Part shown: positions 1 to 48,914 of the stretch, one piece after another
Numbering within the stretch: position 1 is the stretch's first letter
How the letters are laid out: every line of letters begins with the position of its first letter
Virus record (IMG/VR): IMGVR_UViG_3300028178_000004
Span: 1-48,914 of that record
DNA length: 48,914 nucleotides
Reading direction: 5' to 3' (one strand)
Source of the DNA: a virus
Translations under genes and position numbers: made by a program
Notes under the pieces: generated by a model
What the model was told of the DNA's origin: nothing
Database searches by the model: none
Seen by the model: the letters and a program-made list of their open reading frames with translations, nothing else

Positions 1-1
1 T

Positions 2-268
2 AAGTCAATACTGGACAAAATTGTCCCAAAAACCAAGGTTCGTGTCATTTTTAAGGATTTTGACTCATATTCGAAGGTTATTAACAGTTTATCAACATAT
101 AAAGAGAAGTTTAGTTTGTTTGTGGAGAAGAAGGATTTTATCATTTCAGATACTACGCTTATTACTGCTAAAAATGAAATGAGCATAAGGGAATCTTTAA
201 TTAAATATTTAGAAGAAAATAAAGTACCTGAAGATATTAAGAAAATATTATTGGAGGAAATACGATGA
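2..268 (+). CDS. 3' end of a CDS, possibly SbcD/gp47-like nuclease subunit (partial)
   Basis: An open frame runs from the window edge and stops at TGA 266-268, overlapping the next ATG as ATGA. About 88 residues are visible, rich in Lys, Glu and Ile, with a helical C-terminus. No catalytic motif lies in the visible part. Two genes downstream sits an SbcC/Rad50-like ATPase, and in many phages (T4 gp47/gp46) the Mre11-like nuclease gene precedes its ATPase partner, so an SbcD-type C-terminus is a reasonable inference from position only. It could equally be an unrelated replication protein. Confidence 0.55.
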   Translation, partial: KSILDKIVPKTKVRVIFKDFDSYSKVINSLSTYKEKFSLFVEKKDFIISDTTLITAKNEMSIRESLIKYLEENKVPEDIKKILLEEIR

Positions 269-534
269 GTAAGAAAAATAAATCTACATTAAAATCAAAT
301 TGCTGTAATGCAATTGTAAAGATTGAAGAAGGAACTGATTTTGGAAAAGGAAAAGACTTTGAAGGAACGTATTATTATTCATGCACTGAGTGTAAACAAC
401 CGTGTGATGTTCATGCAGATGAACGAAAAGTCTGGGCAATAAATCCTAAGACTAGAGTCGTTCCTAATAAAAAGAAAGATTCTAAATTTTCTGCAAAAGA
501 ACTAAAGAAAATTCATCAAGAGGAGGATTTTTAA
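265..534 (+). CDS. small Cys-rich protein, probable zinc ribbon
   Basis: The protein has 89 residues. A CC pair near residue 13 and a CxxCxxxC cluster near residues 40-47 look like a treble-clef or zinc-ribbon site, and the C-terminus is Lys-rich. The start ATG overlaps the previous stop as ATGA, and GGAGGAAAT lies just upstream. Small proteins of this sort are common in replication and recombination neighbourhoods of phages, but I do not recognise a specific family. A nucleic-acid or protein-binding adaptor role is inference. Confidence 0.7.
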   Translation: MSKKNKSTLKSNCCNAIVKIEEGTDFGKGKDFEGTYYYSCTECKQPCDVHADERKVWAINPKTRVVPNKKKDSKFSAKELKKIHQEEDF

Positions 535-535
535 A

Positions 536-730
536 TTGCCACGAAAGGGAAAAAGTAAATATAAGAAAGACGACCCAAAAGAGGTTAAAATAGAACACTG
601 CAAAGTTTTTGATGTAGTTACTGCAATAGCCGGGTGCATCCATGATGGGTGGATGACTGTAGATGAATGGGAACAGATTTATTTAGGAGTAAAAGAGCGA
701 GTAAATTATGTTAGAAAAACTAAGTCTTAA
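536..730 (+). CDS. small hypothetical protein, TTG start
   Basis: The protein has 64 residues and starts at TTG 536, one base after the preceding stop, with AGGAGGA at 521-527 as a well placed ribosome binding site. No ATG in frame gives a better start. The N-terminus is very basic (MPRKGKSKYKKDDPK) and the rest is amphipathic with Trp-Met-Thr-Val-Asp-Glu-Trp. The 3' end overlaps the SbcC-like gene by 23 bases, which suggests coupled translation. The family is not recognised. Confidence 0.65.
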   Translation: MPRKGKSKYKKDDPKEVKIEHCKVFDVVTAIAGCIHDGWMTVDEWEQIYLGVKERVNYVRKTKS

Positions 731-2168
731 AAATTTCGAGTTATTTAAATTTACGGAAGTAACATTGAATAAGATTAATGTTATTTCTGGTGTTAATTTA
801 GATGATACTCAGTCATCTTCTAATGGTTCTGGAAAGACTACATTAGTAAAGAACGCTATTACTTTCTGCCTTTATGGTGATGTTTCAGGGATTAATTTAA
901 AAGATTTAGTTAGAATTGGCACTAAAGAGACCGAGGTTACAATTGTAATCAAAAAAGGTTACGACACGTTTGTAATCACTAGGAGTATACCTAGCGATTT
1001 AACTATTTTTCTTAATGGAAGTATTGTAGAAGGAAATACGGTTACCATCAAACAACAGTTTATAGATGAACAATTCGGAAATTACGATTTCTTTAAAAAA
1101 TTTAGAATGATTGATTCAAAAGGGATTAACTTATTAGATTTAGGAATTACTTCTCTTAGAAAAGAGTTAATGAACTTTGTAGATGACTTATTTACCGGAA
1201 TAAGAAAGAATCTATTACTTAAAAAATCAGAAAGAGAAACGTATAATGTAGATAAAAGATATTATAAATTTTATTTGTCAGAACGTAGAGTACAGATTCT
1301 TAATGCGGGATTAGATGATATAAAGAAAAACTATAGCGAGTTTGAGAAAGACGGGGAACTTCAAAATGGTATCGCCAATAAATTAAAATCAGAAATACAG
1401 ACCCGAGAACGTTTAATTAATAATCGAAGATACGAGATGCAAGAAGCCCAGAAGAGTGGGATTTGCCCTATTTTGAAGACAAAATGTACTCAGATAACTA
1501 AACAAATTACGCCTAGTCAAGAATTAGCAATAAATAATGAAATTGCTATTTGGAATAAAGAGATTGCCGAATTAAAATTGCAGTTAGACAATGAACTAAA
1601 TGCACTGGAGTATTATAGTGAAACACTAAGTAAACTGCAGGGCGAAGAACAGAAGGCAAGAGAATGTTTACTAAAATTAAAAGAAGCGTTTAAATTTAAG
1701 GATTACAAGTATACTGCTAAAGACGTATTAATGTATAGTGAATCAGTAAAGTTATTAGACTCATTTGCAGGATATTTTATTAATCAATGGCTTAAACAAT
1801 TGGCGGTAATTATCAATAACTTATTAAAAGAAGTAAACATGCAAGTAGAATTTAACGCAGAGAAAGATTTTATTAAAATTAAGAACGGTGAGAATGAATT
1901 AAAATACGAACAACTTTCTTCCGGTCAGAAATGTTTTTTAAGTAGTGTCTTTAAACTGGCTATATTACTCCACAAAGGCGAAAATGAAGGTATTATAATC
2001 GCAGATGAAGGTTTAGGTAACATGGATGCGGTTAATTTTCTTAAATTTATAGAGATTTGTAAGACATTACCATTTCAATATTTTATAATCTACCAGAATC
2101 TACCTGAGATTGAAGATGTAAATAAGATTGACATTATAAGACAAAACGGGGAAAGTAAAATTAAATGA
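708..2168 (+). CDS. SbcC/Rad50-like recombination ATPase (T4 gp46 type)
   Basis: The 486-residue protein has an N-terminal ATP-binding half with a Walker A site NGSGKTT (residues 39-45). A long charged coiled-coil middle follows, then a C-terminal half with an ABC signature LSSGQ near 403 and a Walker B IIIADEG near 429. In the middle, near residue 252, the motif CPILKTKC stands where Rad50 proteins carry the CxxC zinc hook, but here the cysteines are separated by six residues. The protein is short compared with cellular SbcC, as expected for phage gp46 versions. It should form a nuclease-ATPase complex that processes DNA ends during recombination-dependent replication. Its partner is probably the gene cut off at the window start. 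Confidence 0.87.
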   Translation: MLEKLSLKNFELFKFTEVTLNKINVISGVNLDDTQSSSNGSGKTTLVKNAITFCLYGDVSGINLKDLVRIGTKETEVTIVIKKGYDTFVITRSIPSDLTIFLNGSIVEGNTVTIKQQFIDEQFGNYDFFKKFRMIDSKGINLLDLGITSLRKELMNFVDDLFTGIRKNLLLKKSERETYNVDKRYYKFYLSERRVQILNAGLDDIKKNYSEFEKDGELQNGIANKLKSEIQTRERLINNRRYEMQEAQKSGICPILKTKCTQITKQITPSQELAINNEIAIWNKEIAELKLQLDNELNALEYYSETLSKLQGEEQKARECLLKLKEAFKFKDYKYTAKDVLMYSESVKLLDSFAGYFINQWLKQLAVIINNLLKEVNMQVEFNAEKDFIKIKNGENELKYEQLSSGQKCFLSSVFKLAILLHKGENEGIIIADEGLGNMDAVNFLKFIEICKTLPFQYFIIYQNLPEIEDVNKIDIIRQNGESKIK

Positions 2169-2605
2169 TTAAAATAGTAATATACCTATTATTTCTAGCA
2201 GCCTTGCATGCAAAACTTGAACTCATGATTGAGGGAAAGAAGGCAGGGTGGGCATTAAAATTACCATGCTGGAGAGTAGACAATAAATTTACACAGTTAA
2301 TTTTAGGTAAAGAAATTACGGGATACCATTTTTGGATGTTGATTATGTATATAGTCATATTTCATAGTCCTTATTTATTTATTCCTATAACGCTAAAACA
2401 CGAATTATTAATAATGGGATTTTTTAGTTGGTATTGGATTGCGGAAGATTGGTTTTGGTTTCTAGAAAATAATTTATACGGATTTAAAAATTTTAAACCT
2501 GGAAGGATATTTTGGCATAAACGCTGGATTTGGTTTTTACCAGTTTCGTATGTTTGGGGAATAATTATAGGAACAATATTACTGATTATCGGGAGGGCAT
2601 TATAA
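2165..2605 (+). CDS. hypothetical membrane protein
   Basis: This 146-residue protein starts at an ATG overlapping the SbcC-like stop as ATGA. It has about four hydrophobic segments (near residues 1-15, 57-75, 79-98 and 122-142) and many aromatic residues, including the cluster FFSWYWIAEDWFWFLENN. It lies between a recombination ATPase and peptide deformylase, but no family is recognised. The aromatic-rich membrane region and the lack of a signal peptide cleavage site suggest a polytopic inner-membrane protein of unknown role. Confidence 0.7.
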   Translation: MIKIVIYLLFLAALHAKLELMIEGKKAGWALKLPCWRVDNKFTQLILGKEITGYHFWMLIMYIVIFHSPYLFIPITLKHELLIMGFFSWYWIAEDWFWFLENNLYGFKNFKPGRIFWHKRWIWFLPVSYVWGIIIGTILLIIGRAL

Positions 2606-3228
2606 TGAATAAATTAGAATACGAAAAATATATTTCTGATAATAAAATAAAAATGGAAAAAGGTTATCTTACTCGTAGTGAACGAGAAGCACTAAAAAAG
2701 ATGATAGACAATCCTAAAGATTATATCAAGGAAGATGCACCGGTTATTGTAAAAAAGAATCTTCCCTTAGTTACAGAAAGAAGTATCTTAAAACTGCCAT
2801 GTGAGAAAATAACAATTGAAGATGATGTAAAAGGAATCATTCAAGCATTAAAAGATACACTAAAATGGCAACCGAATGCGATTGGTTTATCTGCTCCTCA
2901 AATCGGTATTAAGAAATGTGTGTGTTTTATTAGCATTCCATCAATAAATAAAGAGAAGAATTTAATTGAGTATCACGAAAAGGTTTTAATTAATCCTCAA
3001 ATCATAGAAGTATCCAATCCTATTCGAGTAAACAGAGAAGGATGTTGCTCCTTCCCAGGAATAACCGTAGATACAAAAAGAAACATTTACATAACAATTG
3101 AGTATTTAAATGAAGATTTAAAACCCCAAGTAGCATCTATACAAGATTTGGAAGCCTTTTGTGTAGCACACGAAATAGACCACCTCAACGGAATAACTAT
3201 TTTCGATAGAAAATGGAGAAGTAAATAG
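2605..3228 (+). CDS. def: peptide deformylase
   Basis: The 207-residue protein starts at ATG 2605, which overlaps the previous stop (TAATG) and follows GGGAGGG; an upstream in-frame ATG at 2530 would give an implausible extension. All three deformylase motifs are present: GLSAPQ (94-99), EGCCS (145-149, usual form EGCLS) and HEIDH (189-193). Cys147 with His189 and His193 should hold the metal, and Glu190 should be catalytic. The enzyme removes formyl from the initiator Met of new proteins. About 45 N-terminal residues precede the usual domain start. Phage deformylases are known, mostly in marine and some enteric phages. The M17 aminopeptidase 1.4 kb downstream makes an N-terminal processing theme likely. 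Confidence 0.93.
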   Translation: MNKLEYEKYISDNKIKMEKGYLTRSEREALKKMIDNPKDYIKEDAPVIVKKNLPLVTERSILKLPCEKITIEDDVKGIIQALKDTLKWQPNAIGLSAPQIGIKKCVCFISIPSINKEKNLIEYHEKVLINPQIIEVSNPIRVNREGCCSFPGITVDTKRNIYITIEYLNEDLKPQVASIQDLEAFCVAHEIDHLNGITIFDRKWRSK

Positions 3229-3773
3229 TGATTAAATATTGTAAACAATGCAACAAAAAATTTAAGACACCGGCTTCAAAAGTAAAATTTTGTAGTAGAA
3301 AATGTTACCGTAAATGGATTGCAATCCCCGAAAACAGTGCTACTTTTAAAAAGGGAAAACCCAGATGTACCGTATGCAGTAAACAACTTACGAATTATAA
3401 ATCTAAATTATGTTGGAATCATTATAGACAGATAGTGGGTAAATTTAATAAGGGAAAATTACGTTCTGAAATTTTTAGAAAACATATGAGTTTAGTGCAG
3501 GGAGGAACAGGAATTCCTTATTCCGATTGCTTGCATCCAAAAGAATTTTATTACGTCAGAGAAACGATAAGAAGCAGAGATAATCATAAATGCCAAGTAT
3601 GCCATAAACGTCAATACAAAGAAAAATTATCAGTCCATCATATTGATTATGATAAATCTAATAATGAACCTAAGAATTTAATATCCTTATGTAGAAATTG
3701 TCATAGGGAAACGTTACATAATCGTGATTACTGGTATGCATTTTTTACTTATATTATGGAGAACGAAGAATGA
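3228..3773 (+). CDS. HNH homing endonuclease with zinc fingers
   Basis: The 181-residue protein starts at GTG 3228, overlapping the deformylase stop by one base. The N-terminus has two CxxC pairs (CKQC, CSRKC) and a second ribbon CTVC. The C-terminal third is a classical HNH nuclease: CQVCH, then VHHIDYDK, then NLISLCRNCH. It is a free-standing nuclease gene between deformylase and the M50 protease, and is probably a mobile homing gene rather than a phage function. Its nuclease end closely resembles those at 28640-29257 and 30426-31103. Confidence 0.9.
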   Translation: MIKYCKQCNKKFKTPASKVKFCSRKCYRKWIAIPENSATFKKGKPRCTVCSKQLTNYKSKLCWNHYRQIVGKFNKGKLRSEIFRKHMSLVQGGTGIPYSDCLHPKEFYYVRETIRSRDNHKCQVCHKRQYKEKLSVHHIDYDKSNNEPKNLISLCRNCHRETLHNRDYWYAFFTYIMENEE

Positions 3774-4345
3774 TTATTCAATTTCTAACATCTTTATATA
3801 TTTGTGTGATTGTACATGAATTTGGACACTTAATCGCTGCAAAGTTATGTAGATGTGGAGTTCCTACGTATGCAGTAGGTTTTGGTAAAATACTGTTTCA
3901 GAAAAAAATAGGAAAAACTAATTATCAATTTCGGTTACTTCCATTAGGAGGATTTTGTGAATTGGAAGATGAATTAACTGAAAGTAACAATTCTACAGCT
4001 TTTACTAATTTAAGATACATTAAAAAATTATTTATTTCAGCAGCAGGATGTGCTGTGAATATAATTTCAGGGTTAATTGTCGGGTTGATTGGATTAAAAA
4101 CGTTAAATCAAAATTTATTTTACTTTGGAACAATAAGTGTATCATTAGGTATAATGAATCTAATACCAATTATACCTTGTTTGGATGGTGGGTATATCGC
4201 ATTCTTCCCTTTATGTATGAAAATCTGGGGGAAAGAAAAAGGAACATTAATATTTGCAAAGATGGTTAAAATAAGTTTTAAAATAGTTATGTGGTTAAAT
4301 TATCTATGTATTCCGTGGCTTATTATGAACTGGAGAAAACTATGA
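3770..4345 (+). CDS. M50-family (site-2 protease-like) membrane metalloprotease
   Basis: The 191-residue protein has the zinc motif HEFGH at residues 16-20 inside the first hydrophobic segment. A central membrane segment carries AAGCAVNIISG (the family AGP..N region), and NLIPIIPCLDGG at 130-141 is the third conserved region that supplies the Asp zinc ligand. No PDZ domain is present, so this is a minimal S2P core. Such enzymes cleave membrane-spanning substrates such as anti-sigma factors. The start overlaps the HNH stop by four bases. A phage-borne intramembrane protease is rare, and its target is unknown. Confidence 0.85.
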   Translation: MIIQFLTSLYICVIVHEFGHLIAAKLCRCGVPTYAVGFGKILFQKKIGKTNYQFRLLPLGGFCELEDELTESNNSTAFTNLRYIKKLFISAAGCAVNIISGLIVGLIGLKTLNQNLFYFGTISVSLGIMNLIPIIPCLDGGYIAFFPLCMKIWGKEKGTLIFAKMVKISFKIVMWLNYLCIPWLIMNWRKL

Positions 4346-4578
4346 TAATGATAATCTTACTTCATTTTTTAGAGAGATTGCCCTACAGAACTAGATTCGG
4401 ACTTAATCTAGCAGATGTCCTAAAGGTATGGTATTACCGTAATTATGGAGAAAAGAGACACCCGGAGAGGTGTATTTGCGGTGGGGTAGTTACTACAGCT
4501 TCATGGCAACTTCACGAAGATGACGTATCTTGGGAAACTGCATGCCGGGCATGCGATTTTGTATATGATGAAGATTAA
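4342..4578 (+). CDS. small zinc-ribbon protein with hydrophobic N-terminus
   Basis: I choose ATG 4342, which overlaps the protease stop (ATGA) and lies behind TGGAGA, over a longer in-frame option at 4291. The product has 78 residues: a short hydrophobic start (MIMIILLHFL), an Arg-rich middle, then CICGG and, about 30 residues later, CRAC, which together form a plausible zinc ribbon. It is the last gene before a promoter-like region, so it probably closes this transcription unit. The function is unknown. Confidence 0.6.
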   Translation: MIMIILLHFLERLPYRTRFGLNLADVLKVWYYRNYGEKRHPERCICGGVVTTASWQLHEDDVSWETACRACDFVYDED

Positions 4579-4616
4579 AAATAATTATGATTTTAATGAA
4601 AATTGCGGAGAAAATA

Positions 4617-4625
4617 TGGTATACT
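4617..4625 (+). promoter_or_regulatory. extended -10 promoter candidate
   Basis: The gap 4579-4667 contains TGGTATACT, an extended -10 element (TG-N-TATACT), about 43 bases before the ATG of the M17 gene. No good -35 hexamer is seen at 17 bases (TGAAAA at best), which is compatible with extended -10 promoters. AAGGAGGAGAG follows as the ribosome binding site. This is one of the few non-coding gaps in the rightward arm. Confidence 0.45.
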
Positions 4626-4667
4626 TTAGTATGAAGGTTAAATTTCGGTTAAAGATAAGGAGGAGAG

Positions 4668-5570
4668 ATGGATAATTTAAACAAGGTGATTAGCACCACT
4701 CGCAAGCTAATCGACCTACCCTACAATAGATTCAACCTAGAAAACTGCTTTGCTGTACTTCACAGTCATGAGTTAAATCCTGTTACAATTGACACCGCTA
4801 AAAATCTGCCTATTAAACTAATGTCTGGGGATAATTTTTATGCCCGGATAATTACGTCGAACTATAAACTCCCAACTCCAAAAACTAAGAATATTTATAT
4901 TATTGGCAAGGGAATTCTATTTGACAGTGGTGGACTAGATGTTAAACCAGCAGGTCATATGACCGATATGACTAATGATAAAGCCGGAATGATAATTGCA
5001 ATGAATGTTGCCAATTATCTTAAAGGTAATGTCATAGCGTATTGCCCCGTTACGACCAATTTCGTCCAAAATAGTCGTATAACTCCTGGAGACATTATTC
5101 CGATAGGTAATCATAGTGTTCGTGTTACAGATACTGATGCTGAGGGCAGACTTGTGCTCGCCGAGGCAATATCGACCCTCCCTATCACTGAGAGTGATAT
5201 AATTATCACTATTGCGACATTAACGGGTTCATGTGAATATGCTATTGGAGACCGAGCTACAGCAGTTATGTCAGATAGTGAAGATTTATTAAAGAAGTAC
5301 GCAGAAGCATCTCACGAGGCTGGTGAGCTGGCTTGGGCATTACCGTGGTTCGATTATATGCAAGATTATTATAAAAAAGAACCAATAAAAAATTATATTA
5401 AGGAATTTAAAGGGGGAACAAGCCAGGGAGGGCTTTTTATCCGTCAGTTTGTTAAGTATCCTCAAAATTTCATCCATTTAGATATCGCCAGTAGTGCCTT
5501 CGGTGCCGATGGTCGTGCGAATGGCGTTCCTATCAAATCGTTAATTAATTTTATAAGGAGGCTCAAATGA
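4668..5570 (+). CDS. M17 leucyl aminopeptidase, catalytic domain only
   Basis: The 300-residue protein matches the C-terminal catalytic half of PepA/LAP (full enzymes are near 500 residues). Metal ligands are Lys81 (GKG), Asp86 (FDSGG), Asp104 (NDKAG), and Asp157 and Glu159 in DTDAEGRL; catalytic Lys93 and Arg161 are also kept. Their spacing follows E. coli PepA (270/275/282/293/352/354/356) except for one loop six residues shorter. The usual NTDAEGR signature reads DTDAEGR. The regulatory and DNA-binding N-terminal domain of PepA is absent. The predicted role is removal of N-terminal residues from peptides with two divalent metals. It has its own promoter candidate and a strong Shine-Dalgarno, and its 5' part looks less A+T-rich than its neighbours. 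Confidence 0.9.
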   Translation: MDNLNKVISTTRKLIDLPYNRFNLENCFAVLHSHELNPVTIDTAKNLPIKLMSGDNFYARIITSNYKLPTPKTKNIYIIGKGILFDSGGLDVKPAGHMTDMTNDKAGMIIAMNVANYLKGNVIAYCPVTTNFVQNSRITPGDIIPIGNHSVRVTDTDAEGRLVLAEAISTLPITESDIIITIATLTGSCEYAIGDRATAVMSDSEDLLKKYAEASHEAGELAWALPWFDYMQDYYKKEPIKNYIKEFKGGTSQGGLFIRQFVKYPQNFIHLDIASSAFGADGRANGVPIKSLINFIRRLK

Positions 5571-5701
5571 CGACCAAGAAGCGTAAGATATCTATTCATA
5601 ATTGCGATAAACGAGAAAAAGAGTCTTTGCATATTACTGATACAAATTATCGTTACTGTCCTTATTGTGGTAAGGGGTTAATCTGGAAGGAAATCAAATG
5701 A
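5567..5701 (+). CDS. tiny zinc-ribbon protein (44 aa)
   Basis: It starts at an ATG overlapping the M17 stop (ATGA), with AAGGAGG eight bases upstream. The 44-residue product is basic and ends with the knuckle CPYCGKGLIW, while HNC near residue 13 may supply another ligand. It begins with MTTKKRK, like the following gene, whose start MTKKRN suggests either a duplication or reuse of the same initiation region. The function is unknown. Confidence 0.6.
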   Translation: MTTKKRKISIHNCDKREKESLHITDTNYRYCPYCGKGLIWKEIK

Positions 5702-5871
5702 CCAAGAAGCGTAATAGTTTAGTGGGGTTAATGGAATTAGGGAATGTTTCATTGTGTCCTCATTGTTATTGTATGACTTATACGATTAAATTAAAATGCG
5801 GAAAATGTAAAAAAGATAAGAACCAACTCACCACCAAGAAGAGGGGGAGAAAGAATGAAGAAGATATTTAA
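5698..5871 (+). CDS. tiny zinc-ribbon protein (57 aa)
   Basis: The 57-residue product overlaps its predecessor by four bases (ATGA) and has GGAAGG upstream. It carries CPHCYC and, about a dozen residues later, CGKCKK, a standard two-knuckle zinc ribbon, and then a Lys/Arg-rich tail. The first bases repeat the start of the preceding gene. The role is unknown; nucleic-acid binding is likely from its charge. Confidence 0.58.
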   Translation: MTKKRNSLVGLMELGNVSLCPHCYCMTYTIKLKCGKCKKDKNQLTTKKRGRKNEEDI

Positions 5872-6013
5872 GTATGCAACAGGAGAACAAATACCCGAAG
5901 GAGCAATTTATTTATCAACTATAAAGAATGGGTTGATGAATGCGGAAATATCTAATTATAAAGATTATTACTATGTATGGCACTATTTTTTAGTAGAAAT
6001 TAAGGATAAATAG
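5855..6013 (+). CDS. small hypothetical protein (52 aa)
   Basis: The start ATG 5855 lies inside the previous gene, behind GAGGGGGAGAAAG. The product of 52 residues ends in an aromatic-rich stretch (YYYVWHYFLVEIKDK). Short phage proteins with a YLST...HYFLVE pattern occur widely as uncharacterised ORFs, which supports that it is real. It ends at TAG directly before the structured RNA. Confidence 0.6.
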   Translation: MKKIFKYATGEQIPEGAIYLSTIKNGLMNAEISNYKDYYYVWHYFLVEIKDK

Positions 6014-6014
6014 A

Positions 6015-6153
6015 TGTGGGGCAGGAGCGTATCGAATACGCCGAACGATTACGGTGTTAACTTGATAAAGTCCTTAAAAGCGTAGAGCCGTATTAACCGT
6101 AAAGGAAATAAAACAAGTTTTGCAGGTTCAAATCCTGCCAAGCCCCACAACCA
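6015..6153 (+). ncRNA. cloverleaf-like structured RNA with tRNA-type T arm and CCA
   Basis: The ends pair over eight bases (TGTGGGGC 6015-6022 with GCCCCACA 6142-6149), followed by A and an encoded CCA at 6151-6153. A perfect T-arm lies at 6122-6138 (GCAGG, loop TTCAAAT, CCTGC). Other helices are GCGTAT-CGA-ATACGC (6027-6041), TTACGGT (6049-6055) with ACCGTAA (6096-6102), and TCCTT (6071-6075) with AAGGA (6102-6106), the last two sharing position 6102. AACTTG (6059-6064) could also pair with CAAGTT (6114-6119), crossing the second helix as a pseudoknot. It is not a normal tRNA: it spans about 139 bases, has no D loop with GG, no clear anticodon arm, and four extra bases (CAAG) between T stem and acceptor. 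It may be a tRNA-derived or novel RNA. Confidence 0.5.
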
Positions 6154-6174
6154 AACAAAGGATAGGAGGAAGGG

Positions 6175-6267
6175 ATGATTGCTTTAATTTTAGGAATAGG
6201 TATATTAAGTGCTGCTGTAGTGTATATATTGTTTATTTTAATTATGATTGGTGTAATTTATTATTAA
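6175..6267 (+). CDS. single-pass membrane peptide (30 aa)
   Basis: A strong ribosome binding site (AGGAGGAAGGG) precedes ATG 6175. The 30-residue product is one continuous hydrophobic helix (Ile, Leu, Val, Gly) ending in Tyr-Tyr. Its signal for translation is better than that of many neighbours, so it is probably expressed. It could be a small membrane modulator; no family can be assigned to so short a peptide. Confidence 0.5.
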   Translation: MIALILGIGILSAAVVYILFILIMIGVIYY

Positions 6268-6274
6268 GGAATTT

Positions 6275-6517
6275 ATGAGCAATCCGATTATAGAAGATTT
6301 ATATTCAAAAGCGACAACACTAGAAGACGTTAAAAAATCTGATTACTTTGATTACACCTATAACGGTTTAGACCGAATAGACAATGCTAAAGGTTATATA
6401 TTAGATAATGTAGTACCGTGTTGTAAACATTGTAACTACGCTAAACGGAACATGTCAACTGAAAAGTTTTATAATCTCATTAAATCAATCTATGAAAACA
6501 TTAAAAACAGATTCTAA
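6275..6517 (+). pseudogene. truncated HNH endonuclease (C-terminal half)
   Basis: The 80-residue frame keeps the late part of a small HNH nuclease: GLDRIDN, then GYILDNVVPCCKHCN, then AKRNMS. The N-terminal half with the first zinc knuckle and DNA-binding part is missing, and no related sequence lies just upstream. It has no clear ribosome binding site, and its end overlaps the start of the transporter gene by 26 bases. I read it as a decayed homing endonuclease, although a very small active HNH protein cannot be excluded. Confidence 0.6.
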
Positions 6518-7670
6518 ACAGTTATTTTGGATATTTACCATGTCGGCTTCCTGTTATTTTTTACAGGGCTTCTCAGGGCTGCCATCGTTATCCATTTTTA
6601 AATATTTCAAAGAAGTATTAATGTATTCTCCTGAGAAATTGATGTATATTAATTCTATCATAGGACTGGCGTGGATACCGAAGATTATATGGGGATACTG
6701 TATAGACCAATTCTTATCCCGAAAAACTTGGATTACTCTTTCGCTTGTTTTAGACCTTATAACTGTTTTATTTTTGGGACTATGGTCTGCTCCTGCAGTT
6801 TTCTTGATTACATTAATGTTTATTAATTCTGCAGATTCAGCTATAAGAGATACTGGGGTGGATGGAACAATGTGCGTAGAAGGAAAAAAATATGATATTA
6901 CCGGAAAGATTCAGAGCATCCAGTGGATGTTTATTACCGCCTCAACAATTATAACCGGATTTTTAGGTGGTTATTTAGCTGAACACTACAACTATAAAAC
7001 AGGATTTTTGTGGATTATACCGTTCTATTTAATAATGTTTATTCCTCTTTATTTTTACAAAGAAGAAAAAGTAAAAAGGATTAGAATCAAGTTAATAGAC
7101 ACTATAAAACCGTATAAAGAAATTTTTAGACATAAATCGTTTCTCTGGGCTTGTCTGTTCTTATTCTTATATAAATTTTCTCCCTCTTTTGGCACACCAT
7201 TATCTTACGTGGAGCGAGATATTTTTAAATGGAGTTTTGCATGGATAGGAATTTTAGGAAGTATTTCTTCTGTTGTTTCAATAATTGGTGCCATGATTTA
7301 TTGGAAAATATGCCAGAAGATTAATACTAAAAAATGGTTATATTATTCTGTGTTTTTGGGTGCGTGTACTACGTTGTCTTATTTATATTATAAACCATAT
7401 ACTGCTGTAATATATTTAATCCTTTATAGTTTAATAGGTATGATAATTCACCTTATTATAATGGATTGGATGGCTAAATCATCCATAAAGGGTCTAGAAG
7501 CCACTACATTTGCTCTATTATGTGGTATAAACAACCTTGCTGCGGGAACTGCCAGTTCATTGACAGGAGCCTTTCTTTTCCCCAAGATAGGATTACATTG
7601 GCTTATTATTGCATCGGCTTTGACAAGTTTTTTATGCCTTCCACTTATTAAAAGATTGGAGATTAAATGA
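6492..7670 (+). CDS. MFS transporter of the folate-biopterin transporter (FBT/BT1) type
   Basis: The 392-residue membrane protein has about 11-12 hydrophobic segments and a basic loop in the middle (residues 190-210, YKEEKVKRIRIK). The N-terminal region contains the family-like pattern of YSPEKLMYINSIIGLAWIPK followed by a GY-CIDQF element, and a NSADSAIRDTGVDG stretch after the fourth segment, as in FBT proteins of plants, cyanobacteria and kinetoplastids. Family members carry folates, pterins or S-adenosylmethionine. It starts inside the decayed HNH frame, and its stop overlaps the next ATG. Complete transporters of this class are very unusual in phages; the substrate cannot be read from sequence. 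Confidence 0.75.
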   Translation: MKTLKTDSKQLFWIFTMSASCYFLQGFSGLPSLSIFKYFKEVLMYSPEKLMYINSIIGLAWIPKIIWGYCIDQFLSRKTWITLSLVLDLITVLFLGLWSAPAVFLITLMFINSADSAIRDTGVDGTMCVEGKKYDITGKIQSIQWMFITASTIITGFLGGYLAEHYNYKTGFLWIIPFYLIMFIPLYFYKEEKVKRIRIKLIDTIKPYKEIFRHKSFLWACLFLFLYKFSPSFGTPLSYVERDIFKWSFAWIGILGSISSVVSIIGAMIYWKICQKINTKKWLYYSVFLGACTTLSYLYYKPYTAVIYLILYSLIGMIIHLIIMDWMAKSSIKGLEATTFALLCGINNLAAGTASSLTGAFLFPKIGLHWLIIASALTSFLCLPLIKRLEIK

Positions 7671-7831
7671 TTAAAATAATAAAGATAAAAAATAAGCGAG
7701 TATGCATTCATTGTGGAATTAAAATCATATACGGTAAAAGATGTTATGAGTGTCGAGATGATAAATATAAAGTAAATCCAGAGGAAAATGGAAATAGACC
7801 AATAACATACGATGGACCATCAGGAGGTTAA
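7667..7831 (+). CDS. tiny zinc-knuckle protein (54 aa)
   Basis: The ATG at 7667 overlaps the transporter stop (ATGA), with GGAG ten bases upstream. The 54-residue product carries CIHCG and CYEC about a dozen residues apart, a compact zinc-ribbon arrangement, followed by a hydrophilic tail. It lies in a row of very small Cys-pair proteins. The function is unknown. Confidence 0.55.
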   Translation: MIKIIKIKNKRVCIHCGIKIIYGKRCYECRDDKYKVNPEENGNRPITYDGPSGG

Positions 7832-7832
7832 A

Positions 7833-8033
7833 ATGAGAAAAATAATGTATAAAACATCATGCCCTTACTGCTATGGTATTAAAACTTCGAAATTAAAAAA
7901 AGGATATAAATGTTTAAGATGCAATACTCTATTTTATAAACTTAATCCGCAAGACCGAGATGAACATTTAAGATGGGATGCTGATGAAGAAATGTTAAAA
8001 AATTTAGGTCTGCGAAAGAGAGATTTATTATGA
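7833..8033 (+). CDS. small zinc-ribbon protein (66 aa)
   Basis: I choose ATG 7833 after CAGGAGGTTAA; a start at 7812 would lie inside the previous gene. The 66 residues carry CPYC and CLRC (residues 10-13 and 28-31) with a Lys-rich spacer, then an acidic helix ending in RKRDLL. The stop overlaps the acyltransferase start, so the two are probably translated together. The function is unknown. Confidence 0.6.
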   Translation: MRKIMYKTSCPYCYGIKTSKLKKGYKCLRCNTLFYKLNPQDRDEHLRWDADEEMLKNLGLRKRDLL

Positions 8034-8467
8034 TAAAGAATGTTAAATTAGGAAAAAACGTAAAAATACCTCACCCAGAATTAGTTAATCTCTATGAATG
8101 CGAAATCGGTTCGGGAAGTTTTATAGGTCCTTTTGTAGAAATTACCAGAGGAGTTATTATAGGTAAAAATTGCAGAATACAATCTCATTCTTTTATTTGT
8201 GGAGGAGTAATATTAGGTAATGATGTATTTATTGGACACTCTGTCGTTTTTACAAATGATAAAAATCCTCGGGTCAATAATAAAGATTGGGTTATGGAAA
8301 AGACCTATGTAGGAAATAATTCATCAATAGGTTCTAATTCTACTATCTTACCCGTGAAGATTGGGAAGAATGTTCTTGTTGGAGCAGGAACGGTAATCAC
8401 AAAAAATGTTCCCGATAATACAATCATTTATAGTAAGTCTACAAAAACAGAGGTCAATCGTGGATAA
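8030..8467 (+). CDS. left-handed beta-helix (hexapeptide) acyltransferase, WbpD/WlbB-like
   Basis: The 145-residue protein is built almost entirely of hexapeptide repeats of the form [IV]-G-x-x-x-x (for example IGSGSF, IGKNCR, LGNDVF, IGSNST, VGAGTV). The segment VVFTNDKNPR is typical of UDP-amino-sugar N-acetyltransferases such as WbpD/WlbB, whose conserved FTND..PR loop is near the active site. The protein probably acetylates an amino group on a nucleotide-linked sugar, acting as a trimer with acetyl-CoA. It opens the glycan module, which continues with glycosyltransferases. The length is close to the short members of this family. Confidence 0.85.
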   Translation: MIKNVKLGKNVKIPHPELVNLYECEIGSGSFIGPFVEITRGVIIGKNCRIQSHSFICGGVILGNDVFIGHSVVFTNDKNPRVNNKDWVMEKTYVGNNSSIGSNSTILPVKIGKNVLVGAGTVITKNVPDNTIIYSKSTKTEVNRG

Positions 8468-8612
8468 TTTCTTTTTGGCACTTTATAATAAATTTAATAA
8501 AATGGGAATGAATGGAAAAGATTTAGATTCAATGCTTAATTCTTTACCGTGGAAATTAAAAGAATTAAAAGATGATGGTACTGAAATTTATGAATGTGAG
8601 GTAGAAGAATGA
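8460..8612 (+). CDS. small hypothetical protein (50 aa), GTG start
   Basis: The GTG at 8460 follows AGAGG at a suitable distance and overlaps the end of the acyltransferase gene by eight bases. The 50-residue product is helical with an acidic end (YECEVEE), and its stop overlaps the start of the next gene. No family is recognised. Its tight coupling on both sides argues that it is a real gene. Confidence 0.5.
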   Translation: MDNFFLALYNKFNKMGMNGKDLDSMLNSLPWKLKELKDDGTEIYECEVEE

Positions 8613-10300
8613 GTAAAACATTATGTTTAGGAATGATGGTGAAAAATGAGGCTCTAAATATTCGAGCAACATTAGAAGCTGTCAAGCCCATTATAGATTA
8701 TTGGGTTATCTGCGATACCGGCTCTACTGATGATACTGAAATTATTGCCAAAGAAGTATTAAAAAGTATTCCGGGAGAATACGTACATCGTCCGTGGGTT
8801 AATTTTGGATATAATCGTAGTGAGGTGGCTGTATTAACTAAAGATAAAGCAGATTACTCATTGATGTTAGATGCAGATTTCCTAGTAGAATTAAATGGAT
8901 TTGATAAAAATAAATTGGTAGCAGACCAATACGAAACAATTATCCATTGGGCAGGAAGTGAATTTTCTAATCACCTGTTATTTAATAATCGTTTGGCGTG
9001 GAAAAGTGTTGGCTGTGTGCATGAGTATTGGTATGCTGAGGATATTAAAACGAGAGAGAGAATTACTTCATTGAGCATCAATCATGACCGCCACGGACCG
9101 GCTAGACCCAAAGGAATGAATGATTTAACCTTATTACTGCAGGGTGTAAAAGATGAACCTAATAATGCTCGGTATTATTTCTATTTGGCAAATACATATC
9201 GTGATGTAGGACAATACGAAAAAGCAATTGAAACATTTAATAAAAGAGTTGAAATGAAAGGTTGGGACCAAGAGGTATTTTATTCTCTATATCAAATTGG
9301 ATATTGTTATGAATTATTAAAAGATAATGATAATGCTAAATTAGCTTATTTAAAATCATGGGAATATAGACCTTCCAGAGCAGAACCTTTATATAAGTTA
9401 GCATATATATGCAGGAATAATGGGGAATATCAGCAAGCTTATTTATTTACTAAAAAAGGATTAGAAATACCTAAACCACATGATATGCTTTTTGTTAATT
9501 TACCAACATATGATTATTGTTTATTATTTGAATTGAGTATATCTTCTTATTGGATTGGAAAATATGAAGAATCTAGAAATGCGTGTATACTACTAGATAG
9601 TCTAAAGGATATTCCAGAAGATGTTAGAACTATTAATAGAAAAAATGTTCAACATGACGAACAAAAATTATTTAATAAAGAATATTTAACTACTAAATTT
9701 CCTGGAGAAAAAGACCACAGTGTAACCACTTTTGCAGATAGAAATAATAAGTTAAAATCTCAGAACTTAAAAGATATGAAAGATATTGAAGATTATTTTA
9801 AAAATAAACTAAATTTACAATTGTATATGATTTATGGAACATTATTAGGTACGATAAGAGATAATAGTTTTATCCCAGGAGATAGTGATATAGATTTTGC
9901 ATATTTAAGTAAATACACCAATGTAGAAGACGTAAAAAAAGAAGTGGAAAGAATTGCATGGGATTTAAGACATGTGGGATTACTTGTTAAATGCCATAAT
10001 AATGGCGGACAACTGCGTGTATCTTCTCCCAGTAATAAAACTGTTGTTGATGTTTGGACCTCATGGATTGAAAATGAGGAATATCATATTATTCCTTATA
10101 GAAAAATAGGAAATAAAGAAGATATATCCCCTTTAATTAAAAAGAATTTTTATAATAGTGCTTTCATGGTTCCTAATAACAGTGAAAAAATACTTGATGC
10201 AATGTATATAGATTGGAAAAATATAATACCCAAACCCCAGAAATGGTCTAAATTAAATGAATGGAAAAGGCTTGACTACGAAGGAGGCAGTGATGTATAA
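8609..10300 (+). CDS. GT2 glycosyltransferase-TPR-LicD fusion protein
   Basis: The 563-residue protein has three parts. Residues 1-150 are a GT-A glycosyltransferase (MMVKNE start, DTGSTDDT, metal-binding DADF near 90-93). Residues 160-340 form TPR-like helical repeats (YYFYLANTYRDVGQYEKAIETF and following). Residues 385-560 are a LicD-type nucleotidyltransferase-fold domain with YGTLLGTIRD and SDIDFA. LicD proteins transfer phosphocholine or related phospho-alcohols from a CDP donor to sugars. One polypeptide could therefore build and phospho-decorate a glycan, with the TPR part as a scaffold. It starts by overlap with the previous gene and is followed by the ClpP-like gene. Confidence 0.85.
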   Translation: MSKTLCLGMMVKNEALNIRATLEAVKPIIDYWVICDTGSTDDTEIIAKEVLKSIPGEYVHRPWVNFGYNRSEVAVLTKDKADYSLMLDADFLVELNGFDKNKLVADQYETIIHWAGSEFSNHLLFNNRLAWKSVGCVHEYWYAEDIKTRERITSLSINHDRHGPARPKGMNDLTLLLQGVKDEPNNARYYFYLANTYRDVGQYEKAIETFNKRVEMKGWDQEVFYSLYQIGYCYELLKDNDNAKLAYLKSWEYRPSRAEPLYKLAYICRNNGEYQQAYLFTKKGLEIPKPHDMLFVNLPTYDYCLLFELSISSYWIGKYEESRNACILLDSLKDIPEDVRTINRKNVQHDEQKLFNKEYLTTKFPGEKDHSVTTFADRNNKLKSQNLKDMKDIEDYFKNKLNLQLYMIYGTLLGTIRDNSFIPGDSDIDFAYLSKYTNVEDVKKEVERIAWDLRHVGLLVKCHNNGGQLRVSSPSNKTVVDVWTSWIENEEYHIIPYRKIGNKEDISPLIKKNFYNSAFMVPNNSEKILDAMYIDWKNIIPKPQKWSKLNEWKRLDYEGGSDV

Positions 10301-10865
10301 AAAAGATGAGCACGAAGAATGCGACAAAAAGGATGATAAATATTCTGAAGAATTTTATTATAAGATTCTAAACAAAAATAGGTACATCCTTTTGTATGAT
10401 GAAATTAATAATCTTTCTTCTGATATGGTTTGCTCAAAATTAAGAGCAATGAACTATTTGGATGAAAGAAAGCCAATCACCCTAGAAATAAATAGTCCCG
10501 GAGGGATGGTTTGCTATGGTTTAGCAATTATCGACACAATTCATGCTATAAAAGCTCCTGTGAATACGATTATAACAGGAGAAGCATGCTCAATGGCAGC
10601 GATGATTAGCGTTGTAGGAAACAAACGCTATATCACTAGAAATGCGGTTTGGATGCAACATTGTTCTAGCGATATGGTTGGTGATTATTTAACCCATATT
10701 AAAGATAGAACTACATTCTTAATTAAGCTGGAAAAGCGAATGGATGCAATATTAAAGAATAAAACACACTTAATTGCTAAACAAATGAATCAGATTCGGA
10801 ATGGAGAACTGTGGTTGTTTGCGGATGAAGCTTTACAATACGGTATTGTTGATAAAATAATATAA
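10293..10865 (+). CDS. ClpP-like serine protease
   Basis: I choose ATG 10293 behind GAAGGAGGCAGTG, giving 190 residues. The ClpP fold is marked by ITLEINSPGG (oxyanion-hole region), GEACSMAAM with nucleophile Ser100, and WMQH with His123. The third catalytic residue is doubtful: where ClpP proteins have RD-x-F before the AeEA-YG element, this one reads RNGELWLFADEALQYG. About 28 charged N-terminal residues precede the domain. It lies in the glycan arm, far from the capsid genes, and a separate prohead protease is present, so a head-maturation role is unlikely. Protein turnover or use of a host Clp ATPase is possible. Confidence 0.82.
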   Translation: MYKKDEHEECDKKDDKYSEEFYYKILNKNRYILLYDEINNLSSDMVCSKLRAMNYLDERKPITLEINSPGGMVCYGLAIIDTIHAIKAPVNTIITGEACSMAAMISVVGNKRYITRNAVWMQHCSSDMVGDYLTHIKDRTTFLIKLEKRMDAILKNKTHLIAKQMNQIRNGELWLFADEALQYGIVDKII

Positions 10866-10874
10866 GGAGAAATA

Positions 10875-11357
10875 ATGCGAAGTAAAATATGCAGTAAATG
10901 TAAATCAAATAAAAAATTTAACCAGTTTAATCGGGGGAACGATAAATTTGGTTTGCATTATTGGTGTAATTCGTGCTGCAGGAAAAATTGGCAACACCCT
11001 AAACAAAAACTTTCCGCAAAAAAATATTGGTATTCCTCTGCGGGAATATATAAAGCATTAAAAGCACATGCAAAACAGAGAGCAGTTGAATTTAATTTGA
11101 ATAAAGAAGATTTTATAATGTGGTATGAGAAACAAGAAAAGTTATGTGTTTACTGCGGTAAATCAGAAGCGGAAGCAATAAAAGATATAAAAGGTGTTTT
11201 CCATCGTTTAACAATAGACAGAAAAGATAGTCTTAGAGGTTATTGCATTGATAATATAGCACTATGTTGTTCTATATGTAATTCAATAAAGAGCAAATAT
11301 TTAACATATAGCGAAATGATTAAAGTAGGACAAATAATAAAAAGGAGAAAAAGGTGA
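10875..11357 (+). CDS. HNH endonuclease
   Basis: The 160-residue protein starts at ATG 10875 after AAGGAGAAATA. It begins with a zinc knuckle (CSKCKSN ... CNSCC), followed by a basic helical linker, then CVYCG, LTIDRKDSLRGY and NIALCCSICN, the standard order of HNH nucleases of the LCVYCG/IDR type. It lies between the ClpP-like and phosphoesterase genes and overlaps the latter by four bases. It is likely a free-standing homing endonuclease. Confidence 0.88.
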   Translation: MRSKICSKCKSNKKFNQFNRGNDKFGLHYWCNSCCRKNWQHPKQKLSAKKYWYSSAGIYKALKAHAKQRAVEFNLNKEDFIMWYEKQEKLCVYCGKSEAEAIKDIKGVFHRLTIDRKDSLRGYCIDNIALCCSICNSIKSKYLTYSEMIKVGQIIKRRKR

Positions 11358-11905
11358 ACTGGTTCGCATCGGATTTTCATCTCGGGCATGGAAAAATAAT
11401 TGAATACTGCAAACGCCCATTTAAAACCACTTTAGAGATGGATGAAACTATTATTAGAAACTGTAATGAATTGATTGATGAGAATGATGTATTATTTTTT
11501 CTGGGAGATTTTTGCATGAAGAAATCCACTGAGGCAAAAGATGCACCTCAGAATGCCTTTGATTATTATAGAAATCAGATAAAATGTAGAAATATTATTT
11601 TTATTGATGGAAATCATGATTCAAATAATGGCACTAAAACAATTATTGAATCTATTAATGTGAATTTTGGGGGTCATAAGATTCATATGACTCACAATCC
11701 GAGACATGCAAGAGATGATTTTAAATTTAATTTCTGCGGACATACTCATGGAAATGAGGGGGTATTTAAAAGATTAGGTAAGAAATCAGTAATTGTAGAT
11801 TTATCAGTGGATTGCTGGGAATTTCAACCAGTGGATATTAATGACATTAACCAAGCCTATAGCGTATGGCAAAAAAGTGGGAAGGCATATGAGAAAAAGA
11901 ATTAG
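11354..11905 (+). CDS. calcineurin-like metallophosphoesterase
   Basis: The 183-residue protein starts at GTG 11354, behind AAAGGAGAAAAAG. It has all metal-binding motifs in order: DFHLGH (Asp7, His9), LGDF near 50, DGNHD near 92, MTHNP, and CGHTHGN near 128. It is the short version common in phages and bacteria. It may hydrolyse phosphomonoesters, phosphodiesters or nucleotides; the substrate is not evident. In this neighbourhood it could act on nucleotide sugars or phospho-glycans, but that is inference. Confidence 0.9.
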   Translation: MNWFASDFHLGHGKIIEYCKRPFKTTLEMDETIIRNCNELIDENDVLFFLGDFCMKKSTEAKDAPQNAFDYYRNQIKCRNIIFIDGNHDSNNGTKTIIESINVNFGGHKIHMTHNPRHARDDFKFNFCGHTHGNEGVFKRLGKKSVIVDLSVDCWEFQPVDINDINQAYSVWQKSGKAYEKKN

Positions 11906-12083
11906 TTGGACGATATTATTGTGGGCAGCATTTCTAATCATGCTTACATATGATTGGAAGAAGATTAAATATCTTCCTAATTTAATAAAAGAACTTAATA
12001 AATTAACTAGAAAAGGTTCTGTGTATGCAAACGAAGATAGTAATTTTATATTAGTGCCAAAACCGAGAGCAAAAAATTTATAA
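11889..12083 (+). CDS. small membrane-anchored protein (64 aa)
   Basis: ATG 11889 lies inside the end of the phosphoesterase gene, with GTGGGAAGG upstream. The 64-residue product has one N-terminal membrane helix (residues 6-20, ISWTILLWAAFLIML) and a Lys-rich cytoplasmic or periplasmic tail. A longer in-frame start at 11841 would add an unlikely polar leader. The stop overlaps the next ATG (TAATG). The function is unknown. Confidence 0.55.
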   Translation: MRKRISWTILLWAAFLIMLTYDWKKIKYLPNLIKELNKLTRKGSVYANEDSNFILVPKPRAKNL

Positions 12084-12769
12084 TGAACAATAAAACTTGT
12101 ATAGTTTGTAAATGCATTTACAAAAGAAAATCCAACAATCAAAAATACTGTTCTTATATATGTGCTAAACAGGCAAATTTAAGTAGAAGTAAATTATATC
12201 AAAAACTGCATAAAAAAGATAGGAAAAAATACTTAAAACTGAATCACACACACATTACAAAAATAACAAAAGAATACTATGAAACTCATAAAGAAAAATT
12301 AAATGAACTTTCAAAAGAATGGAAAAAGAATAATGCAAAAGAAAATCAAGTTTATATGACTAAATATAGGAAAAATAACAAAAAAAGAATAGCAGAGGTT
12401 GCAAGAGAATATGTAAAAAATAGATTAAAAACAGATATTAACTTTAAAATTGCTTGTTGTTTAAGAAATCGGGTTGGCAATGTTTTAAGAGGAAAAAACA
12501 AATCAATGTCTACTATAGATTTGCTAGGGTGTTCCATATCGTTTTTCATTAAATATTATCAATCTAAATTTACACAAGGAATGAAATGGGATAAAGTATT
12601 AAATGGGGAAATACATTGCGACCACATAAAACCATGTGCATCGTTCGATTTAAGTAAACCCGACGAACAGCGTAAATGTTTTAATTACACGAATTTACAG
12701 CCCTTGTGGGCGAAAGATAACTTAATAAAAAAAGATAAATATCTAAATAATAAACAGAAGGAATTTTAA
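12083..12769 (+). CDS. HNH endonuclease of the CDHI-PCASF type
   Basis: The 228-residue protein begins with a zinc finger (CIVC ... YCSYIC), continues with a long Lys-rich helical region, and ends with the nuclease: HCDHIKPCASFDLS, then CFNYTNLQPLWAKDN. This family is seen in phage and intron-associated HNH nucleases. The start forms TAATG with the preceding stop, and no clear ribosome binding site is present, which suggests low coupled expression. It is a close relative of the nuclease at 45040-45726 in the virion arm. Confidence 0.88.
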   Translation: MNNKTCIVCKCIYKRKSNNQKYCSYICAKQANLSRSKLYQKLHKKDRKKYLKLNHTHITKITKEYYETHKEKLNELSKEWKKNNAKENQVYMTKYRKNNKKRIAEVAREYVKNRLKTDINFKIACCLRNRVGNVLRGKNKSMSTIDLLGCSISFFIKYYQSKFTQGMKWDKVLNGEIHCDHIKPCASFDLSKPDEQRKCFNYTNLQPLWAKDNLIKKDKYLNNKQKEF

Positions 12770-13380
12770 TGAAAAAAGTAATCGTTATTTCAGGAACGAG
12801 TAGGGGATTAGGAAAAGATATTATGCAATCTTTATCCGAGTATAACATTGCAACTATAAGCCGGAGTTCTTATAATATCGAATCTAAAAACCGTCTGGTT
12901 GTTAAAGGAGACATAACCAATCAAGGTGATGCTGGGATATTGATGTACAAAACTTTTGAAAAATGGGGAAGGATTGATGTTCTAATAAACAATGCAGGTA
13001 TGCTAGGAGAATTTCGTCCATTAACAGCGTATCCGCCATTTGAAATTGAGAGATTAATTGATTTAAATATTAAAGGAACATTTTATATGACCCAAGAAGC
13101 AATTAAATTAATGAAAGAAGGATTAATACTTAACATTGGTTCTACTAGGTCTATTACAGGAGCACCAAATAAATCTATTTATACTATGTCTAAATTTGCT
13201 CTTAGAGGACTTACGCAATGTATCAATGCTGAATATAACCCGAGAATTTACAGTACAATTGTTTGCCCGGGTAATTTTAAAACAGTTTCAACGAAAGAAA
13301 TTGCAAAGATAATTAAAATGTTAATTAAGTTACCGAAAGAATGTTCAGTACCCGAAATTATTATAGGAGGGAAGTTATGA
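12769..13380 (+). CDS. short-chain dehydrogenase/reductase
   Basis: The 203-residue Rossmann enzyme has SGTSRGLG at residues 8-15 (NAD(P) binding), NNAG near 75, LNIGSTRS with the catalytic Ser, and YTMSK with catalytic Tyr and Lys. It is shorter than the usual 240-280, mainly at the C-terminal substrate region. The ATG overlaps the HNH stop (TAATG), after AGAAGGAATTT. Its position within the sugar-processing genes suggests it works on a nucleotide sugar or polyol, but SDR substrates cannot be read from these motifs. Confidence 0.87.
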   Translation: MKKVIVISGTSRGLGKDIMQSLSEYNIATISRSSYNIESKNRLVVKGDITNQGDAGILMYKTFEKWGRIDVLINNAGMLGEFRPLTAYPPFEIERLIDLNIKGTFYMTQEAIKLMKEGLILNIGSTRSITGAPNKSIYTMSKFALRGLTQCINAEYNPRIYSTIVCPGNFKTVSTKEIAKIIKMLIKLPKECSVPEIIIGGKL

Positions 13381-13871
13381 AACAGATAATGTTTGACCCG
13401 AAGATATTGGAAGAATTTTTTAGTGATAAAGTAAGAGAATACTGTAAAAGCTGTAAAAGGTACGGGTTCAAGGCACAGTGTCCCCCTTTTATTGAATCAG
13501 TAAGCTATTATAAAAAGATTCTACCTAAATTTGAGCATGGGGCACTGGTATTTAAGAAATTTTTGATAGAAAATCCTGAAAATTGGAAAGAATTGGGAGT
13601 TTCATCTAGTAAAGAAATACAGGACAAATTATTCGCAATTAGAGCAAAACTATTATCAGATGGGCATTTTGGAGTATGTTTTGGTGCTGGCTCCTGCAAG
13701 AATTGCGATGTATGTTCGTTTCCATGTCGATTTCCTGATAAGGCAATCATTCCATTGGAGGGAACAGGACTAGATGTAGTCGCTGCGGTTAAAAAAATAA
13801 CCAAATTAAATTTAAAGTTTCCAGTAAAAGACTACTTCTACAGAATAGGTTTGGTGCTTTTTGATGATTAA
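13377..13871 (+). CDS. DUF2284-type metal-binding protein
   Basis: I choose ATG 13377, overlapping the SDR stop (ATGA), behind AGGAGGGAAG. The 164-residue product has YCKSCKRYG, QCPPF, and the cluster GAGSCKNCDVCSFPC followed by IPLEGTGLDV. This Cys pattern matches DUF2284 proteins, which resemble predicted metal-binding, corrinoid- or iron-sulfur-linked proteins of anaerobic bacteria and archaea. The ten Cys residues suggest an Fe-S cluster or zinc. Its presence hints at an anaerobic host, though weakly. The role in the phage is unknown. Confidence 0.75.
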   Translation: MKQIMFDPKILEEFFSDKVREYCKSCKRYGFKAQCPPFIESVSYYKKILPKFEHGALVFKKFLIENPENWKELGVSSSKEIQDKLFAIRAKLLSDGHFGVCFGAGSCKNCDVCSFPCRFPDKAIIPLEGTGLDVVAAVKKITKLNLKFPVKDYFYRIGLVLFDD

Positions 13872-14502
13872 ATCAGTCTACTGTCTTCGATGCGATAAAA
13901 AACTATCTAAAACTGCTCATTATAACAGTAATAAATTATGTCGTGAATGTTATTATAAGACGTTGGCGGGAACAGGAAATCCTATGTTTGGATTCAGGTT
14001 TAGTAAAAAGCAAAAAGAAAAACGGAGCAAAGAAATGGCTGGAGTAAATAATCCTATGTTTGGTAAAAATGGTACATCTGCTCCAAGTTTTAAACATGGA
14101 AAATATTGCAAAGTAGAATTTTGTCTTGATTGTGAAAAGAAATTAGGTAAAGGGATTAGTTTACGTTGTAAAAGCTGTAATAAAAAATTATATTATAAAA
14201 ATAATGACATAAGTGGAAATAAAAATCCGAATTGGAAAGGTGGAAGAACAACTTTAAATTTGTTGGTTTACGCTTCGTTAAAATATAAGAATTGGAGAAA
14301 TAGGGTGTTTAAACGAGATGATTATACTTGCCAAGTATGTGGTGCAAAAGGCAATATAAATGCTCATCATAAAATACCAGTTGTTTGTATAATAGAAATG
14401 TATCAATTAAAATCCATTATTGACATTAGAAGTTGCAAATTAATGTGGAACATTATCTGGGGAATTACACTATGCGTAAAATGTCATCAAAAATTAAAGT
14501 AA
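13864..14502 (+). CDS. HNH endonuclease with NUMOD3-type repeats
   Basis: I take ATG 13864, inside the end of the DUF2284 gene; TTG 13861 directly before it is the alternative. The 212-residue protein has N-terminal zinc ribbons (CLRC, CREC), NUMOD3-like NPMFG elements near residues 40 and 60, a second ribbon (CLDC ... CKSC), and a nuclease part with YTCQVCG, INAHHKIP and, at the very C-terminus, LCVKCHQKLK. The expected segment between HH and the last C-pair is unusual (VCIIEMYQLKS). The 3' end overlaps the next gene by 31 bases. Confidence 0.82.
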   Translation: MIKSVYCLRCDKKLSKTAHYNSNKLCRECYYKTLAGTGNPMFGFRFSKKQKEKRSKEMAGVNNPMFGKNGTSAPSFKHGKYCKVEFCLDCEKKLGKGISLRCKSCNKKLYYKNNDISGNKNPNWKGGRTTLNLLVYASLKYKNWRNRVFKRDDYTCQVCGAKGNINAHHKIPVVCIIEMYQLKSIIDIRSCKLMWNIIWGITLCVKCHQKLK

Positions 14503-14936
14503 TATTCACTGCCGGCTCATTCGATTTACTTCATTTTGGGCATATCAATGTCCTTAAACAAGCTAAGGCAATGGGAACCTATCTGATTGTAGGGGTTTCT
14601 ACAGATTCCCTCATTTTACAGCATAAAGGCATGCGTCCTATAATCTGCTATAAAGATAGGACTGCTATTATTAAAGAATTAAAGATAGTGGATAAGGTTG
14701 TTAAGCAAACTAAATTAGTAGATATTGAACAATTTATCCAATTGAAAGCGGATTTATTCGTTGTAGGAGATGATTGGAAGAATCGAAAAGATAATCCCGG
14801 CATAAATTGGCTTAGAGATAATAATAAGATTGCTTTTATCCCTTATACTAAGCGATTATCATCTTCTAAAATTAAAGAAAAGATTATTAACAGTGCGGTG
14901 CGTATTATTAAATCGCAAGCAAAGAGGAGTAATTAA
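14472..14936 (+). CDS. TagD-like cytidylyltransferase
   Basis: I choose ATG 14472 behind TGGGGAATT, giving 154 residues. The nucleotidyltransferase motif TAGSFDLLHFGH is near the N-terminus (HxGH), and RLSSSKIKEK near the end replaces the family RTxGISTT..I motif. This is the fold of glycerol-3-phosphate and choline-phosphate cytidylyltransferases, and of ADP-heptose synthases. Directly downstream, with stop-start overlap, is a protein with two LicD domains, which are CDP-alcohol-using phosphotransferases. I therefore infer that this enzyme makes the CDP-linked donor (glycerol, choline, ribitol or similar) used by the LicD proteins. Confidence 0.82.
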   Translation: MRKMSSKIKVIFTAGSFDLLHFGHINVLKQAKAMGTYLIVGVSTDSLILQHKGMRPIICYKDRTAIIKELKIVDKVVKQTKLVDIEQFIQLKADLFVVGDDWKNRKDNPGINWLRDNNKIAFIPYTKRLSSSKIKEKIINSAVRIIKSQAKRSN

Positions 14937-16843
14937 TGAGTTACCCATTTTTTAGAGATTGGACCGAAGAAGATAAAGATTCAGCAATTAAAAAACTTAA
15001 AACATTAGAAACCGATTTTAAGAAAATGGGGTATGATATTCTCTTATATGGCGGTACTCTTCTTGGTGCTATGCGAGAAAGAGATTTAATCTTATCTGAC
15101 AATGATTTTGATATTATTATTTTTCATACTGTAAATATTAAAGAAGAAGTAAAAAAACAGATAATTGATATTGATAATAAATTTCATAACGAAAAACGGT
15201 TATGCGGAGATTTACATTTTTTAGGACAAAACCATTATTTTGTTGAAAAGAATTGGTTTGACGGATGGCACGGTTGGATTGGAGAAGATGATAAATTCTA
15301 TACTTTTTATCATATTAATGGGGAATTAAATAAAGAAGATATACTGCCCTTTAAACAAATAGAATTAAAGGGAGAAATATTTAATATACCTAAGAATCCA
15401 GAGAAAATGCTAGAAGTGCTATATGGGAAAAAATGGATAACTCCATTATCGTATAAACCCGCAGTACCAAACAAACAGTTATACCAATATTTTAATGGAG
15501 TTAGAAGTGTCCCTACCAACAAAATATTCACACAAAAAGAATTGCTATTAGATTTAAAATCTCTTCTAGATTTTAATGGTATTCAATTCTGGTTACAAAC
15601 AGGTACTCTATTAGGTGCAGTGAGAGATAAAGATTTTATAGCACACGACCCAAACGATATTGATATAAGTTTGGATATAAACGATAGATGGAAGGTAAAG
15701 GAAATTTTGGATAAGTCAGATTTTAAATATAAATATCAGTGGGATAAGGAATTGGCGGTATATAAAGGAAATACTAATCATCCACACGTAGATTTATTTT
15801 TTCATACTTCAGATGAAAAATATTCATACTGTTATTCTTATAAACCCAATAGAATACATAAACACTGGAATGAAGAATGGAGAATGAAAGTTCCGCTAGA
15901 TTTAATAGTTCCTCTAAAATATATCGATTTCTTAGGAACTAAATTTAGAGTGCCAAATGAGTCAGAAAAATATTTAGCCTATTTATATGGCGAAAGTTGG
16001 AGAATACCTAATCCAGGTTGGGAATTTACACAGTTTTCTAATACAGATAACACTTATTCTGCAATTACTGCAGTAGTTACTACTTTAAATAGAGAAAAGT
16101 CATTAGATAGGTTAGTTAAATCCTTCTGTAATTTATACCCAGATATTCCTCTAATTATAGGAAGTCAAAATAAAGAACCTATAAATATAACACATGAAAA
16201 CGTTACTGTTTTACAACTACCAGAAGACTGTGGACTAAGTTATGCCCGAAATGAGTTAGTTAAGCAGGTAAAAACGCAGTATACTTTATTATTAGAAGAT
16301 GATTTTATTCTAACACGTAACACGAATATATATAATATGATGGAGGTTTTTTCAGCTAATAAAGATATTGGAATAGTGGGCGGAAGATTGTGGCAAGAAG
16401 GTCAAGTAAAATCTTATGAGAAATTTTTGTTCATACTAGATAAAATTTTACTTTCGATAGAGTGGAATAAATTAGTAGATAATAAAACTATAGAACCTCA
16501 CCAGATAAATCAAATAAAATATGGTATATGCGACATCATTTATAACTTCTTTTTAGCTAAAACTGAAGTCTTAAAAAATAATCCCTGGGATATCAAACAT
16601 AAAATACATTCTGAACACATGGATTTTTTCTTAAATATAAAATTAAATAGCAATGTTAAAATAGCGTTTATTCCAGATGTTTTAATTGAACACCAGCATC
16701 CAGTAGATGATGAAAAATACCGTGAAATGAGAAAAAGAATGTATTATAATTTTATATACGAAAAATACGGTATTGAAAAAGGGTATACACTCGGAGAGAG
16801 TGCTATTATTAATTATAAAGAAAATCGGAGGGAAAATGTATAA
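14936..16843 (+). CDS. LicD-LicD-glycosyltransferase fusion protein
   Basis: The 635-residue protein contains two LicD-type domains in tandem: residues 30-185 with GGTLLGAMRE and DNDFDI, and residues 205-365 with TGTLLGAVRD and DPNDIDI. A GT-A glycosyltransferase (residues 380-635) follows with TAVVTTLNRE, DCGLSYARN, LLLEDDF and GIVGGRLW. The last part resembles GT2/GT12-type enzymes with an EDDF metal site. The start overlaps the cytidylyltransferase stop (TAATG), after GAGGAG. The likely role is assembly of a glycan carrying two phospho-alcohol groups, with all domains in one cytoplasmic polypeptide. Three-domain proteins of this order are not ones I know from characterised phages. Confidence 0.82.
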   Translation: MSYPFFRDWTEEDKDSAIKKLKTLETDFKKMGYDILLYGGTLLGAMRERDLILSDNDFDIIIFHTVNIKEEVKKQIIDIDNKFHNEKRLCGDLHFLGQNHYFVEKNWFDGWHGWIGEDDKFYTFYHINGELNKEDILPFKQIELKGEIFNIPKNPEKMLEVLYGKKWITPLSYKPAVPNKQLYQYFNGVRSVPTNKIFTQKELLLDLKSLLDFNGIQFWLQTGTLLGAVRDKDFIAHDPNDIDISLDINDRWKVKEILDKSDFKYKYQWDKELAVYKGNTNHPHVDLFFHTSDEKYSYCYSYKPNRIHKHWNEEWRMKVPLDLIVPLKYIDFLGTKFRVPNESEKYLAYLYGESWRIPNPGWEFTQFSNTDNTYSAITAVVTTLNREKSLDRLVKSFCNLYPDIPLIIGSQNKEPINITHENVTVLQLPEDCGLSYARNELVKQVKTQYTLLLEDDFILTRNTNIYNMMEVFSANKDIGIVGGRLWQEGQVKSYEKFLFILDKILLSIEWNKLVDNKTIEPHQINQIKYGICDIIYNFFLAKTEVLKNNPWDIKHKIHSEHMDFFLNIKLNSNVKIAFIPDVLIEHQHPVDDEKYREMRKRMYYNFIYEKYGIEKGYTLGESAIINYKENRRENV

Positions 16844-18776
16844 CCCTACGATTAGTTTAATTATACCTACCTATAATAGAACTGCATGGTTAAAACGAGC
16901 CTTAGATTCTGTATATTTCGTAGAATTTGATGAAGTAATACTCGTCAATGATGGTTCTGATAAAGAACATACTGATTATATTAAAAATATACTTTCTTGT
17001 TATCCAAAAATAAAATATATTGAGCATGGCTCGAATAGAGGTCTTGGAGAAGCACGGAATACAGGAATAAAGAACTGTACATCTGAATGGATTACGTTCC
17101 TAGATGACGATGATTACTATACAAAAAATCCACTGGAAAGTTTAAAAAAACATATAGCGAAACATCCAGAAGCAGACGTAATTAATTATAAAATTACACT
17201 AAAAAATTTAAAATCTAACCTTCATAATAAAACATTTGATTGGGGTCATGAAACTTTTACATTAGAAGATTTGGTTAATTATAACCGTTTAACAGGTTCC
17301 AGTCTATTAAAAAAATCCGTATGGTCAAAAGTTAAGGGATATAAAAATATACCATATGAAGACTGGGAATTTTGGATTCGAGTTAAACAAGCAAAATTTA
17401 ATTTTGTATTTTATCCTGATATTTTCTATGTTAGAGAAAACGTAGATGACGGTCTGGAAAAGGTAACTGGAAAAGAAATGTCAGATATTGATTGGAAAAT
17501 TAAATATCTAGGTATAAATTTAATTAAAAGTAGTAGAAATAAAGATATTGGACTCGGAATCTCTACATTTTTAAGAGATGAATCTCTTTTTAGATTAATA
17601 GACTCCATACTATTGCATCTACAGGAATTTAAAATGTATATTGTTGACCAGGGGGAACATTCCGAAAAAAAGGATAAATTATATGCTAAATTAACTAAAC
17701 TCGGTCATACAATTAAATATATACCGTATGATAGCGGAATTAGTAAAACTAGAAGAATTTTAAAAGAATTATGTAAAGAAAAGTATCTAGTATATATGGA
17801 AGATGATTTCCAGGCTACTTATAAGACTAACTTATATAAACTTAGAGAAATACTGGAAGAAAACCCAGCTTTGGGTATAGTGGGTGGAAACTTAGAAGGA
17901 TACGCTACTACAGGTTCTTATTCATATTTTTTAAATAGAGCAGATAATAAAATTTGTTACTTCCCCCTAGACTATTTAATCGAAAAAAATCTAGCTAAAT
18001 GGGAATTTACTAGCAAAGGAACTAAATTTCTTAGAGCAAATATAGTATCTGATTTTACCATGTGGAAAAGAGAAGTACCAAATATTTTTGATGACAATGT
18101 TAAAACAATAGAACATACGCATGTATATTTGTTAGTTAAAACAAAAACTAATTATACTGTTGGGTTCTGTCCTGAAACAGAAATTAAACACGTTCATGAT
18201 AATAAAAATCCTACTTATAATGCATTAAGGACAAGAAAAAAAGAGTTAGATTATCTAAAAGTATATTGGAATGTCGCTGATTTTTATACGTTTAATAAGA
18301 GTTCATTATATCAATTAGAAAAAACAGCAAACACTATAACTCCAGTTACTTATTTACCTTTAGATTCTAATACACCAAAACCCCCTGAAATTAAAATTCA
18401 AAAACTCGAAACAGTAGAATACAATAAAGTTAATAAAATAAATATAGAGCAGAAGGAAATTATTATTAAGATTATTAATTATCTAAATAAAAATTCTATT
18501 GTTTTCTGGTTATTGAATTACTCTTGCTTAGAAGCAGTTACCAAAAAAGACATAGTTTCCGATAAACTGTATATAGGTGTTTCTACTCTAAATGAAAAAG
18601 AATTGATTCTAAAAACATTTGAATACTGCAAAGAATTGCTTAATATTAAAGTAGAGCCAAAACGTATCATTAAACCCGCTAAACTTTATGATTTAAATAT
18701 TAATGTTCCTATACCTGTAGTTGCTTATTTAGAAAAAACATTTAAACAGACCTGGGAGGAATTAAAAAATGGGTAA
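16836..18776 (+). CDS. double glycosyltransferase with degenerate LicD-like tail
   Basis: I choose ATG 16836 after GGAGGGAAA, giving 646 residues. Residues 1-220 are a typical GT2 (SLIIPTYNR, VNDGSD, LGEARN, LDDDD near 90). Residues 235-490 form a second GT-A domain related to that of the preceding gene (STFLRDE, DSGISKTRR, MEDDF, GIVGGNLEG). Residues 525-646 look like a LicD domain that has lost its site: WLLNYSCLEAV stands for GTLLGAVR, and the Asp pair is absent. The gene overlaps the previous one by eight bases. The tail may serve only in binding. Confidence 0.8.
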   Translation: MYNPTISLIIPTYNRTAWLKRALDSVYFVEFDEVILVNDGSDKEHTDYIKNILSCYPKIKYIEHGSNRGLGEARNTGIKNCTSEWITFLDDDDYYTKNPLESLKKHIAKHPEADVINYKITLKNLKSNLHNKTFDWGHETFTLEDLVNYNRLTGSSLLKKSVWSKVKGYKNIPYEDWEFWIRVKQAKFNFVFYPDIFYVRENVDDGLEKVTGKEMSDIDWKIKYLGINLIKSSRNKDIGLGISTFLRDESLFRLIDSILLHLQEFKMYIVDQGEHSEKKDKLYAKLTKLGHTIKYIPYDSGISKTRRILKELCKEKYLVYMEDDFQATYKTNLYKLREILEENPALGIVGGNLEGYATTGSYSYFLNRADNKICYFPLDYLIEKNLAKWEFTSKGTKFLRANIVSDFTMWKREVPNIFDDNVKTIEHTHVYLLVKTKTNYTVGFCPETEIKHVHDNKNPTYNALRTRKKELDYLKVYWNVADFYTFNKSSLYQLEKTANTITPVTYLPLDSNTPKPPEIKIQKLETVEYNKVNKINIEQKEIIIKIINYLNKNSIVFWLLNYSCLEAVTKKDIVSDKLYIGVSTLNEKELILKTFEYCKELLNIKVEPKRIIKPAKLYDLNINVPIPVVAYLEKTFKQTWEELKNG

Positions 18777-18942
18777 AATAGTGTATTTAGTGGTATATAA
18801 TTCAGGAGAAAATTTTCACCATATTGCAAAAGCATTTCTCTCAAAAAAGAAGGCAGAAACATGTTGCAAAAGAACAAATACCCCATTAATGGGAAACAGT
18901 TACTGGAATGCCTCGATTATTGAAGTAAACTTGGAGGATTAG
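18769..18942 (+). CDS. small hypothetical protein (57 aa)
   Basis: ATG 18769 overlaps the end of the previous gene, behind TGGGAGGAATT. The 57-residue product (MGKIVYLVVYNSG start) has alternating beta-strand and helix character and ends in NLEDstop, whose TAG shares its last base with the next GTG. It is probably translated as part of the glycosyltransferase operon. The family is unknown. Confidence 0.5.
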   Translation: MGKIVYLVVYNSGENFHHIAKAFLSKKKAETCCKRTNTPLMGNSYWNASIIEVNLED

Positions 18943-19691
18943 TGAATAAAGTAGCAATACTTATAACCACATTTTTAAGAGATTACGCATTGTACAAAAC
19001 GGTACAATCTATTGTAGATAATTATACAGAAGAGTGTATAGTTTTAATTGCAGACCAGGGATATCAAACGGATGAAAAGATTATAACATATGATTATTTT
19101 AAATCCCAGATTCCCTGTGAAGTATATTATCTTCCTTTTGATTGCGGACTTAGTTATGCTAGAAATTTCTTGGTTAATAAGGCTAAAGAATTGGGATATG
19201 ATTATTGTTTAGTTTCTTCTGATTCAATTCAGTTTACTGAAAAATATAATTTTGAACCTATTATAGATTTCTTAAATTCTGAATCTAATTATGGTGTAGT
19301 TGGATTTGAATTAGAGAATGCCAAAGCTCCATGGAATTTTTATATGTATGTTGATAATAAAGGAATTCATTTTAAGAAATCTGAGGATTATATGATTTCT
19401 AATAACTTATCTTTCCAAAAAGTAGATATATGTATGAACATATTTTTAGCTAAAACTAATAGCATCACAGACTTATGGGATGTGGAATTTAAACTAGGAG
19501 AACATGAATTAGCGTTTTTAGAATTACAGAAACGTAATGTTAAAGTATTTTGGACTAATTCTATTAAATTTAAAAAGAATAATGCTGCTGGTGGGGATGA
19601 ATATAAAGAATATAGAAAAAGATTAGGTGATTATTTAAAATTACTTAGAAAAAAATTAAATATTAACGGATGGATAATCTATGATAAATAG
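18942..19691 (+). CDS. GT2/GT12-like glycosyltransferase with altered metal site
   Basis: The 249-residue protein starts at GTG 18942 after TTGGAGGATTA. It is a stand-alone copy of the GT domain found in the two preceding large proteins: ITTFLRDYALYKTVQSI, VLIADQG, DCGLSYARNFLV near 67-78. The EDDF metal motif of its relatives is replaced by SSDSIQF near 92, so metal binding may be altered or lost. DVCMN-like and HELAFL elements occupy the expected later positions. It probably arose by duplication within the module and may be a partner subunit or use another acceptor. Confidence 0.75.
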   Translation: MNKVAILITTFLRDYALYKTVQSIVDNYTEECIVLIADQGYQTDEKIITYDYFKSQIPCEVYYLPFDCGLSYARNFLVNKAKELGYDYCLVSSDSIQFTEKYNFEPIIDFLNSESNYGVVGFELENAKAPWNFYMYVDNKGIHFKKSEDYMISNNLSFQKVDICMNIFLAKTNSITDLWDVEFKLGEHELAFLELQKRNVKVFWTNSIKFKKNNAAGGDEYKEYRKRLGDYLKLLRKKLNINGWIIYDK

Positions 19692-19703
19692 AGAAAGGTA
19701 CTC

Positions 19704-19862
19704 ATGAGAATGGGTCAGATGGTTTATTTTAAAGATGCCGGAATAATTAAACAGGGATTTGTATCAAAAGAATTAGGAACAGACGATGTATTAATAATAT
19801 GCGAAGATGTTTCATATCAGAAACACCATTGGGAGATTAAAAAAGTTCCTGATAAGGAGTAA
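19704..19862 (+). CDS. small hypothetical protein (52 aa)
   Basis: ATG 19704 has GAGAAAGG upstream. The 52-residue product starts MRMGQMVYFKDAG and looks like a small beta-rich fold. The following gene starts one base after the stop. Nothing in it is diagnostic of a family. Confidence 0.5.
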   Translation: MRMGQMVYFKDAGIIKQGFVSKELGTDDVLIICEDVSYQKHHWEIKKVPDKE

Positions 19863-19863
19863 A

Positions 19864-20019
19864 ATGTTTACTGTTTGGTATGAGAAGAAATTATATTGGT
19901 ATTTTAAATCAGAAGGTTATATTATCTGCATTAGATTTATACCATTTATTAATAAATCTGATAAAGATAAACGACGTTTTGCTTGGTGGAGGATAAATGA
20001 AGAAAATAAAACGAGTTAA
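19864..20019 (+). CDS. small aromatic-rich hypothetical protein (51 aa)
   Basis: ATG 19864 follows AAGGAGTAAA, so I prefer it to the longer frame from 19807. The 51 residues are rich in Trp, Tyr, Phe and Lys (FTVWYEKKLYWYF). The gene end overlaps the amidoligase start by 23 bases. No family is recognised. Confidence 0.5.
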   Translation: MFTVWYEKKLYWYFKSEGYIICIRFIPFINKSDKDKRRFAWWRINEENKTS

Positions 20020-20683
20020 AAAAGAAGAAATAAAACTTACGGATATTACTAGAATCCGTTATTCCCCAGAATTTGAGTTCGAACTTCCGGCTAAGACTGA
20101 TGCGGATAAGTTAATTGACCGGGGGAAAACTCTTAAAGGATGGGAAATTAAGTCAGATGGTTCATTAAAAAATGGTATTGAACTTTCGCCTGAGAAATCA
20201 AACCATCTATTCTATAATGAAGACTCTTTGATGCAAATAAAAGAAATATTAGCATTATGCCGAGTATATAAGGCTAAAGCATTACCATCGTGCGGGTTAC
20301 ACCTACATATTAATGTTAAAAATTTATCAGATAAAGCGGTATTAAACATTATTCGTGAATGGGTTCATCGTCAAAAGTATATTGCCAAAAGATTTAATGT
20401 ATCTAAAGAGAGACTTTCAGAAACATGTAAATTTTTACCTAAAAAAGATTATAAATTGACCGAAAAAGTAATACATCAATATCGTAATCATAATGGTTAT
20501 TCTTTTAGTGGTTATTCTTCACTTGACGAAAAATACAGGTCATTGAACATTTCGCATTTACCTAAAACTGATTACGAGACGCTTGAATTCAGACTTTTTT
20601 CTTCGACTACGAACTTTAAGGAAATTAAATCAACAATATATTTCGTACTTACCTTTTGTCAGGAGGCAATTGAACGTGAGTAA
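19997..20683 (+). CDS. putative amidoligase (COOH-NH2 ligase family)
   Basis: The 228-residue protein has the pattern of Amidoligase_2 enzymes: an EFEFE strand at 25-29, GWEIKSDGSL with GIELSP near 48-65, CGLHLHIN near 99-106, and YRSLNI followed by TLEFRLFSST near 195. These glutamine-synthetase-fold ligases join amines to carboxylates with ATP and are predicted to modify peptides or cell-wall stems. The start lies inside the previous gene behind TGGAGGATAA, and the stop overlaps the GT9 start. In this context it may amidate a sugar acid or a peptide in a surface polymer. Confidence 0.78.
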   Translation: MKKIKRVKKEEIKLTDITRIRYSPEFEFELPAKTDADKLIDRGKTLKGWEIKSDGSLKNGIELSPEKSNHLFYNEDSLMQIKEILALCRVYKAKALPSCGLHLHINVKNLSDKAVLNIIREWVHRQKYIAKRFNVSKERLSETCKFLPKKDYKLTEKVIHQYRNHNGYSFSGYSSLDEKYRSLNISHLPKTDYETLEFRLFSSTTNFKEIKSTIYFVLTFCQEAIERE

Positions 20684-21536
20684 AACATTGCATTTAAATC
20701 GTCCTGGAGCCCTGGGTGATATAATCATGACCCTTATGGCAATTGATAAGTATAAAAAACTTAATCCTAATGATAAGATTATCTATTATTGCGACCCAAG
20801 TTGGAAAGATTTACCTATTATTTGTCCTGCGGTAGATGAAGTAAAAAGTAGTGCTGATTTCGATATTAAGACCCCTGGAGCACAAAATCTATACGGTTAT
20901 ACATCTAAACCTTTAGTTAAACATTTAACGTGGTATTTTGGTAAAGAATTAGGATTAGATGACCACTTTTATAATTATGGATTTTATCCTGAATTTCTTC
21001 CGACGGAAAATAAAGAATTTAATGTATTAATGAATTCTGAAAGGAAAGTAATAACTATACATTGTAATTCTGGATGGTCTCCTTATAAAGATTGGGATAT
21101 TCAAAATTGGCAGGGAGTAATAGACCGATTTTGTTCACTCGGGCGGACAGATTACGCCATAGTTCAAATAGGAAAAAGTGATATGAAATTAAACGGAACT
21201 ATTGATATGCGGAATAAATTAAGTGTTACGGAATGTATTCAATTAATTAAAAAAGCAACATTACATTTAGGTATAGATAGTTTTTCTAATCATGCAACTG
21301 CATTATTGCCCTATACGCCTTCAGTTATATTATGGGGTTCTACTCATCCGGGCGTATTCGGTTACGGGCATAATATTAATATCTGGAAACCTTTAAAATG
21401 TTCACCCTGCAATAAAATTTATAATAATTTATCTAAAACAACACAAAATCCGTGTCCTACAGAACCACATCCATGCATGTCTGCTATTACAGTAGATGAA
21501 GTATTTAATGCTATTTTAAAAAAGTTAGGAGTATAA
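20676..21536 (+). CDS. GT9 (heptosyltransferase-like) glycosyltransferase
   Basis: I choose GTG 20676 behind CAGGAGGCAATT; the frame also opens farther upstream but without a ribosome binding site. The 286-residue product is a GT-B enzyme: NRPGALGDIIMT at the N-terminus (family GxLGD), a middle HCNSGWSPYKDW, and LGIDSFSNHATALL near the C-terminal nucleotide site with VILWGST. A Cys-containing tail (CSPCNKIY ... CPTEPHPCM) is like that of many GT9 proteins. These enzymes use nucleotide-linked heptose or similar sugars for surface polysaccharide. Confidence 0.82.
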   Translation: MSKTLHLNRPGALGDIIMTLMAIDKYKKLNPNDKIIYYCDPSWKDLPIICPAVDEVKSSADFDIKTPGAQNLYGYTSKPLVKHLTWYFGKELGLDDHFYNYGFYPEFLPTENKEFNVLMNSERKVITIHCNSGWSPYKDWDIQNWQGVIDRFCSLGRTDYAIVQIGKSDMKLNGTIDMRNKLSVTECIQLIKKATLHLGIDSFSNHATALLPYTPSVILWGSTHPGVFGYGHNINIWKPLKCSPCNKIYNNLSKTTQNPCPTEPHPCMSAITVDEVFNAILKKLGV

Positions 21537-21787
21537 TGCCTAAATCCAATTACGATAACATGATGGAAGAAATTAATAAAAAAATGAGATTAAATAGATG
21601 CAGGAATCATAATCTCTGTAAAAATGAAGATACTGATTGCTGCACTATCTGGTCTGCATGTGCAGACTGCTATTATCATGAACCTAAATTATTATGTCCT
21701 TTTTGTGAACGTGAAATACCTAATAAAGAATTCTTATTTAAGAACGGATGCAAGTGGTGTCAACAACCGGGAGTAAAGAATGAGTAA
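21536..21787 (+). CDS. Cys-rich zinc-ribbon protein (83 aa)
   Basis: The ATG overlaps the GT9 stop (TAATG). The 83-residue product has about a dozen Cys: CRNHNLC, DCCTIWSACADC, then CPFCE and CKWCQQ, consistent with two zinc sites. It is coupled to the next gene by overlap at GAATGA. The function is unknown. Confidence 0.6.
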   Translation: MPKSNYDNMMEEINKKMRLNRCRNHNLCKNEDTDCCTIWSACADCYYHEPKLLCPFCEREIPNKEFLFKNGCKWCQQPGVKNE

Positions 21788-22490
21788 TATGCCTAATGAA
21801 TGCATCATTATAGGTGGCGGAGCATCAATTAAGCCACAAATTTCGCTACTACAGCCACTGTGTGCCACTAAGTTCACTATATTGACCAACTACGCCTTTA
21901 AGACGTTTCCAGGCACGTTTTTGTGCTTCAATGACCGGGATTTCTACCATCCTAAGCCAGACGATACCGGTAAACTACCTAACCCGGATTGTTATGATAA
22001 ACTTCGGCAGTTGCCTCTAATAATTGGCATAAATCATAATGGAGTGGAGGAATTTAAATTAAATAATACGATTTTGTTAAATAAATCTGAAAAGGAAAAC
22101 TTAACAGGAGTTTTCGCTTTGAAGTTAGCGGAGAAGCTAATGGAGACCGGAACGGTCTACCTATTAGGCTTCGACTGGACTCGAAGAAAGGGACTGCCTG
22201 AGAGGGACCCAAATTATAATCCAAAGACAGAGGTGCCGACCCATTATTATAATAATATTAATCATAGGGGAATAGGTTATGTAGGTTATTATGAAAATCA
22301 TAATCCGAACAACGATTTTAATAAATTAATAAAAAAGGACACATTAAAGATTTATAATGTGTCCCCTGAAAGCAATATAGATTGTTTTGAAAAAATATCT
22401 TACCAGAGATTCTACGAGTTATTGTCCCCCGAAATTGCCGACCAAGATAATCTTCGTTTAAAAATTAAGGAACTGGTGTTGCCGATATAA
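21780..22490 (+). CDS. DUF115/MAF-like protein, possible glycosyl-transfer enzyme
   Basis: The 236-residue protein starts with CIIIGGGASIK, a nucleotide-binding-like loop, followed by FLCFNDRDFY, a central NLTGVFALKLAEKL helix and VYLLGFDW. This order resembles DUF115/Maf-type proteins involved in flagellin and surface glycosylation, and small phage proteins of similar pattern, but the match is weak. Its first half is less A+T-rich than its neighbours. The 3' end overlaps the convergent structural gene by 26 bases and contains the terminator of that opposite operon. Confidence 0.55.
   Translation: MSNMPNECIIIGGGASIKPQISLLQPLCATKFTILTNYAFKTFPGTFLCFNDRDFYHPKPDDTGKLPNPDCYDKLRQLPLIIGINHNGVEEFKLNNTILLNKSEKENLTGVFALKLAEKLMETGTVYLLGFDWTRRKGLPERDPNYNPKTEVPTHYYNNINHRGIGYVGYYENHNPNNDFNKLIKKDTLKIYNVSPESNIDCFEKISYQRFYELLSPEIADQDNLRLKIKELVLPI
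22322..22364 (-). terminator. intrinsic terminator of the leftward virion operon
   Basis: Bases 22337-22346 (GGACACATTA) and 22355-22364 (TAATGTGTCC) form a perfect 10-bp stem around an 8-base loop. On the leftward strand the stem is followed at once by TTTTTTATTAAT, a typical U tract. It lies about 100 bases past the stop of the last leftward gene and inside the coding region of the last rightward gene. The rightward strand has no U tract here. Confidence 0.85.
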
Positions 22491-23943
22491 ATTTAAAATA
22501 AAAATTAATATTGTCTATAGTAAAAGAAGCACTTGCCGAGGTATATCCCCCTGTAGGGTTAAAAGGTCCATACCAAATCACTGCATCAGGGTCAGGAATC
22601 AAAGGGTCATCTACCCAATGAGCATCCGCAGTCTTTTGGTCCCAATTATTTGCACTACCACTCACATATGCACCAACTCCAAATCCGCTAACATAACCAG
22701 TCATAATTCCAAAAATGTTATTCATAGCAACTGCTAAATCTATGTCAAAATTATTTAATAATACTGGATATCCTGCAGGTGTACTGCAATTATGATAAAC
22801 ATCTTGTGATAAAGATATATATACTCCACTCCCCATATCAAATCTTACAGGTATATTTAATAATACGTAAGCCTGAGCTACTGCTGATGTATTTGGTTCA
22901 TTTTTAGGAGCAGCGTTCCATTGAGTTACTTCGATTGGAGGATTAGATTTACTGCCATAAGCCAAAAATACATCTCCAGCAGTTCCTTTAGAATAATCTC
23001 CACTAGCACTCATAGATACGCTACAATCTGCTTTAACAAATAAATGATACAAATCATTAGTTTTAGTAGTAGGATTGTATATTGTTTTAGTTATAGGATA
23101 ACTCATATCTAAAGTACCTACTCCACCTATCATTATCTGTGGTATTTGTGCAGCTACTCCACCGCTAGAGGCAACCGCAGAGGAATAAACACTTACTCCT
23201 ACATGCTCTGGATTTTGAATAGCAGCACCAGCAGCATTACCAATAGTAGTATTTCCTATAGCTATGTTAGCACTGCCATTAGATTGATAATGGTCATATA
23301 ATTCATGACCTGAAGAAGCAGTTCCAACCCATAATTGTTTTTTCTGTAACGTAAAAGTATGAATATCTGTGCTTGATGCTGCAACAGCACTAGCAGAATC
23401 AATACCTACCTTAGTAAAATCTTCCCATATTGAAGTAATAAAATGCCTTAACTCTTCAATATGTATGTATCTTACCTGAAATTTTTCTAAATCAGTTACT
23501 AATGTTATAGGGTCTGTCCATTCCTGTTTATCCCCTAAAGGATGAATTATATGTTCTCCTTCTTCGTCATAATTAAAATATTCTATTTTTGTTAAACCTT
23601 GAGAAAATAATAATCCCTCTACTGAATCTCTCATTTCTTTTAATTGTTTACCTGTAATTTGGAATTTTCCATTAACTACGACTGGAGAGAAAATGGTGTA
23701 ATTTGCAGGGGATAAAATTGCAGTTTCTAATGCAATTAATGCGGTCTGTAATTCAATTATATCTTCTGCTCGAATCTGCTGATAACCTTTATATAATTTA
23801 TCTTTTTCTTCGATAACTTTAAATAAATGAGTAGAATCCGTCCAATCATAATCCGAACCGTTAGGATTTAATATGGGGTCGTTCTTCCATGTATTCGGAT
23901 TCAATTTTCTATAACAATATGGACATTTATTTATACCAGCCAT
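22465..23943 (-). CDS. phage tail-tip/fibre-like structural protein
   Basis: The 492-residue protein is the last gene of the leftward operon. It begins with a CPYCYRKLNP knuckle and a helical region (residues 50-110), followed by a long Ser/Ala/Gly/Asn-rich beta section (for example ASSGGVAAQIPQ) and a C-terminal aromatic part ending in ATPVP. Low hydrophobicity, many small residues and position behind the baseplate gene point to a tail-tip, fibre or adhesin protein. Parts such as NIFGIMTGYVSGFGVGAY recall receptor-binding or tail-spike C-termini. No enzymatic motif is visible. Confidence 0.6.
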   Translation of the reverse strand: MAGINKCPYCYRKLNPNTWKNDPILNPNGSDYDWTDSTHLFKVIEEKDKLYKGYQQIRAEDIIELQTALIALETAILSPANYTIFSPVVVNGKFQITGKQLKEMRDSVEGLLFSQGLTKIEYFNYDEEGEHIIHPLGDKQEWTDPITLVTDLEKFQVRYIHIEELRHFITSIWEDFTKVGIDSASAVAASSTDIHTFTLQKKQLWVGTASSGHELYDHYQSNGSANIAIGNTTIGNAAGAAIQNPEHVGVSVYSSAVASSGGVAAQIPQIMIGGVGTLDMSYPITKTIYNPTTKTNDLYHLFVKADCSVSMSASGDYSKGTAGDVFLAYGSKSNPPIEVTQWNAAPKNEPNTSAVAQAYVLLNIPVRFDMGSGVYISLSQDVYHNCSTPAGYPVLLNNFDIDLAVAMNNIFGIMTGYVSGFGVGAYVSGSANNWDQKTADAHWVDDPLIPDPDAVIWYGPFNPTGGYTSASASFTIDNINFYFKFISATPVP

Positions 23944-23954
23944 TTAATTACTCC

Positions 23955-24683
23955 TTACGGTGTAGGAACCACTGGTACAGGTGCATATACTGCATAAAAT
24001 CTCCAACATTGACCATTTTCATCCCATGCAACAGATGTTTTTGTTACATCAGTGCTATAAAGAGGAGATTTCATTTCCTTACCTTTAGAATCTTTCTTTA
24101 TTTCACCTAACGTAGGATTGCTGTCGTCAATTACGCTTACTCTTTCTACAAAAAAACATTTCTTTACATCAATCTCGTATGCTGGACAGCCCCACGTTTT
24201 TTTATCAGCGTTGAATACTAAATCTAAAGCACCTATCATCGGAACTGCTAAACCAACTGTAGGTGCCATCATTTTTATCTTTGGAACAGGATTCCAGTAT
24301 CCCTGAGAATGCGGATTTATTGAAGACCAATCATCGTCATACTCCACGATTTCTAATATTCCTTTTATTAATGCTCCACCGGAATACCGTGAATGAGAAT
24401 GTTTATTATATCCTTTTGACCCGTGGATTGTTTCCGGGTCAACCGGAGGAGTGCCGGGAGTAACATTAATCTCGGGACTATTCCAAATAACTGCGCCACC
24501 TAAGTTCTGATTAAGACCAGATGTTTGGTCTATAGGTCTAATAGTGCTTCTATCTCGAATACCACCTACAACTGATTGAGGTAATGTAGTTTTATCTTCG
24601 GTATTCTGAGTTAAATCTTTAACTTTTACTGATAATTGAAGAACCATATTTTCTAATTGTTCGATGCGTTCATTTAGTGTCAT
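23955..24683 (-). CDS. structural protein with N-terminal coiled coil (fibre-like)
   Basis: The 242-residue protein starts with a short coiled coil (residues 1-28, LNERIEQLENMVLQLSVKVKDL). A Pro/Gly/Asn-rich segment follows with KHSHSRYSGGALIKG, a His-containing motif typical of phage tail-fibre knobs. It ends in VPVVPTP, like the next protein downstream, which ends in ATPVP. ATG 24683 directly follows the preceding stop by one base. It is probably a trimeric fibre or baseplate-attached protein. Confidence 0.6.
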   Translation of the reverse strand: MTLNERIEQLENMVLQLSVKVKDLTQNTEDKTTLPQSVVGGIRDRSTIRPIDQTSGLNQNLGGAVIWNSPEINVTPGTPPVDPETIHGSKGYNKHSHSRYSGGALIKGILEIVEYDDDWSSINPHSQGYWNPVPKIKMMAPTVGLAVPMIGALDLVFNADKKTWGCPAYEIDVKKCFFVERVSVIDDSNPTLGEIKKDSKGKEMKSPLYSTDVTKTSVAWDENGQCWRFYAVYAPVPVVPTP

Positions 24684-24684
24684 T

Positions 24685-27600
24685 TTATTCCCCTCTATAG
24701 GACATTGATATCGTCCGCTGATATGGTTGACTGTTATCTAAGTTTACAGATACTTTAAAATCATTTAGTTTAATATCTATTGATAAAATATTCATAGGTG
24801 CAGTAGTGATGCCATTTATATTTATTCTCTTAGTTAAATCAATTCCATAATAACATAATGTATCTAATGTTACTTCAATATTACCATTTATTCTTTCTTC
24901 CTGTGTTTTACTAAGATTCCATTTAGCAATATCTGTAGCAAACGCAGTATCATCATACTGTGGTATCTGATGAGTTACACCATCATAATATTTCCATGTT
25001 GCACCATCTGAGATACTTAAATCAGATAAATTTAATTCTTTTGTGATTGTAACCGGATATGAACCCATCTTCGGTGTATAAAATACTAAAGGATTATTTA
25101 CCGGGTCATCTGTATGAGAACTTAATACTTTTTTCCAAAGAAATACTTTAATTATTGGTTGACTAATATTAATCGGTTCTCCGTTAGCATCAGGTTGATA
25201 CAAAAACATTGGGTCATTAAATGTAATAGTCCTATTTTCAAAATCAATAGTAAATCCTTCATAAAGAGTTTTTTCATATTGTAAATTGAGTGGACCGACA
25301 AATCCAAATGTTCCGCCACGACTATATATTTCTACATATGAAGGACGGTTATCTGCGTATTGTTCTAATTTAGGGTCTAAATAAGGTAAAGTATATTTTT
25401 TTAAAACGTCAGTATATAAACTTGCGTCTTCTGCAGAGTGATTTACCCATGTCGAAACATCATCATTTGATGAAATTAATGGAATTGAAGTATCCCATGC
25501 GGGATTAACGAATTTAGCATAATTTCTAAAGGTATAAGAAGAATATTCTCTACTGCCTACATAGGTCCTATTTCCCATCTGAACCCTAAATTTATTAATA
25601 ACATTAGATGCATCTTTTTTGAATTGATGATTTAATAAGTCATATAATTTTATATTACTACCTAATACCTGTCTATTTATATCGATTACCGTGCCTTGAC
25701 CCGCTCTCCAAATCTTCTTAGTATCATCTACATCATAATACCATCCAAAATTACCAGATGCATCAATTAAAGAACTTATTGCATCAGATTCGGGCGTACC
25801 AAAACATCCGATAGTCTGTGGAACAAAATTACCAAAATCTACATTTAATCCAACTTCTGTTGCAAGTGCGGTTTTAGGTGTGGGATAATAAGTTTCTACT
25901 ATGTTAGGTGCGACATTTTCTATTGGTTCATGACCTACGAAAAAATATTTAGTAGTTCTATTCTGATACCAGTATTTATCGTTACATATTATATTTATAT
26001 TTTCTGGAGCTTCTGTCGGATTAATTTCAGTAATATACCCTTTGTATAGTAAATTAGAATCATAATAAATAGTTACAACAGTTTCTAATACTGGAACATT
26101 CACATCATACGCACGGGCTAAATCTAAAGAAGCAGTATGAGCACCATTTAATATTTTATGAATCTCTATACTATCAACATTTACGTCTGTTTGTTCTACA
26201 TTATTAAAATAAACATGTATATACGTTTTTCCTAATGATTGAAATCCTACTGCTCCGGGAATTTGATATGATTTTAAAAATCTAATATCATTGTTGATAC
26301 TAAAAATTCCTAAACCACGCATTCTAAAATCATTATTTGTATCAGAAATAACTCTTATTGCAGTATTGATAAAATTATTTATATCAGACAATAAACTATT
26401 TACAAAACTGAATTTATTAGAAATATCATATAAAATCCCGGAAACAAAACCAACCTTATTGTTGACATTATATAAAACTTCTGCGGAGAATTTGGCATCA
26501 GATAAAATAGTTGATAACTCAGTTCCCTGAAATTTTACATCAGATAATAAATCTTCTGTATGTGAAACAAAATAAATATCTGATAATATTTCAGTTGATG
26601 GAGATTTAAAAGAAACATCGGAATATATTTCCTGTTTAATTGAAAGACTTAAATCTACTTTATCAAATAAAATTTCGCCGGCTGATGCACCTTCCCACCA
26701 CCCATAATATAATGTATCAACCGCAGTTTCTATTGCATGTGGTGTATTATGAACTACTGCGTTTGATGTTACATCTACTTTGGTATCCCATGATGCACCA
26801 TTCCATGTTCTATATGCTATTTGAAATCTTGTTCCATCCCAGTGGGTCCACACTACTACTGGTTTACCTGCTACGATTGAAACTGCGGGATTTTCATCTT
26901 CTGCAGTAGCAGATATTTCAGTTCCGGCATCCCATGTTCCTGTATATTTATACGCCTTTATGCCGGTAGATGTATTTGCTGCAACATATACTTCTGAACT
27001 AGAAATCGCAGCAGTTCCTGCAGCACTACCTGAAGCTACTGTGGTTGGTGCAACGCAGTCAGAAGTTACAGTTTCTGTTGCACTCCAGGAAGTAGTATAT
27101 TTAGTAACAACAAGAGTATTGTTGTATGCTTTTCTTATAAAGCACCATACATCGTCTCCAACTGCTATAGCACTACAGTCGGTACAGTTTGTACCTAAAT
27201 TAAAATTAGTAACTTTATTCCAGTTTGCTCCTCCATCAGTAGAATAATAACTTCTTACATATTGACCACCGTCAAAACCAACTATCCATAAATCGCCATT
27301 AGCACGGACAACTATATTAGTTTCATGGTGTGATTCTGAATAAACAACTACTGCTGAACCCGGTGTCCAAACTCCTGCAGAATATGATAATTTTAAAAAA
27401 TATGGATACAGGTCCCATCCTGAGTAGTTCCATGAACAGTAAATATTATCGCTTCCATCTATTGCAACATCTAAATCTCCAATTTCTCTGCCTTCTGGTT
27501 GAGTATATGCTGCTGTCCATGCTACATCCCAAGTTACACCGTCATCTGAAGAAGTTTTATATCGTATATATTGCTTATCGATATAAAAATATAATAGTGT

Positions 27601-27687
27601 CCCATTAGAAGATTTAAGTATCTTCCGAGTAACAGGACGAGCTATATAACTAGCATTTGATGTAGCATTTCCTAAACTTACAGACAT
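24685..27687 (-). CDS. baseplate/tail-hub protein fused to an Asp-box beta-propeller
   Basis: The 1000-residue protein has three regions. Residues 1-350 contain Asp-box (BNR-like) repeats such as SSDDGVTW and STDGGANW, which mark sialidase-type propellers. Residues 353-470 carry about nine short repeats of the form (I/L)LSDxxxF. Residues 480-1000 look like a tail hub or baseplate protein (YIHVYFNNVEQT, then SIEIHKILNGAHTASLDL), ending in a beta-rich section. ATG 27687 follows GGAGAATAAT. The propeller may bind host sugars; sialidase Arg triad and nucleophile residues are not evident, so binding rather than cleavage is likely. Confidence 0.7.
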   Translation of the reverse strand: MSVSLGNATSNASYIARPVTRKILKSSNGTLLYFYIDKQYIRYKTSSDDGVTWDVAWTAAYTQPEGREIGDLDVAIDGSDNIYCSWNYSGWDLYPYFLKLSYSAGVWTPGSAVVVYSESHHETNIVVRANGDLWIVGFDGGQYVRSYYSTDGGANWNKVTNFNLGTNCTDCSAIAVGDDVWCFIRKAYNNTLVVTKYTTSWSATETVTSDCVAPTTVASGSAAGTAAISSSEVYVAANTSTGIKAYKYTGTWDAGTEISATAEDENPAVSIVAGKPVVVWTHWDGTRFQIAYRTWNGASWDTKVDVTSNAVVHNTPHAIETAVDTLYYGWWEGASAGEILFDKVDLSLSIKQEIYSDVSFKSPSTEILSDIYFVSHTEDLLSDVKFQGTELSTILSDAKFSAEVLYNVNNKVGFVSGILYDISNKFSFVNSLLSDINNFINTAIRVISDTNNDFRMRGLGIFSINNDIRFLKSYQIPGAVGFQSLGKTYIHVYFNNVEQTDVNVDSIEIHKILNGAHTASLDLARAYDVNVPVLETVVTIYYDSNLLYKGYITEINPTEAPENINIICNDKYWYQNRTTKYFFVGHEPIENVAPNIVETYYPTPKTALATEVGLNVDFGNFVPQTIGCFGTPESDAISSLIDASGNFGWYYDVDDTKKIWRAGQGTVIDINRQVLGSNIKLYDLLNHQFKKDASNVINKFRVQMGNRTYVGSREYSSYTFRNYAKFVNPAWDTSIPLISSNDDVSTWVNHSAEDASLYTDVLKKYTLPYLDPKLEQYADNRPSYVEIYSRGGTFGFVGPLNLQYEKTLYEGFTIDFENRTITFNDPMFLYQPDANGEPINISQPIIKVFLWKKVLSSHTDDPVNNPLVFYTPKMGSYPVTITKELNLSDLSISDGATWKYYDGVTHQIPQYDDTAFATDIAKWNLSKTQEERINGNIEVTLDTLCYYGIDLTKRININGITTAPMNILSIDIKLNDFKVSVNLDNSQPYQRTISMSYRGE
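26278..26633 (-). repeat. protein-level short repeats (about nine copies of I-L-S-D-x-x-x-F)
   Basis: In the 1000-residue baseplate protein, consecutive segments read EIYSDVSF, EILSDIYF, DLLSDVKF, TILSDAKF, VLYNVNNKVGF, ILYDISNKFSF, LLSDINNF, VISDTNNDF and IFSINNDIRF, spaced about 10-15 residues apart. They form a hydrophobic-Asp-aromatic linker between propeller and hub. The DNA of the copies has diverged. Confidence 0.65.
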
Positions 27688-27688
27688 A

Positions 27689-28141
27689 TTATTCTCCTAT
27701 TATCCAGTTGCCACTATTATCTATTTTTAAGACGATTTGTCTATTGTTTCCTAATTTATCGTTGTATTGAAATCCTAAATGGTAATTTATTATGTGATTT
27801 ATTTCTCTACCTGACTGGTTTAATTCTACCTGGTGTCTTCTAAAATAAATTAATCTAATATTTTCTTTTGGCTCTATGATTTCTGGTTCTTGTGAATCTA
27901 AAGTTTTAATTAATCCTCTTTTTAAATCTACTATAAAATTTATATTACTCATACTATTTTTATGATACAGATGAAAAAATTCTAATTCATTCATACGGTC
28001 TTTTACTTCTTGAAATTTATGTTCTTTACCGTCTTCGAATTGAAATATAACACCATCCTTAAATTCTGCCATCCAGTAAAATGTTAGCGAATCCATTGGA
28101 TTGTTTCCGCTATTTAAATTTATAGATATTGAATTATCCAT
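27689..28141 (-). CDS. small virion-associated hypothetical protein
   Basis: The 150-residue protein lies between the baseplate gene and another structural gene, with its start after GGAAATTAA. It has mixed charge and a beta-rich second half (RLIYFRRHQVELNQSG, then YHLGFQY and RQIVLKIDNSGNW), similar in feel to short phage proteins near tail genes. The family is not recognised. A capping or accessory tail role is inferred from position. Confidence 0.5.
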   Translation of the reverse strand: MDNSISINLNSGNNPMDSLTFYWMAEFKDGVIFQFEDGKEHKFQEVKDRMNELEFFHLYHKNSMSNINFIVDLKRGLIKTLDSQEPEIIEPKENIRLIYFRRHQVELNQSGREINHIINYHLGFQYNDKLGNNRQIVLKIDNSGNWIIGE

Positions 28142-28154
28142 TTAATTTCCTTTC

Positions 28155-28643
28155 TTAAACTTCGTCGTACTGAAACGTGAATGTTTTCTGATTAGCTGCA
28201 CCTGTAGGTGTAGATACCGTACTACTTGTCTGCAATCTAATGTATTTGGTGTATCCACTAACACCAGAAGCACCATAAACTATAGTTGCATCACCTTCTG
28301 CAGATTGAACAGTTAAGGCTGTTCCTTCCGTAGTAGGTACTGCTGAATCAGCATTAGCTGTTGCAGACGGAGTTACAAACGCTTGATTAGTTGCTGCTTT
28401 TATTACTTCGTCCGTAAGTAAAGTTCCTGCGGATTTCCAAAATTTCATGTTACTAATCTCAGTATATGTACTTGTAAATTTTGCTCGTATATACTTTTCA
28501 AATGAATTTGTTCCTCTTATAACAGGATGACTCGTAGTGTTTATATTTACGGAATCTTCACTTCCGAAATTAAGATTTGTTATCGGAACTGTTTCTGTTT
28601 CTCCAACTCCATTACTCTCTGAAAACTGAAATGTTGCACTCAT
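28155..28643 (-). CDS. minor virion structural protein
   Basis: The 162-residue protein is Thr/Ser/Ala-rich and beta-rich, without membrane segments. The stretch FEKYIRAKFTSTYTEISNM followed by KFWKS is a pattern I associate with uncharacterised tailed-phage virion proteins encoded near the tail tip. It sits downstream of an HNH gene, overlapping its end by four bases. No enzymatic motif is seen. Confidence 0.6.
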   Translation of the reverse strand: MSATFQFSESNGVGETETVPITNLNFGSEDSVNINTTSHPVIRGTNSFEKYIRAKFTSTYTEISNMKFWKSAGTLLTDEVIKAATNQAFVTPSATANADSAVPTTEGTALTVQSAEGDATIVYGASGVSGYTKYIRLQTSSTVSTPTGAANQKTFTFQYDEV

Positions 28644-29257
28644 AGTGTTACCTCCATTTTACTTATTTTTAATTCGTAATATCTTTGCCAATAACTCCGT
28701 TTATAATTGGCTCTCACGTTACATCTTAGACATAGTGTTAATAAATTTTCCTCTTTGCAATTCTTCTTGTTATAATCGATATGATGAACATGAAGTGCTT
28801 GTCCGAAAATCTCTTTATGTTCTTCTTCTGTCATATTACATTCTGGATTTTGACAAGTATAATTATCACGTTTACGAATTGATTCTTTTAATTCATAATT
28901 AAATTCTGCTGAATACGCAATTAAACTTCTGTCTTTTATCCAGTTATGATTGTTTTGACCGCTTATTAGTGTTGGTAGTAGATTTTTCCAATAGCATACT
29001 TGACATCTCTTACTATAATTATCTATCTTTTTTCCGCAATCAACACAATAAGTAATTAGTTTTTCAACGTCTTCATACCGATGCTTCTGACCGCATGGTC
29101 TACATCTTTTCGAAGAAAAAGATATATGTGTTCCACAGTCAATACACTTGTTATTGTGAGTTTTCCCGTGTTTATAATTAATAGCATTTTTGCCAAATGC
29201 TTCACCGTTTAATATCTTACACATTGTGCATGGACATTCTGGAAGGTGATTTTTCAT
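28640..29257 (-). CDS. HNH endonuclease with several zinc ribbons
   Basis: The 205-residue protein has three to four Cys pairs in the first half (CPCTMC, CIDCG ... CRPC, CVDCG ... CQVC), a basic linker, then YTCQNPEC, VHHIDYNKKNC and LLTLCLRCN. This HNH type is repeated at 30426-31103 and 3228-3773. The start is at TAA-T-ATG behind the stop of a 45-aa gene, without a ribosome binding site. It is a likely free-standing homing endonuclease among virion genes. Confidence 0.9.
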   Translation of the reverse strand: MKNHLPECPCTMCKILNGEAFGKNAINYKHGKTHNNKCIDCGTHISFSSKRCRPCGQKHRYEDVEKLITYCVDCGKKIDNYSKRCQVCYWKNLLPTLISGQNNHNWIKDRSLIAYSAEFNYELKESIRKRDNYTCQNPECNMTEEEHKEIFGQALHVHHIDYNKKNCKEENLLTLCLRCNVRANYKRSYWQRYYELKISKMEVTL

Positions 29258-29258
29258 A

Positions 29259-29396
29259 TTATTTGATAAATTTTTCTAACAATTGATTTCTTTTTTGTAC
29301 CATTTCATCTAAAGTCCCTTCCTTCGGTAAATGTTCCTCGAGAAGTTTTCTAATTAAATGAATTGTTTTGTCTGTAAAATCGTATCTCTTAATCAT
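29259..29396 (-). CDS. small hypothetical protein (45 aa)
   Basis: On the reverse strand ATG at 29394-29396 follows GGAG (in ATGGAGCATAAT), and the frame ends at TAA 29259-29261. The 45-residue helical product (MIKRYDFTDKTIHLIRK start) is amphipathic. It fills the only gap between the HNH gene and the preceding virion gene. The ribosome binding site and tight spacing support it; the function is unknown. Confidence 0.5.
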   Translation of the reverse strand: MIKRYDFTDKTIHLIRKLLEEHLPKEGTLDEMVQKRNQLLEKFIK

Positions 29397-29397
29397 A

Positions 29398-29775
29398 TTA
29401 TGCTCCATTTTTCCAACCAATAGTATTTAATTTTTTGACATAATCTGAATCTTTTTTTAAAATATTAATTTCTACCCCAGTGTCCTGATGATTTATTTTA
29501 TATTGAATATAATTATCTTCTTTTTCCACTATTAAACAAATGAAATCAATTTTCTTCTTACCGCTTTCTGCACCATTTAAATCCGTTAAAACTTCAATGT
29601 ACTGATAAACTTTTTTAAAACCACCTAAACCTAAATAATCTCCTGTCGGAAGTAAATAGAATATTGTCCTTATTTTTTTTGATTTATCAATTTCCAACCA
29701 TTTTGTATTTTGATAATCTCCACCAGTGAATCCTGAATTATCTTCAAATACAACATGAAATAAGTGCTTATCCAT
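29398..29775 (-). CDS. small virion-region hypothetical protein
   Basis: The 125-residue protein begins MDKHLFHVVFEDNSGFTGGDY and has a beta-rich fold with GDYLGLGGFKKVYQY. Short proteins of this style (a strand of display residues, a gly-rich turn, KVYQYIEVLTDL) occur beside tail genes in other phages without known function. ATG 29775 follows AGGAGTAAT. A tail accessory role is inferred from position. Confidence 0.5.
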   Translation of the reverse strand: MDKHLFHVVFEDNSGFTGGDYQNTKWLEIDKSKKIRTIFYLLPTGDYLGLGGFKKVYQYIEVLTDLNGAESGKKKIDFICLIVEKEDNYIQYKINHQDTGVEINILKKDSDYVKKLNTIGWKNGA

Positions 29776-29789
29776 CTATTACTCCTTTC

Positions 29790-30425
29790 TTAGAAATATG
29801 TATAACGTGTCGTAAGTACAAAACTTTCAGCAGCAGGTATTGCATAATTAGCAGGTATTACTATTTTAATATTTGCATATAGGTCTTTTGCAACTGTTAA
29901 TGCTCCAAGAGAAGCATTTAATAAAATAACATTACTTCCCCCAGCTACTTCTGAATATGTTCCTGGAACTATTACTGTAGTGCATGCAGCTTTAATAAAA
30001 GAATTTAATGCATTACTTACACCTAAAACGTTCTTTGCGTAAGTAAGATGTGTTGAATCATCCCATGCCTCGAGTTGAGGCTCTGTAGCTGTTGCACCGT
30101 CAAAACTAAAACAAAAAACATATCGGTCTGTAAGAGTTCCCATTCCTTTTACTAAATGCGTATTGTATGCACCACCAAACTGTACTAAAGTACTTAATAA
30201 ACATTTAGAAACAGTTACTGCCAGTGCAGGGTCAATTATTTCAGCAGCAGCATTTAGTTCTGCTGCAATAGGTTGATGATTCATTAAATCTTTTACAACC
30301 AAATCTCCTTTTGTCCAAACAAGAGAATCGTTTGCTAAATCTAATTCCCTGTAATTTGCGGGTGTTGTTACGTAAAGTACCGCAGGATTAACATAGTTTA
30401 CTAAAAATTTCATAACTGTAGCCAT
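29790..30425 (-). CDS. virion structural protein (tail-associated)
   Basis: The 211-residue protein is Ala/Val/Thr/Leu-rich and beta-prone, ending in FVLTTRYTYF. It starts at ATG 30425 after AAGGAGGAATTAA, a strong ribosome binding site that suggests abundant product. No domain is recognised; the composition is that of tail or capsid decoration proteins. It lies between the distal tail gene (with an HNH gene inserted) and the small tail genes. Confidence 0.55.
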   Translation of the reverse strand: MATVMKFLVNYVNPAVLYVTTPANYRELDLANDSLVWTKGDLVVKDLMNHQPIAAELNAAAEIIDPALAVTVSKCLLSTLVQFGGAYNTHLVKGMGTLTDRYVFCFSFDGATATEPQLEAWDDSTHLTYAKNVLGVSNALNSFIKAACTTVIVPGTYSEVAGGSNVILLNASLGALTVAKDLYANIKIVIPANYAIPAAESFVLTTRYTYF

Positions 30426-31103
30426 TTAATTCCTCCTTATTAAGATTTTAATTATTTTCTTAAAATATTTCATCCATTTATCTCTGTTATAATTTACCTT
30501 AACATTACATGAACAACATAAATTTATTAAATTATCTTTAGAACAATGTTTCTTATTATAGTCAATGTGGTGAACATACTTTCCAGGTTTAAAACATAAT
30601 TGACAGATGTAATTGTCTCGAATACGAATAAATTCTTTCAGTATACCGTTAAATCTGTATGGATACCCCTCTCTGGTTATACCACCGTGCCAATTCCAAT
30701 GATTTTTTCCTTTCATAATTCCAGTATCTATAATTAATTCTGAGACGTATTTATTATGGCATTTTAAGCATCTTTGTGCATCGCCACGACTTAATTCTTT
30801 ACCACATACGATACACGAAGATTTTTCTAAACTTTTTCCATTTTTATAACCTGGATGGTTCTTCGGATTATTGAACAGTTCTTTCATAGCACAAGAACGA
30901 CAACACACTGCTTCTGCACTTATCTTTTTATGGCAGGTGATACAATAATTAACAGTTGAATATTTTCCGTCTTTCCAGTTAGGAGTGTTCTTTTTATCAA
31001 CATAACGATTTCTTCTTTCACATGAATTACAAAAAGTAGCATTATCTGAAATCGGTTTCTCACAAATACAATGATTATTTTTTGAATAATTATAATCTTT
31101 CAT
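30426..31103 (-). CDS. HNH endonuclease with several zinc ribbons
   Basis: The 225-residue protein has repeated Cys pairs (CICEKPI ... CNSC, CITC ... CRSC, CIVCG ... CLKC), NUMOD3-like NPKNHPGYKNGKS and NHWNWHGG parts, and the nuclease end YICQLC, VHHIDYNKKHC, LCCSCN. It is a paralogue of the nuclease at 28640-29257. The ATG stands at TAA-T-ATG after the distal tail gene stop and lacks a ribosome binding site. Confidence 0.9.
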   Translation of the reverse strand: MKDYNYSKNNHCICEKPISDNATFCNSCERRNRYVDKKNTPNWKDGKYSTVNYCITCHKKISAEAVCCRSCAMKELFNNPKNHPGYKNGKSLEKSSCIVCGKELSRGDAQRCLKCHNKYVSELIIDTGIMKGKNHWNWHGGITREGYPYRFNGILKEFIRIRDNYICQLCFKPGKYVHHIDYNKKHCSKDNLINLCCSCNVKVNYNRDKWMKYFKKIIKILIRRN

Positions 31104-31104
31104 A

Positions 31105-31521
31105 TTAATATGCTACCACAAGGAACCGGACTGAATAGGGTTGTTCCCACGTTCTCAACGATTCTTCAAACTCAATTTCATCTATTCTTCTTACTGTATA
31201 ACTCCAATCTGGAACATAAGATGCTCCAACTAAATGTTCCATCGTCAATGTAGCCTGGCTTGTAGTAACCATACTTCTCATCGTTGCCATTAAACTTGTT
31301 AAATCCGCATAACCATCATTATCGATTAATCTACCTCTAATTATTAATTGCTGACTCTTTTTACCCCCTGGAATTACTATTGAACCATTTCCCCGGGTTC
31401 CTTCAATTACGGTAGCTTTCATACCTTCTATCGGGTCGCTAACAGAAAATACATGAGGAAATATATATTCTGACCCTGTAATTCCATTGTTTAAAACTAA
31501 TTGTACTGTATAGTTAGGCAT
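31105..31521 (-). CDS. distal tail (Dit-like) or tail-tube-associated protein
   Basis: The 138-residue protein is beta-rich (YTVQLVLNNGITGSEY, then SIVIPGGKKSQQLIIRGRL) and ends with WSYTVRRIDEIEFEESLRTW before the last strand. That end and the location directly after the tape measure gene fit the small Dit-like or N-terminal baseplate proteins of siphophages. ATG 31521 has GGAGATAAG upstream. The hub position is inferred. Confidence 0.6.
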   Translation of the reverse strand: MPNYTVQLVLNNGITGSEYIFPHVFSVSDPIEGMKATVIEGTRGNGSIVIPGGKKSQQLIIRGRLIDNDGYADLTSLMATMRSMVTTSQATLTMEHLVGASYVPDWSYTVRRIDEIEFEESLRTWEQPYSVRFLVVAY

Positions 31522-31532
31522 ATCTTATCTCC

Positions 31533-33680
31533 TTAAAGGGCTTTATTTTTTCTTGCTTCTATTCCAAATGCTTTTTGAAAATTAGGATTTGTTAATATTT
31601 TATTCATTATTTCTTCATTTAATTTTTTTATAGTTTCTTCATAAGCCTTACCAGCTTCAACTGCTAAATTAATATTAATCGTATCTGCTCCTTTAGAATT
31701 AATTGTAGTCATTCCAGGAACTTGACTACCAGCACCCATTTTACCAACTGCAGCCCATGGAGAACCACCCATATTCCATCCAGGATACTGGTCTTGAATG
31801 CTCATTGGCTGACCTTGACCAAATCTAGTACCTACGCTTATTCCATTTTCTCTTGCAATCGTTCCTGCCATTGCATTTCGTGTAGTTTCTTCTAATTTAG
31901 ATTGCATACTTAACATTAATTTTCTATCATTTCCTGAATTATTGTTAAATGCAGTTATCTGAGATTCAGATGACATTTGCGTTAATTCTATTTCTCTGCG
32001 AAGGTCTTTTCTATCTCCCGGTTTAGCAGATGCATATTTCATTAATAAAGATTCTAATTCTTTTGATTGTTCTTTTCCTAACATTACCGCATCATTATCT
32101 ACTTTAACTTGGTCTTCTTTAGCTTTAGTTACTGCTTGTTCTTTTCCGACCTGTAGTTTTAATAATTCTATTAATTCCTTTTTTTGTTCTAAAGTTCTTC
32201 CGTCTTTTGTTATTTCAATTTCTCCAGTCAGCATTATCATTTCTTGTGCTGTCATCTGACCTTTTAATGCTTCCAGAATTTTGGATTCATATTCATATGT
32301 TTTTTCTGCTGCTGTTGCTCTTCCTTCTTCACCTTTTATTCCTTCGGTTACTCCTGCGGTTGATATTGCACCTAACGTTCTCCATGTAGCGTTTAAAACA
32401 CCTCCTAAACTCTGAGCATAAAGAGCACTATCTTCCATAATTTTATTTGCATTTTTCAATGCTTCTGCAAAATTATTTCCACCCATAATTCCTGTAATAA
32501 ATGCATCTCCAGCTTGTTTCTTTAAATTTAAAAATAACTGTCCTTGAAAATCTACACCTTCAGTTACCTGTTTTATCTGTTCAGCATATAATGCAATTGA
32601 CCTATCATTTACTAATGGAGTATTCATATTTTTTTGTAATGTTTCTATGTCTTTAGCCATTGCTGCTATTTGACCACCTCTAACTCCACCAAACACATCT
32701 TTAATAACTTTACCTACACTTCCTTGTTCTCCTGTTTTCATTGCAGCACCCAATTTTTCCATGACAGACATAAAAACTGTCATCGTGGGGGTATTTTTAG
32801 AAAAACTTAATCCCATCTGATTCGATACTTCTGATAGGTTTGTTATGATTTTTGTTAAACCAGTTTTTAATGCCATTCCTGAAGTAATACCCGCAGCAGC
32901 CATAGCTGAGTTTAATTTAATAAAATCTTCTATAGATATATTTGCAGTAGCCATTATTGGAATACCAGCCAAAAGATTTGCATTTAATTTTTCAATTCCG
33001 CCAGGAGTTTTAGATTGAGCTTCATAGAGCATTACCTGTAAATCTTTAAATCTTTGAGTTTCAGTAGCTGCTTGATTTAATGTTTCACCATTTGACTTAT
33101 ATAACATTCCTAATGTTTCTGCTATTTTTGCAGCATCTCCACCGGTAGCAATAGATAATCTTTGAGCTGCTTCTGATGCAGTCCAAGCAGTATTACTATC
33201 GCCTAATACTCGCACCATTTCTGCAAAAACATTGGCTATTGCACCTTCTGATTTACCAGTTTCTGATGATAAAATATGAAATTGTTCTATTAATCTCGGC
33301 ATAGTTGTTGAACTAGAACTACCTAATTCTTGCATCGCTGCATTAACATTGTGCATAGAATGTTCAGTTTCTAGATAATACTGTATACCTTCCTGAACAA
33401 AATAAGTTACCTGTTGAATTGCTGCTCTCATTGCCATCCATACTGGGGCAACAATTAAGGCTCTGGACATCGCTTTTCCAAAGTCTGCCATTCCTTTTGA
33501 TGCTTTTACTGTTTCTTCACCAGTACCCGCCATTGCCTTTCTAATAACTGCACTGGTAGCATTTTTTAAATCAGGTATATTAGATATATCTTTTTTAATT
33601 GACTCTATTTGCTGTTTTGCAGCAGCAGTTCCTTCCATTACTAATTTTATTTTTGCTAAAAATTCCGCAGATTGAGCCAT
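31533..33680 (-). CDS. tail tape measure protein
   Basis: The 715-residue protein is Ala/Lys/Glu-rich and mostly helical, with a hydrophobic stretch near residues 75-95 (ALIVAPVWMAMRAAIQ) and a TP901-type region (VFAEMVRVLGDSNTAWTAS, GVRGGQIAAMAKD) near 150-345. It ends in a helical tail with Gln/Met-rich parts. With 1.5 A per residue it would predict a tail near 100 nm (an estimate from family knowledge). Its neighbours (tail tube and chaperone-position genes before, distal tail after) fit. Confidence 0.85.
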   Translation of the reverse strand: MAQSAEFLAKIKLVMEGTAAAKQQIESIKKDISNIPDLKNATSAVIRKAMAGTGEETVKASKGMADFGKAMSRALIVAPVWMAMRAAIQQVTYFVQEGIQYYLETEHSMHNVNAAMQELGSSSSTTMPRLIEQFHILSSETGKSEGAIANVFAEMVRVLGDSNTAWTASEAAQRLSIATGGDAAKIAETLGMLYKSNGETLNQAATETQRFKDLQVMLYEAQSKTPGGIEKLNANLLAGIPIMATANISIEDFIKLNSAMAAAGITSGMALKTGLTKIITNLSEVSNQMGLSFSKNTPTMTVFMSVMEKLGAAMKTGEQGSVGKVIKDVFGGVRGGQIAAMAKDIETLQKNMNTPLVNDRSIALYAEQIKQVTEGVDFQGQLFLNLKKQAGDAFITGIMGGNNFAEALKNANKIMEDSALYAQSLGGVLNATWRTLGAISTAGVTEGIKGEEGRATAAEKTYEYESKILEALKGQMTAQEMIMLTGEIEITKDGRTLEQKKELIELLKLQVGKEQAVTKAKEDQVKVDNDAVMLGKEQSKELESLLMKYASAKPGDRKDLRREIELTQMSSESQITAFNNNSGNDRKLMLSMQSKLEETTRNAMAGTIARENGISVGTRFGQGQPMSIQDQYPGWNMGGSPWAAVGKMGAGSQVPGMTTINSKGADTININLAVEAGKAYEETIKKLNEEIMNKILTNPNFQKAFGIEARKNKAL

Positions 33681-33681
33681 T

Positions 33682-34029
33682 TTATTTGTCTCCTAAATTC
33701 TTTTTTGGAAATATTATTTTATTAGATGTAACTAAATGTACATCATTTTGTTCTAATTTATTATCTTTTTTAATTCCTTTATTTCTCCATAATAGATAAG
33801 AATCTTCGAATAATTCATTATCATTCACATGGGGAGAAATTTTATCAACGCTAATTGCTTGATTTATAGATGAATACATGTATAAATAATTAATAAATAT
33901 CTGCTGCAATTGACTGAGGTCTCTACTGTTCTCAAACAACGTAACCCCATTCAATTCCTTGCATGCAAAGAAGAGATTTTGATATTTATTTTGTTTAGCT
34001 AAAATCCGTAGTGAAGAATATGTGTTCAT
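33682..34029 (-). CDS. hypothetical protein at tail-assembly-chaperone position
   Basis: The 115-residue charged helical protein starts at ATG 34029, one base after the TAA of the previous gene (TAA-T-ATG), and no Shine-Dalgarno is visible. It lies directly before the tape measure gene, where the second tail-assembly chaperone (gpT-like) is expected, often made by a frameshift from the first. Either a coupled re-start or a frameshift could express it. No sequence motif is diagnostic. Confidence 0.5.
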   Translation of the reverse strand: MNTYSSLRILAKQNKYQNLFFACKELNGVTLFENSRDLSQLQQIFINYLYMYSSINQAISVDKISPHVNDNELFEDSYLLWRNKGIKKDNKLEQNDVHLVTSNKIIFPKKNLGDK

Positions 34030-34030
34030 A

Positions 34031-34663
34031 TTAAATATATTGTAATAACATTGTGCGGGTTCCCGCTAGATTAATTAGTTGTTCGTCTTCTGTGTTTTGA
34101 AAATCTTCGAAACTTTTGAATACTCTTTCCCATTTCTCTTCATTTAAGGTTTCTAATGTTAAATATGTGATAAATTGTGCCTCATAATTTTCCATTTGGC
34201 ACTCTAATGATGTGCTTAAATAATTTATTTTTTGTATCATTACTAATTGTTTAGTTTGGAGCAATAATTGAATTTTTTCTTCATAATTTTTCAGTATCGA
34301 TACTGCTTCACTTTTTTCAATTGCTTCTCCTAGCGAAAGTTTTAAACTTAAAATTTCTGCATCTATTTGTCTAATTTTATCTGTTAATTCTGAAATATTT
34401 ATTCCTCTGTCAGCATAAATTTTTATCAAATCCTTTTCCATTAAAATATCAGTATTCTTAATTAATTGTCCGAATTTTGATAATTTTAGAAGATATAATT
34501 CCTCTTTTTCTTTTAATTTTAGCAGTCTTACTCTATATACCTTTTCTTTGTAATCAAATTCAATTTTATTATCGACTATCATAGATTCGACTTTAGATAA
34601 TTCCTTGTCTTCATTAAATTTGTCTAACATCTCTCTAGCAGCGTCCATACTTGATTTTTCCAT
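34031..34663 (-). CDS. hypothetical protein, probable tail-assembly chaperone
   Basis: The 210-residue protein is highly charged and helical (LLKLKEKEELYLLKLSKF, then LKNYEEKIQLLLQTK). It lies two genes after the tail tube and before the tape measure, as do the gpG-like chaperones of siphophages. ATG 34663 is preceded by AAGGAGTAATTA. The family call rests on position and helical character. Confidence 0.55.
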   Translation of the reverse strand: MEKSSMDAAREMLDKFNEDKELSKVESMIVDNKIEFDYKEKVYRVRLLKLKEKEELYLLKLSKFGQLIKNTDILMEKDLIKIYADRGINISELTDKIRQIDAEILSLKLSLGEAIEKSEAVSILKNYEEKIQLLLQTKQLVMIQKINYLSTSLECQMENYEAQFITYLTLETLNEEKWERVFKSFEDFQNTEDEQLINLAGTRTMLLQYI

Positions 34664-34668
34664 ATTAA

Positions 34669-34941
34669 TTACTCCTTCCTTACGTTAGTTAGTTGTATCG
34701 CTTCTTTTCCAACCGTCCTTACTGTATCACGAATTGTTCTTAATGATTCGTATATTAGATTCTTTAATTGTGCTTTAACATTTTCTAATTCTTCTTTGTT
34801 TAAAATAATTTCTTTACCTTCTTTAATTTTAATATCTATTGGAATTTCTATTCTTTTGAGGCATGTGCCTACTAATTTACGAGCCTCTTGGTCAATAATT
34901 TGATTAAGTGTCTCTTCTGTTAATTTTAAACGATTATCCAT
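34669..34941 (-). CDS. small hypothetical protein in tail region
   Basis: The 90-residue helical protein starts at ATG 34941 behind TTTAGGAGTATAAAA. It is basic/acidic mixed with a predicted helix at both ends (TEETLNQIIDQEARKLV and NVKAQLKNLIYESLR). It is the first gene after the terminator and palindrome that follow the tail-tube gene. No family is recognised. Confidence 0.55.
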   Translation of the reverse strand: MDNRLKLTEETLNQIIDQEARKLVGTCLKRIEIPIDIKIKEGKEIILNKEELENVKAQLKNLIYESLRTIRDTVRTVGKEAIQLTNVRKE

Positions 34942-34952
34942 TTTTATACTCC

Positions 34953-34987
34953 TAAAAGCAAAAAGGCAGAGAAATGGCTCCTCTGCC
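34953..34987 (-). terminator. intrinsic terminator between tail-tube and tail-chaperone genes
   Basis: GGCAGAG (34965-34971) pairs with CTCTGCC (34981-34987) around nine bases; on the leftward strand the stem is followed by TTTTTGCTTTT. It lies about 150 bases after the tail-tube stop. It may be a partial terminator that lowers expression of the later tail genes relative to the tube protein. Confidence 0.7.
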
Positions 34988-35007
34988 CTGCGTGTATAAT
35001 GTTATTA

Positions 35008-35027
35008 AATTTAGTTATAACTAAATT
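35008..35027. repeat. perfect 20-bp palindrome
   Basis: The half-site AATTTAGTTA is followed directly by its reverse complement TAACTAAATT. It lies in the 189-base gap between the tail-tube and next tail gene, just upstream of the terminator. It could be an operator or a binding site. As RNA it would form a weak hairpin without loop. Confidence 0.5.
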
Positions 35028-35055
35028 ACCGTACATTAATGATTGCTCCTTACTT

Positions 35056-35113
35056 TTGATACTATTTTGTGGGAGGAGCTCAGGAATAAAACCTGAGACT
35101 CCTCTTTTATCAA
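35056..35113 (-). promoter_or_regulatory. 3'-UTR hairpin element A after the tail-tube gene
   Basis: An inverted repeat starts 18 bases after the tail-tube stop. On the leftward strand it begins TTGATAAAAGAGGAG, with stems GAGGAG/CTCCTC and CTCAGG/CCTGAG (one bulged A), an A/T loop of seven bases, and outer TTGATA/TATCAA pairing. The same 13 bases TTGATAAAAGAGG start the element after the capsid gene. There is no U tract at the stem base on the leftward strand, so it may protect or process mRNA rather than terminate. Confidence 0.65.
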
Positions 35114-35130
35114 CCTTTCGGCTTTATCAA

Positions 35131-36333
35131 TTATGCAAAAACTAACTCAGTAACGTCGTCAGAAATCTTTAAGTTATCTGATTCCAATGAACATGTTCTG
35201 TTACCATAAGATTCCACGTCCTGTTTCGTACCTATTGCAGTCGGGGAAAGTCCAGTAATTAGATAACCAATCTTGAAGTTAGTGTGAGCTTTTTCACCAT
35301 AAATTAACACCTGCATCTGAATATTTTCCGCAAAATCAGCAGGATTAATTACTGGATAAGTGTTATCACTAGCCAAAATATCTTCAAGTGTAAAAGTTTC
35401 CGAAAATCTATCCAATGCTACAGTAACCGTTTTTTTATTAACTCCACGTTGTACGATAGCATTATTACCAATTTCTCTATAATCTGCTCTATCAAATGCA
35501 ACATCAATACCAACAGATTGCAAACGATAGATTCTTGTAGAAGTACCAACTTTCAATCTGATTTCAGCATATTCTGCTAATAACAAATCAGGGTCATCTT
35601 CATTATCAGTCCAAGTAGTTGTATAAGCAGTTGCAGAAACATAATAAACTTTAATTACGTCTCCATTTACTCCACCTGTAACTGTTAATGTGTTTGTACC
35701 GCTAACAAAAGTCCAATCAGTAGTCTCAGCCAATTCGCTTACGACTCCAGAACGAACTCTTAACACTCTGAAGATATAATCTCCAGATGCAATTTCTACA
35801 GCAGCAGGACTTAACACTATTGCAGTAGATGCTCCAACAGCAGTCGCTTTCTGATAGGCAAAATATTTTCCGTCAATCATCTTGTAATCTTCGCCAACTA
35901 AATCAAAACTTCTTTCAATTGTTGCAGCAGGGTCCCCTATATTAATGGAAAAACCATTAACTCTTAATCCAGGAAACCAAATAGAACCTCTGAAAGTAGC
36001 ATTGTCATCAGTTAAAAAGGCAGCGATGTCTGTCTGTGTCTCAACTAAATCATCTAAATCAACTGAATTGTCTAATCCACCTGATGCTGGATTTTCTTTA
36101 TTTGCTAACGCATAAAAGAAATCCATCGAGCCATATTCAAATTGTTTAGCAGAATATTTGAATGATGGCGTAGATTTTTTATATCCTAAACGACCAACTC
36201 TACCAATTTCGTATACCTTTTCTCTGTTCAGAGTTAAATCACCAGAAATATTTTGTAATCTGTCGATTTGTTCTGGCGTTCTATCATTATTCCACGCAAA
36301 CGCCCGTGGTTTACACATTTTAGCGTGCAGCAT
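35131..36333 (-). CDS. major tail tube protein
   Basis: The 400-residue beta-rich protein stands between the tail-completion genes and the chaperone/tape measure genes. Its N- and C-terminal parts look like a tail-tube fold (TPSFKYSAKQFEYGSMDF, later VTVALDRFSETFTLED, ending in DDVTELVFA). Residues 185-245 appear to be an inserted beta domain (TDWTFVSGTNTLTVTG, then DVIKVYYVSATAY) like one in the head-tail adaptor. The gene is followed by hairpin element A, as the capsid gene is by element B, which suggests high expression. Confidence 0.7.
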   Translation of the reverse strand: MLHAKMCKPRAFAWNNDRTPEQIDRLQNISGDLTLNREKVYEIGRVGRLGYKKSTPSFKYSAKQFEYGSMDFFYALANKENPASGGLDNSVDLDDLVETQTDIAAFLTDDNATFRGSIWFPGLRVNGFSINIGDPAATIERSFDLVGEDYKMIDGKYFAYQKATAVGASTAIVLSPAAVEIASGDYIFRVLRVRSGVVSELAETTDWTFVSGTNTLTVTGGVNGDVIKVYYVSATAYTTTWTDNEDDPDLLLAEYAEIRLKVGTSTRIYRLQSVGIDVAFDRADYREIGNNAIVQRGVNKKTVTVALDRFSETFTLEDILASDNTYPVINPADFAENIQMQVLIYGEKAHTNFKIGYLITGLSPTAIGTKQDVESYGNRTCSLESDNLKISDDVTELVFA

Positions 36334-36360
36334 CTTTGTATCCTCCTTGTTTTAAATAGG

Positions 36361-37002
36361 TTATGACTTTTTTAACTCTTCAATAGTTTCAGTCTTTGGT
36401 AATTTCTCTTCTTCGTTAAGAAGAAACCAACTGATATAGTCATGAACCCTGTTAATCCTTACTAAATATTTATAAGATTCTTGGTGCAATTTATTGTGTA
36501 TCTTTCTATCTTTTAAATACATCAGATTGCTAAAGATATCATTTTCTCGATTGCAATCAGAATGATGCACCACCTTACTGTCGATATTATCTTTTACATC
36601 GACTATTTTGTATTTCTTGAAAAATTCTTTTAAATAATTATTAACTTCACCTATAAGAACTAAATAATTATAACATTTCCAATGTAAACTTCTATGTCTT
36701 CCCTGCGTTAACTTTAAAAAATTTGTTTCCTCATTATTCTTTTTGTTTCCATCAATATGATGCTTAATTATGATATCTTTGTTACTCTTACCAGACCAAT
36801 ATCCTTTAAACCCAGTTAATCCTTTATTCCATGTGGTTTTGCCTAGTTTCGCAAACGACATCTTTTCTTTGGTTTCTTTATTAAAACAGCATTTCCTACA
36901 CAATCCTCGCTTATATAATGCAGAAACTATACCTATAGGATTTTTGCATACTTTGCAATAATATTGTTTTAATGTTATTCCACCTTTATATAAATAATTC
37001 AT
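36361..37002 (-). CDS. HNH-like endonuclease with two HH-type nuclease units
   Basis: The 213-residue protein begins with zinc pairs (CKVC ... CRKCC), then a NUMOD3-like segment (TTWNKGLTGFKGYWSG). Two similar HNH-like units follow: IIKHHIDGNKKNN with LTQGRHRSLHWKCYNYLV, and VVHHSDCNRENDI with LKDRKIHNKLHQESYKYLV. Internal duplication of the nuclease region is unusual. The ATG follows AAAGGTAAT. It lies directly upstream of the tail-tube gene. Confidence 0.8.
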   Translation of the reverse strand: MNYLYKGGITLKQYYCKVCKNPIGIVSALYKRGLCRKCCFNKETKEKMSFAKLGKTTWNKGLTGFKGYWSGKSNKDIIIKHHIDGNKKNNEETNFLKLTQGRHRSLHWKCYNYLVLIGEVNNYLKEFFKKYKIVDVKDNIDSKVVHHSDCNRENDIFSNLMYLKDRKIHNKLHQESYKYLVRINRVHDYISWFLLNEEEKLPKTETIEELKKS

Positions 37003-37021
37003 ATTACCTTTCTTTTAAAAT

Positions 37022-37243
37022 TTACGCTCCGTGATTAGCTGCACATTTTCCTTCTATTTTTGAAATTCTTTCAGCATTAACGTCAAGTTTTTTATCAATT
37101 TCACCCAAACTTCCTTCAATTCTTTTTAATGCTTCTTCTTGGTGTTTGAGGTCATTAAATTTAACTATGCAAAATACTGCAACGTTCGCACCGGCTAAAA
37201 ATAGACCACCAAAACTAGCTAACATCGTAAAGAGTTCATTCAT
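37022..37243 (-). CDS. small membrane protein with coiled coil (XhlA/holin-like)
   Basis: The 73-residue protein has one N-terminal membrane helix (residues 8-28, ASFGGLFLAGANVAVFCIV) and a C-terminal coiled coil (EEALKRIEGSLGEIDKKLD). This layout resembles haemolysin XhlA or holin-associated phage proteins, though the order of parts (helix first) is reversed from XhlA. No lysin is in the window. It starts at ATG 37243 after AAGGAGAATTTAAA. Confidence 0.6.
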   Translation of the reverse strand: MNELFTMLASFGGLFLAGANVAVFCIVKFNDLKHQEEALKRIEGSLGEIDKKLDVNAERISKIEGKCAANHGA

Positions 37244-37255
37244 TTTAAATTCTCC

Positions 37256-37723
37256 TTAATTGGCTACGATACATTCAAATACAAATACTTGTCTATACTT
37301 ATCTTCTGCTTCCAAATTTTCGGTATTCTGTAGTTCTTTTCTATTTTCATTCCACCTAGTTATTACTATTCTTCCAGACAATGTCTTAACAGAAACAACA
37401 CCACTTGCAATTGTATAATCGTAATAATTTACATCATCTTCTAATTCATCAAAAAGCCAATCGGATAAATCAAGTCTTTGTCCATCATTCTTCGCAACTA
37501 TGCGAATTTTAACTGTAAAATATTTTAAATTTGTTTTTGAACCAATCTCTAATTTCTGGGGACGAATTTCTAATGCCTCTACACCTATAAATGGGGCTTT
37601 ACCTTTGTAGTCTTGAGGAAAACCTTTTAATACATATATACCGGTCCAACCATCTGTTGCTAGGTTTGCTGTAATCATGTCGATTAATGATGCCTCAATA
37701 TTTCTAGATATACGGTAAGCCAT
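37256..37723 (-). CDS. tail completion (terminator-like) protein
   Basis: The 155-residue protein lies between the gp10-like neck gene and the tail genes, where tail terminators are found. It has an alternating beta and helix pattern (LKYFTVKIRIVAKNDGQRL, then SDWLFDELEDDV), close to the tail-terminator fold. ATG 37723 has GGAGATAAC upstream. The role is inferred from synteny. Confidence 0.6.
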   Translation of the reverse strand: MAYRISRNIEASLIDMITANLATDGWTGIYVLKGFPQDYKGKAPFIGVEALEIRPQKLEIGSKTNLKYFTVKIRIVAKNDGQRLDLSDWLFDELEDDVNYYDYTIASGVVSVKTLSGRIVITRWNENRKELQNTENLEAEDKYRQVFVFECIVAN

Positions 37724-37731
37724 GTTATCTC

Positions 37732-38256
37732 CTATTTACTTGCGTTTGATGCTCCACTTACAAATTTTGCCCCTAATTTTTCCATTTCAACTCGAAGTTC
37801 TTTATCAAGATTTCTTATTGACCTTCCTACATAATCTATTCCGGTAATAGTGTGTAAACTTCCAGCTTTAAATGTTACGAATCCGACTCCTGGGTCTCCA
37901 AAATAATCAGTAGGTACAACGTGTGTTTCTACGGTTTTGTATGTTCCTCCATCATTAATTAATTCCCAATGAGGTGCCAGTAAATTTAACCTAGTAATAT
38001 TTCCAATGCCCATCTCGACACCTGCAGTCGTATTTATTGGTTCTACCGCTATATTGTTTACTAATGCATCATCCGGTCTTTTAGGATTATGTCTTTCATT
38101 ATTTATAATATTTTTCATGTCATCAGCGGTTTTGTAAGCTAAATCGTATACCGCTGCTTGTGCTTCAAAAAATAATTTATCATCATCAATGTACCGAATC
38201 AGATTACGTAACTGTTGGTGTCCTTTTCTAAAGTCAATTTCAATTTTAAACCCCAT
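37732..38256 (-). CDS. HK97 gp10-like neck or tail-completion protein
   Basis: The 174-residue protein has a helical start (RKGHQQLRNLIRYIDDD), a basic stretch with NNERHNPKRP, and WELINDGGTYKTVETHVVPTD, which resembles the HK97 gp10 family. It overlaps the preceding gene by 11 bases. Its place in the capsid-to-tail gene series fits a connector. Confidence 0.65.
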   Translation of the reverse strand: MGFKIEIDFRKGHQQLRNLIRYIDDDKLFFEAQAAVYDLAYKTADDMKNIINNERHNPKRPDDALVNNIAVEPINTTAGVEMGIGNITRLNLLAPHWELINDGGTYKTVETHVVPTDYFGDPGVGFVTFKAGSLHTITGIDYVGRSIRNLDKELRVEMEKLGAKFVSGASNASK

Positions 38257-38626
38257 TTTTTAATCCGAGTATTGCTACTAAATGGTCATCTCTATTTAAA
38301 ATCATAAAATTTTTAGAATCATCTTTCCAGCAAGAATAAAGATTATCGCCAATCTTAATTTTATCTGCTACTTTTAATAATCCGGCATATTTTGTATCGC
38401 ACAGAATTTGAACACTACCACCTGGAACCTGTCCAGTATATTTCCATCTAAGAGAACTAAAAGAAATTTCTGTTACATACGCTTTTATGGTTAGCGGATT
38501 TAAAAATCCTTTAGTCGTAGTTTTTTCATAGGGGTCATTAACTACTTCAGTAGCTGGATAAATAAGTATTTTAGTTAATTTTCCCTCATCTTCTAAAATT
38601 TTTAATACATTAACTCTTTTATCCAT
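38246..38626 (-). CDS. head closure-type connector protein
   Basis: The 126-residue beta-rich protein (GFLNPLTIKAYVTEISFSSL, then KIGDNLYSCWKDD) follows the adaptor gene and overlaps the gp10-like gene. This is the position of the head closure (gp16/FII-like) protein of siphophages. The fold cannot be confirmed by sequence alone. Confidence 0.58.
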   Translation of the reverse strand: MDKRVNVLKILEDEGKLTKILIYPATEVVNDPYEKTTTKGFLNPLTIKAYVTEISFSSLRWKYTGQVPGGSVQILCDTKYAGLLKVADKIKIGDNLYSCWKDDSKNFMILNRDDHLVAILGLKNGV

Positions 38627-38627
38627 T

Positions 38628-39224
38628 TTAATAATCCTCGTCTATGTCTTCTGGTGTAATTTCTTCATCCATCTCAGCGTAGTCCAATATACCATATGTT
38701 TTTGCAAACTGTCTAACTGCCTGACGAATTTTTTCTGAATTACTCTGCTTATCATTAAAATTAATTGTTATTTCAGGTGTTTTATAAGATGAAATAGAAC
38801 CTTTAATTCTTACTGAAGCAATAAATGCTATTAAATATTCCTCATCTTCTGTTGGTGTAGGATAAATCGTATTATCGCTTTTTGAAACAAAAGTTTTATA
38901 TTTTTCTATAGCTAAATCACCTAATGCTGCACGTATGTACCCACGTAGTTCTGCATCACTATATTTAGCATATGCGTTATACACAAATTCAAGCACATCT
39001 CCTGCGGTTAAAGTACCAGTTACGGTTACTTTTCCAGTAGTAGATGCATATGTGTAATTAGCTGCAGCCCATAGTGTTCCATTTTTATAGCATACTAAAG
39101 ATGTAGAATCAATATTAGATTCTGAGAGCGTAAATACTTTAGAAGTAATATACTCATACGAATCCGTGGTATATTTATAATTGTCTTCTATTGCATCCCT
39201 TAATTTGATAATAATATTTGTCAT
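38628..39224 (-). CDS. head-tail adaptor protein
   Basis: The 198-residue protein has helical ends (YSDAELRGYIRAALGDLAIEK near 95-115, and a C-terminal helix with RQAVRQFAK) and an inserted beta domain at residues 30-85 (LVCYKNGTLWAAANY, then TAGDVLEFVYNAYAK). This mixed arrangement is seen in adaptor (gp6-like) proteins of tailed phages. It comes first in the connector series behind the GNAT-like gene. Confidence 0.65.
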   Translation of the reverse strand: MTNIIIKLRDAIEDNYKYTTDSYEYITSKVFTLSESNIDSTSLVCYKNGTLWAAANYTYASTTGKVTVTGTLTAGDVLEFVYNAYAKYSDAELRGYIRAALGDLAIEKYKTFVSKSDNTIYPTPTEDEEYLIAFIASVRIKGSISSYKTPEITINFNDKQSNSEKIRQAVRQFAKTYGILDYAEMDEEITPEDIDEDY

Positions 39225-39236
39225 CGTGCGTCTCCT

Positions 39237-39719
39237 TTAATAAAGTCTGGTTGATTCGTCTTCCATCAATAAATCCTTCGGAAGCATTTTATGTAAAATT
39301 TTAATTCCTTTTCTAAACAATAAAACTTCTTGCCCACGGTCTCCCGTTTCCACAAAACCGAAATAGCGAATGTATTTTGCTAATGAATTTTCCTTTTTTA
39401 ATTTCACATAAAGGTCTTGTTCGGAAAAATTCATCATAATATATTTTATAATCGATGATTCCGCATGTCTATTTTCAGATAAAATTTTTATATATGTGCG
39501 GAATCCGTGCTCACGAAAAATTATAAATAATCCTTTAATGCCTTTATCATAAACTGAATAAATTTCTTGATGGTCTAATAATTTATTAATTAATTTAAAA
39601 TCAGTTAAAAAATATCTTTGATTATTTTTCGTAATATAAAAATCTTCGAAACGGTCTTTCGTTTTCGAAACAAATTCGAACACGTCCATTGTGTTTCTTT
39701 TAGTTAATCTTTCAATCAC
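39237..39719 (-). CDS. GNAT-fold-like protein near capsid gene
   Basis: The 160-residue protein has the strand-helix order of a small acetyltransferase: IKGLFIIFREHG (central strands), a helix after SENRHAESSIIKYI, LYVKLKKENSLAKYIRYFGFVETGDRG (the loop typical of the C-terminal GNAT part), and a last strand EVLLFRK. The acetyl-CoA loop (Q/R-x-x-G-x-A) is not clear, so it may be a non-catalytic version. Such genes are sometimes found beside phage capsid genes. The role is unknown. Confidence 0.55.
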   Translation of the reverse strand: MIERLTKRNTMDVFEFVSKTKDRFEDFYITKNNQRYFLTDFKLINKLLDHQEIYSVYDKGIKGLFIIFREHGFRTYIKILSENRHAESSIIKYIMMNFSEQDLYVKLKKENSLAKYIRYFGFVETGDRGQEVLLFRKGIKILHKMLPKDLLMEDESTRLY

Positions 39720-39735
39720 TTTTTAGTCCTTTCTA

Positions 39736-39781
39736 TTGATAAAATTTATGGGAGGGGACGTTGCGTCCCCTCTTTTATCAA
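39736..39781 (-). promoter_or_regulatory. 3'-UTR hairpin element B after the major capsid gene
   Basis: The element starts 14 bases after the capsid stop. On the leftward strand it begins TTGATAAAAGAGGGGACG, loops at CAA and closes with CGTCCCCTC, a perfect nine-base stem. The outer arms TTGATAAAA/TTTTATCAA pair too, with an internal loop. It matches element A (35056-35113) in layout and in the starting 13 bases, while the inner stem bases differ but remain paired. Confidence 0.72.
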
Positions 39782-39795
39782 TTACTTAATTAGTA

Positions 39796-40731
39796 TTAAG
39801 CAATCAAGTCGTCGCTCCAGCTAATTGCTCTGAAGTTAAGATTTACTTCGATAATTCCTTCGTAGCCAAAAACGCCATAGCCAATAGTATTTTTACCATT
39901 AGCATTAATAACTGTAGGTGTTTTTACTACCTGAATTAAACGAACAGCACCTTCTGCTGCACCGCTATTCTCAGCTACTTCTTTTTCAAACTTTGCCCGA
40001 ACTACTGATATAGGTTTACCAGCAGTAAGAGAAGAATCTCTTCCCACTAAGATAGCCTTACCAGCAGCTAAAGTAGGAGTAGAAGCACCAGCTAAACCAG
40101 AATTACCTATAATTTTAACTATTTTCTTAATACCTAATTTTGCAATTTCTTCAAGAATATTCATCTTATAATTGAAGGTTGCAACATTGTCTTTGTCATA
40201 CTTCTCAATCTCGTCCATAACATCAGAAGCGACTAAGAGAATATAATCCGTAGCATAATCAGATACTTTCTGTTTCATCTTTATGATTACATCCAGTAAA
40301 TCCTCACCTGTAACTTTATTTACTTCCTGAGAAGCCACAAAACAAAGATTTAAAGCTCTACGAACTTCTTCATTATCCATTGACCTGATAATGCCATTTT
40401 TTCTTGCAGCTAAGGCACTACTGTCTTTGGAATTTAACAACTCATGAATCAAAACATAATCTAATTTAGACTGTAAATCTTCAAAGGTAAGAGCAGAAAC
40501 ACCCCTTAAAGGAACTTTTACAGGTGCTAAATCGCCATCAGCATTAGCAGCATAAATTACATCTACTCCTCTATCTTGAGCAGGTGAGGCAAAATAATGA
40601 ATTGTCTCTCCCATTGGAGCTTCAACATAATTTACAATTTCTTGCAACTCGAGCGGACATCTTAGGTTAGGGTCTATAGGCTCATTTAAAAGCGTATAGG
40701 CTAACTCTATTGGGTCTTGTCTTTCAGCCAT
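39796..40731 (-). CDS. major capsid protein (HK97-fold type)
   Basis: The 311-residue protein follows the protease/scaffold gene directly and precedes the connector genes. It has an N-terminal helical arm, a spine-like helix (SALAARKNGIIRSMDNEEVRRALNLC), an A-domain-like part with DYILLVASDVMDEIEKY and VKIIGNSG, and ends with GYEGIIEVNLNFRAISWSDD. This pattern is common in small HK97-fold capsids. ATG 40731 follows AAGGAGAGTTAAA with hairpins upstream. The high-expression signs support major-capsid status. Confidence 0.82.
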   Translation of the reverse strand: MAERQDPIELAYTLLNEPIDPNLRCPLELQEIVNYVEAPMGETIHYFASPAQDRGVDVIYAANADGDLAPVKVPLRGVSALTFEDLQSKLDYVLIHELLNSKDSSALAARKNGIIRSMDNEEVRRALNLCFVASQEVNKVTGEDLLDVIIKMKQKVSDYATDYILLVASDVMDEIEKYDKDNVATFNYKMNILEEIAKLGIKKIVKIIGNSGLAGASTPTLAAGKAILVGRDSSLTAGKPISVVRAKFEKEVAENSGAAEGAVRLIQVVKTPTVINANGKNTIGYGVFGYEGIIEVNLNFRAISWSDDLIA

Positions 40732-40745
40732 TTTAACTCTCCTTT

Positions 40746-40766
40746 GGTGTGTATCACACCGTTGTG
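40746..40766 (-). promoter_or_regulatory. alternative hairpins in the capsid mRNA leader
   Basis: In the 66-base gap before the capsid start, GGTGTG (40746-40751) can pair with CACACC (40755-40760). CACA (40755-40758) can also pair with TGTG (40763-40766), so the two hairpins exclude each other. They lie directly upstream of the ribosome binding site AAGGAGAG. They may tune capsid translation, or may be a chance repeat. Confidence 0.35.
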
Positions 40767-40797
40767 TTACGTTTTAAGCTAGGCTTATGCCTTTTGC

Positions 40798-42687
40798 TTA
40801 TCTTTTTTTATTTTTTTCTGTAATTATTGAATCAATCTCTTTTGCACGTTTGCTAAGTGCATCTTCACCAGTGGTATTTACTTCACCAACTGTAAGGTCT
40901 GCTGGAGTGGTATCCTCTTCGCTCGCCTTGACAATCTCTTTTGGTTGCTTTGCAACCTCAAGTTCTTGTTTCAATTTTTCGATTTCTAATAACTGTGCTT
41001 CAACAATCTTTTGCAATTCTACTTTGGCTGAAGCAACCTGTTCGGTTACCTGCTCAAAAGAGAATGTCTCGACTGTTTTTATTTCTTCTACTATCGTGTT
41101 TAATACTTTACCACTTTCGTCCACATTAACTTCAGTGGTTTTCTTTACCGTAGTTACTACATCTAACGTTGGAGAAGTTTCAATTACTTTTACTTCTTCT
41201 TCTGTTTTTGTAATAACATTTGCTTCTTCCTTTACTACTTCCTCAACAACTTCGGGTTTGACTTCGGCTTCTACTTTGGTCTCTTCGGGTGTGGTCTTCT
41301 CAACCTCTTCTAGTTTGACTTCAGCTTCTACTTTGGTCTCTTCGACTTTGATTTCGGGAATAATTTCTTCGGCTTTAAATAATTTTAATTCTTTTTGTTC
41401 TAATAATTTACGTTCTTCTTGTAATTTTTTTAATTCAACTGGGTCTGTAGTTTGTTTAATTAGAATATCCAATTTTTCCATTTCGTCTGATAATTTTTTG
41501 TATTCTGGAGTTTGTTTAACATCAGGCGATGTAGGAATTCGAGATTTTCCAGCTACACAATCAGCACATAGACCACTCTGATTATCTGCATGAATAGGAG
41601 CAGAACATGTTTTACACAAACGACTTGCTTCTACAACTTCTTCAACTGCAGCATATTTCTTGAGCAATTCTGTCATATTTAACTCCTTGGCTTTCTTCAA
41701 TATTTTGGCTAATGTAGATGCCTTCTCTTCGGGTGATAATCCCTTTGCCTGTGGCAATCTCGCAAGAGCATTTCTTACATGTGCCTCATCATTGATAGGA
41801 AATCTACGAATCTTGTTTCCTTTTGCATCTGTCTGTATTAACGCAAAATCACTATCAGGTAATGCATTACGTTGTTCAGTAGTTAATTTCTTTGCTTCAT
41901 CAATCTCGCCACCGTCATAATCGGCATCCAAGATTTCTTCAGTCTTAACTTCGGCTTTAATTTCTTCCACGATTAATACCTCCTTTTTAGTATCGCAAGT
42001 ACAAGTCTTACAGTTATTGCATTTCGGCTCTTCGACAGCCAATTGTGCATAAACTAAATCTTCTGTAAAAGATTTATCTTCTATTTTTTTAGAATCTATT
42101 GCTTCACATTTACCAATCATTTTAAAAATTAATGCCTTTGGACATGCAGGAGGATTTACTAATAATACACCAGTACCATGAAAAATTATTGGATTGATTT
42201 CTACATTTCCATCAGACAATACTGAAACTACTGAATTTCCTGTAACTGGGTCTCTATTCCAAATTTCAAAACTTACTGCAGCTTCTTTAGATTTTATCTT
42301 GGCTTTTAAATCAGCAGTTTCATCAGGGAAAAGAGATTTAAAAATTACATTAATCGTTTCTATCTCATTTCCATTTATTTTAACCGCAAGAGTAAATCCA
42401 CATATTCTTCCACTGCCATCGTGTTCCCAATTACATTGTTTAGCTATTAATGTGGGTAATCCTTCTTCAACTGCTTTTCTCGGAAGAACTACACCGTTTA
42501 AATTTACACGGTCTATTTCGGCATATACTGTTTTCATTAACAATAAATCAGGAGAAGGAATAACAATTCCCATTTTTCCTGCTGCATCAATTAAATCCTG
42601 ATTTACTTCATCATCTGCTAAAAATACAGTTTCTGACCTTTTAGCAATTTCCAGCAATACGCTTGAAATTAATTCTTTATTATTCAT
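40798..42687 (-). CDS. prohead protease fused to zinc-ribbon and scaffold domains
   Basis: The 629-residue protein has a protease at residues 1-200 with KQCNWEHDGSG (His89) and EAAVSFEIW (Ser139), followed by HGTGVLLVNPP; the His-Ser spacing fits herpes/HK97-like prohead proteases. Residues 225-235 (CNNCKTCTC) and about 358-375 (CKTCSAPI ... CADC) look like zinc sites. A helical region near 265-340 (LPDSDFALIQTDAKGNKIR and RNALARLPQAKGLSP) resembles a domain seen in other phage prohead proteins. The last 220 residues are a Glu/Lys/Val-rich coiled coil typical of scaffold. Self-cleavage after assembly is expected. Confidence 0.82.
   Translation of the reverse strand: MNNKELISSVLLEIAKRSETVFLADDEVNQDLIDAAGKMGIVIPSPDLLLMKTVYAEIDRVNLNGVVLPRKAVEEGLPTLIAKQCNWEHDGSGRICGFTLAVKINGNEIETINVIFKSLFPDETADLKAKIKSKEAAVSFEIWNRDPVTGNSVVSVLSDGNVEINPIIFHGTGVLLVNPPACPKALIFKMIGKCEAIDSKKIEDKSFTEDLVYAQLAVEEPKCNNCKTCTCDTKKEVLIVEEIKAEVKTEEILDADYDGGEIDEAKKLTTEQRNALPDSDFALIQTDAKGNKIRRFPINDEAHVRNALARLPQAKGLSPEEKASTLAKILKKAKELNMTELLKKYAAVEEVVEASRLCKTCSAPIHADNQSGLCADCVAGKSRIPTSPDVKQTPEYKKLSDEMEKLDILIKQTTDPVELKKLQEERKLLEQKELKLFKAEEIIPEIKVEETKVEAEVKLEEVEKTTPEETKVEAEVKPEVVEEVVKEEANVITKTEEEVKVIETSPTLDVVTTVKKTTEVNVDESGKVLNTIVEEIKTVETFSFEQVTEQVASAKVELQKIVEAQLLEIEKLKQELEVAKQPKEIVKASEEDTTPADLTVGEVNTTGEDALSKRAKEIDSIITEKNKKR
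41256..41344 (-). repeat. 57-bp direct repeat in the scaffold region
   Basis: Two 32-base copies (41256-41287 and 41313-41344, one mismatch) occur with a 57-base period. They encode two 19-residue units starting EETKVEAEVK. They lie in the acidic coiled-coil part of the prohead protease-scaffold protein and suggest recent slippage or duplication. Confidence 0.75.
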
Positions 42688-43313
42688 TATAATACCCCCA
42701 ATTTTATTAACTTCTCTTTTTGTAAAATTACAATTTCTTCTCTGGAATATAATTTCTTAAACAAATTAAATTTATTTTTTGCATCAGGTCTCCAGTATCC
42801 TTTGATTTCAATATAAGTGGCGTATATTGGAACGTAAAAATCGGGTGTATATGTTGTCTTTCCTAAATCAAAAGTTTTAGGTTCGTATAACCATTTAATA
42901 TTATGATTATCCAACCACTTAGCAAACTTAACTTCCCATGTGCTACGCATCCAAATATTTTTATAGTAAGAACCTTTTCCATGTGATATTTTACCGAACA
43001 TAGGATTGTTTTTACCTTTAACATCAGCATGATTTAAACTTATTTTTTCTTTATGACTTGTTGTTAATTTCTTTCCGAAAAAATTGTTTAATTTTCCTTG
43101 TTTTGCACATTTATGACACCGTTCATCACCACGATAATATGCAGAATCATTTAACTGTTTATCACAGTCTACGCAATGTTTAACTCTTGATTCTAAACCA
43201 CCCTTAAAATTAGTTTGAAACAATATGCCTTCAGCATGCTTTCTCTTTGCTTCGCACGACCTACATCTTATGGATGTTTCATGTATTTGTTTTCCGCAAG
43301 AGCAATTTCTCAT
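42687..43313 (-). CDS. PD-(D/E)xK homing endonuclease with zinc ribbons and NUMOD3
   Basis: The 208-residue protein shares its N-terminal half with the HNH nucleases: zinc pairs (CSCG ... CRSC, CVDC ... CHKC) and NUMOD3-like FFGKKLTTSHKEKIS with NNPMFGK. The C-terminal half has no HNH; instead it shows RSTWEVKFAKWLD (Glu127), WLYEPKTF, YTPDFYVP (Asp158) and YIEIKGYW (Glu169, Lys171), a PD-(D/E)xK core. It stands between portal and protease genes, with stop-start overlaps (TAATG) at its 5' end. A domain-swapped homing endonuclease is likely. Confidence 0.82.
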   Translation of the reverse strand: MRNCSCGKQIHETSIRCRSCEAKRKHAEGILFQTNFKGGLESRVKHCVDCDKQLNDSAYYRGDERCHKCAKQGKLNNFFGKKLTTSHKEKISLNHADVKGKNNPMFGKISHGKGSYYKNIWMRSTWEVKFAKWLDNHNIKWLYEPKTFDLGKTTYTPDFYVPIYATYIEIKGYWRPDAKNKFNLFKKLYSREEIVILQKEKLIKLGVL

Positions 43314-45022
43314 TATTCCTTAACCCATTTATCTTCGACTTTTTTATAGTTGTTTTCTTTTAACCATTTATTTGCTGCTGACCAAGCAATTCTAAATGCT
43401 GTTGCTTCGTCCCCTGGATTATCATTTAAAACCTGATTAAATGTTGATTGCCATATATGCTGTGCATGTTTCGGCATCTTCTTTACTGCCTTCGGCAATG
43501 ATTCTAAATCATTGTAAGGTGCTTCTTCTAATGTTTCTAAATTCGGGTCAATAGGCTCATCTAAAACTAATTCCCCTTTTTTTATTGGTTTCTTAACCAT
43601 ATTTGGAGGAAATTTTGTTTTCTCATTCTGTTTCTGTACCTGTTTCGGAGTAACTATTGGTTTTTGTTGTACTGGTGGTAATTTCACATTAACATCTGGG
43701 TCCTTTTCAGTATTTTGAATCAAATGAGGATAACAAATATCACGCAATCCATCATTCCATTCTTTCTGTAATCTCTGGAGTTCTTTATCTGGGTCAACGC
43801 CTAGAACTTCTTGATAAGTCTTAATAGACACAACTCCATACACAAAACCAGACCGAATAGAATCTATAATTGTTTCGACATTAATTTTAAGAGGTGAATT
43901 AGTTATTTTTAATTCATTATTTTCGCTAAATAATTTTTTGTGTTCTCCTTTATTTTTAGCGATTATAATGTTGATTATTTCTAAAAGAACAGTCTTAAAA
44001 CCATCTACGCCCGCATTTACTTCGGCAATAAAAGGTTTCGGATTAAGCACTGATTCTTTTCTGGTACTAGAAACACCCTGTAATACATCTATAAATCCTA
44101 AACCACACAATAACGCACGGTATCCTTGTCTGTATAATTCCTCGCTCAAAATATTCTTGAGGTCGGGAATTAAATGTTCATATTTCTGGTCAAAAGGTAT
44201 TGCGTTTACTGGTGTTGCATTTGTTTCTGCTTTATATGTCTCTAATGCTGTTTTAAAATTATCTACTAAGGTAGTTAAATCGCTATCTTTATAATCTACT
44301 TTACCATCAATAAACATTTTTTCAGTGCCTTTATTGATTATGAATAAGTAGGGTAAAATCTTAGTAATAACTTCGTCTGATTTATCCTGAATAGCTTGAA
44401 TACCTAAATAATTCTTGAGAACACCATTGCGAACGAGATACGGTGTCGGATATTTATCGAACCATCGACCATATGGTTTATTAACTACAATTTCCTCATC
44501 TTTATTTTTAGGAACTTCATTTTTATATTCTGAATCTAAGAAAAATTTATCAGAACCTAATTTAAAATTCTTTTCGTCTCTTTTAACATAAACTGACGAG
44601 CCATTAACAAACCACAGCACTGTAGGAACGGAAATAGTTGCACCGTCTACGGTGATGTTTTTCCATGAACTAACTCTCAGAAGACATAAAGAAGAACCTT
44701 GCCACCTCTCCTTGTAGTACTCCTTAGTTAACTCATGTATACCCGTCGGGACACCATTAACCATTAAATTTATCTTCGATAACCATAAATTTAACAGTTT
44801 CTCAATCGTTTCATTGGAAGACTCAATAGAGTATACCGTTTCTGATGCGGAATTAATAGCATAATCAGTTACAGTAGTAATAGTTCCTGTAACATCATTA
44901 CTGAGCATATTCTTAACAGAATTGCACTGTTCATGATATGTTTTTGGTATGGAAATTCCTCCTGTAGCGAAAAGATATTCGAGGAACGCATTAAACAAAC
45001 CTCCACCGAGAGCATCTGACAT
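43313..45022 (-). CDS. portal protein with C-terminal ChaB domain
   Basis: The 569-residue protein lies directly after terminase (with an HNH gene between). It has portal-like parts: a helical N-terminus, ERWQGSSLCLLRVSS, PYLVRNGVLKNYLGIQAIQDK, and ELYRQGYRALLCGLG with DVLQGVSSTRKES. A Pro/Lys-rich linker near 440-500 leads to a ChaB-type domain near 510-569 (LPKAVKKMPKHAQHIWQS, AFRIAWSAANKWL). ChaB-like domains occur in other phage virion proteins as well. Twelve copies of the portal would form the DNA gate. Confidence 0.85.
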   Translation of the reverse strand: MSDALGGGLFNAFLEYLFATGGISIPKTYHEQCNSVKNMLSNDVTGTITTVTDYAINSASETVYSIESSNETIEKLLNLWLSKINLMVNGVPTGIHELTKEYYKERWQGSSLCLLRVSSWKNITVDGATISVPTVLWFVNGSSVYVKRDEKNFKLGSDKFFLDSEYKNEVPKNKDEEIVVNKPYGRWFDKYPTPYLVRNGVLKNYLGIQAIQDKSDEVITKILPYLFIINKGTEKMFIDGKVDYKDSDLTTLVDNFKTALETYKAETNATPVNAIPFDQKYEHLIPDLKNILSEELYRQGYRALLCGLGFIDVLQGVSSTRKESVLNPKPFIAEVNAGVDGFKTVLLEIINIIIAKNKGEHKKLFSENNELKITNSPLKINVETIIDSIRSGFVYGVVSIKTYQEVLGVDPDKELQRLQKEWNDGLRDICYPHLIQNTEKDPDVNVKLPPVQQKPIVTPKQVQKQNEKTKFPPNMVKKPIKKGELVLDEPIDPNLETLEEAPYNDLESLPKAVKKMPKHAQHIWQSTFNQVLNDNPGDEATAFRIAWSAANKWLKENNYKKVEDKWVKE

Positions 45023-45039
45023 TTTTGGTCTCCTATTCT

Positions 45040-45726
45040 TTATTGTAAAATTTTATCGTGTTTTATTAAATTATCAATAGCCCATAAGGGCTGTAAATTT
45101 TTATAATTAAAGCATTTATACTGTTCTAATACTTTACTCATATTGAAACTAGCACACGGAATTATGTGGTCAATGTGCCACGTTCCATAATTTTCCCAGG
45201 TCATACCAGTAATAAATTTCCGCTCTAAATAATCTTTCAAAAATTCAATACTACATCCTAACAGAATGAATGTGTTATCAGATTTAGAATTATTCCTTAG
45301 TGCCTGGCGTAATCTACTCCTTAAATTGTCTGTTATCCTAAAATTTATATCTGTTTTACTTTTATTTTTACGATAAACGTTTATTTTATCACGATTAATC
45401 TCAGAATATTTTTTCTTATATTCCCTTCTTTCTTCTGTGTGAAGTTTATTCCATTGTTTTACGTTCTCTATCCGTTCTTCTTTATGTTCTTGATAATATT
45501 CACGGTCGTATATTGCCTTCTCAGTTTTATGTGAAGAAGAATATAATTGTTTCTTCTTTAGTATTTCTTTTCGATGTAGTTTGGTGTATTTCTCATCATA
45601 CTGTTTCTGATATTCTTTATGACATCTATCACACCAAGAAGTTATTCCGCTTTTGTTGCGACTGTCTCTATGAAATTCATTTAGATTTTTTAATGTTTTG
45701 CATCTAGTACAAATTTTAGTTTTCAT
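45040..45726 (-). CDS. HNH endonuclease of the CDHI-PCASF type
   Basis: I choose ATG at 45726 (MKTKICTRCK start); a GTG at 45753 lies inside the terminase gene and lacks support. The 228-residue protein has CTRCKTL ... CDRCH zinc pairs, a long Lys/Glu/Tyr-rich helix, and HIDHIIPCASFNMS with CFNYKNLQPLW. It matches the nuclease at 12083-12769 over the last 100 residues, including LLGCSIEFL. The junction is TAA-T-ATG after TerL, without a ribosome binding site. Confidence 0.88.
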   Translation of the reverse strand: MKTKICTRCKTLKNLNEFHRDSRNKSGITSWCDRCHKEYQKQYDEKYTKLHRKEILKKKQLYSSSHKTEKAIYDREYYQEHKEERIENVKQWNKLHTEERREYKKKYSEINRDKINVYRKNKSKTDINFRITDNLRSRLRQALRNNSKSDNTFILLGCSIEFLKDYLERKFITGMTWENYGTWHIDHIIPCASFNMSKVLEQYKCFNYKNLQPLWAIDNLIKHDKILQ

Positions 45727-45727
45727 A

Positions 45728-47326
45728 TTATTTGGACCCGAAGGAACCTCCACCGAGCTTTCTCCGTTGAATCGGATTAATTAATTTAAATTCAGTATTC
45801 CAATCGCAAACCGCAGCTACTTGAAACGCCTGGAAAAGGTGATTCTGGGTCTTGTTTCCGTATACCGTTCTCTGACCAGATTGCATTACTACGACTCCCG
45901 AAATTTGAGAATCTAACTTGAGGTCATATAAGCAACGAATTTTATTATTATAAAAAATATGTTTCAATCTTTGAATCGACCAATCTACTACATATGTTTC
46001 TAAATGTTCTGATGTCGCATTACCTTTTTCATCGAGTTTATAACCAATACTTATTTTCTCATTGAAAGAAACTCCAAAAATATGTTCTTCTACCTTATTG
46101 TAGTCTCTTGCGAGATTGCAGAATAATGCTTTTCCGCCACCACTGGTAATATCGAGTCCGACTACATTCGCTTTTAGTGTTTCAATTAAATAACGAAATA
46201 TTACTTCATTCTCATCAGGAGCAATCTTAAAAGTAGTAATATTATAGATGTATTTATATACATCTTTTATTTTAGAAAGAACTATTATTTCCGAGGGACA
46301 TCCTCCCTCCCCAATATCGGCATGAATATGAATTGATTCTGCATTGTTGGGTCGGTCAACAATAACTATATCTTTAAATCTAAAAAAGTTATTTGTGTTT
46401 ATTTCAAAAGTTTTGATAGGTAATGGTGTGCCTTGAGCATCCCTAATGTATGTGTCTCTTATTTTCTCAATTATAAATACTGACTCACCATTTTCTATAA
46501 CCTGTCCGTCGATTTGTACTTGATAACCCGAAGACGATTTTCCGCCAAATTCTCTAATTGCTGCATCTTCTTTTTCGGTATCCCACGTATGATTCACATA
46601 CGATGGAAAATTTATTAATTTATTTTCATTCTTAAGATTGTAAAATATTTTTCCCATCGGGGATTCTTTTGCGAATGTTGTCATCCCCGTATAATGATTT
46701 ATAATTCCCATTTCCGATTGTGCCATAAGACGCTCATGGGCGATTTGGTTTGTTTGATACGACGCCTCCTCAATCCACGATTTCTCGTCGTGGCGTCCGT
46801 GATAATTTCCGCCAGGATTTTTTCCAGCTACATTTTCATTGACGGACTCAAGTATTGTTCCCGACGGTGTTTTCGCTTGATACGGATTTCTTATTACTCG
46901 AATATTAAGTAATTTTAATATTGGATGAAATTCCAGAGGAACAAATACTTGTTCACAAACTTTTTTAATCTTCTCAGCGTCTGCACTTGATACTGAACCT
47001 TTATGAAACGTATTATGAAACAATGCTAATACGACATCGACTATCAAGCCAATCAGGGATTTTCCTGTGAGCCTTCCACCGAGAATATAAGTTTCTGACA
47101 TTCCTTTTTTTAAATTAAAGAATTCTTTTTCTGTATAAGTTCCATTGTCAAAGAGCAATTGGTCATAAGATAAATAATTATACTGATATTTTCTTACTTG
47201 ACTAAATTTATCTTCATCAAATTCGGATAAACTTCCTAAATTACTGAAAAGTATCTCAGTAGATGCTACCGGATTTCTCAAAAGTTCGAAGATAATTAAA
47301 TCTTCTTCCGAAATCTTCTCTATCAA
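45728..47326 (-). CDS. terminase large subunit
   Basis: The 532-residue protein starts at TTG 47326, one base after the TerS stop. The ATPase domain has Walker A GGRLTGKS (83-90), a Walker-B-like HDEKSWIEEAS near 178-188, and TTFAKESPMGK (coupling motif region). The C-terminal nuclease shows HADIGEGG near 343 and GLDITSGGGK near 398. The expected third acidic site near the end reads NHLFQAFQVA, so one ligand may differ. It pumps and cuts DNA during packaging. Confidence 0.85.
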   Translation of the reverse strand: MIEKISEEDLIIFELLRNPVASTEILFSNLGSLSEFDEDKFSQVRKYQYNYLSYDQLLFDNGTYTEKEFFNLKKGMSETYILGGRLTGKSLIGLIVDVVLALFHNTFHKGSVSSADAEKIKKVCEQVFVPLEFHPILKLLNIRVIRNPYQAKTPSGTILESVNENVAGKNPGGNYHGRHDEKSWIEEASYQTNQIAHERLMAQSEMGIINHYTGMTTFAKESPMGKIFYNLKNENKLINFPSYVNHTWDTEKEDAAIREFGGKSSSGYQVQIDGQVIENGESVFIIEKIRDTYIRDAQGTPLPIKTFEINTNNFFRFKDIVIVDRPNNAESIHIHADIGEGGCPSEIIVLSKIKDVYKYIYNITTFKIAPDENEVIFRYLIETLKANVVGLDITSGGGKALFCNLARDYNKVEEHIFGVSFNEKISIGYKLDEKGNATSEHLETYVVDWSIQRLKHIFYNNKIRCLYDLKLDSQISGVVVMQSGQRTVYGNKTQNHLFQAFQVAAVCDWNTEFKLINPIQRRKLGGGSFGSK

Positions 47327-47327
47327 C

Positions 47328-48047
47328 TTATTTCTCGCTTTCTTTAGATTTATCTTTCAAATAAATTTTTTCGTAGATTTTATCAACATATAAAATATTC
47401 ACGCCCAACACATCTGCAGCTTCTTGACGAGTAATCTTATTCTCTGCTACCATTTCCATTAATTTTTTATTATACAAATCAGTACCTCTAAACCATTCAC
47501 ATGTTTCGGCAGTTAAATTTTCAGTTTTCAATAATAGATAGAATATTTTAGAGCAATAAGGACACTTTACTACATTGCAGCCCTTATGCGTTTCGTAATA
47601 ATTTAATGCTTTTCTTTTTAACTTATCCCACTCAGCTAACCATGTTGCCGATTGCCTGTCCTTCTGAGATAATCCTAATTCTATTTTTAGTTCAGTAATT
47701 CTTTTAACTACTTTATCAAGTTGCTCTACAATCTCTAAATCCTGAGCCGGGTTCGCAGCAGAATATTGAATCTTTAATAAATGTTTAAATCTTTCTGCAA
47801 TTAATTCCTGGCACACCAATTGCTGCAAAGTTAATTTATCTGATTCTGTCTCAATACTTCCCTGAGACATATATTTCTTTAATAATTCTTTTACAAATGC
47901 TTCTTCTTCGGGAGTAGCTGCAAAAGTATTTTCAACTATTTCTTTCTTCTGCAATTCCTCTTCTGCAATTACATCCATTTCCTCATCTGATTTACCCGAA
48001 TACTGAGGTAAATTTTTTAATTTTTTTATTATTTGCGCCTTATTCAT
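47328..48047 (-). CDS. terminase small subunit-like DNA-binding protein
   Basis: The 239-residue protein directly precedes TerL. It has an acidic helical N-terminus, a long central helical part (EQLDKVVKRITELKIELG), a CPYC pair near residue 170 with a later CEW that may bind zinc, and a C-terminal helix-turn-helix (KITRQEAADVLGVNILYVDKIY). It is longer than typical TerS. ATG 48047 follows GAAAGGTAATA. TerS function is inferred from position and the HTH. Confidence 0.65.
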   Translation of the reverse strand: MNKAQIIKKLKNLPQYSGKSDEEMDVIAEEELQKKEIVENTFAATPEEEAFVKELLKKYMSQGSIETESDKLTLQQLVCQELIAERFKHLLKIQYSAANPAQDLEIVEQLDKVVKRITELKIELGLSQKDRQSATWLAEWDKLKRKALNYYETHKGCNVVKCPYCSKIFYLLLKTENLTAETCEWFRGTDLYNKKLMEMVAENKITRQEAADVLGVNILYVDKIYEKIYLKDKSKESEK

Positions 48048-48096
48048 ATTATTACCTTTCTATATTATATTTAAGTTTTTCTTTTTAAATTATAAT

Positions 48097-48914
48097 TTAT
48101 GTTATTCCGAAAACGTCAATCGCTTGTTCTATTTTAAAATTATCCAAATAAAATGTATTCGCTTGGTCAGCATTAACAATCGTAATCCTAATAGCTGTTA
48201 TAGCATTTTTATTAGCATCTGCTACATTGGAAATATCCCAATTTACCTTTTGGAAAGTATCTGCTGTAATTATATTCGGAGTAATTTCAGTAGTTGCTCC
48301 TGCGTCTACAAGACCGATTTTAATATTACTTCCAGTTCTATTTGACCGAATATCAAAACTAATATTTTTTACTCCTGATAAATCTCCTAGTGTGGCTGTG
48401 CGAGTCAAAGTCTTATTTAAACTATCCGTTATCGCTGCTATTCCTTTTAATGAATTTGTGCCTTGAGTTTTGATTGTGGCTTCGGAGGAGGATTGGAGAG
48501 ATGACAAATAGCGAATAATGACAATACCAGAACCCCCTGCTCCAAAATCACCACCTCCACCTGCACCAGTATCGTCTGCACCTGCTGTAGAAACCGCAGT
48601 TCCACCTGTATTTGGTGCATCTGCACCACCAGTTCCGTTGCCAGAACCACCACCAGCATAATATTTAGTTGAACCATCATAAATTGTAGAAGCAAATCCT
48701 GCACCACCTGCACCGCCTTTATTTTCATTAACACCAGCATTACCGCCTAGGGCTCCTGTGCCACCACCTCCACCAGCAGCTGTTGGATTTCCATCCCCTC
48801 CTTTATAACCTTGGGCTGAACCAGCTCCGCCTAATCGTGTTCCTCCCCCGTCTCCTCCACCACCTCCACCACACCCACTACATTTTCCTGAGTTACCAAC
48901 AGCTCCTCCACCAC
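48097..48914 (-). CDS. glycine-rich fibre/collar protein with jelly-roll C-terminus (5' partial)
   Basis: The frame is open to the window end; about 272 C-terminal residues are visible. The first 135 are glycine-rich (long GGG and GA runs, CSGCGGGG), ending in the typical GAGGSGIVIIRYL. The rest forms a beta-sandwich-like domain (LGDLSGVKNISFDIRS, then VNWDISNVADANKN and AFYLDNFKIEQ pattern) like carbohydrate-binding domains. Such proteins are phage fibres or appendages that bind surfaces. It lies upstream of the terminase genes. Confidence 0.8.
   Translation of the reverse strand, partial: GGGAVGNSGKCSGCGGGGGGDGGGTRLGGAGSAQGYKGGDGNPTAAGGGGGTGALGGNAGVNENKGGAGGAGFASTIYDGSTKYYAGGGSGNGTGGADAPNTGGTAVSTAGADDTGAGGGGDFGAGGSGIVIIRYLSSLQSSSEATIKTQGTNSLKGIAAITDSLNKTLTRTATLGDLSGVKNISFDIRSNRTGSNIKIGLVDAGATTEITPNIITADTFQKVNWDISNVADANKNAITAIRITIVNADQANTFYLDNFKIEQAIDVFGIT

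Follow-up and report, generated by a model that had tools for sequence, protein, structure and literature searches.

The window, by which we mean the whole stretch of DNA analysed here (48,914 nucleotides of IMG/VR record IMGVR_UViG_3300028178_000004), carries a chain of overlapping genes on the + strand (14472-19691) that joins a CTP_transf_like nucleotidyltransferase to proteins built of LicD and glycosyltransferase (GT) domains. Two of the modelled stretches have predicted folds resembling FKRP and B4GALNT1, and the linkage of CTP_transf_like with LicD is found repeatedly, in unrelated phages as well as in bacteria, with the two domains fused in one frame in two phages. We lean slightly towards reading this module as a phage system for CDP-alcohol/LicD glycan decoration, its most likely target being a virion protein.

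Organization of the module

By reading of the open reading frames, genes A, B and C, a 57-aa ORF and gene D form the overlapping chain, and gene E and some possible accessory genes lie around it:

8030..8467, + strand: hexapeptide acyltransferase, possible accessory gene (PF00132, 6.9e-22)
8609..10300, + strand: gene E, GT2 - TPR - LicD fusion upstream of A-D (Pfam)
12769..13380, + strand: SDR family protein, possible accessory gene (PF00106, 4.5e-34)
14472..14936, + strand: gene A, ATG at 14472, stop ending at 14936; CTP_transf_like nucleotidyltransferase
14936-16843, + strand: gene B, LicD-LicD-GT2, one base common to A, GAGGAG upstream of the start
14936..15526, + strand: LicD-1 domain of B, LicD match, GTLLGAMR...DNDFDI present
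15515..16072, + strand: LicD-2 domain of B, FKRP-like (PF04991)
16058..16840, + strand: GT2 domain of B, 'EDD/DCG' type (our own label; PF00535, 9.4e-11)
16836..18776, + strand: gene C, ATG within the 3' end of B; two GT2 domains, then a C-terminal tail of uncertain character
18769..18942, + strand: 57-aa ORF between C and D (sequence reading only)
18942..19691, + strand: gene D, GTG start; GT2 of the same type as the GT2 domain of B
20583..21536, + strand: GT9-like protein, possible accessory gene (PF01075, 1.3e-7)

Genes A-E lie where the original prediction placed them, and A and B do overlap, by one base. An in-frame TTG at 14433 is a possible alternative start for A. The WbpD-like acyltransferase it named corresponds to the hexapeptide transferase, and its SDR and GT9 genes were recovered with Pfam; the gene at 21780, which it called DUF115-like, matched no Pfam family at E<=0.01. 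A 96,496-b IMG/VR contig, identical to the window over the 20,000 b compared, encodes a DNA polymerase, a primase, a UvsX-like protein, a clamp-loader and a tail-fibre protein, which, with the record's own status as a virus entry, shows the DNA to be viral.

LicD and glycosyltransferase domains

The LicD assignments in B and E are above the family cut-off of 22.6 bits (B against PF04991: 1.8e-18, 67.9 bits over three stretches; E: 3.7e-8, 34.2 bits), and the G-T-L-L-G, R and D residues are conserved in LicD-1, LicD-2 and E. Fold models were made for LicD-2, the second GT of C and the tail of C. The LicD-2 model (AF2 pLDDT 86.6) is predicted to adopt an FKRP-like nucleotidyltransferase fold (Foldseek match to FKRP, 2.2e-8, TMq 0.69), and its sequence also matches FKRP (phmmer, 4.2e-4), while the model of the FKRP_N stem matched the GT region of B below its Pfam cut-off (2.1e-4).

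The GT2 domain of B scores over the PF00535 cut-off and resembles B4GALNT1 (phmmer, 6.2e-12). The LicD-LicD-GT order originally proposed for B is borne out in Pfam. Gene C contains two Glycos_transf_2 stretches over the cut-off (PF00535, 7.9e-37), the second of which has a predicted GT-A fold similar to B4GALNT1 (Foldseek, 9.8e-18). The degenerate LicD domain previously assigned to its C-terminal end was not confirmed: the tail matched no Pfam family at E<=0.1, lacks the LicD active-site residues and yielded a model with pLDDT mostly of 30-60, and its comparison with LicD-2 gave a pair BLASTP E of 3e-4 and an hhalign probability of 3.8. All three domains claimed for E were matched in Pfam (Glycos_transf_2 at 4.9e-6, over the cut-off, along with TPR and LicD), and E also matches phrog_13126 (1.5e-29). 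We rejected the explanation that the domains are mis-annotated, as the Pfam scores agree with the assignments and so do the folds of the two modelled stretches.

Gene D, described as a lone GT, shows a GT2 match that narrowly misses the Pfam cut-off (8.5e-5, 23.0 versus 23.3 bits), and it matches a GT profile built in this analysis at 2.5e-36. Because an alignment places SDS at the site that is xDD in most of its relatives, D is possibly impaired. D also has weak matches to phrog_842, a beta-glucosyl-HMC-alpha-glucosyltransferase (0.0085), and to TAGT (0.057), which would fit a scheme in which the GTs modify bases of the phage DNA and LicD adds a charged group, protecting the genome from host nucleases. 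However, no TET/JBP or hydroxymethylase match was found among the proteins searched (part of the contig's genes), and a GT of the same type as D has the predicted B4GALNT1-like fold. Given that the matches are weak, we rejected DNA modification as the main reading and regard it as very improbable.

A scan with the EDD-type GT returned six loci, four of which were members of the query; of the two new ones, L210 carries LicD together with CTP_transf_like, unlike L214.

Gene A is probably an alcohol-phosphate cytidylyltransferase

Gene A belongs to the CTP_transf_like family (PF01467, 5.3e-17, 62.7 bits, over the cut-off of 21) and its translation contains HFGH and SSSKIK. Among solved proteins, TagD (1coz) gave the best single stretch at 85.9 bits, compared with 57.6 bits for 3glv, named as a lipopolysaccharide core biosynthesis protein, and 57.6 and 29.7 bits in two separate stretches for the ethanolamine-P cytidylyltransferase 3elb. 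Models of defined function did not separate the candidates: A scored 92.5 bits against TIGR01518 (glycerol-3-phosphate cytidylyltransferase TagD; cut-off 165.4) and 92.6 bits against TIGR02199 (HldE C-domain/heptose-1-P adenylyltransferase; cut-off 181.5), far below the cut-off in both cases. The 'TagD-like' label of the original prediction is therefore only one option, and we dropped the identification of A as TagD itself, as the equivalog cut-off was not reached and the tree gave A no firm placement.

These scores also suit a different explanation, in which A would be a nucleotidyltransferase for heptose-1-phosphate or would make some other NDP-sugar, and would lie near LicD through the general clustering of glycan genes. 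In seven of nine other phage enzymes (L021, L022, L038, L039, L043, L045 and L048, the last being a one-frame protein) TIGR02199 scored above TIGR01518, the reverse being seen only in L041 and L029, and the L022 enzyme comes close to the heptose-model cut-off and groups with HldE in the tree. As the heptose model scores higher in so many of these enzymes, nearness of CTP_transf_like to LicD does not prove CDP-alcohol synthesis. Against this explanation stand the TagD match and the best matches of A among the collected sequences: after L191, a cellular enzyme (96.6 bits), come L064, L063 and L093 from bacterial LicD loci (92.7-95.0 bits), which outscore the reference GCT (82 bits or less) and HldE (65 bits or less) enzymes. 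The presence of CTP_transf_like in one frame with LicD in two phages argues in the same direction. We thus consider an NDP-sugar role for A rather unlikely, and an alcohol-phosphate cytidylyltransferase, judged from these sequence matches, the probable assignment.

In L022, where the CTP_transf_like protein is HldE-like, a fusion of an NTP-transferase with a kinase is the better donor candidate; PF00483 (NTP_transferase) matches in the 21 LicD records comprised that of L022 and a sub-threshold match on the IspD of L033.

Linkage of CTP_transf_like and LicD in phages and bacteria

Among 20 non-self viral LicD records, which include one of four S-CAM7 sequences and the near relatives L029/L030, L038/L039 and L023/L050, 10 have a PF01467 gene <=4 kb from LicD, or 12 when IspD is counted (two with IspD and no PF01467). 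For control we took viral loci around the GT-TPR relatives of E (the best 80 of 319 loci; a redundant and partly truncated set, 43/79 with both 4-kb flanks, representing one GT type and not glycan islands generally), and a PF01467 gene occurred in 0/79 (Fisher p = 1.2e-8; by clusters 8/17 versus 0/13, p = 0.004, with the 13 control clusters defined at 50% identity). LicD was likewise found in none of the fetched flanks of these 79 loci, as scanned with a profile built partly from the phage sequences themselves. The remaining 8/20 viral LicD records have neither CTP_transf_like nor IspD within 4 kb, G005 and W06 having LicD at the contig end.

The closest form of linkage is the order GT-LicD-CTP_transf-GT in one frame, found in two phages (L048, 1112 aa; L210, a 938-aa open frame). 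In Vibrio phage 1.031.O (L029), genes for a CTP_transf-choline kinase, a BCCT transporter and LicD are consecutive. In the phage records examined, such genes are labelled 'hypothetical', 'coil containing' or 'glycosyltransferase'.

A scan of 49 bacterial LicD loci with two short patterns detected a CTP_transf_like gene within <=2 kb in 23 (six of them Listeria), within <=50 b in 19 and within <=20 b in 17, where gaps were measured between domain matches and the smallest was taken if there were several; in L084 both domains share one open frame. The bacterial pairs resemble the module in that the same two families are adjacent. They differ in lacking a fusion of LicD with a window-type GT (L069 has a single weak GT match, apart from its LicD), and their LicD stretches are mostly longer than in most phage loci. 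Since the linkage recurs in phages and bacteria, the possibility that homologues of these genes are unlinked and non-conserved does not hold, and the claim that donor synthesis and transfer are encoded side by side is strengthened, as a probable one.

No match to the module was found among phages with blastn, nor to the LicD part of B with tblastn; when viral contigs were scanned with A, B and E one protein at a time, the 96-kb relative alone was returned, and B was not found in the records of three GT-TPR relatives.

Comparison with known systems

The exact domain order of the module was not met in any other record or in the open-licence literature searched, which agrees with the initial view that no such phage system had been described. 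That view needs narrowing, because adjacent ispD and licD genes in gut phages and LicD-GT proteins in giant viruses are already known. In the portion of Benler et al. (2021, PMC8008677) drawn on here, licD adjoins ispD in the Flandersviridae gut phages and IspD is tied to isoprenoid synthesis. Like the module, this pair sets a nucleotidyltransferase gene next to licD in a tailed phage, yet it uses the IspD family and not CTP_transf_like, and that portion describes no LicD-GT fusion. Two IspD-LicD phage records were found here (L032 and L033).

Among the fold matches listed, two giant-virus proteins are named LicD with glycosyltransferase (Fadolivirus A0A7D3V5Y6 and Indivirus A0A1V0SD50), and one from Bodo saltans virus (A0A2H4UTB4) is named MEP cytidylyltransferase yet matches the LicD model. 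They thus resemble the module in that a single viral protein combines LicD with GT, or perhaps with IspD. They differ in coming from viruses of eukaryotes and in that no CTP_transf_like fusion occurs among the names in the matches listed.

The ISPD - FKTN/FKRP pathway, which adds ribitol-phosphate to dystroglycan, likewise pairs a CDP-alcohol synthase with a LicD-domain transferase, here with the FKRP-like fold of LicD-2 as a further likeness; the part of that source used also mentions bacterial ISPD-LicD fusions (PMC4873967). The window module differs from the pathway as outlined there in belonging to a phage, in its nucleotidyltransferase family and in placing two LicD domains ahead of a GT. 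With the Lic-1 phosphocholine pathway, LicA-LicB-LicC-LicD, as summarized in the excerpt of PMC10434233 consulted, the module shares a probable cytidylyltransferase adjoining LicD. No choline kinase or choline transporter match was found among the window genes searched with Pfam, so the Lic-1 gene set was not recovered there. The Vibrio phage 1.031.O cassette shares with Lic-1 a kinase, a transporter, a CTP_transf_like enzyme and LicD, and differs from it in using BCCT and CTP_transf_like domains.

Proposed function and target

In the mechanism we propose, A would convert CTP and an alcohol phosphate to a CDP-alcohol; glycerol-3-phosphate is the simplest guess for the substrate, since the search of the module proteins turned up no alcohol kinase. 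A short glycan would be assembled on a cytoplasmic acceptor by the GT2 domains of B, C and E, possibly helped by the GT9 protein. Judging from their family and fold, the LicD domains of B and E would then use the CDP-alcohol to place a phospho-alcohol on a hydroxyl group of a sugar, much as FKRP does with CDP-ribitol.

The target would, with weaker support, most likely be a protein of the virion, for example one of the tail or fibres. This preference follows from two observations: hydropathy analysis found no membrane-type hydrophobic stretch in A-E, and the island adjoins virion genes in 8/20 records (L021, L022, L023, L031, L040, L044, L045 and L048) and also in L210, as judged by eye from ORFs except for the annotated tail fibre of S-CAM7, with the upstream genes of L050 left out. 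Against it, no adjoining virion genes were seen in the parts read of L041, L043, the Vibrio phages or the IspD-LicD records, and the tape-measure-like gene of the window lies on the strand opposite to the module.

Alternatively, the same reactions might act in the infected cell on its LPS, capsule or teichoic acid, so that the receptor on the envelope changes and other phages are excluded, a role that Benler et al. proposed for phage licD in the part of their paper considered (PMC8008677) and that accords with the envelope glycans decorated by the known LicD enzymes covered in the excerpt of PMC10434233. The Vibrio cassette fits such a role: it has a choline-type transporter, and a gene for an anaerobic ribonucleotide reductase is found nearby, whereas annotated virion genes do not adjoin it. 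A further point against a virion-protein target is that a soluble LicD enzyme could also work on envelope glycans linked to lipid. However, no flippase, polymerase or lipid-carrier transferase was matched in Pfam among the module genes searched, and this, with the lack of membrane proteins in A-E and the adjacency to virion genes, leads us to see envelope modification as possible but doubtful, and decoration of a virion protein as the preferred reading.

Implications

The one-frame GT-LicD-CTP_transf-GT proteins indicate which activities cooperate, and the Vibrio phage cassette comes from a phage in culture, where choline can be guessed as the donor. For the gut phages with ispD beside licD, a simpler reading than isoprenoid metabolism may be a CDP-polyol synthase feeding LicD. 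It is possible, though less likely than not, that tailed phages have repeatedly put together self-contained phospho-glycan machines from a CDP-alcohol synthase, a GT and LicD, in some cases as a single polypeptide, and with them attach alcohols to virion proteins through phosphodiester bonds; the Vibrio phages would then possess a whole phosphocholine pathway. The module resembles the pathways of human dystroglycan and bacterial phosphocholine decoration and, if the proposal is true, would be the phage equivalent of the way in which ISPD and FKRP decorate dystroglycan; if virions bear such groups, they would be relevant to adsorption and to virion recognition.

Gene order and predicted folds of the module

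The original prediction described a cytidylyltransferase gene (A) overlapping a LicD-LicD-glycosyltransferase (GT) gene (B), followed by a GT-GT-degenerate LicD gene (C) and a lone GT gene (D), with a GT-TPR-LicD fusion (E) upstream. The A/B overlap and the architectures of B and E were borne out by ORF positions and Pfam domain matches, and from A to D, including a 57-aa ORF, the end of each gene overlaps the start of the next on the plus strand.

Genes of the module and other genes of the window
2530-3228, peptide deformylase gene
3228-3773, HNH/NUMOD3-type endonuclease
3770-4345, M50 peptidase gene
4668-5570, leucyl-aminopeptidase-like gene
6492-7670, MFS/BT1 folate-biopterin-type transporter gene
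8609-10300, gene E, GT2-TPR-LicD (Pfam)
10257-10865, ClpP-like gene
13861-14502, HNH/NUMOD3-type endonuclease (judged by eye), overlapping the start of A
14472-14936, +, gene A, CTP_transf_like (Pfam, 5.3e-17)
14936-16843, +, gene B, LicD in three stretches (1.8e-18) and GT2 (9.4e-11; Pfam)
16836-18776, +, gene C, two GT2 stretches (Pfam, 7.9e-37)
18769-18942, +, 57-aa ORF between C and D
18942-19691, +, gene D, weak GT2 (23.0 bits; Pfam cut-off 23.3)
19997-20683, Amidoligase_2 gene, soon after the module
36361-37002, HNH/NUMOD3-type endonuclease

While both GTs of C were recovered, its tail was rejected as a LicD domain, because it had no LicD match in Pfam at E<=0.1, lacked the LicD active-site residues and was modelled by AlphaFold2 with low confidence; it resembles LicD-2 of B only faintly. 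D gave a GT2 match just under the cut-off, and may be impaired, carrying SDS where most aligned relatives show xDD. For two stretches, structure prediction agreed with the domain calls: LicD-2 of B, modelled with AlphaFold2 from the query and 27 further rows (pLDDT 86.6, pTM 0.84), matched FKRP best in the PDB (2.2e-8, TMq 0.69), followed by lincosamide nucleotidyltransferase, and the second GT of C, a good local model inside a weaker whole-C model (73.5), matched the fold of B4GALNT1 (9.8e-18), which the GT of B matches by sequence (6.2e-12).

The source is most likely a tailed phage. A 96,496-b IMG/VR contig contains the 48,914-b record, identical over 20,000 compared bases, with the final 67 bases of the window not aligning at the same offset; the two may stem from related assemblies and provide no independent proof of the sequence. 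This contig encodes DNA polymerase, primase, UvsX-like, exonuclease, clamp-loader and tail-fibre genes, and the window has a weak tape-measure match at 31533-33680. Among 50,697 phage records, neither the module (blastn) nor one structural-strand protein (tblastn) found a match.

Recurring linkage of LicD and nucleotidyltransferase genes in other viruses

LicD-alignment scans and tblastn of phage records yielded 20 non-self viral LicD records (14 IMG/VR and 6 phage records, S-CAM7 represented by one of four), all with PF04991 above cut-off. Ten of these have PF01467 no more than 4 kb away from LicD, 3 have it elsewhere in the record and 7 lack it, two of the latter with IspD directly adjoining LicD; a CTP_transf_like or IspD gene thus lies near LicD in 12/20. 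Two of the remaining eight have LicD at a contig end. The same 10 records were recovered by a profile built partly from these very sequences. As a control, the profile was run on 79 non-self loci in which other viruses carry a GT-TPR relative of E (from the best 80 of 319 loci, representing one GT type, both flanks present in 43/79). Neither LicD nor a CTP_transf_like gene turned up in the flanks retrieved, which reach at most 4 kb to each side (Fisher p = 1.2e-8; with relatives merged, 8/17 vs 0/13, p = 0.004).

Several phage loci are richer still. A single 1112-aa frame in L048 reads GT2-GT2-LicD-CTP_transf-GT2 and directly precedes genes resembling tail genes (by eye), and a 938-aa frame in L210, similarly set, reads GT-LicD-CTP_transf-GT (GT 52% identical). 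In L041, which has two GTs of the window's type, LicD overlaps a gene near the glycerol-3-phosphate cytidylyltransferase model (146.1 bits, cut-off 165.4); L021 carries IspD, LicD and a CTP_transf-GT fusion, and L022 two LicDs and an NTP-transferase-kinase fusion. In Vibrio phage 1.031.O (L029:5620-8618), domain searches identified three genes in a row: one fusing CTP_transf to choline kinase, one for a BCCT transporter and one for LicD. Their deposited names are 'coil containing protein', 'TMhelix containing protein' and 'LicD family protein', in that order; phage 150E35-1 (L030:5623-8624) has the same row by annotation, CTP_transf_like and LicD being confirmed by search. By its domains, this cassette looks like a complete phosphocholine pathway.

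An IspD gene overlaps LicD in two gut phage records (L032:7160-8780, L033:3167-4766), perhaps as a CDP-polyol donor pair rather than for isoprenoid metabolism. A GT-TPR protein at L102:4001-4981 is 69% identical to the first 330 residues of E, with no LicD in its fetched flanks and a GT of the window's type at 6370-7011. In Tunturiibacter phage Tunturi_5 (L035:4977-7098), a GT-TPR relative (37%) lies beside an annotated nucleotidyltransferase, which gave only a weak RlaP match.

Substrate of A

'TagD-like' is one possible label for A among others: among solved proteins TagD gave the best single stretch (85.9 bits), ethanolamine-phosphate cytidylyltransferase ranking first only when two stretches were summed, but the heptose-1-phosphate adenylyltransferase model is as close as the glycerol-3-phosphate cytidylyltransferase model, A falling under both cut-offs. 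The heptose model outscores the glycerol one in 7 of 9 other phage enzymes, including that of L048, which weakens the glycerol reading; CDP-glycerol as the product of A is a guess. After one cellular enzyme, whose LicD neighbourhood was unchecked, the closest of the compared sequences to A come from bacterial LicD loci. A took no resolved position in a tree (quick method, long branches), where phage enzymes are scattered, L041 by the glycerol-3-phosphate cytidylyltransferase references and L022 with HldE. These several positions suggest that phages recruited such enzymes repeatedly, although well-supported branches force only two changes.

Mechanism and target

The analysis establishes the domains, the gene order, two predicted folds and the recurring linkage. 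LicD enzymes draw on CDP donors and pass on the alcohol and the phosphate as one unit (PMC4873967; PMC11982090). In the window, A would join CTP to an alcohol phosphate, yielding a CDP-alcohol, the GTs would assemble a glycan, and the LicD domains would attach the phospho-alcohol to it. A virion target is favoured by the lack of detected membrane segments in A-E and by islands adjoining virion genes in 8/20 viral LicD records and L210 (by eye, except the annotated tail fibre of S-CAM7). It is disfavoured by the Vibrio phages, the IspD-LicD records, L041 and L043, where the genes do not border virion genes in the stretches read, and modification of the host envelope instead is a serious rival. 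For some Flandersviridae, which carry adjacent ispD and licD, licD has been proposed to alter teichoic acids against superinfection (Benler et al. 2021, PMC8008677).

By fold, the nearest named viral models are giant-virus proteins of the LicD and LicD-GT types. Neither a CTP_transf_like-LicD-GT protein nor the CTP_transf-choline kinase/BCCT/LicD cassette of the Vibrio phages was found described in the open-licence literature searched; bacterial ISPD-LicD fusions are mentioned in PMC4873967. Two short LicD patterns, run once over bacterial genome contigs, led to 49 loci where LicD was confirmed, with CTP_transf_like within 50 b in 19, 2 kb in 23 (six from Listeria) and 4 kb in 24; in a Lachnospiraceae genome (L084:7669-9294), both domains share one open frame. 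Since such loci carry both genes side by side, the pair is present in cells too. The unusual feature of the window is its LicD-LicD-GT and GT-TPR-LicD fusions, not the pair itself.
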